A DNA stretch of 55,436 nucleotides from Sphaerotilus sp. Its GTDB lineage: Bacteria > Pseudomonadota > Gammaproteobacteria > Burkholderiales > Burkholderiaceae_C. Positions 1 through 55,436 of the stretch are shown here, piece after piece; positions within the stretch are counted from its first letter, which is position 1; each line of letters starts with the position of its first letter. The translations under genes and the position numbers were made by a program. Where the stretch lies: positions 1 to 55,436 of the forward strand of contig NZ_JAAFKF010000011.1 in NCBI RefSeq assembly GCF_013299175.1, written 5' to 3'. The notes below the pieces were generated by a model. That model worked only from the letters and a program-made list of their open reading frames with translations. It was not told the origin of the DNA and did not search any database.

Positions 1-4
1 AATA

Positions 5-20
5 CTGTATATAAAGCCAG
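5..20. promoter_or_regulatory. putative LexA (SOS) box
   Basis: The sequence reads CTGTATATAAAGCCAG, which fits the CTG-N10-CAG core of proteobacterial LexA operators and has the usual AT-rich centre. It lies at the left edge, so the gene it would control is probably outside the window on the minus strand. The YkgJ gene on the right starts 145 bp away, and this site is less likely to serve it. The right arm is CCAG rather than ACAG. Confidence 0.45.
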
Positions 21-164
21 TCAACAATGCCACAGGAAACTCAACCACCAAGCCAATGGCTCACTGCGCAAGCCTGCGCTCTGCCTCCCCGCCCTGAAGG
101 ACGGGGCTTCTCGCGCTTTCTGGTGAGCGCCGCGGCCGGCACCTGCGCTATCGTCCCGGCCACG

Positions 165-500
165 ATGAGCGATACCTCCAACCCCTGCCTGGACTGCGGC
201 GCCTGCTGCGCGAGCTTCCGGGTCGATTTTTCCACCCACGAACTGCAGTCCTGCGGCGGCTGCGTGCCCGACGGCCTCACGGTCGAGGTCAACGACGGCA
301 CCGCCCGGATGCGCGGCACCGACCACGCCCAGCCGCGCTGCGCCGCCCTGGTCGGCACGGTGGGCGTCAAGGCGGGCTGCGGCATCTACGAGTGGCGACC
401 GGGGCCGTGCCGGGAGTTCGGGATGCTGGCGCCGCTGGGGCGCGGGGACGATGCGTGCGGGCGGGCGCGGCGGCGGCACGGGATGGCGCCACTGGACTGA
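165..500 (+). CDS. YkgJ-family cysteine-cluster protein
   Basis: A 111-residue protein of the YkgJ (UPF0153) family. These proteins are thought to hold a metal or Fe-S centre through conserved cysteines; no reaction is established. The cluster is at residues 8-15 (CLDCGACC), followed by the family blocks GGxVP-like, MRGTDH, PRCAAL, CGIYEWRP and PCREF, so every expected cysteine is present. The frame is open from position 27, but the extra 46 codons look non-coding and the family N-terminus falls at the ATG at 165. It is convergent with the SUI1 gene, 15 bp away. Confidence 0.85.
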   Translation: MSDTSNPCLDCGACCASFRVDFSTHELQSCGGCVPDGLTVEVNDGTARMRGTDHAQPRCAALVGTVGVKAGCGIYEWRPGPCREFGMLAPLGRGDDACGRARRRHGMAPLD

Positions 501-515
501 TGCCACCGCGCTGGT

Positions 516-884
516 TCAACCGCCGGCGCGCTTGGCCTTCCACCCCTTGGCAGCGAGGTAGGCCAGCACCTTGTCGCAGTGGTCGCCCTGCACCTCGACC
601 ACCCCGTCCTTGACCGTGCCGCCGCTGCCGCAGGTGGCCTTGAGTGCCTTGGCGAGTGCGGTCAGTGCGTCGCCCTCCAGCCCGAGTCCCTTGACCAGCG
701 TCACGCCTTTGCCGGCGCGGCCCTTGGTCTCGCGGGAGACGCGCACCACGCCGTCCGCCGAGACCGACACCGCAGCGACGGCATGGCAAGCACACACCCC
801 CATCGGTTGACGGCATTGCGGACACATGCGACCACTGTCGGTCGAGTAGACGAGGCCGCCGGTGGCGGATCTGGACGCTTTCAT
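516..884 (-). CDS. yciH: SUI1 / YciH-family translation initiation factor-like protein
   Basis: A 122-residue protein of the eIF1/SUI1 fold. Bacterial YciH is a small ribosome-associated protein that can affect initiation fidelity. The C-terminal SUI1 core covers residues 45-120, with the RETKGRAGKGVTLV start, the TCGSGGTVKDG block and a basic C-terminus. The N-terminal part holds CPQC and CAC cysteines (residues 21-34), a possible small zinc site. The start at 884 was chosen because the 122-residue product has the normal family length. The longer frame to 1064 runs antisense to the lipoprotein gene. Confidence 0.85.
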   Translation of the reverse strand: MKASRSATGGLVYSTDSGRMCPQCRQPMGVCACHAVAAVSVSADGVVRVSRETKGRAGKGVTLVKGLGLEGDALTALAKALKATCGSGGTVKDGVVEVQGDHCDKVLAYLAAKGWKAKRAGG

Positions 885-942
885 GGGGTCATCAGAGAGG
901 CTGCAGGACCGCCAGCATAGGCCAGCGCACATACTTTGCAGC

Positions 943-1431
943 ATGCAACACACCGCACGCCACCACCTCCTGCACCTCGTCGCATCCCTCCTGGCGGCCA
1001 ATCTGCTGTCTGGCTGTGGCGGCGGCGAGGCACCGCTGGTGGTCGAGCCATTGGCGCCACACACGTTCTCGGTGGCCCGGCAGGCATGGACCTCGCTGGC
1101 CTTGCCGGCCTACCGTTTCACGCTCGCCACCGCATGCTTCTGCATCACGGAAAGTGAGATTGAAGTCACGGTCCGCGACGGCAAGGTCTCCAGCGCCGTC
1201 TACGTCGATACCCGCACCTCGGTCAGCCCCGAGCGGTTGCTGGCGCTGCCCACGCTGACGGTGCTGTTCGACATCGGCAACGACGCCTATGCCCGCCACG
1301 CCGCAGAGGTCCGCTTCGCGCCCAATGCCCGCTACGGCTTCCTCGAATCGATCTACATCGACTACGACGTCCAGATGGCGGACGAGGAGCGCGGCTACCA
1401 AGTCAGTGGTTTCACGGTGCTGACGCCCTGA
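943..1431 (+). CDS. DUF6174-like lipoprotein
   Basis: A 162-residue exported protein. The start at 943 gives a hydrophobic signal with the lipobox LLSG-C near residue 24 and a Gly-Gly-rich tail after the cysteine, so it is probably an anchored lipoprotein. The body has a W...YRFTL...CFC pattern and a short EVTVRDGKVSSAVY stretch, as in DUF6174 proteins of unknown function. It starts 58 bp from the divergent SUI1 gene. The frame is open from 862 but that region looks non-coding. The function is not known. Confidence 0.7.
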   Translation: MQHTARHHLLHLVASLLAANLLSGCGGGEAPLVVEPLAPHTFSVARQAWTSLALPAYRFTLATACFCITESEIEVTVRDGKVSSAVYVDTRTSVSPERLLALPTLTVLFDIGNDAYARHAAEVRFAPNARYGFLESIYIDYDVQMADEERGYQVSGFTVLTP

Positions 1432-1438
1432 CCCACGC

Positions 1439-2269
1439 TCAACGCGCCAGGAACAGCGCCGGGTCCACCATCGCCCGGTTCAGGCTGACCGACCAATGCA
1501 GGTGCGGCCCGGTGACGCGGCCGGTGGCGCCCACGTCGGCGATGCGCTGGCCGGCGCGCACGGTGTCACCGACCTTCACATGCACGGCCGAGAGGTGGCA
1601 GTACATCGTCAGCAGGCCACCGCCGTGGTCGAGCCAGACGGTGCCGCCGTTGAAGAAGTAGTCGCCGACATCGGCCACCCGCGCCGCAGCGGGGGACACC
1701 ACCGGGGTGCCGATCGGGGCGGCGATGTCCATGCCGCTGTGCGGGTTGCGCGACTGGCCGTTGAAGACGCGGCGCAGCCCGAACGAGCTGGAGCGCGGCC
1801 CCGGCACGGGCTGGCGCAGTTGCAGCGTGGCGGGCAGCGGCTCGCTGAAGGTGGCGATGACCTCGGCCTGGTGCGTGCGCTCGCGTTCGTGGCGGGCGAG
1901 GTGGTCGGCGGTGAGTTCGACGTGCTTCGGCGCGACGTTCAGGCGCTGTTCGGCGTAGCGCATCGGGCCGATGGTGAACGCCCGCTGCTCGGTGGGCGCG
2001 CCCTCGCGCTGCACCGTGAGGGTCTCCACGCCCGGCTTGGCGCTCAGCGGCAAACCCAGCACGGCGGTCCACTCGATCGGATCCCCCACCACCAGCACCG
2101 GCACGCCCGCATGGCGCGCGGTCGGCGGCTGGTTCGATGGACCCAGGGACACGCTGACCACACCACCGGGCACGGCACGCGTGGCCGGCAGATCCAGAGC
2201 GGCCGCCGCCTGCCCGGACGCGCCCAGCAAGACCGTCCACACCGCCACGCACAGGCCACGGGGCCTCAC
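1439..2269 (-). CDS. M23-family (LytM) peptidase
   Basis: A 276-residue exported peptidase of the M23/LytM family, which cuts peptide cross-links in peptidoglycan or activates amidases. The GTG start at 2269 gives an N-terminal signal ending near AAAALD. The middle is a beta-rich, Ig-like region with the PVPGPRSSSFGLRRVFNG lead-in typical of the family. The catalytic zinc site is complete: HSGMD at about residue 176 and the HLHW motif near the C-terminus, so it should be active rather than an EnvC/NlpD-type regulator. The GTGA overlap with the upstream gene shows they are co-transcribed. Only 7 bp separate it from the convergent lipoprotein gene. Confidence 0.85.
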   Translation of the reverse strand: MRPRGLCVAVWTVLLGASGQAAAALDLPATRAVPGGVVSVSLGPSNQPPTARHAGVPVLVVGDPIEWTAVLGLPLSAKPGVETLTVQREGAPTEQRAFTIGPMRYAEQRLNVAPKHVELTADHLARHERERTHQAEVIATFSEPLPATLQLRQPVPGPRSSSFGLRRVFNGQSRNPHSGMDIAAPIGTPVVSPAAARVADVGDYFFNGGTVWLDHGGGLLTMYCHLSAVHVKVGDTVRAGQRIADVGATGRVTGPHLHWSVSLNRAMVDPALFLAR

Positions 2270-2982
2270 GCTGCCGCCCCGGCAACACCGGCAGCACGGT
2301 GGCCCCGCAACGCCGCGACCCACTGGTCGAACTGGTAAGGGTCCAACACCCGTCCCTCGCGCGGATCGTCCTGCCCGCAGTCGATCACCGCTTCGTCGGA
2401 ATGCCAGCGCAGCAACTGCGGCAGATCGGCCCGGCACGGTGCAGCCATCAGCCCGACCTGCGTGCCCATGCGCTGCAGCCCGTCGAGGGCGCTGCGCAGA
2501 CGGGGTGACAGGACGGGCTGCTGCCAGAGCGTGGCACCCTGCGCGTCCACGCCGCGGGCGTCGAGCAGCACGCTGGCAAAACCCTGCCGCGACACCAGGC
2601 TCAGCCGCTGCGCCCAGGCCGCGCCGTCGCCACGGTCCAGCGGCACCCGCAGCATCGGCGTCACCGGCACGCCCTCGCGCGCGAGCTGCCCGAGCTGGGT
2701 GAGCAGCAGCACCGACGACGGCCGCGCCGGCACCGGCACGCGCACCCGGTCCACTCCGCAGTCGGCCACCCGCAGCAGCCGCAGGCGCACGGCGGACAAG
2801 GTCGGCGCCGCGAGCGGGCCGATACCGGCACCGATCACCACCCCGTCGCGCAGCAACCGCAGCCGTGCCACCACCGCCCGGATCACCTCCGGGGCGGCCG
2901 ACATCACTTCGACACCGGCCGCCCCGGCCCGGACAGCCCAGGCCGCCTCGGCGGGATCGCGCACACAAAGTTGAAGGTCCAT
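2266..2982 (-). CDS. MfnB / DUF556-like TIM-barrel protein, probably inactive as a synthase
   Basis: A 238-residue protein that follows the plan of (5-formylfuran-3-yl)methyl phosphate synthase (MfnB, DUF556). It opens LxLxVRDPxEAxxAVxAGAxGVEV, has a CGVDRVRV strand, an LLDARGVDAQGATL segment, a LMAAPCRADLPQLL segment and a C-terminal R-x-LD block. The residue matching the Schiff-base lysine K27 of archaeal MfnB is methionine (M27), and the second lysine (K85) appears replaced in RVRVPV. It may therefore be a divergent relative with another role, or a decayed gene. The start at 2982 was chosen for alignment to the family N-terminus. It is divergent from moxR (131 bp) and overlaps the M23 gene. 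Confidence 0.5.
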   Translation of the reverse strand: MDLQLCVRDPAEAAWAVRAGAAGVEVMSAAPEVIRAVVARLRLLRDGVVIGAGIGPLAAPTLSAVRLRLLRVADCGVDRVRVPVPARPSSVLLLTQLGQLAREGVPVTPMLRVPLDRGDGAAWAQRLSLVSRQGFASVLLDARGVDAQGATLWQQPVLSPRLRSALDGLQRMGTQVGLMAAPCRADLPQLLRWHSDEAVIDCGQDDPREGRVLDPYQFDQWVAALRGHRAAGVAGAAA

Positions 2983-3113
2983 GGTCTTGTTTTCCCCTGA
3001 TTTCTCGGCCCGGATTGTCCACGACCCAAGACGTGCCAACACCACACGCGCCGATATACTGAATCCGTCCACCCGCACGCCCTGGCGTTCCCTCTTCCCG
3101 ATCCGAGATCCGC

Positions 3114-3968
<855 letters not shown>

Positions 3969-4027
3969 AGCGGCCGGACACTGCACGCTGACCTGGTGAA
4001 TGACAAGATGACAAGAAGGAGACAACG

Positions 4028-4249
4028 GTGAACATCGAAACGAAGAACGCCCTCGGTGAAGGGCTGGTCGATGCGCTGGGCTTTGTGGCCGGCGCGATGG
4101 CGGGTGGTTTGCTCGCCCGCGCGTTCGGGCTGGACTTCCTGTCCGAACAGGGCTGGGGCACCGGCTCGATCGCCGGCATCCTGCTGGTCGGTCTGGGCGC
4201 CGGATTGGGCAAGACACTGGCGCGCAAGCTGCTGAGGCGCCAGCCATGA
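4028..4249 (+). CDS. small glycine-rich membrane protein
   Basis: A 73-residue protein with a GTG start and a good ribosome-binding site (AAGGAG, about 7 bp upstream). It has two short hydrophobic stretches rich in Gly and Ala (about residues 15-32 and 43-60) and a basic tail, so it is probably a small inner-membrane protein. I recognise no family. Its end overlaps the acetyltransferase start by 4 bp (ATGA), so the two are translated together. Confidence 0.65.
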   Translation: MNIETKNALGEGLVDALGFVAGAMAGGLLARAFGLDFLSEQGWGTGSIAGILLVGLGAGLGKTLARKLLRRQP

Positions 4250-4851
4250 GCGTGCCGATCCTCTGGCCCGCTCCCGTCACGCTGCAGGGCGTCCACGTCC
4301 GACTGGAGCCACTGTGCCCTGACCACGCCCCGGCACTGGCCGAGGCCGTGCGCGAAGGCGATCTGTCGGGCACCTGGTACACCGTGGTGCCGACGCCGGG
4401 GGGCATGTCAGCGGAAATCGAGCGCCGGCTCGGGCTGCAGGCGGCGGGGGCGATGCTGCCGTTCGCGGTGCTGGATGCCGCTGGAGTGCCGGTGGGCATG
4501 ACGACCTACATGAACATCGACGCCCGCTTCCGGCGCGTGGAGATCGGCGCGACCTGGCTGGCCAAGCGCGTGCAGCGCACCGCGTTGAACACCGAGGCCA
4601 AGTGGTTGCTGCTGCGCCATGCGTTCGAGGCGCTGGACTGCATCGCGGTCGAGTTCCGCACCCACCGCTTCAACCAGCAGAGCCGCCGCGCCATCGAGCG
4701 GCTCGGCGCGCAGCTCGACGGCATCCTGCGCCACCACCAGCGCACGGCCGACGGCAGCCTGCGCGACACCTGCGTCTACAGCATCACCGCGCCGGAGTGG
4801 CCGACCGTGCATCAGCACCTGCGCGCCCGGCTGGACACGCCTGCGCACTGA
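4246..4851 (+). CDS. GNAT-family N-acetyltransferase (RimJ/RimL-like)
   Basis: A 201-residue acetyltransferase of the RimJ/RimL branch of GNAT, which moves an acetyl group from acetyl-CoA to an amine. Seen are the RLEPL opening, a VEIGATWLAKRVQRTALNTE segment matching the acetyl-CoA binding strand and loop, a DC-IAVEFRTHRFNQQSRRAIERLGA block, and a C-terminal RDTCVYSI strand. The substrate cannot be told from sequence. It overlaps the small membrane protein gene and is convergent with pilE, 24 bp away. Confidence 0.85.
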   Translation: MSVPILWPAPVTLQGVHVRLEPLCPDHAPALAEAVREGDLSGTWYTVVPTPGGMSAEIERRLGLQAAGAMLPFAVLDAAGVPVGMTTYMNIDARFRRVEIGATWLAKRVQRTALNTEAKWLLLRHAFEALDCIAVEFRTHRFNQQSRRAIERLGAQLDGILRHHQRTADGSLRDTCVYSITAPEWPTVHQHLRARLDTPAH

Positions 4852-4875
4852 GCGGCACAGCGCCCCTCATCGGCC

Positions 4876-5289
4876 TCACCAACACTTCGCGGCGGTGTAC
4901 GTCGCCGCCGCCACGCCCCTGGTGCCCGCCTGGTCATAGGTGTAGTTGCCGCACTTGTCGCCGACCTGGGCGCCGGCACGGGTGGCACTGAGGGTGAACC
5001 CGTTGGCGTCCTGGCTGTCGATGGACAGGGTGTAGTAGCCCTGCGGCGAAGCGGCGGGGTAGATCCCGGTCGTGCCGAGCGTGGCGCCGGCGTAGGTGCT
5101 GCGCTCGGTGTAGAACCGCTCCAATGCCTGCGCGGCACCCAGCAGCGCAGACTTGGCGTCGCTGCGGCGTGACGAGGCAATGTGCGCCTGGTAGGACGGC
5201 ATTGCCACCGCCGCCAGGATGCCGACCACAGCGACGGCGATGATCAGCTCCACCAGCGTGAATCCTCGGAGGGTGCGGGTCATGCTCAT
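4876..5289 (-). CDS. pilE: type IV pilin (PilE-like)
   Basis: A 137-residue type IV pilin-like protein. It has a short basic leader, the prepilin peptidase site G|FTLVEL with Glu5, and a hydrophobic helix (about residues 9-32) that embeds in the membrane and later in the pilus core. The head carries a C-terminal pair of cysteines (KCGNY and the terminal AAKCW) that can close the D-region loop. It is the last gene of the minor-pilin operon, the same place as pilE in Pseudomonas, and its ATG overlaps the stop of the gene before it. It is more likely a minor pilin than the major one. Confidence 0.85.
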   Translation of the reverse strand: MSMTRTLRGFTLVELIIAVAVVGILAAVAMPSYQAHIASSRRSDAKSALLGAAQALERFYTERSTYAGATLGTTGIYPAASPQGYYTLSIDSQDANGFTLSATRAGAQVGDKCGNYTYDQAGTRGVAAATYTAAKCW

Positions 5290-5732
5290 GGCTGCGTCTC
5301 CAGGTAGATCAGCACGATGCGCCGCTCCGGCGCCGCGCTCGCGTCGCCAGCGGGGCTTGGCTCCAGGGCAAACCGGATGCGCGTGCCCGGCCGCAACTGC
5401 GCCACCTGCGCAGGCGTGCCCGACGCCGAGTGGAACAGCCGCAACTGCGTCGGGTGCCAGCGCACGGTCTGCCCGCTCAGCACGAGGCTGGTGCGGGAGG
5501 CATCGACGCTGACCACCGTGCCGGGAATCAGCTCCAGGGTGGCAGCGGCAGGGGCCTGCACACGGGGTTCCCCGCGCACGGCCTCGCTCGCCGTCGGCGT
5601 GCCACGCCCTGCGGCGACCTGCATCGCCCGGGATTCGCTCACCCAGACAGCGCAGGCGCCTGCGAGCAGGCAGGTGCCCAGCCAGGTCCAAGGCACGGCG
5701 GTCGCGGGTATCCAGGGTTTCATGGTGCTCAT
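5286..5732 (-). CDS. exported protein in the PilY2 position of the pilin operon
   Basis: A 148-residue protein with one N-terminal membrane or signal segment (about residues 8-30) and a small beta-rich C-terminal domain (IPGTVVSVDASRTSLVLSG..., ending RRIVLIYLE). It sits between pilY1 and pilE, where Pseudomonas has pilY2. The similarity rests on position and general shape, not on a motif I can prove. Both ends overlap the neighbours by 4 bp (ATGA), so it is certainly part of the operon. A role in pilus assembly or in PilY1 export is an inference. Confidence 0.6.
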   Translation of the reverse strand: MSTMKPWIPATAVPWTWLGTCLLAGACAVWVSESRAMQVAAGRGTPTASEAVRGEPRVQAPAAATLELIPGTVVSVDASRTSLVLSGQTVRWHPTQLRLFHSASGTPAQVAQLRPGTRIRFALEPSPAGDASAAPERRIVLIYLETQP

Positions 5733-8700
5733 TGCAGTTGCTCCCAACCGGCACGGCCAGATCCCTGGCGGTTGCCCGCCTCCCGGACCTTGGTCATCAC
5801 CCCGGTGGACAGGTTGATCAGCTTGTCGTCGAGCTTGCGGTCCTTGGCGCGCAGGAAGGTCGGCGAGGTCGGGATGCCCTCGACGCTCACGCCGGAGGGG
5901 TAGGCGCTGCCCGTCTGGAACGTCAGCAGGTCGGCGGCATCGACCTGGTTGTCGGCGTTGGTGTCGAGCGAGGGCAGATCCGGCCGATTGCCCGTCACCG
6001 CATCCACTTCCATGACCCAGCCCTTGCCGCCGGCACTGCAGGGCAATGCGCTGGGGATCATGCTCGACGCGACCACCTTGCCGTAGCGCACCGCGACCTG
6101 GGTGACGATGCGCTCGCCGGACACCGGCAGATTCAGCACCCAGCCGCGCTTGCCGGACAGGTAGCTGGTGCGGGTCAGCAGGTTGTCGCCGGTGTAGACG
6201 GTGGCGGGCTGGCCGACGGCGTAGGTGGTGATGCGGAAGGTCGAGGTGCCGCTGCCGGGGGTGGTACCGAGTACCGACTGCACCACCAGGTCACCCATCT
6301 TGACCTCCGAGCCCTTGTCCCAGATGCCGTAGAGCGCCTGGACCGATCCAGCGGCGTTGTCGGTGAGGTCAAGGTAGCGACCAGTGCCAACGGTGACGAG
6401 GTAGCCACCTTCCGGGTGGGGTGTCACGTCGGGCCGGGCCGTGATGGGCTGCCCGGCGGCGGTCGTGAACAACGGCTTCGGATTGGTGGCAGTGCCATAG
6501 GCAGACGCCCACTGGGCAGGATCGGTGGAGGACAGGTCGAACTTCCAGAGGTTGCCCGCCAGGTCGCCGGCATAGACGACATCGGCCACGCCGTTGTTGG
6601 CGCTGCTCACGGCCACGACGCCGGACAGACCGTTGCTGCCGGACGGACTGGAACTGCCAGCACCGGTGCTGATGCGGGTGATCGCACCCGTCTCGACATC
6701 GACCAGCAGCAGCACGGCCATCCCGTTGGTGCTGTTGTACCCGTTGCCGGTGATGGCCATCCAGCGGCCGTTCTTCAGCTTGGCCAGCACGGGCTGCTGG
6801 AAGATGTAGCCGACATCGGCGTCGCTGCCGCTGATCTCCCAGCGCGCGACCTTGTAGGCCTGCGCCTCGGTGAACAGCGCGGGGTTGCTGACATCCAGGC
6901 TGAACAAGCCCTTGGCGCCCGCCGCCAGGCCGCTGACCAGCACGGTGTGCCAGCCGCCACCATAGTAGACATCGCCCGCCACGGGCGAGCCGTCCACGGT
7001 GTACTGGTGCGCGTAGCTCGGATCGGTCAGCTTGCTCAGGCGGTCGGCGACCACCGAGGGCACGTAGGCGAACAGCTCGTCGCCCGTGTCGGCGTTGAAG
7101 CCGTGCAACATCCCGTCGTTGGCCCCGGCATAGACCATGGGCGTCATGGCGGCACGGGCGGTGCGGTAGGCGCTGTAGACCGCGGCCTCGGCGCCATCGC
7201 GCAGGTAGCGCCCGCCGCTTTTCACATAGGCCGGCGCGGAGTTGATGATGTCGCCGAGCACCGACACGCTGCGGTTGCGGAAGGTGGGGGCCGTGCAGGC
7301 GCTGCAGTTGCGGACCTCGCGGGTGGCGTCGCCGCGCAGGTAGTTCAGCCGCAGTCCGCCCAGCGCATCGGTTGCACCGGCCGGGCTGGTGTTGAGCGCC
7401 GTCACCATGGCCGGTGACAGCTCGGTGGCCGTCGGTGCGGCCGGGTTGGCTGGCCAGCGGAACGGGATGCCGCGGCTACCCAGTGCCGCCGAAGACTTGT
7501 AGGTCAGGATCTGCCGCCCGGTGCTCCAGTGCTGCAGCCCCAGGCGCTGGCCGGCGTCCCAGCGGGGGGTCGAGAGGGGCAAGCCGGCGCTGTCGAGGCG
7601 GTAGGCCAGCAGTTGCCCGGACCAGTCGTCGGGGTTGAACCGGGCCTGGTAGGCATCGGTGTCCGAGGCCCAGGCGCCCGACTTGAGTGCCACGGCCGCC
7701 GAGGCGCCGCTGCGGGCGATGATGTCGTTGCTGATGCGGGCGAAGGCGCTGGTGAGGCTGGCGCTGTCGTTGGCCAGGAACGCCTGGCCGGTGCCGCCGA
7801 GGCTGGCCATGCGGTTCAGGGTGGCGACGGAGCTGGGGTTGGCCACCGAGTCGCCCAGGCCGATGACATAGGTCTGCACGTCATAGGTGCCATTGACGCC
7901 GGTCTTGTTGGTGATGGCCACGCTGCGCAGGCCGGTGATCTTGGTGAACACGTCGTTGGCCGCGGTCGAGAACGTCCAGGCACCGGTGGTCGCGTTGTAG
8001 GTGTTGGCCTGCTCGGCCAGCGTGTACATCGTGCCGTCGGTCTTGCCCGTCGGATTGCCGTCGGTGGCGAGCACGACGAAGTTGCGCTGGCAGGTCTGGG
8101 CGACAGGGGTGGTCTTGCCGGTCAGCGTGTTGGAGAAATAGCTGGCAACCGTGCCCAATGTTCCCGCCAGTGGCGTGTAGAACGAGGCGTTCTTCAACTC
8201 CGCGGAAGCCGGCGCACTGGTCTCGTTGGCCAGCAGGCCCATCAGCGTGTTGTAGTGCGTGGTCGAATCGGCCGCCACCGGTTCGTTGACGACACCGCGA
8301 CCCGTGGTGTCGTTGCCGTAGCCCCAGGCCCGCCGGATCCAGAACATGCGCGTGTACGGCGGCGCGACAGGCAGGAAACCGGCATCGGTCGGCGTGAAGT
8401 CCATCTGACCAAGCCCGTTGCCGAAACTGGCGGCCACCCAGTTGGAGCCAGCACCAGCCAGGTGATTTCTCCAGGCGTTGTATTTGGTGCTCCCCCCGCC
8501 GACACCGAGGCCATAGAGCTGCGGACCCCGATCCGGGGTGTAGAGCACATCGTTGATGTCCGCGTCATCGCCGGAGCGCAAATAGGTCAGGAAGCCCATC
8601 CCGTTGCCCGGCTCCGGATTGGCCACGCAGCGCAGTCCGCCGTTGGTCAGGGAGATGCCAGCCACGCAGTCGTTGGTGTAGCGCACCTGCGTGTCGCTGC

Positions 8701-9043
8701 CGAAGTAATAGGCATAGGTCGTGTAGAGCGCCGGCGTGCCCACCAGCTCGAAGCTGCCCAGGCCCCACTGGAAGGTGTTGCGGTAGGTGGTGATGGTGTT
8801 GCGCAGCACGCTGCGGGCGATGTTGCCGCGGGTGGTCGGGTCATCGCCGGCGATGAGCTTGCCGGGCATCGTGCCGTCCATCGACTCCGAGTTGTCGTAG
8901 AGCACCAGCAGGTTGGGCTTGACGCTGGTGGTCAGGTACAGGGGGATCTGCGCGAAGTTGATGCTCTGGGCAGACACCCTGGCCGGGCTGGACCACAGCG
9001 CCAGCGCACACAGCAGAACGGTGGGGAAGCGGGAGGTGGTCAT
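5729..9043 (-). CDS. pilY1: PilY1-like pilus tip adhesin / assembly factor
   Basis: A 1104-residue exported protein of the PilY1 family. PilY1 forms a pilus-tip complex with minor pilins, helps pilus extension, and acts in adhesion and surface sensing. There is a signal peptide (about residues 1-25), an N-terminal VWA-like part with a DNSESMDG metal-site motif at residues 50-57, and a C-terminal bladed beta-propeller (GANDGMLHGFNADTG, VYAGDLAGNLWKFDL). A calcium-loop stretch DTNADNQVDAADLL lies near the C-terminus. Size and layout match intact family members. It starts 13 bp after pilX. Confidence 0.92.
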   Translation of the reverse strand: MTTSRFPTVLLCALALWSSPARVSAQSINFAQIPLYLTTSVKPNLLVLYDNSESMDGTMPGKLIAGDDPTTRGNIARSVLRNTITTYRNTFQWGLGSFELVGTPALYTTYAYYFGSDTQVRYTNDCVAGISLTNGGLRCVANPEPGNGMGFLTYLRSGDDADINDVLYTPDRGPQLYGLGVGGGSTKYNAWRNHLAGAGSNWVAASFGNGLGQMDFTPTDAGFLPVAPPYTRMFWIRRAWGYGNDTTGRGVVNEPVAADSTTHYNTLMGLLANETSAPASAELKNASFYTPLAGTLGTVASYFSNTLTGKTTPVAQTCQRNFVVLATDGNPTGKTDGTMYTLAEQANTYNATTGAWTFSTAANDVFTKITGLRSVAITNKTGVNGTYDVQTYVIGLGDSVANPSSVATLNRMASLGGTGQAFLANDSASLTSAFARISNDIIARSGASAAVALKSGAWASDTDAYQARFNPDDWSGQLLAYRLDSAGLPLSTPRWDAGQRLGLQHWSTGRQILTYKSSAALGSRGIPFRWPANPAAPTATELSPAMVTALNTSPAGATDALGGLRLNYLRGDATREVRNCSACTAPTFRNRSVSVLGDIINSAPAYVKSGGRYLRDGAEAAVYSAYRTARAAMTPMVYAGANDGMLHGFNADTGDELFAYVPSVVADRLSKLTDPSYAHQYTVDGSPVAGDVYYGGGWHTVLVSGLAAGAKGLFSLDVSNPALFTEAQAYKVARWEISGSDADVGYIFQQPVLAKLKNGRWMAITGNGYNSTNGMAVLLLVDVETGAITRISTGAGSSSPSGSNGLSGVVAVSSANNGVADVVYAGDLAGNLWKFDLSSTDPAQWASAYGTATNPKPLFTTAAGQPITARPDVTPHPEGGYLVTVGTGRYLDLTDNAAGSVQALYGIWDKGSEVKMGDLVVQSVLGTTPGSGTSTFRITTYAVGQPATVYTGDNLLTRTSYLSGKRGWVLNLPVSGERIVTQVAVRYGKVVASSMIPSALPCSAGGKGWVMEVDAVTGNRPDLPSLDTNADNQVDAADLLTFQTGSAYPSGVSVEGIPTSPTFLRAKDRKLDDKLINLSTGVMTKVREAGNRQGSGRAGWEQLQ

Positions 9044-9056
9044 CAGCGTTCAGCGT

Positions 9057-9608
9057 TCAGCGTTTGATGTAGGTGGCCTGCAGGACCACGGCGGTCGAAG
9101 CGCGCAGGCCGACCCCGCGCGCCGTGATCCGAAAGGCCATCGGGGCATCGTCCACTGCACTGGCCAGATTGGCCGAGGTGCCGCTGGCTGGCGCGAGCGG
9201 GGGCAGTTGTTCGATGAGGTAGCGCGGCTGGCTGCTCACGCCAGGCAGCGCCGTCGCGGCGGTGGCACTGCCGTAGGCGCGGCTCTGGTTGGCGGTCGCG
9301 CTCCAGTCGATCGTCTGCCACAGCGGCTGCGAGGTCGGGCTGACCGAGGTCATCGACGGCGGCAGGCACAGCCCCCCCGTACACGCAGCCACAAACGCGG
9401 AGGTCGTGGTGAGATTGGCCTCGATGTCGGCCTCGGCGTCGCGCAGCGCGGCTTCGGCGGCCTGCAGCGCGAGATTGCGGTCACGGGCATTGCCGGCCAT
9501 GCGCTCCTGCACGAGTCCGGAGTTCATGCCCGCCAGCGCCAGCGACACCAGCACGACCATCATCACCAGGATGGTGACGAGCGAAAACCCGCGGTCAGCG
9601 CAGCGCAT
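9057..9608 (-). CDS. pilX: minor pilin PilX
   Basis: A 183-residue minor pilin. It has a short leader, a cleavage site RG|FSLV, a long hydrophobic helix with the MNSGLVQERMAGNARDRNLALQAAEAALRDAE segment that marks PilX, and a head domain with a cysteine pair (CTGGLC). Residue 5 of the mature form is Thr, not the Glu found in the other pilins here. The start overlaps the end of pilW by 14 bp. Confidence 0.88.
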   Translation of the reverse strand: MRCADRGFSLVTILVMMVVLVSLALAGMNSGLVQERMAGNARDRNLALQAAEAALRDAEADIEANLTTTSAFVAACTGGLCLPPSMTSVSPTSQPLWQTIDWSATANQSRAYGSATAATALPGVSSQPRYLIEQLPPLAPASGTSANLASAVDDAPMAFRITARGVGLRASTAVVLQATYIKR

Positions 9609-10641
9609 TGCGCACCTGTGCGGTCAGCGACACCGCCGTGCGCAGCCGCCGGTCGGTCGGTGTCACGGAGGTGCCTGCGAAGGTATAGGGCTGGTAGCCG
9701 CTGGTGATGCCGTCTTCGGTGCTGGCCAGCAGCAGCTCGGCCTGCACGCTCACCACTTGCGTCCAGTCCGTGACCAGCGTCGGATCGACATGGGCATCGG
9801 CGGCCCCGTCGGCGTTGCTGTCCAGACCCAGCGTCACCCGCAAGCCCTCCACGCCCGTGACCAGCTCCTGGGGTTGCGGCGTGCCGTCGTAGACGGGCGT
9901 GGTGTAGGACCACAGCGCGCGCTGCGCTGTCTTGCCCGTGCGCTGGCTGGGGGCGAGGTAGTAGGTGATGGTGGTCAGGCGGTAGACCATGGCGTCCTGC
10001 AGAAAGGCGCGGCCCAGGCTGTTCGCGCTGACACCCGGCGTGGCGGTGACGCTGGCGCTGTGCTCGATCGAGCCGCCCAGGCCGGGGCTGGTGTTGGTGG
10101 CCTGGAAGACAGCGGCCCCGGCGCAGTCCGACACCATCAGCAGGTCGCCTGTGGTGATGCGCCCGGTCGGGGTGACGCTCAGCGGCGCCGTGGGGCTGGC
10201 CATCTCGGCAGTCAACGCCCAGCCGGTTCCGACCGCGCGCCGGACGGTCAGCACATCGCCTGCGCTGTTCGGCGCGGGGGTCAGGGTCGGGCTGCTGATG
10301 GCACTGGGCAGTGCCGGCACCCAGACCGAGCCGTTGTGGTGCGACGCCCACACCCCCGTGGCGAAGTCGTAGAGGAAGCCCGTGGGCGTGTTCAGCAGGT
10401 TCGCCACCGGTGTGGTCGTCCCCAGGCCGCGGCAGCCCCGGAACCCAGCCATGCGCAGGTCGGCAGACACCGTGTCCATGGTGAAGCGGGCACTCTCCTG
10501 CAGCCGTGCGACGTGGTTCTGTGCCTGGAACGTGCTCTTGCTGCCCAGGAAGATCGTCCCCATGACGCCGACCAGGAACAGCCCCAGCGCCATGCCCACC
10601 ATCAGCTCGACCAGCGTCACGCCGCGCACCCGCCGCGTCAT
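9595..10641 (-). CDS. pilW: minor pilin PilW
   Basis: A 348-residue minor pilin of the PilW family. It has the cleavage site RG|VTLVELMVGMALGLFLVG with Glu5, then FQAQNHVARLQESARFTMDTV and ADLRMAGFRGCRG, all typical of PilW. The remaining head domain is large, as expected for this family. Its ATG overlaps the stop of pilV (ATGA). With PilV, PilX, FimT and PilY1 it would form the priming complex at the pilus tip. Confidence 0.9.
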   Translation of the reverse strand: MTRRVRGVTLVELMVGMALGLFLVGVMGTIFLGSKSTFQAQNHVARLQESARFTMDTVSADLRMAGFRGCRGLGTTTPVANLLNTPTGFLYDFATGVWASHHNGSVWVPALPSAISSPTLTPAPNSAGDVLTVRRAVGTGWALTAEMASPTAPLSVTPTGRITTGDLLMVSDCAGAAVFQATNTSPGLGGSIEHSASVTATPGVSANSLGRAFLQDAMVYRLTTITYYLAPSQRTGKTAQRALWSYTTPVYDGTPQPQELVTGVEGLRVTLGLDSNADGAADAHVDPTLVTDWTQVVSVQAELLLASTEDGITSGYQPYTFAGTSVTPTDRRLRTAVSLTAQVRNALR

Positions 10642-11129
10642 GGCCGCACCACGTTGACAAAGCGCGAAGCCGTGCCCCGCTCGGTCCAGAACACCTTGAT
10701 CGCGATCTGGCTGCCCACGCCGTCGCAGGCGGGGGCGGCGGCGGTTCCATCGTCGGCCGTGCTGTCGAGGCAGATCACGCCGGAGCCGCTGGGCAGCGCG
10801 CCCAGCACCGTGGTGCGCCACTGCGCGAAATCCCGCGCCGCCATCTGGGCCGTGCTGCAGACGGTGATCAGCGTACAGGCCGACGTTGCCGTGGGGGTGA
10901 TCAGGTTGTTGTACAGCCCGGCGGTCGCACCGGGCAGGTTGGCCCGCACCCGGTCGGCCGCCTCGTAGGCGAGCACGGTGGCCTTGCTGCGCCACGCCGC
11001 GCTGGAGTTGGCGGACAGCCCGCGCAACTGCAGCGCGGCATATCCCAGCGCCGCCACCGACAGGATGACCACCGAGACCAGCGCCTCCATGAGCGCGAAG
11101 CCACGGGACGGATTGCGCTTCAGGTGCAT
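10638..11129 (-). CDS. pilV: minor pilin PilV
   Basis: A 163-residue minor pilin. The start at 11129 gives a leader of normal length followed by RG|FALMEALVSVVILSVAALG with Glu5. The segment LQLRGLSANSSAAWRSKATVLAYEAADRVRAN is characteristic of PilV. The frame is open further upstream to 11216, but that would overlap fimT and add a non-family N-terminus. It lies just inside the end of fimT and overlaps pilW by 4 bp. Confidence 0.88.
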   Translation of the reverse strand: MHLKRNPSRGFALMEALVSVVILSVAALGYAALQLRGLSANSSAAWRSKATVLAYEAADRVRANLPGATAGLYNNLITPTATSACTLITVCSTAQMAARDFAQWRTTVLGALPSGSGVICLDSTADDGTAAAPACDGVGSQIAIKVFWTERGTASRFVNVVRP

Positions 11130-11683
11130 GTGTTGATCCTCGTCACATCGGCCAGCCCGCTGGGCGGGACCGTGACTTGCACGCCATCCTTCAAGCCCGA
11201 CCCACGACTCGGACACAGCACGAAGCCCACGGCGGCTGGCGGCGTCAGGTAGCCCATGGCGGTGAACTGGAGCGGCGAGGTGCCCTGCAGCCTCAGCGTG
11301 CCGGGCAGTGCGGCGTAGGTGCGGATGAGGGTGTCACCGCTGTCGAAGAGGCCGTTGCTGTTGCGGTCGAGGTAGAGGTTCCAGCCATTGGCAAACTCGT
11401 TGTCCGTGACACCGCCCGATGCCGGCAGCACCAGCACCGGCAAGCCAGCCCGCGCCGCCTCGGTGCGCGCCAGCACCAGCGACGACACAAAGTCAGACGA
11501 CAGCGCCTGCAGCCGGTTGCGCGCCGAAAACGCGGTCAGTGACGGCAACGCCACCACCGACAGGATGCTGAGCACGGCCACCGCGACCATCATCTCGACC
11601 AGCGTGAAGCCGCGGCGTGTGGCGGGAGAGTGCAGCGGCAGTGGCGGAAAGAGCAGCATCGGCAGACCAGGGCACAAGCGCAT
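11120..11683 (-). CDS. fimT: GspH/FimT-type minor pilin
   Basis: A 187-residue minor pilin or pseudopilin of the GspH/FimT/FimU family and the first gene of the minor-pilin operon. It has the cleavage site RG|FTLVEMMVAVAVLSILSVVALPSL with Glu5 and a head that includes the LARTEAARAGLPV segment seen in FimT/FimU. The leader is long for a pilin (about 24 residues from the first ATG); a start at 11659 would shorten it to about 16. There is no clear ribosome-binding site for either. Confidence 0.85.
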   Translation of the reverse strand: MRLCPGLPMLLFPPLPLHSPATRRGFTLVEMMVAVAVLSILSVVALPSLTAFSARNRLQALSSDFVSSLVLARTEAARAGLPVLVLPASGGVTDNEFANGWNLYLDRNSNGLFDSGDTLIRTYAALPGTLRLQGTSPLQFTAMGYLTPPAAVGFVLCPSRGSGLKDGVQVTVPPSGLADVTRINTCT

Positions 11684-11859
11684 GAAGGTGATGTTGAATC
11701 TAGCGACAACAGCACCCGGCGCACCGCTTGAAGAACCCGGCCAAGCCTGCGCTATTCAGCCCGAATCAGGCCCGAACCGCACGGCGTGGCCTAGACTCGC
11801 AGCCACGACGCAGTTCAGTTGCCTTGCCTTGCTTTGCCGCGCGTCAGGAGACCTCCCCC

Positions 11860-13041
11860 ATGCTGATCGACTTTTTCTACACCCTGCGCGCCGCCAAGCT
11901 GCCAGTCTCGATCCGCGAGTACCTGACCCTGCTCGAAGCCCTCCAGGCCGGCGTGATCGACGACGACGGCGGCCCGTCGGTGGACAAGTTCTACTACCTG
12001 GCCCGCACCACGCTGGTCAAGGACGAGGTCCAGTTCGACAAGTTCGACCGCGCGTTTTCGGCCTATTTCAAGGGCGTGGAGATGCTGACCGACTTCACGC
12101 AGGAGGTGCCGCTGGACTGGCTGCGCAAGACGCTGGAGGTCGAGCTGAGCGCCGAGGAGCGGGCGAAGATCGAGAAGATGGGCTGGGACGAGCTGATGGA
12201 GACGCTGAAGAAGCGTTTCGAGGAACAGAAAGAGCGCCACGCGGGCGGCAGCAAGTGGATCGGCACCGGCGGCACCAGTCCCTTCGGCCACGGCGGCCAC
12301 AACCCGCAGGGCATCCGCATCGGCGGCGCCAGCAAGAACAAGAGCGCCGTCAAGGTCTGGGACCAGCGCGCCTTCCGCGACTACGACGACAACCTGGAAC
12401 TCGGCACCCGCAACATCAAGGTCGCCCTGCGCCGCCTGCGCCGCTTCGCCCGCGAAGGCGCAGCGGAGGAGCTGGATCTGGACGACACCATCCACTGCAC
12501 CGCCGCCAACGCCGGCCTGCTCGACATCAAGCTGGTCCCGGAGCGCCACAACAAGGTCAAGGTGCTGCTGCTGATGGACGTGGGCGGCACGATGGACGAG
12601 CACATCCACCGCGTGGAAGAACTCTTCAGCGCCGCGAAAACCGAGTTCAAGCACCTGGAGTTCTACTACTTCCACAACTGCGTCTACGACTTCGTGTGGA
12701 AGAACAACCGCCGCCGCTATACCGAGAAATTCCCGACCTGGGACATCATTCGCAAGTACAACAAGGACTACAAGCTGATCTTCATCGGCGACGCGACGAT
12801 GAGTCCCTACGAGATCGTGCAGCGCGGTGGCAGCGTCGAATACAACAACGAGGAGCCGGGCGCCGAATGGCTGCAGCGCCTGACCCACGCCTTCCCCAAG
12901 TTCGCCTGGATCAACCCGGAGCCGCAAGGGGTCTGGGAATACCGCCAGAGCATCGCGATGATTCAGCAGCTCATGGGCCAGCGCATGTTTCCGCTGTCGC
13001 TGGCCGGGCTGGAACAGGCGATGCGACTGCTGTCGAAATGA
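11860..13041 (+). CDS. CoxE-like von Willebrand factor A (VWA) protein
   Basis: A 393-residue protein of the CoxE / VWA family that acts with MoxR ATPases in assembling or activating metal enzymes or membrane complexes. The VWA domain is in the second half. Its metal-site motif reads DVGGTMDEH instead of the usual DxSxS, so metal binding may be altered. The start at 11860 has an AGGAG ribosome-binding site and removes a non-family stretch. The stop overlaps the tamA start (ATGA). Its likely partner MoxR is at 3114-3968, on the other side of the pilin operon. Confidence 0.85.
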   Translation: MLIDFFYTLRAAKLPVSIREYLTLLEALQAGVIDDDGGPSVDKFYYLARTTLVKDEVQFDKFDRAFSAYFKGVEMLTDFTQEVPLDWLRKTLEVELSAEERAKIEKMGWDELMETLKKRFEEQKERHAGGSKWIGTGGTSPFGHGGHNPQGIRIGGASKNKSAVKVWDQRAFRDYDDNLELGTRNIKVALRRLRRFAREGAAEELDLDDTIHCTAANAGLLDIKLVPERHNKVKVLLLMDVGGTMDEHIHRVEELFSAAKTEFKHLEFYYFHNCVYDFVWKNNRRRYTEKFPTWDIIRKYNKDYKLIFIGDATMSPYEIVQRGGSVEYNNEEPGAEWLQRLTHAFPKFAWINPEPQGVWEYRQSIAMIQQLMGQRMFPLSLAGLEQAMRLLSK

Positions 13042-14918
13042 GCGGATCGCGGAGACGCACGGCACCGCTGCGGCCGGCGGTTCTGGTTCTGGTGCTGGTG
13101 CTGGCCGCCATGGCCACGCCGGTCATGGCCCAGGTTGCGGCACAGCCCGCAGCACCGGCCGCCTCGGCACCCGAAGACGACACCGACACCCGCGATGTCA
13201 CCTGGACCCTCGACATCACCGCGCCACCCGAGCTGCGCGCCCTGCTGGCCCGCTACCTCGACCTCTCGCGCTACCTCGCCACGCCCGACACCGCCCGCGT
13301 GCCCCGCGGCGAGCTGATGCGCCTGCGCCAGGCGGCACCCGCCCAGGCCCGCGCCCTGCTCGAAACCGAAGGCTATTTCAACGCCAAGGTCAGCACCCAG
13401 GCCCGTGACGGTGGCAGCGTCATCGCGCTGACGCTGCGGGTCGAGCCGGGACCGGTCACGCGGGTGGCGCAGTCGCGGCTCGAATTCGAAGGACCGCTGT
13501 CCGTCGCCGCCGAAGCGGGTGACGCCGACGCCGCCCGGCTCGTGGCCCGCGCCCGCCAACGCTGGTCGCTGCCCGCAGGCGAGGTCTACACGCAAGACCG
13601 CTGGAGCAGCGCCAAGGGCGAGGTACACGCGCTGCTGCGCGCCGAGGGCTACGCGACCTCCGGCTGGAGCGGCACCGTGGCACAGGTGCGTGCCACCGAG
13701 GACCGCGCCACGCTGTTCCTCGTCGCCGACAGCGGCCCGCTCTACCGCTTCGGCGCGGTGGAGGTCACGGGCCTGGGCCATGTGGACGCCGCGTCGGTGC
13801 GCGCGCTGCAGACCTTCTCCGACGGCCAGCCGCTGCGCGAGCAGGCGCTGCTCGACTACCAGGACCGGCTGGTCAAGTCGGCGCTGTTCGACAGCGTGGT
13901 CATCGAGATGGAGCCGGACCCGGCGCTGGCCGCGGCGATGCCGGTGGTGGTCCGCGTGCGCGAGCGGTCGCTGCAGCAGGCCACGCTCGGGCTGGGCGTG
14001 TCCGACAACACGGGGCCGCGCATCACGCTCGAACACCTGCACCAGCGTTTCCTGGGCTATCCCTGGCAGGCCAAGAGCAAGCTGCAACTCGGCCGCACCG
14101 ACCAGCAGGCGTCGATCGACCTCACCTCGCACCCCCTGCCCGGCCCCTACCGCAACCTGCTGTCGGCCTCGGTGGGCCAGACCGATGCCAGCGGGCTGGA
14201 AGTCACCACCCAGCGCGCGCGCATCGGCCGCAGCAAGGACGACGAACGGCTGGAGCGGCTGTACTACCTGGAGTGGCAACGCTCCCGCACCCGCCAGCTC
14301 GACACCCAGCGGACGGTGGACGACACCTCGGCCCTCTCGGGCAACTACCAGTGGATCTGGCGCCAGCTCGACCACCCGCTGCTGCCCACCCAAGGGCTGA
14401 GCCTGTCGCTGGACACCGCCCTGGGCCGCTCGTTCGCCACCACCCAGCGCAGCGGCGTGTTCGGCCGCATCCACGGCCGGCTGACGCACTACGCCACGCT
14501 CGGCCCGCACTGGTACAGCACCAGCCGCCTGCAGATCGGGCAGGTGCGCTCGGCGCCGGACGTGGCGGTGCCGTACGCGCTGCTGTTCCGCACCGGCGGC
14601 GACGACTCGGTGCGTGGCTACGCTTACCAGAGTCTCGGGCCGACCAACGCAGCAGGCACGGCGGTCGGCGGCCGGGTGGCGGCGGTCGGCAGCGTCGAGC
14701 TGGCGCGGCCGATCCTGGCCCGCATGCCCGCGCTGTGGGGCGCCGTCTTCCTCGACGCGGGCAACACCGCACCGGACTGGACCTCCCTCCATCCCGCGCT
14801 CGGCTACGGCGCTGGCTTGCGCTGGCGCAGCCCCGTCGGTGCGCTGCGCATGGACCTGGCCTACGGGCAGCAGGTGCGCAAGGTGCGGCTGCATTTCAGC
14901 GTCGGCATCACGTTCTGA
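13038..14918 (+). CDS. tamA: TamA, outer-membrane Omp85-family translocation subunit
   Basis: A 626-residue outer-membrane protein. It has a signal peptide (about residues 1-31, ending VMAQ), three POTRA-like repeats, and a 16-strand Omp85 barrel with the conserved RTGGDDSVRGY segment and a C-terminal FSVGITF strand ending in Phe. With TamB it forms the TAM complex linking inner and outer membranes, used in outer-membrane protein insertion and phospholipid transport. It overlaps the VWA gene by 4 bp and is followed two bases later by tamB. Confidence 0.92.
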   Translation: MSGSRRRTAPLRPAVLVLVLVLAAMATPVMAQVAAQPAAPAASAPEDDTDTRDVTWTLDITAPPELRALLARYLDLSRYLATPDTARVPRGELMRLRQAAPAQARALLETEGYFNAKVSTQARDGGSVIALTLRVEPGPVTRVAQSRLEFEGPLSVAAEAGDADAARLVARARQRWSLPAGEVYTQDRWSSAKGEVHALLRAEGYATSGWSGTVAQVRATEDRATLFLVADSGPLYRFGAVEVTGLGHVDAASVRALQTFSDGQPLREQALLDYQDRLVKSALFDSVVIEMEPDPALAAAMPVVVRVRERSLQQATLGLGVSDNTGPRITLEHLHQRFLGYPWQAKSKLQLGRTDQQASIDLTSHPLPGPYRNLLSASVGQTDASGLEVTTQRARIGRSKDDERLERLYYLEWQRSRTRQLDTQRTVDDTSALSGNYQWIWRQLDHPLLPTQGLSLSLDTALGRSFATTQRSGVFGRIHGRLTHYATLGPHWYSTSRLQIGQVRSAPDVAVPYALLFRTGGDDSVRGYAYQSLGPTNAAGTAVGGRVAAVGSVELARPILARMPALWGAVFLDAGNTAPDWTSLHPALGYGAGLRWRSPVGALRMDLAYGQQVRKVRLHFSVGITF

Positions 14919-14920
14919 GC

Positions 14921-17900
14921 ATGGATCCGGTCAACCCCGAAACCTCCGCCTCTCCGTCCGTGGTGCGCCGGGCACGCTGGTCGCTCTGGCCCCTGCTGGC
15001 GGGGCTGGTGCTGCTGCTGGTGGCCGGTCTGGTCGGGGGCCTGTACGCCGCGCTGGCGTCCGAAGCCGGCAGCCGCTGGCTGCTCGGACTGGTGCCGGGC
15101 CTGCAGAGCAGCGGCGTGCGCGGCTGCCTGCTCGACGACTTCGACGCCGACCAGCTCCGCTACCGGCTCAACGCCCGGCAGGTGCTGCAGATCGACCAGC
15201 TCCGCTGGCGCGGCGTCCACCTGCGCTGGCCAGAGGGCAAGGCGCCGCTGCTGAGTCTGGCGCAACTGTCGATCGCGCACCTCGACCTGCAAGGCAGCGC
15301 CGCCAACGACGACCCGCCCGCGCTGCCCACCGCGCTGAACCTGCCGGTCAACGTGCAGATCGGCGAGGTCCGCATCGACCGCCTCAGCGTCGATGCCCTG
15401 CGGGCGCGCCCGGTGCGCGGGCTGTCGGCTGCGCTGAGCCTGCAAGCCGGGCGCGGCGGCGTCCACCGCGTGGACGCGCTGCAACTGCACTGGGACCGCC
15501 TGGCGCTGCACGGTCTGGCCACGCTGGGCGCGGACGCACCGATGCCGCTGGAGGCACGGCTGGTGCTCACGCCCGAGGCTCCACCAGACGACAAGGACGC
15601 CGCAGGCACGCTGGCGCGGGACTGGCGCGTCGATCTGCGCGCCCACGGCCCGCTGCAGCAGATCGCCATCGACACCCGGCTGGTCGCGCGCGGCCAGTCG
15701 CTCGACGTGCAGGCCGAGGTCCGCCCCGCCCAGCGCCAGCCGCTGAGCCACCTGCAAGCGCGGCTGCAGGCGCTCGACCTCGCGCCCTTCGCCAGCGGCC
15801 TGCCCACCACGGCGCTGTCCGGCCAGATCGACGCCCTGCTCGACACCCGCCCCCGCACCGGCGCCGCCCAGCCGCGGCTACAAGTCCACCTGGAGCTGCA
15901 GAACCTGCGCCCCGGTACCTGGGCGCGGCACCTCGTCCCCGTCGAGTCCATCAAGATCACCGCCAGCGGCGACCTGCGCAACCCGGACACCGGCACGCTC
16001 GACGCCCTGCTCGTCAGCCTGCACGACGGCAGCGAACCGGCCGGCACCATGCTCGGCAGCGGGCGCTGGTCCCTGAGCGGCCAGGGGGCGCAGCGCCGCC
16101 TCGACGCCGCCCTCAGCAGCACCTGGCAAGACCTCTACCCCGCCCGGCTAGACCCGCGCGCACCCGCGGTACAGGTCAGTGGCCCGCTCACCCTCACCTA
16201 CGGCCAATCGCTGGGCGAGAACCCCGACGCCAGCCGCCGCGTCACGCTGCACACCGACCTGCGCGGACAGCTCGTCGGCGCCGGGCTGCCCGAGGTGCGG
16301 CTGCTGCTGCAGGCCCAGGCCACGCCGCAGCGCATCGACCTGGAACAACTGCAGGCCCGCAGCGGCGCCGCACACCTCGACGCCAGCGGCCATGCCGAAC
16401 AAGCCGACGCGCACTGGCAAGTCCGGCTCAAGGCCAAGCTCGACGCCTTCGACCCCAGCGTGTGGTGGCCCGGCGAAGCCCAGGCCCTCGGACCACGCGG
16501 CACCCACCGCCTCGATGGCCAGCTCGACACCGATCTGCGCATCCCCATGCATCCCACTGCGGACCTGGCCGGGCTGGCCGAGATCACCGGCCACGCCGAC
16601 CTGCACATCGACCCGAGTCTGATCGCCGGCGTGCCACTGGCGGGTCAGCTCAAGCTGCAGACCCGCGCCGGCACCCCCACGGCGGCCCCTGCGGCCAGCC
16701 CCACCCGCTGGAGCCTCGATCTCAAGGCATCCGCCGGCGCGCCCACCGGCGCCGCCGACGCCACCGACCTGCACCTGACCGGCGACCTCACCCCATCGGG
16801 CAGCGAAGACCACTGGGCCCTGCAGTGGAAAAGCAGCGCCCCCGAACGGCTCAACCCGTGGCTGAAACTCGCCGGCTCGGCCACCCAGGTCAGCGGCGAC
16901 ACCCAGGGCGAACTCGACCTCACCGGCCGCTGGCCCCGCGTGCGCAGCAGCGGCCAGACGCGCAGCGCCCAATTGCGCCTGCCGCACACCGAACTCCAGG
17001 GGCTGGACCTGCACTGGAAGCTCGGCACCTTCCCCGCCGACACGATCGACCTCGCCGCCGACCTCGCCAGCCTGCGCACCGGCAGCCAGCGCCTGAGTGC
17101 CGTCGCCCTGCGCATCCAGGGCACGGCGGCCAGCCACCAGCTCCAACTGCGCAGCCAGATCGAGGCACCCGCACGCGCCGACACCCCCGCTCGCCGGCTG
17201 CAGGCGCTGCTCTCGCTCGACGGTGGACTCGCCGACGAACTCGGCACCACGCTCGAACACCGCGACACCGGTCTGCACTGGAACGGCAAGATCGCCCAAC
17301 TGGAGCTGCGCGACCTGGTGCCGTCCGGCGCGACCGGCCCGCTGTCCTCGGCGCCGCCACCCGCCCTGCTCCAGCTCGACCCCGCCGCCCCGCTCGGTCT
17401 GGTGCAGGACACCAGCGGATTCGCGGTCAAGCTCGGTGCCAGCCGGCTGACGCTGATGGACGCCCAGTTCCAGCTCGACAGCGCCGACTGGCAGAGCGGC
17501 GCCACACCGCGCATGGGCCTGCGCGCCCGGCTCTCGCCGCTGCGGGTGGCACCACTGCTGGCCAGGGCACAGCCGGACTTCGGCTGGGGCGGCGACCTGA
17601 CGCTGGGCGGACGCATCGAGCTGCTGTCCACGCCCGAGCAATTCACCGCCGACATCGCCCTGCAGCGCGACGGCGGCGACCTCAGCGTCGAAGACCCGGA
17701 CCTCAACACCGGCCCGCGCCGTCTCGGTCTGGCCGACCTGAAGCTGCGACTGAACGCCGCCGACGGAGTCTGGCGCCTGACCCAGCTCGTCTCGGGCGGC
17801 AACCTGGGCAGCCTGAACGGCCAGCAGACCGTGCGCGCCGACCGCCACGCACTCTGGCCTGCGGCAGACGCCCCCGTGGCGGGTCAGATCGACCTGCAGG

Positions 17901-19213
17901 TCGCCCAGCTCGGCCACTGGGGCCGCTGGCTGCCGCCGGGCTGGCGCCTGTCGGGCCAGCTCGCCACCGAAGCCCGTGTCGGCGGCACCTTCGGCGCACC
18001 GGCGTTCAGCGGCGAACTGAATGGCAGCCAGATCGCCGTGCGCAACACGCTGCAGGGCGTGGACTGGACCGACGCGCAACTCAAGGTGCTGCTGGCCGGC
18101 GAGACGGCGCGCATCGACACCTTCAGCGTGCGCGCCGGAGCGGGGACGCTGTCGGCGCGCGGCGAAGCCACGCTCGGCGCCGCACCGCGGCTGAACGTGA
18201 AAGTCAGCGCCGACCACTTCGCCGCGCTCCAGCGCGTGGACCGCAAGGTCGTCGTCAGCGGCGAGGCCGACCTGGTGCTCGACGCCCAGAGCACCCAGCT
18301 CAAGGGCCGCGTGCGCGCCGACGAAGGCCGCTTCGACTTCACCCAGAGCGATGCGCCGGGGCTGGCCGATGACGTGGAGGTGGACCGCGGCCGGGGCGAG
18401 GCCCGCACCCGCGACACCAGCGCCACCAGCCGCCGCACCACCACGCTCGACCTGCGCGCCGACCTGGGCGACGCCTTCGTGCTGCGCGGACGCGGCCTGA
18501 ACACGCGGCTGGCGGGCGAGCTGCGCCTGAGCAGCCCCGCCAACCGGCTGGCGATCCACGGCAACATCCGCGCCGTCGATGGCACCTACGCCGCCTACGG
18601 CCAGAAGCTGCGCATCGACCGCTCGGTCATCGCCTTCACCGGGGTGGCCGACAACCCGCGGCTCGACATCGAGTCCATCCGCCCCGACCTGGAGGACGTG
18701 CGCGTCGGCGTCACCGTCACCGGCACCGCGCAGAACCCGCGCATCCGCCTGTTCAGCGAGCCCACGATGACCGACACCGACCGCCTGTCCTGGCTCATCC
18801 TCGGCCGCGCGTCCGACGGACTGGGGCGCACCGACCTGGCCTTGCTGCAACGCGCCGCCTACGCGCTGATCGCCGGGGAAAGCGACGGCCCGAGCTTCGT
18901 CGAGCGCATCGGGCTGGACCAGCTCTCGGTGCGGCAAGCCGGCGACGGCGACACCCGCGAAACCGTCGTCACGCTGGGCAAGCAGATCAGCCAGCGTTGG
19001 TACGTCGGCTACGAGCGCAGCCTGAACGCCGCCAGCGGGACGTGGCAGCTCATCTACCGCGCCGCGCAACGCTTCACCCTGCGCGCCCAGTCCGGCACCG
19101 AGAACGCGCTGGACCTGATCTGGACGTGGAAATGGGGCGCGCGCAAGGCGGCAGACACGCAAGCTACAATTCCCGGCTTCCCAGCGCGCACTGCCGCGCC
19201 GTCCTCGCCGTAG
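14921..19213 (+). CDS. tamB: TamB, inner-membrane-anchored translocation subunit
   Basis: A 1430-residue AsmA/TamB-type protein. One N-terminal membrane helix (about residues 22-45) is followed by a very long beta-helical groove that spans the periplasm. The C-terminal DUF490 domain carries the RLDIESIRPD, VTVTGTAQNPRIRLFSEPTM and ILGRASDGLG blocks and ends near LDLIWTWKWG. Length and ends match intact family members. The stop codon (19211-19213) lies inside the tRNA-Arg gene, so the last 10 bp are shared. Confidence 0.92.
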   Translation: MDPVNPETSASPSVVRRARWSLWPLLAGLVLLLVAGLVGGLYAALASEAGSRWLLGLVPGLQSSGVRGCLLDDFDADQLRYRLNARQVLQIDQLRWRGVHLRWPEGKAPLLSLAQLSIAHLDLQGSAANDDPPALPTALNLPVNVQIGEVRIDRLSVDALRARPVRGLSAALSLQAGRGGVHRVDALQLHWDRLALHGLATLGADAPMPLEARLVLTPEAPPDDKDAAGTLARDWRVDLRAHGPLQQIAIDTRLVARGQSLDVQAEVRPAQRQPLSHLQARLQALDLAPFASGLPTTALSGQIDALLDTRPRTGAAQPRLQVHLELQNLRPGTWARHLVPVESIKITASGDLRNPDTGTLDALLVSLHDGSEPAGTMLGSGRWSLSGQGAQRRLDAALSSTWQDLYPARLDPRAPAVQVSGPLTLTYGQSLGENPDASRRVTLHTDLRGQLVGAGLPEVRLLLQAQATPQRIDLEQLQARSGAAHLDASGHAEQADAHWQVRLKAKLDAFDPSVWWPGEAQALGPRGTHRLDGQLDTDLRIPMHPTADLAGLAEITGHADLHIDPSLIAGVPLAGQLKLQTRAGTPTAAPAASPTRWSLDLKASAGAPTGAADATDLHLTGDLTPSGSEDHWALQWKSSAPERLNPWLKLAGSATQVSGDTQGELDLTGRWPRVRSSGQTRSAQLRLPHTELQGLDLHWKLGTFPADTIDLAADLASLRTGSQRLSAVALRIQGTAASHQLQLRSQIEAPARADTPARRLQALLSLDGGLADELGTTLEHRDTGLHWNGKIAQLELRDLVPSGATGPLSSAPPPALLQLDPAAPLGLVQDTSGFAVKLGASRLTLMDAQFQLDSADWQSGATPRMGLRARLSPLRVAPLLARAQPDFGWGGDLTLGGRIELLSTPEQFTADIALQRDGGDLSVEDPDLNTGPRRLGLADLKLRLNAADGVWRLTQLVSGGNLGSLNGQQTVRADRHALWPAADAPVAGQIDLQVAQLGHWGRWLPPGWRLSGQLATEARVGGTFGAPAFSGELNGSQIAVRNTLQGVDWTDAQLKVLLAGETARIDTFSVRAGAGTLSARGEATLGAAPRLNVKVSADHFAALQRVDRKVVVSGEADLVLDAQSTQLKGRVRADEGRFDFTQSDAPGLADDVEVDRGRGEARTRDTSATSRRTTTLDLRADLGDAFVLRGRGLNTRLAGELRLSSPANRLAIHGNIRAVDGTYAAYGQKLRIDRSVIAFTGVADNPRLDIESIRPDLEDVRVGVTVTGTAQNPRIRLFSEPTMTDTDRLSWLILGRASDGLGRTDLALLQRAAYALIAGESDGPSFVERIGLDQLSVRQAGDGDTRETVVTLGKQISQRWYVGYERSLNAASGTWQLIYRAAQRFTLRAQSGTENALDLIWTWKWGARKAADTQATIPGFPARTAAPSSP

Positions 19214-19278
19214 TTCAATGGATAGAACGGGCGCCTCCTAAGCGCCAGATACAGGTTCGATTCCTGTCGGCGGGACCA
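19204..19278 (+). tRNA. tRNA-Arg (anticodon CCT)
   Basis: Cloverleaf read by eye. Acceptor CTCGCCG pairs with CGGCGGG (one G-U), followed by TA, a D arm GTTC/GAAC, an anticodon arm GGCGC-CTCCTAA-GCGCC with anticodon CCT, a 4-base variable loop, a T arm ACAGG-TTCGATT-CCTGT, discriminator A and an encoded CCA. The 5' end overlaps the end of tamB. An integrase gene starts 175 bp downstream, so this tRNA is the likely attachment site of the small island that follows. Confidence 0.93.
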
Positions 19279-19311
19279 AGACAGGCCCCGCAAGACCCCA
19301 ACAAACCCCAG

Positions 19312-19346
19312 AAGCCCTATGAGAATCAACGCTCTAGGGCTTTTTT
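19312..19346 (+). terminator. Rho-independent terminator after tRNA-Arg
   Basis: An 8-bp perfect stem (AAGCCCTA / TAGGGCTT) encloses a 15-base loop and runs into six T. It sits 33 bp after the encoded CCA and would end the tamA-tamB-tRNA transcript before the integrase. Confidence 0.8.
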
Positions 19347-19382
19347 GTTGCCCAAGGAACCCCAGGAAGCCACGCTTGAACC

Positions 19383-19452
19383 TGCCCCCATGTGGGGGCA
19401 ACAATGGGGGCAGACCGGAAACGGCTCAAAAACCTGCCCCCACCTGCCCCCA
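19383..19452. repeat. five copies of TGCCCCCA in both orientations ahead of the integrase
   Basis: The 8-mer occurs at 19383-19390 (+), 19393-19400 (-), 19405-19412 (-), 19435-19442 (+) and 19445-19452 (+). The first two form an inverted repeat with a 2-bp centre. The last two are direct repeats exactly 10 bp apart, ending one base before the integrase ATG at 19454. The spacing suggests a protein-binding array, either an operator or recombinase arm sites. Confidence 0.6.
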
Positions 19453-19453
19453 C

Positions 19454-20870
19454 ATGGCTACTACCAATACCCTGAGCGATGCCGCCATCCGCAAGGCGAA
19501 ACCCAGCGACAAACCCCGCAAGCTGTCCGACGGTGGCGGGCTGTACCTGGAGCTGCAGCCGAACGGCGGGAAGTGGTGGCGGCTGAAGTACCGGATCGGC
19601 GGGAAAGAGAAGCGGATCGGGCTGGGCACGTACCCCGAGGTGACGCTGGCCGATGCCCGAAAGCGGCGAGACGAGGCCCGCGCCCTCGTTGCAGCAGGAA
19701 CCGACCCGAGCGAGGCCCGCAAGGCCGGCAAGGCCGAACAGCAGCGCCAGCAGCACACCGAGGCCCTGATCGCTGCCGGCGAAGCCCTGCCGGGCACCTT
19801 CGAGGCTGTGGCGCTGGAGTGGCTGGAGAAGGTTCACACGCCAGCCGTGAGCACCGGATATGCGAAGCGGTCGAGCAAGCAGTTGGAGGACGACGTGTTT
19901 CCGCGGCTGGGCAGGCTGCCTATCGGCGCCATCACGGCACCGATGCTGCTGGAGGTGCTGCGCAGGGTCGAGGCACGGGGCGCGGTCTACAGCGCGCACC
20001 GGGTGAAACAGACGTGCGGCTTGGTGTTCCGGTATGCCATCGCCACCGGCCACGCCGAACGCGACCCGGTGCCCGATCTGCGGGGCGCGCTGGCCGCACC
20101 AGTGGGCAAGCACTACCCTGCCATCACCGACCCCGTGCGCGTGGGTGAGCTGCTGCGCGCCTTCGATGCCTACACCGGCCAGCCTGGAACGCGGATCGCG
20201 CTGAAGCTGGCCGCGCTGGTGTTCCAGCGGCCTGGCAACGTGATTGCGATGCGGTGGGATGACTTGGATCTCGATGCCGCCACCTGGTCGATTCCGTCCG
20301 AGAACATGAAGCGGCTGAAGGTGGAGAAGGTCAACGGCGCGGCGCACGTCGTTCCGCTGGCCCGCCAGTCCGTGGCGCTGCTGCGCGAGTTGCAGCCGCT
20401 GACGGGATCAGGCCCCTACTGCTTCCCTGGTCTGCGCTCGCGGGACCGCCACATCAGCAACGTGACCCTGAACCGTCGTTCCGCTGGCCCGCCAGTCCGT
20501 GGCGCTGCTGCGCGAGTTGCAGCCGCTGACGGGATCAGGCCCCTACTGCTTCCCTGGTCTGCGCTCGCGGGACCGCCACATCAGCAACGTGACCCTGAAC
20601 GCGGCGATGCGTCGGCTTGGGTTCAGCGGCGAGGAGATGACCGCCCACGGCTTCCGCGCCCTGGCCCGCACCGTCATCGTCGAGAACCTGCCCGGGGTCG
20701 ATCCCGAGTGGATCGAAGCCCAGCTTGCACACTCGAAGAAAGGGCCGCTCGGGTCCACCTATGACCGGGCGCAGTACCTGAGGCAGCGCAGGCAGATGAT
20801 GCAGACGTGGGCGGACTACCTGGATCGGCTGCGCGACGGTGCGCAGGTGATCCCGATCCGGGCCGCCTGA
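19454..20870 (+). CDS. tyrosine recombinase / prophage-type integrase, frame broken by a 127-bp duplication
   Basis: An integrase of the DUF4102 (P4-type) family, which inserts elements at tRNA genes. Residues 1-100 form the N-terminal arm-binding domain (LSDGGGLYLELQPNG, GLGTYPEVTLADARKRRDEAR). A core-binding domain follows, then the catalytic domain. Arg259 is in the first part (LVFQRPGNV); the HGFRALART box, the AQLAH box and the YDRAQYL tyrosine lie after the break. An exact tandem duplication of 127 bp (20347-20473 and 20474-20600) shifts the frame. Without one copy the gene would encode 429 residues. As given, it is split into a part from 19454 and a part near 20499-20870. The repeat looks like an assembly artefact. 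Confidence 0.85.
20347..20600. repeat. exact 127-bp tandem duplication inside the integrase
   Basis: Bases 20347-20473 are repeated without change at 20474-20600. The bases on either side differ, so the unit is exactly 127 bp, not a multiple of three. It has the same length as the duplication at 45857-46110. Confidence 0.97.
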
Positions 20871-20914
20871 AAGGCGCTTGATGGCTTCCGCGCGTTGGTG
20901 CCATCGGCGTGACT

Positions 20915-20954
20915 CATGACCACGCATGACCACACAGAACCACGCACGACGCGC
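20915..20954. repeat. four imperfect 10-bp direct repeats
   Basis: The units CATGACCACG, CATGACCACA, CAGAACCACG and CACGACGCGC follow one another with no spacer between the integrase and the DUF4258 gene. The period of one helical turn suggests stacked protein binding, but the last units are degenerate. Nothing else stands out in this 139-bp gap apart from the palindrome at 20985-21001. Confidence 0.5.
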
Positions 20955-20984
20955 AAGGATACTCATCCTCGTGCAGAATCTATC

Positions 20985-21001
20985 CCTATCAGATTGATAG
21001 G
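20985..21001. promoter_or_regulatory. palindromic operator-like site ahead of the toxin-antitoxin-like pair
   Basis: A perfect inverted repeat, CCTATCA-GAT-TGATAGG, ends 8 bp before the GTG start of the DUF4258 gene. Two-gene toxin-antitoxin operons are often autoregulated through such a site by an HTH antitoxin, and the second gene here encodes an HTH protein. The AT-rich stretch around it would also suit a promoter. Confidence 0.6.
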
Positions 21002-21009
21002 TTCATCGC

Positions 21010-21318
21010 GTGGGAGCACCATCAAATCGCCAGCTTGAAAAGCACATCAGGCTGAGTGCAGAAAGTTCGTCGAACGTCACGACGACGATTCACGCACGGC
21101 AGCGGATGCGGCAACGCCACATCAACGATCAGATGCTGATGGAAACGCTGAGGCATGGGCGCATGGACAGCCCCCCGGAACCGGACATGAAGCATCCGGG
21201 GCTGAAGTGCCGGATGCGCTACTTCGTGGCCGGCGTTGACGTGGCGGCAGTGGTCTACATCGAGCACCCTGCGCCTGACCTGGTTGTCGTCACCGTGATC
21301 GACGTGAGCAAGGATTGA
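21010..21318 (+). CDS. DUF4258 protein, probable toxin-like partner
   Basis: A 102-residue protein with a GTG start. The DUF4258 fold is seen in IHARQRMRQRHINDQMLMETLRHG, followed by a beta-rich part (MRYFVAGVDVAAVVYIE, LVVVTVIDVSKD). DUF4258 proteins resemble RelE/BrnT-type toxins and are often encoded next to an HTH antitoxin, as here. Toxicity is not shown by sequence. It starts just after the palindrome at 20985-21001, and its stop lies 2 bp before the next ATG. Confidence 0.7.
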   Translation: MGAPSNRQLEKHIRLSAESSSNVTTTIHARQRMRQRHINDQMLMETLRHGRMDSPPEPDMKHPGLKCRMRYFVAGVDVAAVVYIEHPAPDLVVVTVIDVSKD

Positions 21319-21320
21319 CC

Positions 21321-21803
21321 ATGTACCACTACACCGACGGCGGGCTGCGCAATGTGTGGCTGGCCAATGGCTACGAAATCAAGCATACCCCCTTCGGCGA
21401 GGGTGTGACGGTTCACGACCTGGACGGACTCGCCGAGGCGATCTGTCTGGAGCTGACCCGCAAGGCCGGCACGCTGACCGGGACCGAGTTGCGCTACATC
21501 CGCAGCGCCGGGATGCTGCTGTCACAGCCGGCACTGGGCAAGATGATCGGCATCGACGGGCAGTCCGTCGCCCGGTGGGAGAAGTCTGGCAAGGTGCCGC
21601 GCTGGGCGGACAAGCTGGTCCGGTTGCTGTACGTGGCGCACGCCGAGGGGAACACGCCAATCCGCCGGGTGGTGGAGCGGATCAAGACGGTGGAGCGGCT
21701 GGTGAAGCAGCGCATCGTCGTTCAGGAGACGCAAGGGCATTGGCAGCCGAGCACCCAGGCCATAGAGGAAGGTGCCGGCTGTGAGGTTGACGAGCCTGCC
21801 TGA
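21321..21803 (+). CDS. helix-turn-helix regulator, probable antitoxin partner
   Basis: A 160-residue DNA-binding protein. The HTH (about residues 55-95) reads LRYIRSAGMLLSQPALGKMIGIDGQSVARWEKSGKVPRWADKLVRLL, like the XRE/MqsA-type antitoxin HTH that follows DUF4258 or RelE-like genes. The N-terminal MYHYTDGGLRNVWLANGYE block has no CxxC zinc motif, unlike true MqsA. A TTG at 21315 would add two residues, but the ATG at 21321 is preferred. It probably binds the palindrome upstream of the pair. Confidence 0.7.
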   Translation: MYHYTDGGLRNVWLANGYEIKHTPFGEGVTVHDLDGLAEAICLELTRKAGTLTGTELRYIRSAGMLLSQPALGKMIGIDGQSVARWEKSGKVPRWADKLVRLLYVAHAEGNTPIRRVVERIKTVERLVKQRIVVQETQGHWQPSTQAIEEGAGCEVDEPA

Positions 21804-21908
21804 TCACCGGATATCGATCTACCACCAATTACGCACATTGATGCGGCGCATGATGGGCACGCTCTAAACTGAAGTGCAACACGGCAATGAAATCAACAGG
21901 TTGAGCGG

Positions 21909-22166
21909 ATGGGACAAGAGTATTCAAGCCTGAGCATGGAGGAGCGCACGCAGCTTGTGCTGCTGCAAGCGCAGAAGCTGAGCCAGCGAGAGATTGCCCG
22001 ACAGATGGAGTGCTCGGCCTCGACGATCAGCCGGGGGCTGGCGCGTGACCGGCCCCGCAAGATCCTCGACTTCCGTACACCTCGCGAGGTCCATGCCGAA
22101 ATCGTCCAGGCCAAACTCGCCGAGCGACAGGCGCTGAAGGCCCAAACCGTTGCACAAACGGGCTGA
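21909..22166 (+). pseudogene. internally deleted IS30-family transposase remnant
   Basis: An 85-residue ORF joining both ends of an IS30-type transposase. Residues 1-45 are the N-terminal HTH (SLSMEERTQLVLLQAQ, SQREIARQMECSASTISR). Residues 46-66 match the usual C-terminal tail (DRPRKILDFRTPREVH). The whole DDE catalytic core is missing, with the frame kept. It cannot transpose by itself but could still bind IS ends. The bases before it include TGAAGTGCAACA, which looks like an IS30-type left end; I see no matching right end after the ORF. Confidence 0.65.
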
Positions 22167-22220
22167 CACCGCAGCGCCGCACCCCTGTCTGCACGGCAGA
22201 TGACGCGCCCGCCGGACTAC

Positions 22221-23588
22221 TCAGCGCGCCCGGCACACCTGGTTGCGTCCGGCCTGCTTGGCCTGGTAGAGCGCCTCGTCCGCCCGGCGCAGCAGGCTGA
22301 CCTCACCATCGTCGCCGGTCCCTTGGAACGTCGCCACACCGAAGCTGGCGGTCACGACCGGTGCCACTGGGGAAGCCGGATGCGGCAAAGCCTCCCGCCG
22401 CAGCCGCAGCAGCATCCGCTCGGTGAGGTTCAGCGCGCCCTCCACGCCTGTGCCCGGCAGCAGGACCGCGAACTCCTCGCCGCCGTAGCGGGCCACCACG
22501 TCCAGCTCGCGGGCGAAGACAGACTTCAGGATCAGCGCGAACTGGCGCAGACAGTCGTCACCCGCCGCGTGGCCCCAGTGGTCGTTGTAGGCTTTGAAGG
22601 CGTCGATGTCGGCCATGACCAGCGCCAGCGGCTCGCCGGAACGGCGGGCGCGCTGCACCTCCAGGCGCAACTGGTCATCGAACTCGCGCCGGTTGCCCAG
22701 CCCGGTCAGGGCATCGGTGGTGGCGAGGTGGCGCAGGCGCTTCTGGGCTTCGTGGAGATCGGTGGCGTCGGTCAGGCTGATGACCACGCCGTCCTTCAGC
22801 GGGCGGATCTGGATGTCCAGGTAGCGCAACTGGTGCTGGCTGGTCAGCAGCACCCGCGTGACCGCCCGGTGCCCGCGCGACTGCAGGGTCAGCAGGCACT
22901 CGGCTTCGATGTTGAGCGCCGGCCACTCCGCCAGCACGTCCCGGACCAGAAACCCCACCACCTCGCGCACCTCCAGCCCGAACATCTCCGTGAATGCCGG
23001 GTTGATCACCAGCCCCATCCAGCCCAGGTCCGCGCCCCGTGCATCGCAGACGCGGCGCAGCGCCAGCAAGGCGTCGCTGGTGGCGTCGAGCACGGATTCG
23101 AGCAACTGGTGGCGCATCTGCAGCGGATGGCCGTAGACCAGCAGCCAGTCGCCCCCCTCCCCCGGTGCGTCACCAGCGGCCAGCGGCAGGATCAGCCGTT
23201 CCCAGGTGAACACGGACAGCGAGCGGTCCGAGACATGCACCGTGTAGAGCGGCTGGTCGTGCGCCAGTGCGTCGCGGTAGCTGGCGTGGAAGAAGTCGGT
23301 GAGTCGGCCGCCGAAGTCCGACACGCGCTGGCCGGTCATGTCGCCCTGGGAGTGGCGGGCGATCTCGGTGCCGTAATGGCGGTAGACGAATTCGTCGCCC
23401 TCGCGGTGCAGCAGCATCAGGCGCGGGTGCAGCGCCCGCCAGCGTTCGGCGTGGAACAGGGCCAGCGGTGCGCGCGCACGGTCCTGGCGCAACTGGTGCC
23501 AATGGCGCAGCAGGTCGGCGACGTGGGGGTTGTCCACCACGCCGTCGATGTGTTGCCGGATCACCTGGTGCCAGATTTGCGTCGCCAT
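22221..23588 (-). CDS. PAS-GGDEF diguanylate cyclase
   Basis: A 455-residue soluble protein that would make c-di-GMP from two GTP. The N-terminal third (LHPRLMLLHREGDEFVYRHYGTEIA...) looks like a PAS_5-type sensor. A second PAS-like domain covers about residues 160-285. The GGDEF domain follows, with the signature GGEEF at about residues 369-373 and an RELD inhibitory I-site just upstream. It appears active and subject to feedback control. No membrane segment is seen. Directly before the ATG is a short tandem repeat of TTTGAGCGG units. Confidence 0.88.
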   Translation of the reverse strand: MATQIWHQVIRQHIDGVVDNPHVADLLRHWHQLRQDRARAPLALFHAERWRALHPRLMLLHREGDEFVYRHYGTEIARHSQGDMTGQRVSDFGGRLTDFFHASYRDALAHDQPLYTVHVSDRSLSVFTWERLILPLAAGDAPGEGGDWLLVYGHPLQMRHQLLESVLDATSDALLALRRVCDARGADLGWMGLVINPAFTEMFGLEVREVVGFLVRDVLAEWPALNIEAECLLTLQSRGHRAVTRVLLTSQHQLRYLDIQIRPLKDGVVISLTDATDLHEAQKRLRHLATTDALTGLGNRREFDDQLRLEVQRARRSGEPLALVMADIDAFKAYNDHWGHAAGDDCLRQFALILKSVFARELDVVARYGGEEFAVLLPGTGVEGALNLTERMLLRLRREALPHPASPVAPVVTASFGVATFQGTGDDGEVSLLRRADEALYQAKQAGRNQVCRAR

Positions 23589-23590
23589 AC

Positions 23591-23614
23591 ACCGCTCAAA
23601 CCGCTCAAACCGCT
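23591..23614. repeat. short 9-bp tandem repeat ahead of the cyclase start
   Basis: On the minus strand the leader reads three near-identical 9-bp units (SAGCGGTKT), ending 2 bp before the ATG at 23588, where the ribosome-binding site should be. Copy-number change would move the ribosome-binding site. Confidence 0.5.
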
Positions 23615-23684
23615 GCCATCACGCCTCGAACAGGAACTCGATCGTTCTGAAGCATAACGGTTTTCCGGGCGCGGCCCGGCGGAC

Positions 23685-24770
23685 TCAGCGCGGCACGCCG
23701 GTGATGCTGATCTCGACGCGGCGGTTCGGCTGCAGGCACTGGGCGAGTGCGGCTTGCGTGCGCTGCGCACAGGTGACGTGCGGCAGCGGCTCGCTGGCAC
23801 CGCGGCCAGAGGCGAGCACATCGACCTGCACGCCCTGCTGCTGCAGATACGCCTTGACCGTGCTGGCACGGTCGCTGGACAGCTTGGCGTTGTAGACCTC
23901 GGTGCCGAGGCGGTCGGTGTGGCCCACCAGCTCCAGCCGGTCCACGCGGGCATAGACCCGGTCGAGGCGGGCGACGAGCTGGTCGAGCTGGCCGCGGCCT
24001 TCCGGCAGCAGGTCGTTCAGACCACGGCGGTCGAAGGCAAACAGCACATTCGCACTGAGCACGATCCGCTCGTGGACCACCGGCGGCGAGGACACCACCA
24101 CCGGTGCGGGCGGTGGCGTCTCCACCGGCTTGGCCGCCACGGGCACGGCCGGCGCCGGCACGGCCACGGGCAACGCCGGACAAGCCTCGGCCGCCAAGCG
24201 GGCATCACCGATCAGGTCTTCGGCGATCTGCACATACGGCTTGGCGTGGCGCCAGCCCTGCTGGCGGTGCTCGTTGCCGGCGTGGACGAGTTCAACCTCG
24301 CCGCAGGCCACCAGCTTCTCGGCGCAGCGCCAGCCCGGGTGGGTCTTGAGTGCCGCGGCCTGCGCCCACAGGTCGTCGCGCAGCTTGAGCGCACCGTTGA
24401 CCAGCGGCGTCTGCTGCGCGGGATTCTCGGCCGCACCGGGCGCGCCGCCGCGGGCGAGGTAGTCGGTGATCTGGCGCGAGGCGTCGAGCGCGCCCTGCGG
24501 GAAAGCGGAGCGGTCGTTGCGCGTGTACTCGTGGAAGCTCACGTCGAGCCAGCACTGCGCCTTGGCGAGCGGGTAGCTGGCCAGGCGGTGGCGACCGGTG
24601 TCGTTGAGCGCCTGGACCGCGTCCTGCTGGACCTTGTAGCCACGGTGGTCGGCAGCGAGCGCGCCGTCGGTGGCCGCGTCGGCGTGGACCACAGGCACGG
24701 CCGCGAGCAGACCGAGGGCGAGCACAAGCGGGCGCAGTGCCATGCGCGGGGAGGAAGTGGTGTGGTTCAT
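23685..24770 (-). CDS. OmpA-family peptidoglycan-binding protein
   Basis: A 361-residue exported protein. It has a signal peptide (about residues 1-31, AVPVVHA|DAA), an all-alpha N-terminal domain, a proline/valine-rich linker (about 200-230) and a C-terminal OmpA domain. The OmpA domain shows VLFAFDRRGLNDLLPEGR, LELVGHTDRLG and NAKLSSDRASTVKAYL, the motifs that hold diaminopimelate in peptidoglycan. It is the last gene of a three-gene operon and overlaps the barrel gene by 4 bp (ATGA), so it may anchor that barrel or the giant protein to the wall. Confidence 0.88.
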   Translation of the reverse strand: MNHTTSSPRMALRPLVLALGLLAAVPVVHADAATDGALAADHRGYKVQQDAVQALNDTGRHRLASYPLAKAQCWLDVSFHEYTRNDRSAFPQGALDASRQITDYLARGGAPGAAENPAQQTPLVNGALKLRDDLWAQAAALKTHPGWRCAEKLVACGEVELVHAGNEHRQQGWRHAKPYVQIAEDLIGDARLAAEACPALPVAVPAPAVPVAAKPVETPPPAPVVVSSPPVVHERIVLSANVLFAFDRRGLNDLLPEGRGQLDQLVARLDRVYARVDRLELVGHTDRLGTEVYNAKLSSDRASTVKAYLQQQGVQVDVLASGRGASEPLPHVTCAQRTQAALAQCLQPNRRVEISITGVPR

Positions 24771-27700
24771 CGCGGCAGGCTGCGGTTGATGTCAGGGTTG
24801 CTGCCGGCCCAGAGGTCGGCGTCGAACTTGTAGCGCAGGCGCAGGTAGACGCCCCGGGCGGTGTAGTCGCTCGACAGGTCGCGGTCGCTGAAACCGGCCC
24901 AGTTGACGCCGGCCGACAGCCACAGGTTGGTGCTGACGAGGTAGCCGGCTTCCACGCCGATCGATTTCTGCAGCGCCGCGCCGGTCTGGCCGTCGGCCTT
25001 GCCGCGCATGACGCTGGCTTGCAGGCCGAGATCCCAGTGTTCGGTCACGTCGTAGACGAGACGCCCGCCCAGCAGCCACGCCTGGTAGCGGTCGTCGCCG
25101 CCACCTTGCGTGTTCGGGAAGCGTTCGCGCACGTCCTTGGCCGCCACGCGGCCCGAGGTCCACCAGACACGGCTCGGGTGCCAGTTGGCCTGCAGCGCGC
25201 CGACATGGACGCGCCGCGCCTCGTCGGTGGCGTTGATGTTGTCCTCGGTCTTGTACTCGTACTTGCCGAGCACATCGAGCCGGTTGTGGTCCACCGGGCG
25301 GTACGCGAAGCCGAGCTGCAAGCGGTCCTGCCAGCCGTCCGGGCGGGCGCCGTGGTTGTCGGTGGCGAGGTAGTAGTTGCGGGCCAGCGCGGTCCAGTCG
25401 CGGTCGAGCTTGCGCACCACGGTCAGCGTCGAGAGCCAGGAGTCCTGCGTCACGTTGGTGCCCACGGCATCCAGCCGGCGCCATTCCAGCCGGCCCGACG
25501 CCTTCCACCACTCGCTGGCGGTGTAGTCGGCGCCGAGGGCGGCGGCAGTGGCGTTCTGGCCGGTGCCGTCGAGGATCTTCAGCCGCTCCAGGCCGGTGGT
25601 GAGCGCCAGCCCTTCGCGGACGTGCCAGACGTTGCGCACGCCGGTCGCCACCTGCGAGGCCCGGCCGTCGGTGGCGTCGCGCAGCCGGTATTCGCTGAAG
25701 ACGTTGCCGCCCTCCATGTAGCTGCCGTCGATGCCCAGCGCGATGGCGTTGCTGTGGGCGGCGCTGTCGAGCGCGTACTGCGACGACAGGCCGGTCTGCG
25801 ATTCGCCGCGCAGGTACAGCCGCGTGCGCTCGGCGAGCTGGTAGCTGGCGCCGAGTTCGACGCGGTGGCGGCTGTCGCCGGTCACGTCGGCCTCGGCCAG
25901 CGCGCGCAGCGTGAGCCGGTCGCTGGCCTTGAACGCGGCGCTGACGAAGGCGGTGGTGGCCTCCAGATCGGGCACGGTGCCGGGGGCGGCGCCGGTGGTG
26001 GCGAGTGCGTTGTTGAGGTTGAACAGCGTGCTGCTGCCCGCGCCGCTGAAGCCGCCTTCCGAGCCGGGCGTGAAGTAGCTGCCCGCGCTCGGGTTGGCGC
26101 CCAGCGTGGCGAGCGCGCCGCGGATCCGGCCGCGTTCCTCGATGCGGCGCAGACCGCCACCCAGCGTCAGCGCCGGCGTCACCGCCACTTCGGCGCCGAC
26201 GGTCAGGCCGGTGCGGCGGGCGTCGTTGCCGGTGTCGTCGGTGCGCTGGGCATCGGCTTTCAGCGTCACGGTGCCGGTCGCCTTGAGCGCGGCCGAGGCG
26301 CCGATCTGCTGGCTGCCGGGCTGCACGCCGGCCGCCGTGTTGGCGAAGCCGGCGCCCGTGCGGCTGGCGTAGACCTTGGCGGTGAGCGTGTCGCTGCGGT
26401 GGGCCAGCTCGACGCGGCCCGCGCGGCCGATCGTGGTGTCGCCCCCCGGCAGCGGCGTGTTGCCCAGGCCCGTCACCGTCGGGCGCAGGGCGGCAAGGTC
26501 GGCGTCGGTGAAGGCCAGTTCGGCGACGAGGCTGGTCTGCTCGCTGAGCTTGACGCCGGTGTTGACGCTGGCCAGGCGGAAGCGGGCGTTCGGGTTGCGG
26601 TCTTCCACGGCGCTGCCGCCGACGGTGACGCGCTCGCCCAGGTTGGCCTGCGCATCCCCGCCCAGCAGCCAGAACGCCTCGCCCCCCTGGTCGATCTCGT
26701 AGCCGATGCGCAGCGAGAGGGGGTTGCCGTCGGCATCCTGGCTCGGCACCGGGCGGGTCAGCAAGATGCGCCCGCTGAACGGCTCGAAGCTGTAGTCGTT
26801 GAGCCGCACCAGCGTCGTCACCGACAGCACGGTGTCGCGGTGGTTCCGGTCGCGCACGACGAGCTGCACCTGCTCGCTGTTCTCCAATGCCTGCGTGCCG
26901 CTGACGGCGAAGGGGCCGCTGGTGCCATTGGCCTGGATCTCCTCGACGACGTGGCGCAGCGTGTCGCGGCTGGCGTAGGCGTTGGCGACACCGGTCGGCG
27001 TTTCCCAGTGGCCGCGCACGCCGGTCATCACCCGGTGGTAGGCGCCGAGCTGGCGCATCCGGGTGCCCGCCACGAGGCCGCCACCGGCCGCGGCCGTGTA
27101 GGCGTCACCGGTCGAGAAGTCGCCGTAGAGCAGGAAGTGGCGGTCCTTGTCGAGCCGCACGAAGAGCCTGGACGCACTCTTCGCCTCGAAGCCCTTGACG
27201 CTGGCGTCGCCGTAGACGGGGTAGAACTCCTCCGGCCGGATGTCGCCGAGCAGGCGGGCGCGGGTGTCCTTGTCGCTGTCATAGGCCATCGTCAGCAGCA
27301 TGTCGCCGCGGATCTTGCCCTTCAGGAACAGCGCAGCCCGCGCCGCCGCCACGCCGCGGCCATGGTCGAAGCCGCGGCTCCACTGGCGCAATTCGGACTC
27401 GAAGCCGTCGTCCACGCGGGCCGGGGCGATGGCGCTGTCGTAGCGGCGGCGGGTGCTGCCGATCACGCCCTCGACCAGGCCGGCGGCGATCATCTCGCGC
27501 AGGTCGGGTGCGAAGGCAATCAGGCCGGACACCTCCGCTTCGCCCGCCGTGAGGCGAAGCGGCACGTCCTCGGGCTGGCTCGGGGCAATCAACTGGAAGG
27601 TGGCCTGACCGCCGAGCACCTTCAACTGGGTGCCGGGCACACGGCGGTCGGCGTCCTTGCGGCTGGGGCCGAACTCGTCGGTCGGGTTGCCGGGGAGCTG

Positions 27701-28054
27701 CAGCCGCGCCGTGCCACCGTGCTCGATGGTGAGCAGCACGGCGTCCCGCAGCGGCTGGCCGTCGCGGTCGAACACGGACACGGTGACGCTGACCGGCGTG
27801 ACCCCGTCGGCGGGGCCGCCTGCGCCCTGCACTTCGACCCGGATCTGGCCGACGCGGGCATTGGCGGCGTACTGGCCATCGAGCACCACGGCCGGTGCGG
27901 TCGATGGAGCAACGGCCTGGAACAGCGGCTGGTAGCGGGAGGCATCGCCCGGTTCGGCGCGGGCGGCACCGGCACCAAGCAGCACCACCGCCGCCGCAAC
28001 CGCGTGGAGGGCGTGGAAGGCACGGGTCTGAACTGGCATCGTGGTCGGTCTCAT
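24767..28054 (-). CDS. large outer-membrane beta-barrel protein of the DUF11 locus
   Basis: A 1095-residue exported protein. It has a signal peptide (about residues 1-33, GAGAARA|EPG), an Ig-like N-terminal domain (about 55-180), a linker including EGVIGSTRRRYDSA, then a long barrel region with alternating strands and a final YLRLRYKFDADLWAG strand. The blocks FLKGKIRGDMLLTMAYDSDKD and PEEFYPVYGDASVKGF are typical of a barrel family found beside DUF11-repeat proteins. The short motif YPVYGDAS is the best marker. No TonB box or plug domain is clear. Overlaps of 4 bp join it to the giant gene and to ompA. Confidence 0.7.
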   Translation of the reverse strand: MRPTTMPVQTRAFHALHAVAAAVVLLGAGAARAEPGDASRYQPLFQAVAPSTAPAVVLDGQYAANARVGQIRVEVQGAGGPADGVTPVSVTVSVFDRDGQPLRDAVLLTIEHGGTARLQLPGNPTDEFGPSRKDADRRVPGTQLKVLGGQATFQLIAPSQPEDVPLRLTAGEAEVSGLIAFAPDLREMIAAGLVEGVIGSTRRRYDSAIAPARVDDGFESELRQWSRGFDHGRGVAAARAALFLKGKIRGDMLLTMAYDSDKDTRARLLGDIRPEEFYPVYGDASVKGFEAKSASRLFVRLDKDRHFLLYGDFSTGDAYTAAAGGGLVAGTRMRQLGAYHRVMTGVRGHWETPTGVANAYASRDTLRHVVEEIQANGTSGPFAVSGTQALENSEQVQLVVRDRNHRDTVLSVTTLVRLNDYSFEPFSGRILLTRPVPSQDADGNPLSLRIGYEIDQGGEAFWLLGGDAQANLGERVTVGGSAVEDRNPNARFRLASVNTGVKLSEQTSLVAELAFTDADLAALRPTVTGLGNTPLPGGDTTIGRAGRVELAHRSDTLTAKVYASRTGAGFANTAAGVQPGSQQIGASAALKATGTVTLKADAQRTDDTGNDARRTGLTVGAEVAVTPALTLGGGLRRIEERGRIRGALATLGANPSAGSYFTPGSEGGFSGAGSSTLFNLNNALATTGAAPGTVPDLEATTAFVSAAFKASDRLTLRALAEADVTGDSRHRVELGASYQLAERTRLYLRGESQTGLSSQYALDSAAHSNAIALGIDGSYMEGGNVFSEYRLRDATDGRASQVATGVRNVWHVREGLALTTGLERLKILDGTGQNATAAALGADYTASEWWKASGRLEWRRLDAVGTNVTQDSWLSTLTVVRKLDRDWTALARNYYLATDNHGARPDGWQDRLQLGFAYRPVDHNRLDVLGKYEYKTEDNINATDEARRVHVGALQANWHPSRVWWTSGRVAAKDVRERFPNTQGGGDDRYQAWLLGGRLVYDVTEHWDLGLQASVMRGKADGQTGAALQKSIGVEAGYLVSTNLWLSAGVNWAGFSDRDLSSDYTARGVYLRLRYKFDADLWAGSNPDINRSLPR

Positions 28055-31000
28055 TGCGCGGCTCCTGCGCCTGTGGCGGTGGAGTCGCTGTCGGGCTGCC
28101 GTGGCTGGACGGTGCCGCCACGCTGGCGGGCGCTGTCGGTGGCCTGGGCGGGTGCGGTGACGGACTTGCCGTCGAAGCGCAGCACCTGGCCACGCCGTTC
28201 GGTCTCGGCCGACTGGGTTTCACCGCGGGCGCGGCGGGCCTTGACCTGCTCCAGCACCCGGTTCGAGCAACTGCCCTCGACCACGTCGGCCCGGTGCAGC
28301 TCGCCGTTCTTCAGGTCGAGGAACAGGCTGCCCGCGTCGCCCGCGTTGCGGCTGGACGTGGTGGTCAGGCGGCTGCCGCGTGGCAGGGTCGTCTGGTCCA
28401 CCACCATCACCTGCGTGCGCGGCGCGAGTCCGCAGAGGCTGTACTTGCCCTCCACGTCGCTGATGAGGCTGGTGCCGTCGGTGAGGTACATCCGCACCCC
28501 CGGGATGCCGAGTTCTTCCCCGTCCTGCACATGGTTGTGGTTGCAATCGACGAACACCTTGCCGACCACGCAGGCGTCGGCCGCGAACACGCCGCCCGTG
28601 ACCCGCACGCGGAACTGGCTGACGTTGGAGCACAGCGCATCGGGCGTCGTGCCGCAGGTGGCGCCGGGAGTGCCGGTGGCCTGCGCGCTGTTGATGCCGG
28701 TGCCTTGCTGCGCACCGACACCGACGCGGACACGGTAGGTCAGCGTCGCCGTGCTGCCCCCGGCCAGCGTGCCGAGCGAGAAGCGCAGCGCCGGGCCGGG
28801 CTTGCCGACCGGATCGGCGATGCTGGCCCCGTTGACCTGTGCCGTGCCGTCGATGTAGCGGAAGCCGGCCGGCAGCGTGTCCACCACCTCCAGCACCGGC
28901 AGCAGCGCGCGCCCGCTGTCCGACCGCTTGACGACCACGGTGTAGCGCACCGAGTCGCCGAGTTCGGCCTGTGCCCGGTCGCCGGTCTTGATGACCAGCA
29001 GCGCGGGTGCGATGGACGAGTCGAGCGGGATGTGGTTGTTCACCACGTCCGGACCGGCGGCGGGGTCGAGCCGCAGCGACGTGTACCAGGGCGTCGGCTC
29101 GGTGCCGGTGGGCGCGGCGTTCTGCGCTTGCACCGTGCAGATGCCACCCACCGCGCCGTTGGTGCAGCCGATCGGCGGGGTCAGCGTGCCGGTGTCGGCC
29201 GGCAGGGTCTTGCTGACCACGTAGTCGCTCGTCGGGAGGATGCGCAACTGGTAAGCCGCTGCGCCGGGGCAGCCCGCCGGGACCGGGTTGTTCAGCAAGA
29301 AGCTGTAGGCCCCCGCCAACGTGCCAGCCGACGGCGTGAGCACGCTGTTGGCGCCGCCCACCAGGCAGCCCGCCGGCACCGCCACACCCGCCGCGTCCAG
29401 CAGCTCGACCCGGATGCCACCGACCGGAGCACGGGTGTCGGTGCCGTAGACGATGCCGCTCGGGTCCAGCGGCAGGCTCTGGTTGATGCGGGCCCGCTGG
29501 CCGGACGGCACGGTGAGATTGCGGATCACGCCGCTCGCCACCACGCCGGTGCCACTGGTGGCGGTCGGGTCATTGCCGCCGGCCGGGTCGTTCGAGATGG
29601 GCCGGCCGTAGTAGGCGCCACTGACCGGGTCGCGGAAACGCACCGAGAACCCGCTGCCCGGCACGAGGCCGTCCACGCGGTAGTCGCCCAGCGCGTCGGT
29701 GGTGGCGGTGCCGGCGAGGATGCCGCTGGCGTCCAGCACTTCGACGGCCATGCCCGCCACGCCCGCCTCGCCGCCCGCTTGCACGCGGTCGTGGTTGGTA
29801 TCGCGCCAGACGCGGCCCGAGACGGCGCCAGCCTGCTGGACGGGGGTGGGGTCGCTGCCCGTGTTGTTGGTGCTGGTGCCGCCCACGCCGGACTCGCCGC
29901 CGCCACTGATGCGGACGTTGTTGACCAGCGCCGTGCCGGCCGCGACCGAGCACAGCCCATTGGCATCCGGCGTGGCGCAGGCGCCGGCCGCGACGTTCAC
30001 GACCAGCGTGATCGGCGCCGCCGTGGCACCCGTGGCGACCACCGCGCTCGACGTGCAGGTGGCGGTGCTGGCGCCGACCACGGTCGTGCTGCAGTCCCAG
30101 CCGGTGCCGGTGGGCACGGCAGCGACCACCATGCCTGCAGGCAGCGTGTCCACCACCGTGTACGGCAGGCTGGTCGCGAAACCCCCGGTGTTGCGGGCAG
30201 TGATGGTGTAGGTGCCGGTGTGGCGCTCGGTGAAGATGGCCGGGCTGTGGGTCTTGCCGACCTGCAGATCCGGCTCGCCCAGCACGTTGACCGCCACCGT
30301 GGCCGTGTCGCAGGCCGCCGGGGTGGTGGCCGGGTTGGCACAGATCCGGTAGGTCAGCGTGTAGGCACCCGGCGCCGTGTTGGCGGGCACGGCGAGGCGG
30401 CCTTGCGCATCGACCGTGGCGCCCGTCAGGCCGCCCAGGTTGGTGAGCGTGACCGTGACCTGGGTGGAGACGACGGGCGATCCGCCGAGGGTGTCGTTGC
30501 CGAACAGGGGGATGCTGCCGCCCGTGGCCGGGACGGTGACGGGACCATCGTTGACGGCGTCGATCACCGGCAGCGTGGCCGTGGTGCTGTTGTTGCCACC
30601 GGAGCCGGTTCCGCCCTGGGTGTCGTTGGTGGCGCCGGTCAGTCCGGTGAGCGCAACCACGCCATTGGCGGGGGCCGTGGCAGTGATGGCGCAGACGATG
30701 GCGCTGCCCGCCGGCAGGTTCGCCACCGGCAGCGTGACCGCCACGCCGCCGACCGTGCAGACACCCACCACAGCGCCCGTGGCGGCACAGGTGGCCTGGG
30801 TCGCCGCGGTCGGGCCGTTGTTGGTGCAGGTCAGCGTGCCGGCGACGGAGCTGCCGGGGGAGACGGCACCGGGCAGGCCCGAGAAGGTCGGCACCATGTC
30901 CGCGCCCTGCACCGTGACGAGCACGTTCGCCTGGTCGCACACCGTCGGTGCGCCGACCGCGCAGAGCTGGTAGGTCAGCGTGTAGCTGCCCGGTGCGGCA

Positions 31001-34000
31001 CCCGCGGGAACGACGAGTTCGCCGGTCGCGGCGTCCACGGTCGCGCCGATCAGGCTGCTGGTGTCGATCAGCGTCGGCACCACCTGCGCCACACCGACGG
31101 CACTGCCGCCGAGCGTGTCGTTGCCATACAGCGGCACGCGTGCGCCGGTGCTCGGCACCGTGGCCGGGCCGTCATTGACGGCGTCGATCAGGGTGGCGGT
31201 GCTGCTGACGCTGTTGTTGCCGCCGGAGGTCAGGCCGCCGTTGCTGTCGTTGGTGGCACCCGTGGTGCCGGTGAAGACCACCGCGGTGGTGCTTTCACGG
31301 CCACCGCCCAGCGTGCCGGGTGCCGTGTAGTCGAAGGTGCAGGCGATGGCCGCACCGGCGGCGATGGTGCTGCCGCTGGCCGGCGCGCACTGGAGGTTGG
31401 TGACAGTGCCGACCGAGGCGCTCGGCTGGCACAGCGCGCCGGTCGCCGCCGCCACGCCGGTCGCATTGCGGCAGGTCAGCCCGAGTCCGGACACCTGCTG
31501 GCCCGGCCGCACCACCGTCGGCAGGCCGGAGAAGCCCGGGACCATGTCGGACGAGTTCACCGTGACGGTGAGCGTGGCGGTGTCGCAGGACGCGGTGTCC
31601 GGCGTCGGTGCGCAGACCTGGTAGACGACGGTGCAGGCACCGCTGGCCGGCATGTCGTAGGTGGCGGTGCCGGTCGGGGCCATGCTGGCGAAGGCACAGG
31701 TGCCGCCGGTGCGGGTGAAGGTGCTGCCGACCGGGTACTGGTCGTTGGTGGCCACGTTGGTGGTCTGGCTGGTCAGGCCGGCCGGGTGGACATCGGTGTC
31801 GTCAAGGGCGTCGATCAGCGTGGCCGAGACCAGCGTCAGGTTGTTGCCGTTGGCGCTGGTGCCGCCGTTGCTGTCGTTGGCCGCACCGGTCTGGCCGCGG
31901 AAGACCACGGCGGTGGTCGGCTCGTCGGCGCCGCCGCGGGTGCCGGGTGCCGTGTACGAGAAGGTGCAGGCGATGGGGGCGCCGGCGGCGAGGTCCGCGC
32001 CGGGCGTGGGGGTGCAGACGAGGTCGGCGACGGTGCCGACCGAGGCGCTAGGCACGCAGGTGGGTGACGTGGCAGGGGCGCCACCGGCGGCGTTGGTGCA
32101 GGTCAGCGCGAGTCCGGTGTACCGCTGGCCGGGGCCGACGACACGCGGCACGCCGCTGAACACCGGTGACAGGTCGGCTGCGCCGGCCGTGACGGTGAGG
32201 GTGGCGAAGTCGCAGGTGGTCGCCTCGGGAGCCGGGGCGCAGAGCTGGTAGGTGACGGTGCAGGTGCCGCTGGCCGGCACGTCGTAGGTCGCCACGCCGG
32301 TCGCGCCCACGCTGGCGTTGGCGCAGGTGCCGCCCGTGCCGGTGAAGGTGCTGCCGACCGGATACTGGTCGTTCGGGGCCAGCGGCGTGGTGCGGCCGGT
32401 GCTGCCGCCGGGCTGGCCGACGCTGTCGTCCACGGCGTCGATGACCGTGGCCGGCGACTGGACGACGTTGTTGGCCGCGTTGGTGTCGTTGGTGGCGCCG
32501 GTCGTGCCGGTGAAGACCACCGAGAGCGTCGGTTCGTCTGTGCCGCCCTGGACGCCGGGGGCCGTGTAGCTGAAGGTGCAGGCAATGGCCGCACTGGGGG
32601 CAACCGTTGCGCCCGCCGCCGGGCTGCACACGACGGCGGACACCGTGCCGGCGCTGGCCGTCGGTGCGCAGGTGGCGGCCGTGGCGGCACCCGTGGCGGA
32701 CACGTTGGTGCAGGTCAGGCCCAGACCGGTGAGAGCTTGGCCGGGGCGCAACGTGCTGGGCAGACCGCGGAAGGTGGCGGCCATGTCGGCGACGGTGGCC
32801 GTGACGGTGAGCGTGGCGGTGTCACAGGCGGTCGAGTTCGGCGCCGGGGCACAGACCTGGTAGGGCACGGTGCAGGTACCGCTGACCGGCACGTCGTAGG
32901 TGGCCAGACCGGTGTTGCCCACGCTGGCGTTGGCGCAGGTGCCGCCCGTGCGCAAGGTGAAGAGGCTGCCGACCGGGAACTGGTCGTTGGCGTCGAGCGC
33001 GAAGGTCTGGCCGGTCAGGCCACCAGCGCGGGTGGTGGCGTCGTCGAGCGCGTCGATGACGACAGCGGCGGCCGTGACGAGGTTGTTGCCGCCCGTGGTC
33101 ACGCCGCCGTTGAGGTCATTGGTGGCGCCGGTCGTGCCGGTGAAGGTGATGGCGGTGGTCGGCTCGTCGGTGCCACCCTGGACGCCAGGGGCCTGGTAGG
33201 AGAAGGTGCAGGTCTGCACGGCCCCGCTGGCGACATCCGCGCCGACCAGCGGCGTGCAGACGGTGTTGCTGACCGTGCCGGCGCTGGCCGTCGGCTGGCA
33301 GAGCGTGCCACGGGCGGTGGCTGCGCTCGCACCGCCGGCGACGTTGGTGCAGTTCAGCGTCAGGCCGGTGTAGAGCTGGCCGGGGTGGACGACGCCCGGC
33401 AGTGCGCCGAAGGTCGGCACCATGTCGGCGCCGGGGCCGACGACGATGGTGGCGGTGGCGGTGTCGCAGACGGCCGGCACGGGCGCCGGGTTGGCACAGA
33501 GCTGGTAGCCGAGGGTGTAGGTGCCGGGCAGCGTCGCGGCACTGGTGCTGAAGACGCGGCTGGTGATGTCGAAGGCCGAACCCGGCGTCGCGGGGCTGGT
33601 CACGGTCAGCGTCACGTTGCTGGGGCTGGCCGCCGTGGTGCCGTCGCTGGTGTCGTTGGCCAGCACGGACAGCGCAGCCGCCGTGCCATACGGCGTGGTG
33701 GTGGATTCATCCAGCGCGTCGAGCAGCGACACCGAGGCCGTGGTGGTGTTGTTGGCGGGGGCCGCGTCGTTGGTGGCGCCGGTGGTGCCGGTGAACAGCA
33801 CGGCAGTTTCGGGCGTGTCGCTGCCACCTGGGGTGCCGGGTGCGGCGTAGTTGAAGGTGCAGACCATGCCGGTGCCGGCGGCCACGGCGCTGCCGGTGGC
33901 GGGCGAGCAGTTCACGGCGCTGACCGTGCCGGCCGAGGCGGTCGGGGCGCAGGTGGCCGCCAGTGCGGCGGCGCCGCCGGGCGCGTTCGAACAGGTCAGG

Positions 34001-35256
34001 GTCAGGCCGGTGTAGCTGCCGCCCGGACTCAGGCGCACTGGCAGGTTGCCGAACAGCGGCACCATGTCCGCCGTCGTCGGCACCGTCACCGTGAGCGAGC
34101 CGGCGGCCGGGTTGTTGCCGGCAGTCTGGACGGCGCCGCCGTTGGTGTCGTTGAGCGCACCGGTGCCGCCGACCAGGTTCCAGAGGCCACCGGTGGGGGG
34201 CTTGAAGGTGACGCTGCAGGTGCGTGTGCCCTGGTTGGCGAGCAGGCCGGACAGGGTGCCGCAGCCCGTGCGAACCGCATCGGCGGGGAGCGCGCTGGTG
34301 ATGTCGCAGGACGGGTTGATGGCCTGGTCGGGTCCGTTGTTGGTGCAGGTGAGGGAGCAGGTGGTCGTGCTGCCGGCGGCCACCGTGCCGGGCGTGCAGG
34401 TGATCGGGCCGGGGACCATGTCGGCGTCCGGCACACCGCCAGCGATGCCGTACTGGCGGAACGGCTCGCGCACCGAACCAGGGCCCGCCGGCGACACTTC
34501 GAGACCGAAGGCAAAGTCGATGTTGCCGACCGTGCCGGTATAGATGGCCGTGGCGGCCACGTTCGGCGTGGTGTTCAGCAGCGAATAGAAGACGTAGTTG
34601 CCCACCCCGCCATAGCTGGGGTCGTCGCAGCCGACCACGCCGCCCACGGTACAGATCTTGGGGGAATAGGCCACACCGCCGGCAGTGAGCGCCACCGTCG
34701 GTTCGAGCTGCGGGCCGATGTCGAAGTTGGACGTGGGCGTGATGATCTCGAACCGCTCGCGGTAGCCGCCACTGGTGGCGCTCTGCATCCCGTCGGTGTC
34801 CAGGCTGGTGAAGTACACCGGGCCGGGCAGCGGGCTGTCGAGGGTGGTGTTCGGGGTGACGAAGCGCAGGCGGAAGGTCACCTGCGATTTGGCGCCGGGG
34901 GTCAGGTTGGTGCCAACCTTGCCGTCGATGTAGGACGTGCCGCCCGACGCCGCGCCCGTGGCGGCGGCGTAGACGGTGGCGCCGTTGGTGGTCGAGATGA
35001 CCTCCAGCAGGATGTCGCGGGGGTTGGCACCGGTCACGGCGTTGCTGAAGCGGGTGAGTCCGCCGACGGCCGTGCAGGGGACCGCACTGATGCAGCTCGC
35101 CACCGACCAGTTGAACGACGCGGCATGGGCTGCCGGTACCAGCGATCCACACAGCCATCCGCACAGCAGGAGCGCCCTGGCCGCCCCTCGGTGCAGGCGT
35201 GCCAGAAGGGCGAACAGGGTCAAGAGACAGCGAGCACCAGCGGTGTACGAGGACAT
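28051..35256 (-). CDS. giant DUF11/SdrD-like repeat surface protein
   Basis: A 2401-residue exported protein. It has a signal peptide (about residues 1-46, ending PAAHA|ASF) and a non-repeat N-terminal domain. About six modules of roughly 205-215 residues follow, from about 395 to 1660. Each begins ADMVPxFxGLP or a close form, has a CTF-YTAPG segment, then TGTTGATND and often an IDAxxD join. After them come two DUF11 domains (about 1660 and 2082) and two SdrD-like calcium-binding domains (RDTNHDRVQAG and DCNHNHVQDG). The tail is Q/T/A-rich. It is probably displayed on the surface; it has no LPXTG, PEP-CTERM or autotransporter barrel of its own. The start at 35256 was chosen for the signal peptide. 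Confidence 0.8.
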   Translation of the reverse strand: MSSYTAGARCLLTLFALLARLHRGAARALLLCGWLCGSLVPAAHAASFNWSVASCISAVPCTAVGGLTRFSNAVTGANPRDILLEVISTTNGATVYAAATGAASGGTSYIDGKVGTNLTPGAKSQVTFRLRFVTPNTTLDSPLPGPVYFTSLDTDGMQSATSGGYRERFEIITPTSNFDIGPQLEPTVALTAGGVAYSPKICTVGGVVGCDDPSYGGVGNYVFYSLLNTTPNVAATAIYTGTVGNIDFAFGLEVSPAGPGSVREPFRQYGIAGGVPDADMVPGPITCTPGTVAAGSTTTCSLTCTNNGPDQAINPSCDITSALPADAVRTGCGTLSGLLANQGTRTCSVTFKPPTGGLWNLVGGTGALNDTNGGAVQTAGNNPAAGSLTVTVPTTADMVPLFGNLPVRLSPGGSYTGLTLTCSNAPGGAAALAATCAPTASAGTVSAVNCSPATGSAVAAGTGMVCTFNYAAPGTPGGSDTPETAVLFTGTTGATNDAAPANNTTTASVSLLDALDESTTTPYGTAAALSVLANDTSDGTTAASPSNVTLTVTSPATPGSAFDITSRVFSTSAATLPGTYTLGYQLCANPAPVPAVCDTATATIVVGPGADMVPTFGALPGVVHPGQLYTGLTLNCTNVAGGASAATARGTLCQPTASAGTVSNTVCTPLVGADVASGAVQTCTFSYQAPGVQGGTDEPTTAITFTGTTGATNDLNGGVTTGGNNLVTAAAVVIDALDDATTRAGGLTGQTFALDANDQFPVGSLFTLRTGGTCANASVGNTGLATYDVPVSGTCTVPYQVCAPAPNSTACDTATLTVTATVADMAATFRGLPSTLRPGQALTGLGLTCTNVSATGAATAATCAPTASAGTVSAVVCSPAAGATVAPSAAIACTFSYTAPGVQGGTDEPTLSVVFTGTTGATNDTNAANNVVQSPATVIDAVDDSVGQPGGSTGRTTPLAPNDQYPVGSTFTGTGGTCANASVGATGVATYDVPASGTCTVTYQLCAPAPEATTCDFATLTVTAGAADLSPVFSGVPRVVGPGQRYTGLALTCTNAAGGAPATSPTCVPSASVGTVADLVCTPTPGADLAAGAPIACTFSYTAPGTRGGADEPTTAVVFRGQTGAANDSNGGTSANGNNLTLVSATLIDALDDTDVHPAGLTSQTTNVATNDQYPVGSTFTRTGGTCAFASMAPTGTATYDMPASGACTVVYQVCAPTPDTASCDTATLTVTVNSSDMVPGFSGLPTVVRPGQQVSGLGLTCRNATGVAAATGALCQPSASVGTVTNLQCAPASGSTIAAGAAIACTFDYTAPGTLGGGRESTTAVVFTGTTGATNDSNGGLTSGGNNSVSSTATLIDAVNDGPATVPSTGARVPLYGNDTLGGSAVGVAQVVPTLIDTSSLIGATVDAATGELVVPAGAAPGSYTLTYQLCAVGAPTVCDQANVLVTVQGADMVPTFSGLPGAVSPGSSVAGTLTCTNNGPTAATQATCAATGAVVGVCTVGGVAVTLPVANLPAGSAIVCAITATAPANGVVALTGLTGATNDTQGGTGSGGNNSTTATLPVIDAVNDGPVTVPATGGSIPLFGNDTLGGSPVVSTQVTVTLTNLGGLTGATVDAQGRLAVPANTAPGAYTLTYRICANPATTPAACDTATVAVNVLGEPDLQVGKTHSPAIFTERHTGTYTITARNTGGFATSLPYTVVDTLPAGMVVAAVPTGTGWDCSTTVVGASTATCTSSAVVATGATAAPITLVVNVAAGACATPDANGLCSVAAGTALVNNVRISGGGESGVGGTSTNNTGSDPTPVQQAGAVSGRVWRDTNHDRVQAGGEAGVAGMAVEVLDASGILAGTATTDALGDYRVDGLVPGSGFSVRFRDPVSGAYYGRPISNDPAGGNDPTATSGTGVVASGVIRNLTVPSGQRARINQSLPLDPSGIVYGTDTRAPVGGIRVELLDAAGVAVPAGCLVGGANSVLTPSAGTLAGAYSFLLNNPVPAGCPGAAAYQLRILPTSDYVVSKTLPADTGTLTPPIGCTNGAVGGICTVQAQNAAPTGTEPTPWYTSLRLDPAAGPDVVNNHIPLDSSIAPALLVIKTGDRAQAELGDSVRYTVVVKRSDSGRALLPVLEVVDTLPAGFRYIDGTAQVNGASIADPVGKPGPALRFSLGTLAGGSTATLTYRVRVGVGAQQGTGINSAQATGTPGATCGTTPDALCSNVSQFRVRVTGGVFAADACVVGKVFVDCNHNHVQDGEELGIPGVRMYLTDGTSLISDVEGKYSLCGLAPRTQVMVVDQTTLPRGSRLTTTSSRNAGDAGSLFLDLKNGELHRADVVEGSCSNRVLEQVKARRARGETQSAETERRGQVLRFDGKSVTAPAQATDSARQRGGTVQPRQPDSDSTATGAGAAQ

Positions 35257-35597
35257 ATCCAGCCTTGATTTTCTTGTTGGGCGAGCAGGTGTGCAGGCCG
35301 CTGAAATGGCCGTGACGGACTCATGGAGCGAGCCACCCGGAACGTTTTTCAGCGCCGCAAAGGCTAACCTGAGGCGGTACCACAACCTACCAACCCAATA
35401 ACTTTCGGTCAGATTTCGTCTAGTAAATCACGACGCAAAGTGGGCTTTTTGAAAGGTATCGTGACAATCATTTCATATTTACGACTTAAATGGCGCCCAT
35501 TTTGGTTGGATACCACCCTGAATCAGCAAAATCGAAACTTTGTCTTCTGACAGGCGCAATGACTGAGCCAGCCGCAGGGCGCACGTAGAATTTCCGC
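35257..35597. other. AT-rich intergenic region between two divergent genes
   Basis: This 341-bp gap separates the start of the giant protein gene (minus) from uvrD (plus). The part from about 35395 to 35545 is much richer in A and T than the rest of the window. It holds a palindrome, AAATGG-CGC-CCATTT (35488-35502). It very likely carries both promoters. No gene or RNA can be supported in it. Confidence 0.5.
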
Positions 35598-37973
35598 ATG
35601 CCAGACACCCTGCTCCCCCACGACCCCACCGCGCCGGTGTCGTCCCGCCTGCTCGCCAACCTCAACCCCGAACAGCTCGCCGCGGTCACGCTGCCGCCCG
35701 AGCCGGGACTCATCCTGGCGGGCGCCGGATCGGGCAAGACCCGCGTGCTGACGACCCGCATCGCGTGGCTGCTGCAGACGGGTCAGGTCTCGCCGGCCGG
35801 GCTGATGGCGGTGACGTTCACGAACAAGGCCGCCAAGGAGATGCTGACCCGGCTCGGCGCGATGCTGCCGTTCAACGTGCGCGGCATGTGGATCGGCACC
35901 TTCCACGGGCTGTGCAACCGCTTCCTGCGCGCCCACTGGAAACAGGCCGGCCTGCCGCAAAGCTTCCAGATCCTCGACACCGCCGACTCGCTCGGCGCCG
36001 TCAAGCGCATCCTCAAGGCGATGAAGCTCGACGAGGAACGCTTTGTCCCGAAGCAGGTGGCGTGGTTCATCGCCGGCGCCAAGGAAGAAGGCAAGCGCCC
36101 GAAGGACGTGGACGTTCACGACCCGCACAGCCAGAAGCTCGCCGAGATCTACCAGGCCTACGAAGACCAGTGCCAGCGCGAGGGCGTGGTGGACTTCGCC
36201 GAGCTGATGCTGCGCAGTTACGAGCTGATGCGCGACGATGCCGGCCTGCGCGAGCACTATCGGCGGCGTTTTCAGCACATCCTCGTCGATGAGTTCCAGG
36301 ACACGAACCGGCTGCAGTACGCCTGGCTGAAGATGTTCGCGGGCGATCCGGCGCAGGGGGACGTGCCGTGCGCGGTGTTCGCGGTGGGCGACGACGACCA
36401 GAGCATCTACGCCTTCCGCGGTGCGCGGGTCGGCAACATGGCGGACTTCGAGCGCGAGTACCGCGTCGCCAAGCTGATCAAGCTGGAGCGCAACTACCGC
36501 AGCTTCGGCAACATCCTCGACTCGGCCAACGCGCTGATCTCGCGCAACACCGGGCGGCTGGGCAAGAACCTGCGCACCGAGGCGGGGCCGGGCGAGCCGG
36601 TGCGGGTCTATGAAGCCACCAGTGACTTCGCCGAGGCGGCGTGGCTGCTGGAGGAGCTGCAGCAGTTGCACCGCGGCGGCATGAACCGCTCGGAATGCGC
36701 CCTGCTCTACCGCAGCAACGCGCAGTCGCGGGTGCTGGAGTCGGCGCTGTTCAACGCGGGCGTGCCGTACCGGGTGTATGGCGGGCTGCGATTTTTCGAG
36801 CGGGCCGAGGTGAAGCACGCGCTGGCCTACCTGCGGCTGATCGAGAACCCGAACGACGACACCAGCTTCCTGCGCGTCGTCAATTTCCCCGCCCGCGGCA
36901 TCGGCACGCGCTCGGTCGAGCAGTTGCAGGAAGTCGCCCGCAGCAGCGGACGCAGCCTCTACCAGGCGGTCAGCGGGTTGACCGGCGCGGCGGGCGTGAA
37001 GATCGCCGGGTTCAGCCGCCTGATCGACGGGCTGCGCGCGACCACCCAGGGCCACACGCTGCGGGTCATCATCGAGCAGGTGCTCGCCACGAGCGGGCTG
37101 GTGGACTTCTACCGCACCGAGAAGGAAGGCCAGGACCGCATCGAGAACCTGGAGGAACTCGTCAACGCGGCGGAAGCGTTCGTGACGATCGAGGGGTTTG
37201 GCAAGGACGCGGTGGCGCTGCCGGTGGACGAGATGGGGCAGACGGCGGCCGAGTTGCTGCCGGACGCGGAGACGGGCGAGATCCTGTCACCGCTGGCCGC
37301 CTTCCTGACCCACGCCGCGCTCGAAGCCGGCGACAACCAGGCGCAGGCCGGCCAGGACGCCGTGCAGATGATGACCGTCCACGCCGCCAAGGGGCTGGAG
37401 TTCGACGCGGTGTTCATCACCGGGCTGGAGGAAGGGCTGTTCCCGCACGAGAACGCCGCCACCGAAGCCGACGGGCTGGAGGAAGAGCGCCGCTTGATGT
37501 ACGTCGCCATCACCCGCGCCCGCCAGCGGCTCTACATCAGCCACAGCCAGACGCGGATGCTGCACGGCCAGACGCGCTACAACGTGAAAAGCCGCTTCCT
37601 GGACGAGCTGCCCGAGGAGGCGCTGAAGTGGCTCACGCCGAAGCGGCAGAGCTTCGGGTCCGGGTCGGGCAGCGGGTTCGGCAGTGGATTTGGCGGTGGC
37701 TACGGCAGCACACCCAAGCCCGCGTGGACCCCCGCCCCGGCGCCGCCACCGGCCTGGGCCGCGCCGGTGCCGGCCGCGATGGTGCGCAGCGCGGCCGACT
37801 CCGCCGGGCATGGCCTGCGGGTGAAGCAGGCGGTGTTCCACAACAAGTTCGGCGAGGGCGTGGTCCTGGCGCTCGAAGGCAAGGGGCCGGACGCCCGCGC
37901 CCAGGTCAGCTTCGGCCGCCACGGCACCAAGTGGCTGGCACTCAGCGTGGCGAAGCTGACGCCGATCGACTGA
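35598..37973 (+). CDS. uvrD: UvrD/Rep-type superfamily 1 DNA helicase
   Basis: A 791-residue 3'-5' helicase used in nucleotide excision and mismatch repair. Motifs in order: AGAGSGKTR (I), VTFTNKAAKEM (Ia), VDEFQDTN (II), VGDDDQSIYAFRGA (III), LERNYRS (IV), TVHAAKGLEFDAVFITGLEEGLFPH (V) and RRLMYVAITRAR (VI), so it should be active. A Gly/Ser/Phe-rich linker follows, then the C-terminal UvrD Tudor-like domain (KFGEGVVLALEGKG...VAKLTPID). It stands alone on its strand; the convergent lipoprotein gene ends 17 bp away. Confidence 0.93.
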   Translation: MPDTLLPHDPTAPVSSRLLANLNPEQLAAVTLPPEPGLILAGAGSGKTRVLTTRIAWLLQTGQVSPAGLMAVTFTNKAAKEMLTRLGAMLPFNVRGMWIGTFHGLCNRFLRAHWKQAGLPQSFQILDTADSLGAVKRILKAMKLDEERFVPKQVAWFIAGAKEEGKRPKDVDVHDPHSQKLAEIYQAYEDQCQREGVVDFAELMLRSYELMRDDAGLREHYRRRFQHILVDEFQDTNRLQYAWLKMFAGDPAQGDVPCAVFAVGDDDQSIYAFRGARVGNMADFEREYRVAKLIKLERNYRSFGNILDSANALISRNTGRLGKNLRTEAGPGEPVRVYEATSDFAEAAWLLEELQQLHRGGMNRSECALLYRSNAQSRVLESALFNAGVPYRVYGGLRFFERAEVKHALAYLRLIENPNDDTSFLRVVNFPARGIGTRSVEQLQEVARSSGRSLYQAVSGLTGAAGVKIAGFSRLIDGLRATTQGHTLRVIIEQVLATSGLVDFYRTEKEGQDRIENLEELVNAAEAFVTIEGFGKDAVALPVDEMGQTAAELLPDAETGEILSPLAAFLTHAALEAGDNQAQAGQDAVQMMTVHAAKGLEFDAVFITGLEEGLFPHENAATEADGLEEERRLMYVAITRARQRLYISHSQTRMLHGQTRYNVKSRFLDELPEEALKWLTPKRQSFGSGSGSGFGSGFGGGYGSTPKPAWTPAPAPPPAWAAPVPAAMVRSAADSAGHGLRVKQAVFHNKFGEGVVLALEGKGPDARAQVSFGRHGTKWLALSVAKLTPID

Positions 37974-37990
37974 GACCGGCACTGCGCTGC

Positions 37991-38248
37991 CTATTTGGCA
38001 GCGTCTTCGGCCGCGGGGGTCACGGCGTCGATGGTCTTCTCGATCACCTTGCCCGTGACCTTCACGCCGGTAGAGACGACAGCGCCGGCCACCGAGATCG
38101 CGGCACCGGCCGTGGCACCCGCGACAGCAACCACGCCACAGCCGCTCAAGCCCAGACTGACGACCACCGCCGCAACGCCCAGCACGGGACGGACGGTGGC
38201 ATGGCGCGGGAACGACACCGCACGGGAAACACGAGCAACAGCGGACAT
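37991..38248 (-). CDS. small lipoprotein (NF038104-like)
   Basis: An 85-residue protein with a signal peptide and lipobox LGLSG-C near residue 36, then a Gly/Ala/Val-rich repeat-like body (GVVAVAGATAGAAISVAGAVV, TGVKVTGKVIEKTIDAVTP). It resembles the small NF038104-type lipoproteins of proteobacteria; function is not known. The start at 38248 was chosen. The frame runs on to 38302 through a pentanucleotide repeat, which would give a non-signal start. Confidence 0.6.
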   Translation of the reverse strand: MSAVARVSRAVSFPRHATVRPVLGVAAVVVSLGLSGCGVVAVAGATAGAAISVAGAVVSTGVKVTGKVIEKTIDAVTPAAEDAAK

Positions 38249-38257
38249 GGTCGCCTT

Positions 38258-38279
38258 TGGATGGGATGGGATGGGATGG
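38258..38279. repeat. pentanucleotide (GGGAT) microsatellite
   Basis: Four tandem GGGAT units lie just upstream of the small lipoprotein's start on the minus strand. They are in a position where slippage would change the leader, or the frame of a longer upstream start. Confidence 0.7.
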
Positions 38280-38305
38280 CAGGACAGACTGCCATTGTCC
38301 ACAAT

Positions 38306-39052
38306 TCAATCCATGAACTCGTCGTAGTGCCTGGGGGCATAGCCGGACAGCGCCAGCCACGGCACCGTGCTGCCCGTGCCCCCCGTACCCACGGGCAGCA
38401 GCCGCACCGACACCTTGCGCACCACGGTCCCGTCGTCGCGCTGCGATTCGACCCGCAGGGCGAGCTGCGACGCCTCCGACCACAGCACGCGGTGCGACCA
38501 GCCCTGGTTGCGCTCTCCGTACCACTGCCCCTGTGCGTCCGGGCGGCCCTGCGGCTTCATCGCCTTGACCACCGCAGGCGGCACGACGGTCGCCGCCGCG
38601 TCATACCGGCCATCGAACGAGACGGAGCCGAACTCCGCCGCCGGCACGGCCACGATGACCTTGTTCTCCCGATCGACCAGCTTCAGCTCCGGCAAGCCCT
38701 TGGCATCGAGCCGCAGCCAGCGGGCGGAGGTGTCGGCGTTGAGGTGCTTGTGGCCGTGGTGCTCGGCGGCGGTTTCATGGGCGTGGAGGTGTTCGGCACT
38801 GGGGGGGAGTACCCGCTCGGTCCAGACCTGGTCCCCGCGCCGCACCAGCCGCTCCTGCCACGTCTCGATCCGTGTCACGCCCGACGCCAGCACCTGCCGG
38901 GTTTCGTAAGACACCAGCGCGTCCACGTCCGCCCAGGCTTTGCCCGTCACTGCCGAGGCCGCCGCAGCGACCACCGCCGGACCCGCCGCCGAGGCCAGCC
39001 CGACCGCGAACAGCCCCGCCACCCCCAGCGTCCAACGCACGGCGGTGGCCAT
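38306..39052 (-). CDS. histidine-rich exported protein of the phosphatase operon
   Basis: A 248-residue protein with a signal peptide (about residues 1-23, ASA|AGP). Residues 88-103 are very rich in His (seven of sixteen) and could bind zinc. The rest (MKPQGRPDAQGQWYGERNQGWSHRVLW, SVRLLPVG) has no family I recognise. It starts one base after the stop of the first alkaline phosphatase, so it belongs to that operon. A role in loading or storing zinc for the phosphatase is an inference only. Confidence 0.65.
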   Translation of the reverse strand: MATAVRWTLGVAGLFAVGLASAAGPAVVAAAASAVTGKAWADVDALVSYETRQVLASGVTRIETWQERLVRRGDQVWTERVLPPSAEHLHAHETAAEHHGHKHLNADTSARWLRLDAKGLPELKLVDRENKVIVAVPAAEFGSVSFDGRYDAAATVVPPAVVKAMKPQGRPDAQGQWYGERNQGWSHRVLWSEASQLALRVESQRDDGTVVRKVSVRLLPVGTGGTGSTVPWLALSGYAPRHYDEFMD

Positions 39053-39053
39053 C

Positions 39054-40499
39054 TCAATACCCCGCCGCCGACTTCACCAGGTTGAACACCCGCGTGTTGT
39101 CGATCGTGCCCTTGAAGGTCTTGGACGCCACGCCCGCACCGGTGGCGAACAGCATCACGTCGCCGCCACCGTGGGTTTCGGAACCAGCAGCACCGCGGCG
39201 GATCGCCACCTCCTGCAGGTAGTCCTTGCCCGCGACCACGGTCGCATCGAGGTTGCTGCGCACATCGGCCCGGTTGGAGCCGTTGCCGAACACCAGCGTC
39301 GTGTAGCTGACCCCGTTGGCATCGGTGCTGGGCAGGCCGGTGGCGTAGCTGATGTTCAGGCCGAGGATGTCGGTGCCGCGCTTGCCGTAGCCGTTGAAGG
39401 CCATCGTGTGGTCGTGGTCGGCGGTGACGACGATCAGCGTTTCCTTCAGCTCGGGATCAAAGGTTTTCACCTTGTCGATCGCGGCCTGGATCGCGTCGTC
39501 GAACGCCTTGGTGTCGGCCAGGGCGCGGGCGGCGTTGCTGCCGTGCAGGGCGTGGTCGATGCGACCGCCTTCGACCATCAGGAAGAAGCCCTTGCTGTTC
39601 TTCGAGAGGATGTCGAGCGCCTTGGTCGTCATCTGGGTCAGGCTCGGCTCCTTGGTGGCGTCGCGGTCGAGGTCGTAGGACATGTGGCCCTGCGACAGCG
39701 CCTGGTCGTACAGGCCGATGAGCTTGGTGCCGGCCACGACCGGCGCAGCGGTCAGGCTGGGCAGGTCGTTGACGAAGGTGTAGCCCTTGCCCTGCAGCTC
39801 CGCCACGAGGTCGCGTCCGTCCGGCCGGCCGCGCGGCGTCGTGGCGGCGTTGTACGGGCGCCAGTAGTAGCTGATGCCGCCCATGAGCACATCCACGCCG
39901 CCGCCGAGCGCACTGTTGAAGCCCGTGCCGCCGGGGACGGCCTGGCGGGCGATGTCGTACTCGGCGTCGCGGTGGCAGACGTGGGCGTAGGTCGCGGCCG
40001 GCGTGGCGTGCGTCAGGCGGGCGGTGGTCACGGTGCCGGTGGCCTTGCCCTGCTTGATCGCCAGTTCGAGCAGCGTGGTGGACGCCAGCCCGTTGCCGGT
40101 GGACGGGCAGTTGTTGACCGCGCTGGCCACCTTGGTGGTGGCGTCCGCGGTCGGCTTGTAGGCCAACGCCTGCGTCGCGCCATTCATCGAGATGACGTCG
40201 TTGCGCATCTTCACGCCGGTCATGTAGGCGGCCATCGACGGTGCGCTGTCGGTGGTCTGCGCGTCGAGCGAGTAGGTGCGGACGCGGGCGGTGTACGGCA
40301 GCTTGTCCATCGCGAGCGAGCCTTCTTCCTTGACGTACTTCAGGCGGGTGGCGGTCGTCGTGACCGGCCCCATGCCATCGCCCAGGAAGAAGATGACGTT
40401 CTTGGCCTCGCCAGCGGCGAAGGCCGCGGGCGTGAGGGCCACCGCGATGGCGGCGGCCAGGAGGCGGGGCGTGTGCTTGTGCATCAACGTGTGGATCAT
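39054..40499 (-). CDS. alkaline phosphatase, secreted
   Basis: A 481-residue phosphomonoesterase of the PhoA family (two zinc, one magnesium). The start at 40499 has a GGAG ribosome-binding site and gives a signal peptide ending AAFA|AGE. Present are the N-terminal metal site FFLGDGMG, the nucleophile motif TDSAPSMAAYMTG, VEGGRIDHALHG, VTADHDHT and THGGGDV. It is expected in the periplasm or outside the cell. The gene upstream encodes a close paralogue; the His-rich gene follows at once. Confidence 0.9.
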   Translation of the reverse strand: MIHTLMHKHTPRLLAAAIAVALTPAAFAAGEAKNVIFFLGDGMGPVTTTATRLKYVKEEGSLAMDKLPYTARVRTYSLDAQTTDSAPSMAAYMTGVKMRNDVISMNGATQALAYKPTADATTKVASAVNNCPSTGNGLASTTLLELAIKQGKATGTVTTARLTHATPAATYAHVCHRDAEYDIARQAVPGGTGFNSALGGGVDVLMGGISYYWRPYNAATTPRGRPDGRDLVAELQGKGYTFVNDLPSLTAAPVVAGTKLIGLYDQALSQGHMSYDLDRDATKEPSLTQMTTKALDILSKNSKGFFLMVEGGRIDHALHGSNAARALADTKAFDDAIQAAIDKVKTFDPELKETLIVVTADHDHTMAFNGYGKRGTDILGLNISYATGLPSTDANGVSYTTLVFGNGSNRADVRSNLDATVVAGKDYLQEVAIRRGAAGSETHGGGDVMLFATGAGVASKTFKGTIDNTRVFNLVKSAAGY

Positions 40500-40531
40500 G
40501 GTCGGAACTCCTGAACGGGCGTGGGCGTGGC

Positions 40532-42016
40532 TCACAGGCCGATGGCCTGGCGGATGAGCGTGAACACGGCGGTGTTGTCGATGACGCCGTGGAACAGGTC
40601 GGCCCCGAGTCCGGTGGCGCCCAGGAACACATCCCCGCCACCGTGGGTCTCGCCGCCGATGCCGGTCTGGACCACGGCTTCCTGGTGGTAGTTCTTCGCC
40701 GACACCACGTCGTCGGTCAACGCCGTCATCGCGCTGCGGTTGCCAGCGACACGGTTCTCGCCGTTGCCGAAGACCAGCGTGGTGAAGGGCTTGCCGTCGG
40801 CATCGAGTGCCGGAGTGGTCGGCGCCGCGTAATCGCGCATGAGGCCGAGGATGCCGGGGTTGGTCGGCGTCGTCTTGCCGGTGAGCGCCGCGTAGCCGTT
40901 CATGACCATCGTGTGGTCGTGGTCGGCGGTGACGACGATCAGGGTGTTCTTCAGCGTCGGGTCGGTCTTCTTCACCAGGTCGAGCGCCGCCTTGATCGCG
41001 TCGTCGAACGCCTTTGCCTCGGCCAGCGCACGCGCCGCGTTGGTGCTGTGCAGGGCGTGGTCGATGCGCCCGCCCTCGACCATCAGGAAGTAGCCCTTGC
41101 TGCTCTTGCTGCTGTTGGCCAGCAGGTCGATGGCCTTGGTCGTCATCTCGGCCAGGCTCGGCTCCTTGGTGGCGTCGCGGTCGAGTTCGTAGGACATGTG
41201 GCCTTCGCTCTGCGCCTGGTCGAACAGGGCGATCAGGCGGCTGCCGGCGGCGGTCGGCGCGGCGAGGAAGCCGGTGCGGTCGCTGGCGTAGGTGTAGCCC
41301 TTGGCCTGCAGTTCCGCCACCAGATCGCGGCCATCCGGGCGGCCGGCCTTGTTGGTCGTGGCGTTGAACGGGCGCCAGTACTGGCTCATCCCGCCCATCA
41401 GCACATCGACGCCGCTGCCCAGCGCGTTGTTGAAGCCGGCGCCGCCGGGCACCGCCTGGCGGGCAATCTCGTATTCGGTGTTGCGGTGGCAGACGTGGGC
41501 GTAAGTGGCGGCCGGCGTGGCGTGCGTCAGGCGGGCGGTCGAAACCACCCCGGTGCCCATGCCCTTGGCGATCGCCAGCTCCAGCAGGGTCGTGGACGCC
41601 TTGCCGTTGCCCGTGGCGGCGCAGTTGTTGACGGCGCTGCCCACCCCGGTGGTGGCGTCCTTGCCCGGCGCGACGGCCAGCGTGTCGCCGTCCATGCCCA
41701 GCACTTCGTTGCGCGTCTTCACCCCCGTCATGTAAGCGGCCATCGACGGCGCGCTGTCCGTGACCTGCGCGTCCAGCGAGTAGGTCTTGACGAAGGCGGT
41801 TTCGGGCAGCTTGTCGATCTCCAGCTCGCCGTCCTCGCCCGCGGCGTAGATGCGGGCAGCGGTCATCGGCACCATGCCGTAGCCGTCGCCGAGGAAGAAG
41901 ATGACGTTCTTGGGCGTCGCCACGGGGATGGGGTCCGTGACCAGCGCGCCATCCGATCCGCACCCGAGCAGGGTCAGTGAGGCGATCAGTGCGGTACCAA
42001 GGAATGACCGTTGCAT
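40532..42016 (-). CDS. alkaline phosphatase, lipoprotein form
   Basis: A 494-residue PhoA-family enzyme, a close tandem paralogue of the one downstream (long shared runs such as TDSAPSMAAYMTGVK). Unlike it, the N-terminus is a lipoprotein signal (SLTLLG-C near residue 19), so it is anchored in a membrane. The metal and nucleophile motifs are kept, with one added Tyr in the first site (GDGYGM). The ATG at 42016 has an AGGAG ribosome-binding site. It lies 32 bp before the second phosphatase, so both may be one transcript. Confidence 0.9.
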   Translation of the reverse strand: MQRSFLGTALIASLTLLGCGSDGALVTDPIPVATPKNVIFFLGDGYGMVPMTAARIYAAGEDGELEIDKLPETAFVKTYSLDAQVTDSAPSMAAYMTGVKTRNEVLGMDGDTLAVAPGKDATTGVGSAVNNCAATGNGKASTTLLELAIAKGMGTGVVSTARLTHATPAATYAHVCHRNTEYEIARQAVPGGAGFNNALGSGVDVLMGGMSQYWRPFNATTNKAGRPDGRDLVAELQAKGYTYASDRTGFLAAPTAAGSRLIALFDQAQSEGHMSYELDRDATKEPSLAEMTTKAIDLLANSSKSSKGYFLMVEGGRIDHALHSTNAARALAEAKAFDDAIKAALDLVKKTDPTLKNTLIVVTADHDHTMVMNGYAALTGKTTPTNPGILGLMRDYAAPTTPALDADGKPFTTLVFGNGENRVAGNRSAMTALTDDVVSAKNYHQEAVVQTGIGGETHGGGDVFLGATGLGADLFHGVIDNTAVFTLIRQAIGL

Positions 42017-42051
42017 TCGTTGCTCCTGTGTAAAGTGACAAATCGCACAGT

Positions 42052-42069
42052 AGCGACACCTTGTGACAG
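42052..42069 (-). promoter_or_regulatory. possible PhoB box ahead of the phosphatase genes
   Basis: On the minus strand CTGTCACAAGGTGTCGCT lies 35 bp before the first phosphatase gene. The first half is a near-perfect PhoB half-site; the second half (GTGTCGC) is weaker and one base out of the usual 11-bp spacing. Confidence 0.3.
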
Positions 42070-42174
42070 CCGTGTGGCACACCCCGCACGGCGCATCCCC
42101 TGCGCCGCGGTGCGGTTTCACGGCGAAACCAGGCAAGGCAGGCCCAATGTTGTGACGGAATTTGCACCTATAGA

Positions 42175-43638
42175 ATGCAAATCGCGATGCTGCCCCCCCA
42201 AACCGAGTCCCCGCCGCGCCCCGGCACCGATGCCACGACCACGGACCGCCTGCCCGCACTGACCCAACTGGTCGGCTGGCAGGCCGCACTGATGTCGCAG
42301 GACACCCTCGGCCCGGCAGGAATACAACTTGTTTCAGATCTGGCCGCCAGTCTGGGCTGCACCCAGGTCGCGCTGGGCTGGTGGCAGCGCCAGCACAGCC
42401 GCTTGCTGGCGGTGTCCGCTCCCACGGCGCTGGGCGACGAAGCCGGCGCGCTGCGCACCGCCCGCGCCTTCGAGGCGGCCATGGACGAGTGCCTGGACCA
42501 GGACGTGCTGGTGCGGTTTCCGGAGCCGGCCGACGCCCCGCCCCGCATCACGCTGGCCCACGCCGCGCTGGTGCAGCCACCGGGCGGGGATCCGGTGGCC
42601 GTGGCCAGCCTGCCGCTGCACGCCCATGGCCGCGCCGTGGGCGCGCTGACCTTGTGCTGGAGCAACCCGCAGGCGCTCGCCCGCTTCGACCCCGACACCC
42701 TGCGCCACCAGCTCGCCTTGATGGTGCCGTGGCTGGACCTGCTGCACCGCCACGAACAGCCGCTGTGGCAACGGGCCGCACAGGGCGGGCGGCGGCGCTG
42801 GCGGCGGTCGTCCTGGCTGCGCGGCGGCGGGGGTGCGGGGCTGGCGGTGCTGGTGGCCGGCTGGCTGCTGTGGCCGGTGGCGCACGAACTCGGCGGCCGG
42901 GCACGCCTCGACGGCCAGCAAGAGCGCAGCCTCACCGCGCCGACCGATGGTTTCCTGCAAGCCGTCCACGCCCGGCCAGGCGACCGCGTGCGCGCCGGCC
43001 AGCCGCTGCTGGAGCTGGCGCCGCAAGACCTGGAGGTCGATGTCCACCGCCTGGAAAGCGAGATCGCCCAGCACCAGAACGCCTACATGGCCGCGCTGGC
43101 CCGCTCGGACCGCGCCCAGATGGGGCTGCACCTCGCCCGCAGCGACGAGGTCGGCGCGCAACTGCAGCTCGTCCGGCGCGAACTCGGCCGCACGCGCATC
43201 GCCGCGCCGATGGACGCGCTGGTGCTGGACGGCGACCTGACGCGCTCGGTGGGGATGCCGGTGCGGCGCGGCGACACGCTGATGCGGCTGACGCCGGACC
43301 ACGCGCCGCGGGTGGTGGTCGAGATCGACGAGCGCGACATCGACGCCGTGCGGCCCGGACAGCCGGCGCGGCTGGCACTGTCGGCGCTGCCCTGGGACAC
43401 GCTGGACTTGCAGGTGGAGCGGGTGCAGCCGGTGGCGCATGCGGTCGAAGGCGCGAACGTGTTCGAGGTCGAGGCCCGCCTGCAGCCCGGTGACGCGGCG
43501 GCGGCGCAGGCGTCCAGCCTGCGGCCCGGTCTGACCGGCGTGGCGCGCATCGAGGTCGGCCGGCAAAGCCGGCTGGTGACGCTGGGCACGCGGGCGGCGG
43601 ACTGGCTGCGCCTGCAGTGGTGGCGCTGGAATGGCTGA
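42175..43638 (+). CDS. GAF-HlyD membrane adaptor protein, first gene of the LEPR export operon
   Basis: A 487-residue inner-membrane protein. Residues 30-195 look like a GAF domain, which usually senses a ligand or partner. An Arg-rich patch follows, then one membrane helix (about 219-236) and a periplasmic HlyD/MFP part with lipoyl-like halves (ERSLTAPTDGFLQAVHARPGD, TRIAAPMDALVLDG) and a beta-barrel domain. A GAF domain in the cytoplasm joined to a HlyD part is unusual. The first gene of the operon, it has no strong ribosome-binding site; 42187 is another possible start. The next gene starts 17 bp after its stop. Confidence 0.8.
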   Translation: MQIAMLPPQTESPPRPGTDATTTDRLPALTQLVGWQAALMSQDTLGPAGIQLVSDLAASLGCTQVALGWWQRQHSRLLAVSAPTALGDEAGALRTARAFEAAMDECLDQDVLVRFPEPADAPPRITLAHAALVQPPGGDPVAVASLPLHAHGRAVGALTLCWSNPQALARFDPDTLRHQLALMVPWLDLLHRHEQPLWQRAAQGGRRRWRRSSWLRGGGGAGLAVLVAGWLLWPVAHELGGRARLDGQQERSLTAPTDGFLQAVHARPGDRVRAGQPLLELAPQDLEVDVHRLESEIAQHQNAYMAALARSDRAQMGLHLARSDEVGAQLQLVRRELGRTRIAAPMDALVLDGDLTRSVGMPVRRGDTLMRLTPDHAPRVVVEIDERDIDAVRPGQPARLALSALPWDTLDLQVERVQPVAHAVEGANVFEVEARLQPGDAAAAQASSLRPGLTGVARIEVGRQSRLVTLGTRAADWLRLQWWRWNG

Positions 43639-43655
43639 GCGGAGGCGATGCTGCG

Positions 43656-45830
43656 ATGACGCTCCCCCCCTCCGACGCGCTGCTGCATCCGCACTGGTAC
43701 CGCGTCGCGCCGCTGAAACCCCGCCTGCGCGGCCACGTCCGCCTGCAGCGCCAGATCACCCGCGGCGAACGCTGGACGCTGCTCACCGACGGACCCACGC
43801 AGCGCACCCACCGGCTCGACGCTGCCGCCTGGGCGCTGATCGGCCGCTGCAACGGCGAGCGCACGGTGCAGCGGCTGTGGGAGACCTTGCTCGGTGAACA
43901 GGGCGATGACGCACCGACCCAGGGCGAGGTGATCGCGCTGCTGGCCCACCTGCAGCAGGCCGGGTTGCTGCAGGCGCCGATCGACACCGCGACCGGCGGC
44001 CCGTCCCACCCGGAACCCGGCTGGCAACCCTCTCGACCGCACCCGATGGTCAACGCCGCCAATCCGCTGTATTTCCAGGTGACGCTGGGCGATCCGTCCG
44101 CGCTGGTGCGGCGGCTGGAGCGGTGGCTGCATCCCGTGCTGCAGCCGGCCCTGCTGGTGCTCTGGGTGCTGGCGGTGGCCGCGGCCGGGCTGGCGGCGCT
44201 GGCCGACTGGCCGGCCCTGTCCGCCCATGCCAGCCACTGGCTGAGCAGCCCCCACCACCTCGGCCTGCTCTGGGCCGTCTACCCGGTGATGAAGCTGCTG
44301 CACGAGGCCGCCCACGCGCTGGCGCTCCACCGCTTCGGCGGCGAGGTGCGCGCCTTCGGGCTGACGCTGATGCTGTTCACGCCGGTGCCGCATGTGGACG
44401 CCCGCGCCGCCAGTGCCCTGGTCGGCCGGGGTCAGCGGCTGATCGTCAGCCTGGCGGGGATCATGGCCGAGCTGGCGATGGCCGCCGGCGCGCTCGTGGT
44501 CTGGCAACACACGCAGAACGGCCTGCTGCACGACCTCGCCTTCGTGGTGCTGTTCCTCGGCGCGGTGTCGAGCCTGCTGGTCAACGGCAACCCGCTGCTG
44601 CGCATGGACGGCTACCACGCGCTGTGCGACGCGCTGGACCTGCCGAATCTGGCGGCGCGCTCGCGGCGCTGGTGGCTGCGCGTGGGCAGCCGGGTGGTCA
44701 ACGGGCCGGGACATGCCGCGACCGCCCCCGCCTGTGCGCCGGGCGAGCGTGGCTGGCTCATCGCCTATGCACCGCTGTCGTGGGGCTACCGCGCCGCACT
44801 GAGTCTGGCGGTCGTGCGCTGGCTGGGCGGTGTCCACGCCGGGCTGGGGCTGGCGGCAGCGGCAGTGCTGGGCGGTCTGGTGCTGGGTTTGCCGCTGGTG
44901 GCGCTGTGGCAGCAATTGAATGCGCCCCTGCTGGCGGCGTCGGTGCGGCGGGTGGCACTGTGGCGGGTGGCGGGGATCGCGTCGGTGCTGCTGGGGCTGT
45001 TCTTTTTCTGCCCGCTGCCGCACGCGACCACCGTGCAAGGCGTGGTCTGGCTGCCCGAGACCGCCTGGATCCGGCCGCAGACCGACGGCTTCGTCACCAC
45101 CGCGCCCGAGCCGGCGCCGCGTCGCGTGGCAGCAGGCGACGTGGTGCTCCCCCTCGGCAACGACCGCCTCACCACCCGCCGCGCCGCGCTGGACGAGCAG
45201 CTCGCCGGGCTGGACGCCCGCCGCTTCGAAGCCATGGCCCGCGATCCAGGTCAGGCCGCCGCGCTGCAGCAGCAAGCCACCGCCCTGCGCGCCCAGCGCC
45301 AGCAGCTCGACGCGGAGATCACCGGACTCACCGTGCGCGCCCCGCTGGCCGGCACGCTGGTGCTCGACGACGCCACCCGGCTCGGCGGGCGCTGGCTGCA
45401 CCGTGGCGACACGCTCGGCCACGTCCGCCCGGACGACAACCGCACGGTGCAGGTGGTCCTGCCGCACGGGGACGCGCTGCTGGTGCAAGACGCCCTGCAA
45501 GGCATCACCCTGCGCCGCAGCGACCGCCCCGCCGAGGCCCTCGCCGCCCGACTGCGCACCAGCACCCTGCCCTCGGCCACCCGGCACCTGCCCGCGCGCA
45601 GCCTGGGCGACACCGGCGGCGGCACCGTCGTCACCGACCCGGCCGATCCGCAAGGACTGACGAGCCGCGACCCGGTCTCGGTGCTCGAACTCGCCAGTGC
45701 GCAGCCGCTGGGCGAGCGGGTCGGCAGCCGCGTGTGGGTGCGCTTCGCGTTCGCGCCGCAGCCGGCGGCGTGGCAGGTGGGGCGCTGGCTGCGGCAGACC
45801 TTCCTCGGCCAGTTCGAGGCGCGCAACTGA
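43656..45830 (+). CDS. PqqD-like / M50 metalloprotease / HlyD fusion membrane protein
   Basis: A 724-residue membrane protein with three parts. Residues 20-107 resemble PqqD, a small peptide-binding chaperone domain. The middle is a multi-helix site-2-type M50 peptidase with the zinc motif HEAAH (216-220) and the second site NPLLRMDGY (312-320). The last third is a HlyD-like adaptor (LTVRAPLAGTLVLDDATRLGGR). Proteins of this shape go with peptide or protein export loci. The start at 43656 has a GGAGG ribosome-binding site; an in-frame GTG at 43617 is less likely. The stop overlaps the secA-like ATG (TGATG). Confidence 0.85.
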   Translation: MTLPPSDALLHPHWYRVAPLKPRLRGHVRLQRQITRGERWTLLTDGPTQRTHRLDAAAWALIGRCNGERTVQRLWETLLGEQGDDAPTQGEVIALLAHLQQAGLLQAPIDTATGGPSHPEPGWQPSRPHPMVNAANPLYFQVTLGDPSALVRRLERWLHPVLQPALLVLWVLAVAAAGLAALADWPALSAHASHWLSSPHHLGLLWAVYPVMKLLHEAAHALALHRFGGEVRAFGLTLMLFTPVPHVDARAASALVGRGQRLIVSLAGIMAELAMAAGALVVWQHTQNGLLHDLAFVVLFLGAVSSLLVNGNPLLRMDGYHALCDALDLPNLAARSRRWWLRVGSRVVNGPGHAATAPACAPGERGWLIAYAPLSWGYRAALSLAVVRWLGGVHAGLGLAAAAVLGGLVLGLPLVALWQQLNAPLLAASVRRVALWRVAGIASVLLGLFFFCPLPHATTVQGVVWLPETAWIRPQTDGFVTTAPEPAPRRVAAGDVVLPLGNDRLTTRRAALDEQLAGLDARRFEAMARDPGQAAALQQQATALRAQRQQLDAEITGLTVRAPLAGTLVLDDATRLGGRWLHRGDTLGHVRPDDNRTVQVVLPHGDALLVQDALQGITLRRSDRPAEALAARLRTSTLPSATRHLPARSLGDTGGGTVVTDPADPQGLTSRDPVSVLELASAQPLGERVGSRVWVRFAFAPQPAAWQVGRWLRQTFLGQFEARN

Positions 45831-47699
45831 TGGGCACGGGCACGGGCATGGGCACAGGCACCGACAGCCCCCCGCTGCAAGCGCGCCTGGACGCCACCTG
45901 CGGCGACACGCTCGGTCTGCGGCCACGCCCCAACCAGTGGCAGGCCGCGCAGGCCATGGTCGCCGGCCGCCTCGCCGAACTCGGGCACCGACAGCCCCCC
46001 GCTGCAAGCGCGCCTGGACGCCACCTGCGGCGACACGCTCGGTCTGCGGCCACGCCCCAACCAGTGGCAGGCCGCGCAGGCCATGGTCGCCGGCCGCCTC
46101 GCCGAACTCGCCACGGGCGAAGGCAAGACACTGGCCCTGGCGCTGGCCGCCGCGCTGCTGGCCCTGCGCGGGCGCACCGTCCACCTGCTCACCGCCAACG
46201 ACTACCTCGCCACGCGGGACGCCACCCACCTGCACGGCTGGTACGCCCGGCTCGGCCTGCGCGTGGCAGCCATCACCAGCGACCACAGCCCGGCCGAACG
46301 CGCCGCCGCCTACCGGGCCGACGTGGTGTACGTCAGTGCCCGCGAGCTGGTGTTCGACAGCCTGCGCGACCAGGTCGCCGGCCGCTCGGCGTGGTCGGCC
46401 TCGGCCCGCGACGCCGGCCTGAGCGAACACGCCCGCGCCCTGACCCAGACCCCGCCCGACGATGACCGCGCCACCGTGCCCGCCTTCGACGTGGCCCTGA
46501 TCGACGAGGCGGACAGCATCCTGCTCGACGAGGCGGTGATGCCGCTGGTGCTGGCCCGCCCCGGCGAAGCGGGCGAGCGGCTGTCGCAGCTCGGCACGGC
46601 ACTCGATCTGGCCGCGCAACTGCAGCCCGGCCGCGACTTCGAGCTGCAGCCCGTTGCCCGCGACGCCGCACTGACCTCCGCGGGCGCGCAGCGGCTGGAC
46701 GCGCTCTGCGCCGACCGGTCGCGGCTGTGGCGCCACCGGATGCACCGGGAAGAGCTGGTGCGGCTGGCGCTGGTGGCCGCGCACCTGCTGCTGCCGCAGC
46801 GCGACTACCTGGTGCGGCAATCCCAGGTGCGCCTGATCGATCCGGTGACGGGGCGCATCGCCGCCGGACGGATGTGGTCGAACGGGCTGCACGAGCTGGT
46901 CTGCCTGAAAGAAGGCTGCCCGCCGCCGCCGCCCACCGAAACCGCCGCCCGCACCACCTACAGCCACTTCCTCACCCGCTACCGCCTGATCGGCGGCACC
47001 AGCGCGACGCTGCACGACCAGCGCCACGAATTGCGCCGCCTCTACGGCCTGCAGATCAGCCGTGTCCATGCCCACACCCCGCCCCAGCGCACCCGCGGTC
47101 CGAACCGCTGGTTCGCCGACGACGCCGCACGCGACCGGGCGGTGGTCGAGCGGGCGCTTGCGCTGGCCGACGAGGGGCGCCCGGTGCTGATCGGCACGGA
47201 TGGGGTGCCGCAGTCGCTGCGGTTGATCGCGGCGTTCGAGGCCGCGTTTGCGGCGGGCGCGACCACGCGGTCGGTGCAATGCCTCGACGCCCGCCAGGAT
47301 GCCCGCGAAGCCGCGTGCATCGCCGCCGCCGGCCAGCCCGGCTGCCTCACCGTGGCCACCCGCATGGCCGGCCGCGGCGTGGACATCCGGCTGCATCCGC
47401 AGGCGGTGCAGGCTGGCGGCTTGCATGTGCTGAGCTGCCAGGACAACCCGGCGCGGCGCCTCGACGAACAGCTCTTCGGCCGCAGCGCCCGCCAGGGCGA
47501 TCCGGGCAGCGTCGAACACTGGCACGTCGGCCCCGCCCGCTCGCTCTACCGCATTCCTGCGCTCGGTGCCTGGCGCGATCTGGCGTGGCGGCTGCGCCAG
47601 CGCGCCCGCGAAGCGCAGGCCGCCGACGAACGCCGCCGGCTGCGCCTCGGCGACGCGCTGGTGCGCAACCGGCTGGACCCACTCGCGCCCGGTGGTTGA
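45830..47699 (+). CDS. SecA-like ATPase of the LEPR export operon, frame broken by a 127-bp duplication
   Basis: A short SecA relative, the motor that pushes proteins through a membrane channel. Motifs in order: LATGEGKTLA (Walker A), LTANDYLATRDA, YVSARELVFDSLRD, IDEADSILLDEA (Walker B), YRLIGGTSAT, VATRMAGRGVDIRL and RRLDEQLFGRSARQGDPGS. It lacks the long C-terminal part of housekeeping SecA, including the zinc tail. An exact 127-bp duplication (45857-45983 and 45984-46110) shifts the frame near Walker A. Removing one copy gives 580 residues with a normal Walker A region. As given, the only long frame starts at 46083. Confidence 0.85.
45857..46110. repeat. exact 127-bp tandem duplication inside the secA-like gene
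   Basis: Bases 45857-45983 are repeated without change at 45984-46110; flanking bases differ. The unit is the same length as the one in the integrase 25.5 kb away. A GGGCAC-type hexanucleotide run (45831-45860) precedes it. Confidence 0.97.
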
Positions 47700-47721
47700 G
47701 CACCGGACACTTTCCACGCCC

Positions 47722-48573
47722 ATGACACGCTGCCCCATGCAACGACTCCGACCTTTCTACCGACGCCAGCGGCTGTGGCTGTGGCTGGCCGTGGCGCTGG
47801 CGCCGGTGCTGCCCGCGCCGGCCGCGGCCCTCACGCTGGGCTGCCTCCTCACGCCCGCCCGCACCGCCGACATCGGCACGCCCCAGGCCGGCGTGGTCGA
47901 GCGGATGCTGGTGGACCGCGGCGACACGGTGCGCCAGGGACAGCCGCTGGCGCTGCTGCAGGCCACGGGCGAACGCGCCTCGGTGCGCACCGCCGAAGCC
48001 CGCGCCAAGGCGCAAGCCGCCGTCAGCGCCGCACAGGCCACGCTGGCGCTGGCGCGGCAGAAAACCGAGCGCGCCGAGTCGCTGCACACGGAGCAGTTCA
48101 TCTCCGACATCGCCCTCAACCAGGCGCGCACCGAGCGGAGCGTGGCCGCGCAGGCGCTGCAGCAGGCCGAGGACCAGCGCGCCGTCTACCAGGCCGAATC
48201 CGCGCAGGCGCTGGCGCAGTTGCACCAGCGTGCGCTGCGCAGCCCCTTCGATGGCGTGGTGATCGACCGCATGGCGCAGCCGGGCGAGCGGGTCGAGCTG
48301 CAACCGCTGCTGCGCCTGGCCGACGTGGGACGGCTGCGGGTGGAGGTGGTGGTGCCGGCCAGCCAGTTCGGACAGGTCCGCAGTGGCGCACGCCACCTGG
48401 TGAAGGCCGAAGTGCCCGGCGTCCCCGCCCGCGAGGCCACCGTCACGCAGGTGGACCAGGTCATCGACGCCGCCAGCAACACCTTCCGCGTGCGGCTGGC
48501 ACTGGACAACGCCGACCGGGCGGTGCCGGCTGGCGCGCGCTGCCAGATCGATCTGGGGCTGAAGACGCCATGA
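47722..48573 (+). CDS. HlyD-type periplasmic adaptor protein
   Basis: A 283-residue membrane-fusion protein. It has an N-terminal signal or membrane segment (about residues 17-38), two lipoyl halves (IGTPQAGVVERMLVDRGDTV; LRSPFDGVVIDRMAQPGERV) around an alpha-helical hairpin rich in Ala, Gln and Glu, then a beta-barrel domain. It would bridge the inner-membrane proteins to the outer membrane. The second ATG at 47737 is also possible. Its stop overlaps the start of the LEPR protein gene (ATGA). Confidence 0.85.
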   Translation: MTRCPMQRLRPFYRRQRLWLWLAVALAPVLPAPAAALTLGCLLTPARTADIGTPQAGVVERMLVDRGDTVRQGQPLALLQATGERASVRTAEARAKAQAAVSAAQATLALARQKTERAESLHTEQFISDIALNQARTERSVAAQALQQAEDQRAVYQAESAQALAQLHQRALRSPFDGVVIDRMAQPGERVELQPLLRLADVGRLRVEVVVPASQFGQVRSGARHLVKAEVPGVPAREATVTQVDQVIDAASNTFRVRLALDNADRAVPAGARCQIDLGLKTP

Positions 48574-51473
48574 CCCGTCCGCCCCGCCGCCGCTGGCAGT
48601 GCGAAGAGCTGGAGCCGCGCATCCTCTACGCCGCCGACACGGCCGCCCTCACCGGCCTGGCCAACCTCGGCGACATCGGCACCACCTTCCTCGTCAGCAC
48701 CACCGCCGACAGCGGCGCCGGCTCGCTGCGCGACGCCATCACGCAGGCCAACCTGCACCCCGGCGCCGACACGATCCGCTTCGACATCCGCGAGCCACTG
48801 GTCAACGGCGCGCACACCATCACCCCACGCTCGGCCCTGCCCGTCATCACCGACACCGTCTGGCTCGATGCCAGCCGCGAGCCGGACGCGCTGGCACTCG
48901 GCCATCCGGTGGTGGAGCTGGTCGGCACCGACGCGGGGGGCAGCACCGCGGCGCTGGTGCTGGCCGATGGCGCGGACGGGAGCCTGGTGCGTGGGCTGGT
49001 GATCCACGAATTCGGTGGTGCCGGCATCCAGGTGCGCGCGGGCGCGGACGGCGTGGTGCTGGCCGGTCTGCGGATCGGCACCGACGTCACCGGTCTGCGC
49101 GCACCGGGCAACGGCGGCAACGCCATCGAGACCAGCGCCGCGCAGACCCTGATCGGCGGCGCGAACCCGGCCGACCGCAACCTGCTGTCCGGCAACAACG
49201 CCGGGGTCCAGGCGACGGGCGCAGCGGCCACGGGCACGCGCATCGAGGGCAACTTCATCGGCACCGATGCCCGCGGCGAGTCCGCGCTGGGCAACCGCAC
49301 GGTGGGGGTCTACCTGGATGCGCCGGACGCCACCGTCGTCGGCAACCTCGTCAGCGGAAACGGCTTCGAGGGCGTCTACCTGCTGGCTGGTGCCGGTGGC
49401 AGCACCGTGCAGGGCAACCTGATCGGCACCGACCTGAGCGGCACCCGCGCCGTGGGCAATGGCAGCTTCGGCGTGTACGTGGAGAACACCCGCGACGTGC
49501 TGATCGGCGGTACCGCGCCCGGCGCCGGCAACCTGATCGCGTGGCAGAAATCCGGCGCGGGCATCTCCATCGTGGGCGTGGCGGGCGGCGTGTCGGTGCT
49601 CGGCAACGCCATCCACGACAACGCCGGGCTGGGCATCGACCTCGGCGCCGAGGGCGTCAACGGCAACCGCGAGGCCGACACCGATGGCGGCCCCAACAAC
49701 CTGCTGAACTACCCCGTGCTGGACAGCGCCACGGTCCAGGCCGGCGCGACCCGCCTCCTCGGCACCGTGACCATGGCCGCCGGCACCACGCTGCGCATCG
49801 AGTTCTTCGTCAGCCCGCAGGCCGACCCGCTGGGCTTCGGTGAAGGCCGGACCTTCCTGGGCAGCGCGCGCGTGACCGCCGATGCGAGCGGCCTGGCGCG
49901 CATCGACACGGTGCTGGCGGGCGTACTGCTGCAGGCCGGGCAGGTGGTGTCGGCAACCGCCACCGTGCAGCTCGCCGGGGCCGCCGCGTCGCCGAAACCC
50001 TGGGGCGACAGCTCCGAGTTCGGCAACGCGGTGGTGGTGCAGGTCGTGCCGAGCGCGCCCGTGGTCGAGCCAGCACAAATCCTGCACATCGCCGAGAACA
50101 GCCCCGCCGACACCGTGGTCGGCACCCTGCGCGCCAGCGACGCCGACCCCGGCAGTGTCCTGTCCGGCTGGACGATCACCGGCAGCAGCGCGCTCGCCAT
50201 CGACGCCGCCACCGGCACGGTCCGCGTGGTCGATCCCGCCACGCTCGACCACGAGCGGTCGCTGTCCATCACCCTCACCGCCACGGTCAGCGACGGCGTC
50301 GGCGGCAGCGGCCTGACCAGCGCACCGCAGACCCTCACCGTCTTCATCGACGATGTCAACGAGCCGCCGGTGCTGACGCTGGCGCCGTGGAAGATCCAGA
50401 CCGGCGCGCCGCTGACGCTCGATCCCGCGGTGCTCGGTGCGCAAGACCCGGAGGGCAACACGGCGGCGCTGCTGGTCGAGGTTGGCGCCACCACGGGCGG
50501 GCGCTTCGAGGCGGTGGGCGCGCCCGGCGTGGCCCTCGACCGCTTCAGCGTGGCCGCACTCCAGTCGGGCCAAATCCGCTTTGTCGCCACCGCGCTGAGC
50601 CAGGCGCCCACCGTCAGCCTGCGCGTGAGCGACGGCAGCACCACCAGCGCCTGGACCACCGTCGGCGTGGACTGGACCCCTGCGCCACCCGCGCCCGCGC
50701 CCGCGCCAGCCCCTGCGCCGCTGGACCCCACGCCGGTCCTCACCATCAGCGACCCGGTGTCCAGAGACAGCACCACCACCGCGCCGCCCACGCTCGACGT
50801 GCCCGCGCTGTCCGGCGACCGGGGGCCGCTGTCGCGCGAGGTGCGCGCCGTGGCGGCGGAGCAGTGGCTGGCGCAGGTGCAGGCCACCAGTTCGGCCGAG
50901 ATCGCCGCGCTGAACGCGCACATACGCTCCGACAGCGCCCGGCCCCCCGGCACGCCGCACACCAGCGACGCCGCCCCTGCCCCCGATCTGCTGGCCCTGG
51001 TGATGCCCGACACGGCGCTGGCCACGCTGCAGGCCGGCTATGACCTGCCCGCCACCGTGGCGCGGGGTGGCGAGCTGTCCGCGCTGGCCGATGACGGGCT
51101 GGGCCTGCTGCGCACCGATCTGGCCGACGAGGCGGGCCGGCTGCAATCGGCGATCGACCCGATCGAGGCGTCGGGACTGGCGCTGACGGTGGGGCTGGTG
51201 TGGTGGACGGTGCGGCTGGGCGGGGTGGCGGGTTCGCTGCTGGTGTCGGTGCCGACGTGGCAGTTCTTCGATCCGCTGCCGGTGCTGACCCGACCGCCAC
51301 GGCCCTTGCCGTCCCCCCAGCGGCGCAGTGATCCCGCCGGGCCGGACCTGCACAACGAGGAAGCCTCGGCCGCCGAGGTGCTCGGCCGGGACGCCAGCGC
51401 CGCCGTGCGCGAAGCCCCCGAGGCCGATGACAGCGTCGATGCCCCCGCCGCCGGCAAGGGAGCACGCCGGTGA
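48570..51473 (+). CDS. LEPR-motif surface protein with beta-helix and cadherin-like domains
   Basis: A 967-residue protein, the likely cargo of the operon. The N-terminus is basic, then carries the motif LEPRILY (residues 14-20), the signature of LEPR-XLL proteins, and no ordinary hydrophobic signal. Next: a CSLREA-like TTADSGAGSLRDAI segment, a right-handed beta-helix with repeated GNxIGTD turns, a cadherin-like domain (DVNEPPVLTL join), a CSPG-like domain (about 600-690), a Pro/Ala linker and a coiled part. A Trp-rich hydrophobic segment (about 872-893, GLVWWTVRLGG) comes before the acidic tail and may be a membrane stop. The stop overlaps the cyclase gene (GTGA). Confidence 0.85.
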   Translation: MTRPPRRRWQCEELEPRILYAADTAALTGLANLGDIGTTFLVSTTADSGAGSLRDAITQANLHPGADTIRFDIREPLVNGAHTITPRSALPVITDTVWLDASREPDALALGHPVVELVGTDAGGSTAALVLADGADGSLVRGLVIHEFGGAGIQVRAGADGVVLAGLRIGTDVTGLRAPGNGGNAIETSAAQTLIGGANPADRNLLSGNNAGVQATGAAATGTRIEGNFIGTDARGESALGNRTVGVYLDAPDATVVGNLVSGNGFEGVYLLAGAGGSTVQGNLIGTDLSGTRAVGNGSFGVYVENTRDVLIGGTAPGAGNLIAWQKSGAGISIVGVAGGVSVLGNAIHDNAGLGIDLGAEGVNGNREADTDGGPNNLLNYPVLDSATVQAGATRLLGTVTMAAGTTLRIEFFVSPQADPLGFGEGRTFLGSARVTADASGLARIDTVLAGVLLQAGQVVSATATVQLAGAAASPKPWGDSSEFGNAVVVQVVPSAPVVEPAQILHIAENSPADTVVGTLRASDADPGSVLSGWTITGSSALAIDAATGTVRVVDPATLDHERSLSITLTATVSDGVGGSGLTSAPQTLTVFIDDVNEPPVLTLAPWKIQTGAPLTLDPAVLGAQDPEGNTAALLVEVGATTGGRFEAVGAPGVALDRFSVAALQSGQIRFVATALSQAPTVSLRVSDGSTTSAWTTVGVDWTPAPPAPAPAPAPAPLDPTPVLTISDPVSRDSTTTAPPTLDVPALSGDRGPLSREVRAVAAEQWLAQVQATSSAEIAALNAHIRSDSARPPGTPHTSDAAPAPDLLALVMPDTALATLQAGYDLPATVARGGELSALADDGLGLLRTDLADEAGRLQSAIDPIEASGLALTVGLVWWTVRLGGVAGSLLVSVPTWQFFDPLPVLTRPPRPLPSPQRRSDPAGPDLHNEEASAAEVLGRDASAAVREAPEADDSVDAPAAGKGARR

Positions 51474-53056
51474 GCCGCCCGGTCCTGCCCGTCTGGTGGC
51501 CGCGCCTGGGCGTCGAAGCCCGCCTTGCGCTGGGGCTGGTGGCGATCTTCCTGGCGGTCATCTTCCTGCTCGACGTGCTGTTCGGACTTGTCCCCGACCG
51601 CGCCCGCACCGAGCTGACCGTGCGCCAGACCACGGCCACGGCGCTGGCCCTGCTGGTCACGCAGGGCATCGAGCAAGGCGGGCGCCCGCCACACGCCGCG
51701 ATCCAGCAATGGGTGGCGCAGGACCGCGAGGTGCTGTCGGTGGCGCTGCAACAGCAGGGCCGTGCCCGCACGCCGCTCCTCGGCGACCACAGCGCCCACT
51801 GGCACCTGCCACCGGGCGAAGGCTCGACGCTGACACAGGTGCGCGTGGCCATCCACGACGCGCAGCAGCAGCCCTGGGGCACGCTCGAAATCGCCTTCCG
51901 GCCGATCTACCCGACGACGCTGGCGGGCGTGCTCGCCACCCCGTCGGTGCGGGCGCTGCTGGCGATCGCGGTGCTGGGCGGGCTGGCGATCTGGCTCTAT
52001 CTGCGGCGGGTGCTGCAGCACCTGGACCCTGGGCAGGTGGTGCCGGAGCGGGTGCGCGATGCCTTCGACGTGCTCGACGAAGGCATCGTCATCCTGGATC
52101 CGCAGGCCCGCGTGATGATGGCCAACGAGGCGTTCCGCCGGCTGGCGCCGCTGCGGCCGGCGCGGCGTGCGGTGGACATTGGCCAGCCCATCACGCAGCT
52201 CGACTGGCTGTGCAGCGCCCTCACCGCCGACGGCGCAGAAGCCCCATGGACCACGGCCACCCGCACCGCCGCCCCCTCCGACGAACGCGAGGCCCGCATC
52301 GCGCAGGCGCCCGCACCCGCTCCGCTGCGCGAGGTGCTGGTGAAATGTTCGCCCGTGCTGGACCCGGACGGCCAGGTGCGCGGCAGCATGTTGCGGCTGC
52401 GCGACGTGAGCGCCTTGCACCAGCTCAACCGGGCGCTGCAAGCCTCGCAGCAAGCCCTGCGCGAACGCAACGAGGAACTCAGCCGTCTGGCCACCCGCGA
52501 CCCGATGACCGGCTGCCTGAACCGGCGCGCCTTCTTCGAGCAGGCGACGCGGCTGTTCGAGCTGGCCGACCAGCGCGGCGAGGGACTCGTCTGCGTGATG
52601 GCCGACATCGACCACTTCAAGCAGTTCAACGACCGCCACGGCCACGCCACCGGCGATCAGGTCATCAAGGCGGTGGCGGCCATTCTCTCGGGCGGCGTGC
52701 GGAGCACGGATCTGGTCTGCCGCTACGGCGGGGAGGAGTTCTGCCTGCTGCTGCCACAGCGCGAGGCGGCCGACGTGCAGTCGCTGGCGGAGCGGCTGCG
52801 GCGCGAGATCGCGGACACCGCGGGCGCCCAGGTCGAGTCGGTCGCGGGCCTGCGGGTCACGTCGAGCTTCGGCATGGCGCTGTTCGAACCCGGACTGGCG
52901 GGACTGGCCACGCTGGTGGACCGGGCCGACCAGGCGCTCTACGACGCCAAGCGCACCGGGCGCAACCGGGTCAGCCGCTGGCCCGTGTCCGGCATGGGTT
53001 CTGAGGCTCCTGCTGCCTCAGCCGAATCAGCCGCTTCAGAAGCGAAACCGGCCTGA
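51470..53056 (+). CDS. membrane PAS-GGDEF diguanylate cyclase, last gene of the LEPR operon
   Basis: A 528-residue membrane enzyme making c-di-GMP. Two membrane helices (about 16-42 and 160-180) enclose a periplasmic sensor domain. A PAS domain (about 195-320), a short coiled coil and a GGDEF domain follow, with GGEEF at about 420-424 and an RSTD I-site. It should be active and feedback-inhibited. The GTG start overlaps the LEPR gene stop, so cyclase and cargo are translated together. The end overlaps the convergent DUF4124 gene by about 20 bp. Confidence 0.88.
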   Translation: MSRPVLPVWWPRLGVEARLALGLVAIFLAVIFLLDVLFGLVPDRARTELTVRQTTATALALLVTQGIEQGGRPPHAAIQQWVAQDREVLSVALQQQGRARTPLLGDHSAHWHLPPGEGSTLTQVRVAIHDAQQQPWGTLEIAFRPIYPTTLAGVLATPSVRALLAIAVLGGLAIWLYLRRVLQHLDPGQVVPERVRDAFDVLDEGIVILDPQARVMMANEAFRRLAPLRPARRAVDIGQPITQLDWLCSALTADGAEAPWTTATRTAAPSDEREARIAQAPAPAPLREVLVKCSPVLDPDGQVRGSMLRLRDVSALHQLNRALQASQQALRERNEELSRLATRDPMTGCLNRRAFFEQATRLFELADQRGEGLVCVMADIDHFKQFNDRHGHATGDQVIKAVAAILSGGVRSTDLVCRYGGEEFCLLLPQREAADVQSLAERLRREIADTAGAQVESVAGLRVTSSFGMALFEPGLAGLATLVDRADQALYDAKRTGRNRVSRWPVSGMGSEAPAASAESAASEAKPA

Positions 53057-53662
53057 CGCGCCAGGCAGCACCGGTGCAGGCACGGGCGCCGCTGGACGTA
53101 CCGGACTTGCGTCGGCCTGGGGACTGGTGTCGGGTGGCGCCAACGGCTGTGCGGGGGCGGCGCGCCAGTGTGGCGGCAGTTGCGAGGTGCGCGGATAGCC
53201 GGCGGCGTCGAGGGTGGCCTGCCAGTCGCCGGGTTCGAAGCCCTGCAACCGCTGGGCGCCCAGGCGCAGCAGGGGCAGCGTGACCAGGCCCTCGCGGCGC
53301 TGCAGTTCCGCCACGTCCTCGGCGCGGTCGAGGGTGCGTTCGCGCACGGGCACACCGCGTTGCTGCAACAAGGCGCGGGCGCTGTCGCAGGGGCCGCAGT
53401 GCTGTGTGGTGTAGAGCGTGGCGGGATACCGCGCCACCACCTGCCGCAGGACGTAGGGCAACTCGACTTCGGACGTGGACGGGTCCGTGCTGCCCAGCGG
53501 GCGGGCAGCGGCGGTGGTGCCAGCGCCAGCGGCCGGGCGGTCGGTGTAGGTGACGCGGCCATCGGGGCCAACCACCTTGTACTGTGCCGCCGCGCCACCC
53601 GCCAGCACCAGCAGCAGCAACGCGCCGGCCAGACTGCTGCACCTCGTCGCCTGGGATGTCAT
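53036..53662 (-). CDS. DUF4124 / glutaredoxin fusion protein
   Basis: A 208-residue exported protein with a signal peptide (about residues 1-26), a short DUF4124 domain (YKVVGPDGRVTYTDRP) and a glutaredoxin fold (LYTTQHCGPCDSARALLQQRG) with the active CGPC at residues 89-92. A Pro/Ala-rich tail follows. It is probably a periplasmic thiol-disulfide protein. Its end overlaps the convergent cyclase gene. Confidence 0.8.
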   Translation of the reverse strand: MTSQATRCSSLAGALLLLVLAGGAAAQYKVVGPDGRVTYTDRPAAGAGTTAAARPLGSTDPSTSEVELPYVLRQVVARYPATLYTTQHCGPCDSARALLQQRGVPVRERTLDRAEDVAELQRREGLVTLPLLRLGAQRLQGFEPGDWQATLDAAGYPRTSQLPPHWRAAPAQPLAPPDTSPQADASPVRPAAPVPAPVLPGASGRFRF

Positions 53663-53728
53663 CGCCGTGCTCCTTGTGTTTGTGTCTGTCCTGCCATGCG
53701 GACGATGGTAGCCGCAGCCGCCGCCGGT

Positions 53729-54439
53729 TCACGGGACCGGCAACGACACCAGCGACAGCCGGCCCTGCTCCCACTGCAGGCGAAAGCCTTGCAAGAAGCT
53801 GTTGCCGTAGAGCACGAAGGGCATGTCGCTGTCGATGACCACCGCCTCGACATCGCGCGCCTGCAGCGGCCCGAGGCTGACCTGTGCCAGCCGCACGCGC
53901 CGCCCGGCGCTGCGCCCGGAGGCGGTCTGTACCTGCACCTGCGCCGACGCCCCGGACGGCCCCTCCACCCCGAGCCGGCGCGCCGCCTGCGTGGACAGCA
54001 CCACCACCGACGCCCCGGTGTCCACCACGCCCTGCACGGCCTGCCCGTTGATCTCGCCGCCGGCGTGGAAGAGCTGGTCGCTGCCGGCCTGCAGCACCAG
54101 CTTGCGCCCACCGCCGCCACCACCGCCGCCACTGCCGGACCCTGCCGACACCCCGACCGTCACCGGCGCGGCCCCGACCACCAGCTCCTGCCGCACCCCG
54201 CCCGTGTCGATCACCACGGACTGCGCCGCCCCGCCCCGCTGCACGCGCAGACCGTCCACCGTCTCGCCCACCGTCATCACGCGGGTACGGCCATCGATCA
54301 CCAGCACCACCTTGTCGCCCATGGTCCCGGCCAGCGCCACGCTGGGTGCGCCATGCGCCCGCGCCAGACCGGACAGCGCCGCCAGGGCGAACACCACCCC
54401 GGTCAGCACCCCAGTACCCATTGGCTTCACTGCCCACAT
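53729..54439 (-). CDS. retropepsin-like aspartic protease (TIGR02281-type)
   Basis: A 236-residue exported protein. The signal is at about residues 8-30. A Gly-rich stretch (98-111) leads into a clan AA protease domain with the active motif VDTGAS (139-144), followed by QAARRLGVEG and NSFLQGFRLQWEQGRL. One Asp-Thr-Gly per chain means it works as a dimer, as in other bacterial retropepsin-like proteins. The ATG at 54439 has a CGGAG ribosome-binding site. The substrate is not known. Confidence 0.82.
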   Translation of the reverse strand: MWAVKPMGTGVLTGVVFALAALSGLARAHGAPSVALAGTMGDKVVLVIDGRTRVMTVGETVDGLRVQRGGAAQSVVIDTGGVRQELVVGAAPVTVGVSAGSGSGGGGGGGGRKLVLQAGSDQLFHAGGEINGQAVQGVVDTGASVVVLSTQAARRLGVEGPSGASAQVQVQTASGRSAGRRVRLAQVSLGPLQARDVEAVVIDSDMPFVLYGNSFLQGFRLQWEQGRLSLVSLPVP

Positions 54440-54573
54440 GCGAACACTCCGTTACAAATTGATGCCCAGACTAAGGCCCTCGCCCAGCCGGCAGGACAGG
54501 GATAAGGACGCGATTCAGCGGGCACATCGTTCCGGTGGGGGCCGCTCAGGACGGCTGTGGCATTCTGGTGGCC

Positions 54574-55436
54574 ATGCCAACGCCAACGCTTGCCCATGCC
54601 GACGATCTCGGCCACCAGATCTACGCCATCGACACCGGTTTCGAGCGTGCCCGCTTCGACGCCGCCTATCTGGTCATCGACAGCGGGCGGGCGGTCTTGA
54701 TCGACACGGGCCACAACGCGGCGGTACCGCGCATCCTGGACACGCTCGCCGCGCTGGGCCTGTCCCGCGACGCGGTGGACTGGGTGATCCCGACCCATGT
54801 GCATCTGGACCACGCGGGGGGCGCCGGCCTGCTGATGCAGCACCTGCCGCACGCCCGTGCGCTGATCCACCCGCACGGTGCCCGCCACCTCATCGACCCG
54901 CAGGCGCTGGTCGCGGGCGCTTGCGCGGTCTACGGTGCCGAGGTCGTGCGCCAGACCTACGGCACCATCGTGCCGATTCCGGCCGAGCGGGTGGTGCAGA
55001 GCCACGATGGGATGGAGGTGCAGGTTGGCCAGCGTCCGCTGCGGCTGATCGACACCCCCGGCCATGCCCGCCACCACCACTGCCTCTGGGACGCCCGCAG
55101 CCGCGGCTGGTTCACCGGCGATACCTTCGGCATCAGCTACCGCGAGTTCGACACCACGGCGGGGCCATGGATGTTCCCGAGCACCACGCCGGTGCAGTTC
55201 GATCCGGCGGCGCTGCGCCACTCCATCGACCGGCTGATGGCGGCCGAGCCGCAACGGCTGTACCCGACCCACTTCAGCCGGGTCGATGACGTGCCGCGCG
55301 TGGTGGCGCAGTTCCGCGCGCTGCTCGACCTGTGGGAATCCGGCGCGCTGGCGGCAGACCGCGACACCGCCACCGATCCACCACGGCTGCAGCGGCTGGA
55401 GGCGCTCGTGCTGTCCACGCTGCGCGCCTCGGCCCG
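54574..55436 (+). CDS. metallo-beta-lactamase-fold hydrolase (runs off the window)
   Basis: An open frame from the ATG at 54574 to the end of the window (287 codons, no stop), so the C-terminus is missing. It is a metallo-beta-lactamase-fold hydrolase. The zinc motif is HVHLDH (75-80), followed by the GHARHHH and TGDTFG metal ligands. The final HFSRV block matches the last ligand of the fold. The reaction cannot be told. It is divergent from the retropepsin gene, 134 bp away. Confidence 0.85.
   Translation, partial: MPTPTLAHADDLGHQIYAIDTGFERARFDAAYLVIDSGRAVLIDTGHNAAVPRILDTLAALGLSRDAVDWVIPTHVHLDHAGGAGLLMQHLPHARALIHPHGARHLIDPQALVAGACAVYGAEVVRQTYGTIVPIPAERVVQSHDGMEVQVGQRPLRLIDTPGHARHHHCLWDARSRGWFTGDTFGISYREFDTTAGPWMFPSTTPVQFDPAALRHSIDRLMAAEPQRLYPTHFSRVDDVPRVVAQFRALLDLWESGALAADRDTATDPPRLQRLEALVLSTLRASA

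Follow-up and report, generated by a model that had tools for sequence, protein, structure and literature searches.

The window, that is, the whole 55,436-nucleotide stretch of DNA that was analysed, carries six genes whose families, features and positions are collected in Table 1; all six were present and placed as the initial annotation had described them. Most of the genes had also been said to overlap, which held only narrowly: with the preferred starts, three of the five junctions overlap (M50/SecA-like by 1 base, HlyD2/LEPR and LEPR/GGDEF by 4 bases each), while the other two leave 17 and 22 bases between the genes. For the M50 gene, ATG 43656 was preferred to GTG 43617 as the start, and the SecA-like gene begins at ATG 45830, sharing TGATG with the M50 stop. 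The GAF match of HlyD1 lies under the Pfam cut-off in the window and over it in the relative L053. No ABC transporter was found among the six genes, and no TolC-type outer-membrane protein in the operon.

Table 1. Genes and sequence features of the cluster in the window.
Feature	Position	Strand	Supporting matches
HlyD1, membrane-fusion protein with N-terminal GAF-like part	42175-43638	+	HlyD_3 E 4e-18; HlyD_D23 E 8e-15; weak GAF_2 E 0.005
M50 intramembrane metalloprotease with PqqD-like N-terminal part and HlyD-like tail	43656-45830	+	PqqD E 9e-5, just under its cut-off; daptide_HExxH E 4e-38, below cut-off; weak HlyD_3 tail E 0.001
SecA-like motor gene, frameshifted as assembled	45830-47699; main frame 46083-47699	+	SecA_DEAD E 2e-54; P-loop_SecA E 7e-28; SecA_PP_bind E 9e-17
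Exact 127-bp tandem duplication within the SecA-like gene, probably an assembly join	45857-46110		
HlyD2, second periplasmic adaptor	47722-48573	+	RND_mfp E 1e-35, over cut-off; start 47722 or 47737
LEPR-tagged cargo, 967 aa, beta-helix and cadherin-like	48570-51473	+	Beta_helix E 2e-7; Cadherin_3 E 8e-7; NF012209 over cut-off
LEPR tag (EELEPRILYAAD)	48603-48653	+	NF012209, N-terminal match of 18.6 bits against a cut-off of 17
PAS-GGDEF diguanylate cyclase, occasional neighbour, non-core	51470-53056	+	GGDEF E 5e-43

An exact 127-bp tandem duplication lies between the start of the SecA-like gene and its main frame; since 127 is not a multiple of three, the gene is frameshifted as assembled, a point absent from the initial annotation. 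A second exact 127-bp duplication was observed at 20347-20600, where it shifts a frame too, and a search of the window for periods of 40-400 bases turned up no further exact duplication. That both are perfect and equally long suggests that they are joins of a k=127 assembly; in relatives the SecA-like gene is uninterrupted.

To place the cluster in a wider context, its gene order was compared across loci. Of 47 loci from the window's order, 41 have the M50 gene immediately upstream of the SecA-like gene, as do 73 of the 78 testable named loci; HlyD1 in turn immediately precedes M50 in 73 of the 74 named loci that could be tested for it. These two sets of loci are not independent because they overlap: they have some contigs in common, L094/L050, L137/L048, L156/L059 and L136/L073 lie on contigs of equal length, and L091 has tag places identical to those of G016. 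Isolates with the module include Roseateles cellulosilyticus P8 (L129) and Ramlibacter monticola (L119). Many named loci come from metagenome bins, L055 and L056 are close kin, and the subset studied further consisted of 40 of 80, mostly outside Burkholderiales, with 39 taken in. M50 and SecA-like distances were correlated over 52 loci (r 0.90, with none of 2000 shuffles as high), which common descent alone could yield. The expectation that all six families would keep together in order was not borne out, as 10 of the 47 loci have a labelled GGDEF gene, which directly follows the cargo on its strand in only two (L041, L050); one conserved six-gene operon is thereby ruled out, the cyclase being non-core. 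L141 comes from G602, a genome titled Omnitrophota; within that phylum the M50 gene was present in this genome only, one of 14, so its occurrence there is either sporadic or a binning error.

The link with LEPR-tagged proteins was then followed at the level of genomes. Among the matches listed for 300 genomes of the order, a SecA-like gene was present in 27/27 genomes with a strong LEPR tag (E<=1e-4), whereas a strong tag was present in 0/268 genomes without a SecA-like gene; the 32 SecA-like genomes had been picked by eye (about 225 bits or more, or the degenerate copy of G153, with G065 omitted), and at most four SecA-like and three M50 candidates were scored per genome. An M50 gene was found in 48 of 50 LEPR-tag genomes of a phylum-wide sample and in 12 of 13 LEPR genomes of a second order, that of G616, where no more than 12 kb separates it from 13 of the 16 LEPR genes, with gaps mostly under 5 kb. 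In the window's order, a listed M50 gene is on the same contig as only 22 of the 66 strong LEPR genes, and within 12 kb of 15; these distances used 47 of 79 M50 rows, the other 32 belonging to genomes or contigs without a strong tag match. Conserved co-occurrence, whose absence had been named in advance as the refutation, was thus present, and the Fisher tests applied to it are uncorrected for shared ancestry. Gene order and the genome-level counts together rule out a chance association. The two parts are also found apart in the window's order: a LEPR match at E<=0.05 was absent from 14 of 54 M50 genomes, and M50 was missing from 11 of 51 LEPR genomes, the matches there being weak except in G094 (E 2e-4, in a 23-codon frame). 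Among the matches listed, 22 of the 51 LEPR genomes at E<=0.05 had no SecA-like gene, and 11 of these had M50 and 11 did not; a frame-length cut was noticed post hoc, not as a test, to separate the two halves. At a loose threshold (E<=1) the tag model gave chance matches in 7 of 14 control genomes. The genome from which the window comes has three tag matches over the cut-off, and these fall exactly at its three SecA-like loci; with the co-occurrence this comparison supports the dedicated route for LEPR proteins that had been proposed, whereas the surface display, trimming and release put forward with it are putative.

The tag on the window cargo is that of LEPR-8K (NF012209), but this model spans only 24 cargo positions, and the family output names no partner machinery. 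The typical tag differs between two classes of M50, LEPRxLxSAD against LEPRxMFDGA, the latter with the second class, which is free of SecA-like genes. All 34 class A loci carried an LEPRxLxSA-like tag, and all 11 class B pieces an LEPRx[MVL][FLM]D[GA] tag. Nine of these 11 pieces hold the M50 gene; it is not inside L180 and L185. In L080, M50 is truncated by the end of the contig. Seven matches that could be assigned to neither type appear to be chance hits in other frames, the tag of the window itself was omitted as lying too deep in its open frame, and L082, with a different SecA-like frame, was excluded from both the tag and the ABC counts.

The SecA-like protein is a true SecA homologue along its whole length. 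As in SecA1 and SecA2, NBD1, the cross-linking domain and NBD2 are present with the motor motifs (Walker A, DEAD and arginine finger), and the profile alignment spans residues 15-612 of B. subtilis SecA. However, the protein has about 620-670 aa against about 900 for SecA, its alignment to the genome's own 918-residue SecA ends at position 679, and it falls under every NCBIfam SecA/SecA2 cut-off; for SecA2 (accessory Sec) the best scores were 325 against 725 bits (window frame) and 501 against 1085 (intact relative L129). As the alignment stops at residue 612, the parts that follow NBD2, which we take to be the helical wing, two-helix finger and zinc tail, are missing. In a phylogeny, 38 SecA-like and 10 housekeeping SecA proteins separated with a support of 0.746 on the SecA-like side, to which little weight was given.

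The initial annotation had regarded this protein as the energy source, which does not hold in general. At least one strict motor pattern was missed in 27 of 75 SecA-like rows; L113, L122 and L149 have full-length SecA-like proteins without any of the four motor motifs, and the copy in L081 is degenerate. No SecA-like gene stands beside M50 in 5 of the 78 testable named loci, nor in L187. Of the 13 complete class B M50 genes, 12 showed no SecA-like neighbour, and the thirteenth piece (L184) gave no more than a 22-bit match, which lies in a distant frame of the opposite strand. An essential role of SecA-like in the module is therefore ruled out, and it looks like an added motor. Because some M50 loci have no live SecA-like gene, and because class B has none and carries a different tag, M50 and the HlyD proteins look like the core of the module.

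The reading of M50 as a protease fits the residues HExxH and NxxPxxxxD, which are invariant in 35/35 M50 sequences and in 22/22 of a set spanning both classes. Pfam Peptidase_M50 gave no match for the window protein and 24.8 bits against a cut-off of 27.2 for L065. Like Daptide_HExxH (NF041824) and YydH/LiaK (NF058609), M50 has a PqqD-like part followed by an HExxH membrane protease, but it scores under both cut-offs (131.5 of 300 bits, with 144.9 and 165.9 in relatives, and 27 of 225), has an extra HlyD tail and stands with giant protein cargos. Its predicted model (pLDDT 87.7) matched membrane-fusion proteins only, and no protease, among the 50 matches listed. The PqqD matches in the window and in further searches are consistent with a leader-binding part.

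In many bacteria, then, genes for giant LEPR proteins adjoin the same set, in which a membrane protease and bridge proteins are often joined by a cut-down SecA motor. Judging from the compared sequences, we consider the module to be probably a machine devoted to the export of LEPR-tagged extracellular proteins, which are often giant. The comparison shows the conserved module and its order, its link to LEPR genes within and across genomes, the invariant protease residues, a tag type that goes with the M50 class, and a SecA-like motor core lacking the C-terminal parts; leader binding, cleavage, ATP-driven pushing, the duct and the final location we infer as follows. The cargo N-terminus, a basic stretch followed by LExLEPRxLxSAD, would serve as a leader; in most cases it lacks the hydrophobic core that marks a Sec signal. 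The PqqD-like part of M50, akin to the leader-binding domains of peptide-processing systems, would hold it at the inner membrane, and the M50 site would cut the leader or open for it. The SecA-like ATPase, where present, may push the chain, and HlyD1, HlyD2 and the HlyD-like tail of M50 would form the bridge to a TolC-type outer-membrane duct. We propose more tentatively, as possible rather than probable, that this is a new kind of pathway, in which the inner-membrane gate would be neither an ABC transporter nor SecYEG but an M50 protein whose PqqD-like part reads the leader. Through this gate giant LEPR proteins would be driven into an HlyD-TolC duct by a cut-down SecA, and a SecA-free sister class would read a different tag.

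The ordinary SecYEG could instead carry the cargo across the inner membrane, with the SecA-like protein as a SecA2-type helper and with M50 and the HlyD proteins only maturing, holding or releasing the cargo afterwards. The whole-length homology to SecA agrees with this, and the predicted SecA-like model came closest to SecY-bound, substrate-engaged SecA (TM 0.81, 5eul and 6itc). We nevertheless regard it as unlikely: the protein stops ahead of the SecY-touching parts (in SecA, the two-helix finger touches SecY), class B has no SecA-like protein at all, and 31 of 34 cargo N-termini had no hydrophobic core. The signal-peptide argument is a partial one, as a hydrophobic stretch, present in 3/34 cargos, was also missing in 14 of 37 controls. 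Regulated proteolysis or peptide modification, in which M50 would cut the LEPR leader for release or signalling and export would use other, unlinked machinery, seems doubtful still more. It draws on the kinship of M50 to daptide and epipeptide proteases, the GAF part on HlyD1 and the cyclase in the window operon, but it can hardly explain two HlyD proteins, an HlyD-like tail, some TolC-family neighbours and a translocation motor without transport.

The type 1 secretion system (HlyB/HlyD/TolC) resembles the module in its HlyD-type adaptors, to which both HlyD1 and HlyD2 belong, and in very large, partly RTX-like proteins. A TolC-family gene, which would be a further likeness, lies close to few loci (7 of the 80 named ones, with the OEP domain confirmed in two relatives). 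A fused ABC exporter was detected in only 2 of 138 loci by a regular-expression scan, which rules it out as a module part, and M50, with or without SecA-like, stands in its place. Type 1 signals are C-terminal, but the LEPR tag is N-terminal, and a type 1 system with its ABC transporter encoded elsewhere in the genome is thus very improbable. The giant, partly RTX-like cargos resemble in this the Vibrio protein described in PMC10868602. That the link merely reflects ancestry, large genomes or linkage is hardly credible: each part occurs sporadically and the counts are uncorrected for vertical descent, but the order is fixed in records assigned to several phyla, the link was replicated in the second order at gaps mostly under 5 kb, and tag type pairs with M50 class.

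In the open-licence literature searched, no paper describing the module and no exporter for LEPR-tagged proteins was found, and the module is so far without a name. LEPR-tagged proteins are among the largest in bacteria, the largest LEPR open frame seen here having 19,427 codons, and with a dedicated exporter they would gain a candidate export machine. SecA would then have a use in a form other than the usual one, stripped of the parts that cooperate with SecY, and the exit route would be directly testable, the two M50 classes and two tag types forming a built-in specificity test. One M50 set may serve many cargos, as suggested by G254, in which 11 LEPR matches accompany two M50 genes.

The six genes of the initial annotation were confirmed by family matches in the window, and three of their five junctions were overlaps of 1-4 bases, the other two being gaps of 17 and 22 bases. 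As assembled, the SecA-like gene has its reading frame broken at 45857-46110, where 127 bp are exactly duplicated in tandem. A second exact 127-bp tandem duplication, also shifting a frame, was found at 20347-20600, and a scan of the window for exact duplications with a period of 40-400 bases revealed none beyond these two. Both are likely to stem from joins made in a k=127 assembly, the one at 20347-20600 probably reflecting the same fault as the one in the operon. By eye, the frame shifted at 20347-20600 resembles a phage-type integrase.

Genes of the LEPR operon in the window
Gene	Position
HlyD1	42175-43638
M50	43656-45830
SecA-like	45830-47699
HlyD2	47722-48573
LEPR protein	48570-51473
PAS-GGDEF	51470-53056

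To our reading of the sequences, the module is best explained as a dedicated exporter of LEPR proteins, in which M50 and HlyD would form the core and a cut-down SecA would be an added motor. In 300 genomes of the window's order, the SecA-like matches formed a group separate from housekeeping SecA, and 47 SecA-like neighbourhoods were retrieved. M50 was immediately upstream of the SecA-like gene in 41 of them; in five (L051, L068, L070, L078, L080) the contig ends upstream of this gene, and L082 is a different kind of locus. HlyD1 preceded M50 in 39 of the 41, the exceptions being L076, where it lies downstream, and L081, which is cut. A profile search with the M50 alignment in a named genome collection confirmed at least 548 stretches, from which 80 loci were kept; many of these records are metagenome bins, and some contigs are common to both sets. 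Among the matches listed, the titles covered Beta-, Gamma-, Alpha- and Deltaproteobacteria, Desulfobulbaceae, Nitrospiraceae, Omnitrophota and Rokubacteria, and the SecA-like gene followed M50 in 73/78 loci with room, partial and degenerate copies included (absent in L091, L114, L115, L125 and L141). HlyD1 was upstream of M50 in 73/74 testable loci, and HlyD2, DUF3467, SapC and a TolC-family gene occurred in 64, 24, 9 and 7 of the 80, respectively.

The LEPR tag at the cargo N-terminus was scored with the NCBIfam model NF012209 ('LEPR-8K'), which exceeded its cut-off at three places in the window's genome, coinciding with the three SecA-like genes there. Among 14 control genomes, matches were obtained in seven at E<=1, in one at E<=0.05 and in none at E<=0.01; in the window's order, 51/300 genomes carried the tag at E<=0.05. 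Co-occurrence, uncorrected for ancestry and on partly overlapping genome sets, was counted as genomes with both, LEPR only, partner only and neither: in the 300 genomes, 29/22/3/246 (E<=0.05), 28/4/4/264 (1e-3) and 27/0/5/268 (1e-4; Fisher 1e-33) for SecA-like, and 40/11/14/235 (0.05), 36/3/18/243 (0.01) and 27/0/27/246 (1e-4) for M50 of either class; with thresholds of E<=1e-60 for M50 and E<=0.01 for the tag, 48/2/36/213 in a phylum set of 299 genomes (Fisher 6e-30) and 12/1/9/174 in the order of Thetidibacter halocola (G616, source of L166; 196 genomes, Fisher 8e-13). Of 66 tag matches at E<=1e-4 in the window's order, in genomes mostly split into many contigs, 22 were on the same contig as a listed M50 gene and 15 within 12 kb; in the order of G616, 14/16 tag genes were on an M50 contig and 13/16 within 12 kb of M50. 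The tag was also present in 33/39 searched genomes behind the named loci.

Following up the genomes that carry a tag but no SecA-like gene revealed a second M50 class (B), with 18-22% identity to the window's M50 (class A). Among 20 pieces retrieved, 13 held a complete class B M50 and three a cut one, L180 and L185 were without M50, and L186 and L187 carried class A. The order HlyD2-HlyD1-M50 was found in nine (L168, L169, L170, L172-L176, L179), an M50-scoring frame stood where HlyD1 would be in L171 and L177, L184 had HlyD1-M50 and L178 M50 alone; no SecA-like gene was seen in 12 of the 13 pieces with a complete class B M50. HExxH and NxxPxxxxD were invariant across both classes (22/22). Tags were of the LEPRxLxSA type in 34/34 class A loci and of the LEPRx[MVL][FLM]D[GA] type in 11/11 class B pieces (nine with M50 in the piece), and this pairing is the strongest pointer that M50 may read the tag. 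A more divergent third group of M50 genes (190-290 bits; G725, G709, G726, G767, order of G616) also lies 2-4 kb from tag genes. In the window's genome, a further M50 gene of the wider family (G000:C113:30133-32268, part of L199) lies ~5 kb from a sub-cut-off tag match (15.5 bits); the minus strand of that piece yielded no plain LEPR string.

The M50 model (pLDDT 87.7) comprised a small mixed N-terminal part, a metal-motif helical region and a beta-rich tail, and all 50 structure matches listed were membrane-fusion or related efflux proteins, with no protease among them. Since its sequence matches PqqD (3g2b, E 2e-4; Pfam, E 9e-5) and also daptide protease, leader-peptide biology seems to be indicated. 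The SecA-like family profile covers residues 15-612 of B. subtilis SecA, and the window frame stops at residue 679/918 of the genome's own SecA; by the domain borders of SecA, it thus presumably has no helical wing, no two-helix finger and no zinc tail. Motor motifs were retained in most members, at least one strict pattern being missing in 27/75 frames of the named loci and all four in the full-length L113, L122 and L149. Motif-less copies still follow M50 (L113:12348-13883, L122:12596-14773, L149:12173-14098, L081:1232-3160), as if a structural role had been kept. The model of an intact relative (L129; pLDDT 88.9) gave TM 0.81 to substrate-engaged SecA-SecY versus ~0.67 to free SecA, a preference that may reflect training-data bias.

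The tag lies 11-60 residues from the chosen starts, usually preceded by basic residues. The main rival explanation is that the cargo leaves through SecYEG and is processed afterwards. Stretches as hydrophobic as a signal peptide were found in 3/34 cargos versus 23/37 TolC and HlyD2 controls, and the difference is therefore real but partial. In the proposed exporter, the leader would be recognized and cleaved, and the cargo pushed and given a duct. Multiple tags per M50 gene were common (11 tags and two M50 genes in G254), as expected if the tag were a sorting signal. G254, G029 and G100 have seven to eleven LEPR genes each and few M50 genes, which suggests many cargos per putative machine. The window cargo is small (967 aa), with open frames elsewhere reaching 19,427 codons. 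No description of the module was found in the literature searched, and our claim of novelty is limited to this and to NCBIfam, where the M50 and SecA-like proteins fell under every matched cut-off.

The cyclase is probably a neighbour with a regulatory role. On the minus strand, two adjoining genes at 39054-42289 appear by eye alkaline phosphatase-like, one with a lipoprotein-like start, and just past the operon, in opposite orientation, lie a DUF4124-glutaredoxin protein (53036-53662) and a TIGR02281-type aspartic protease (53729-54439).
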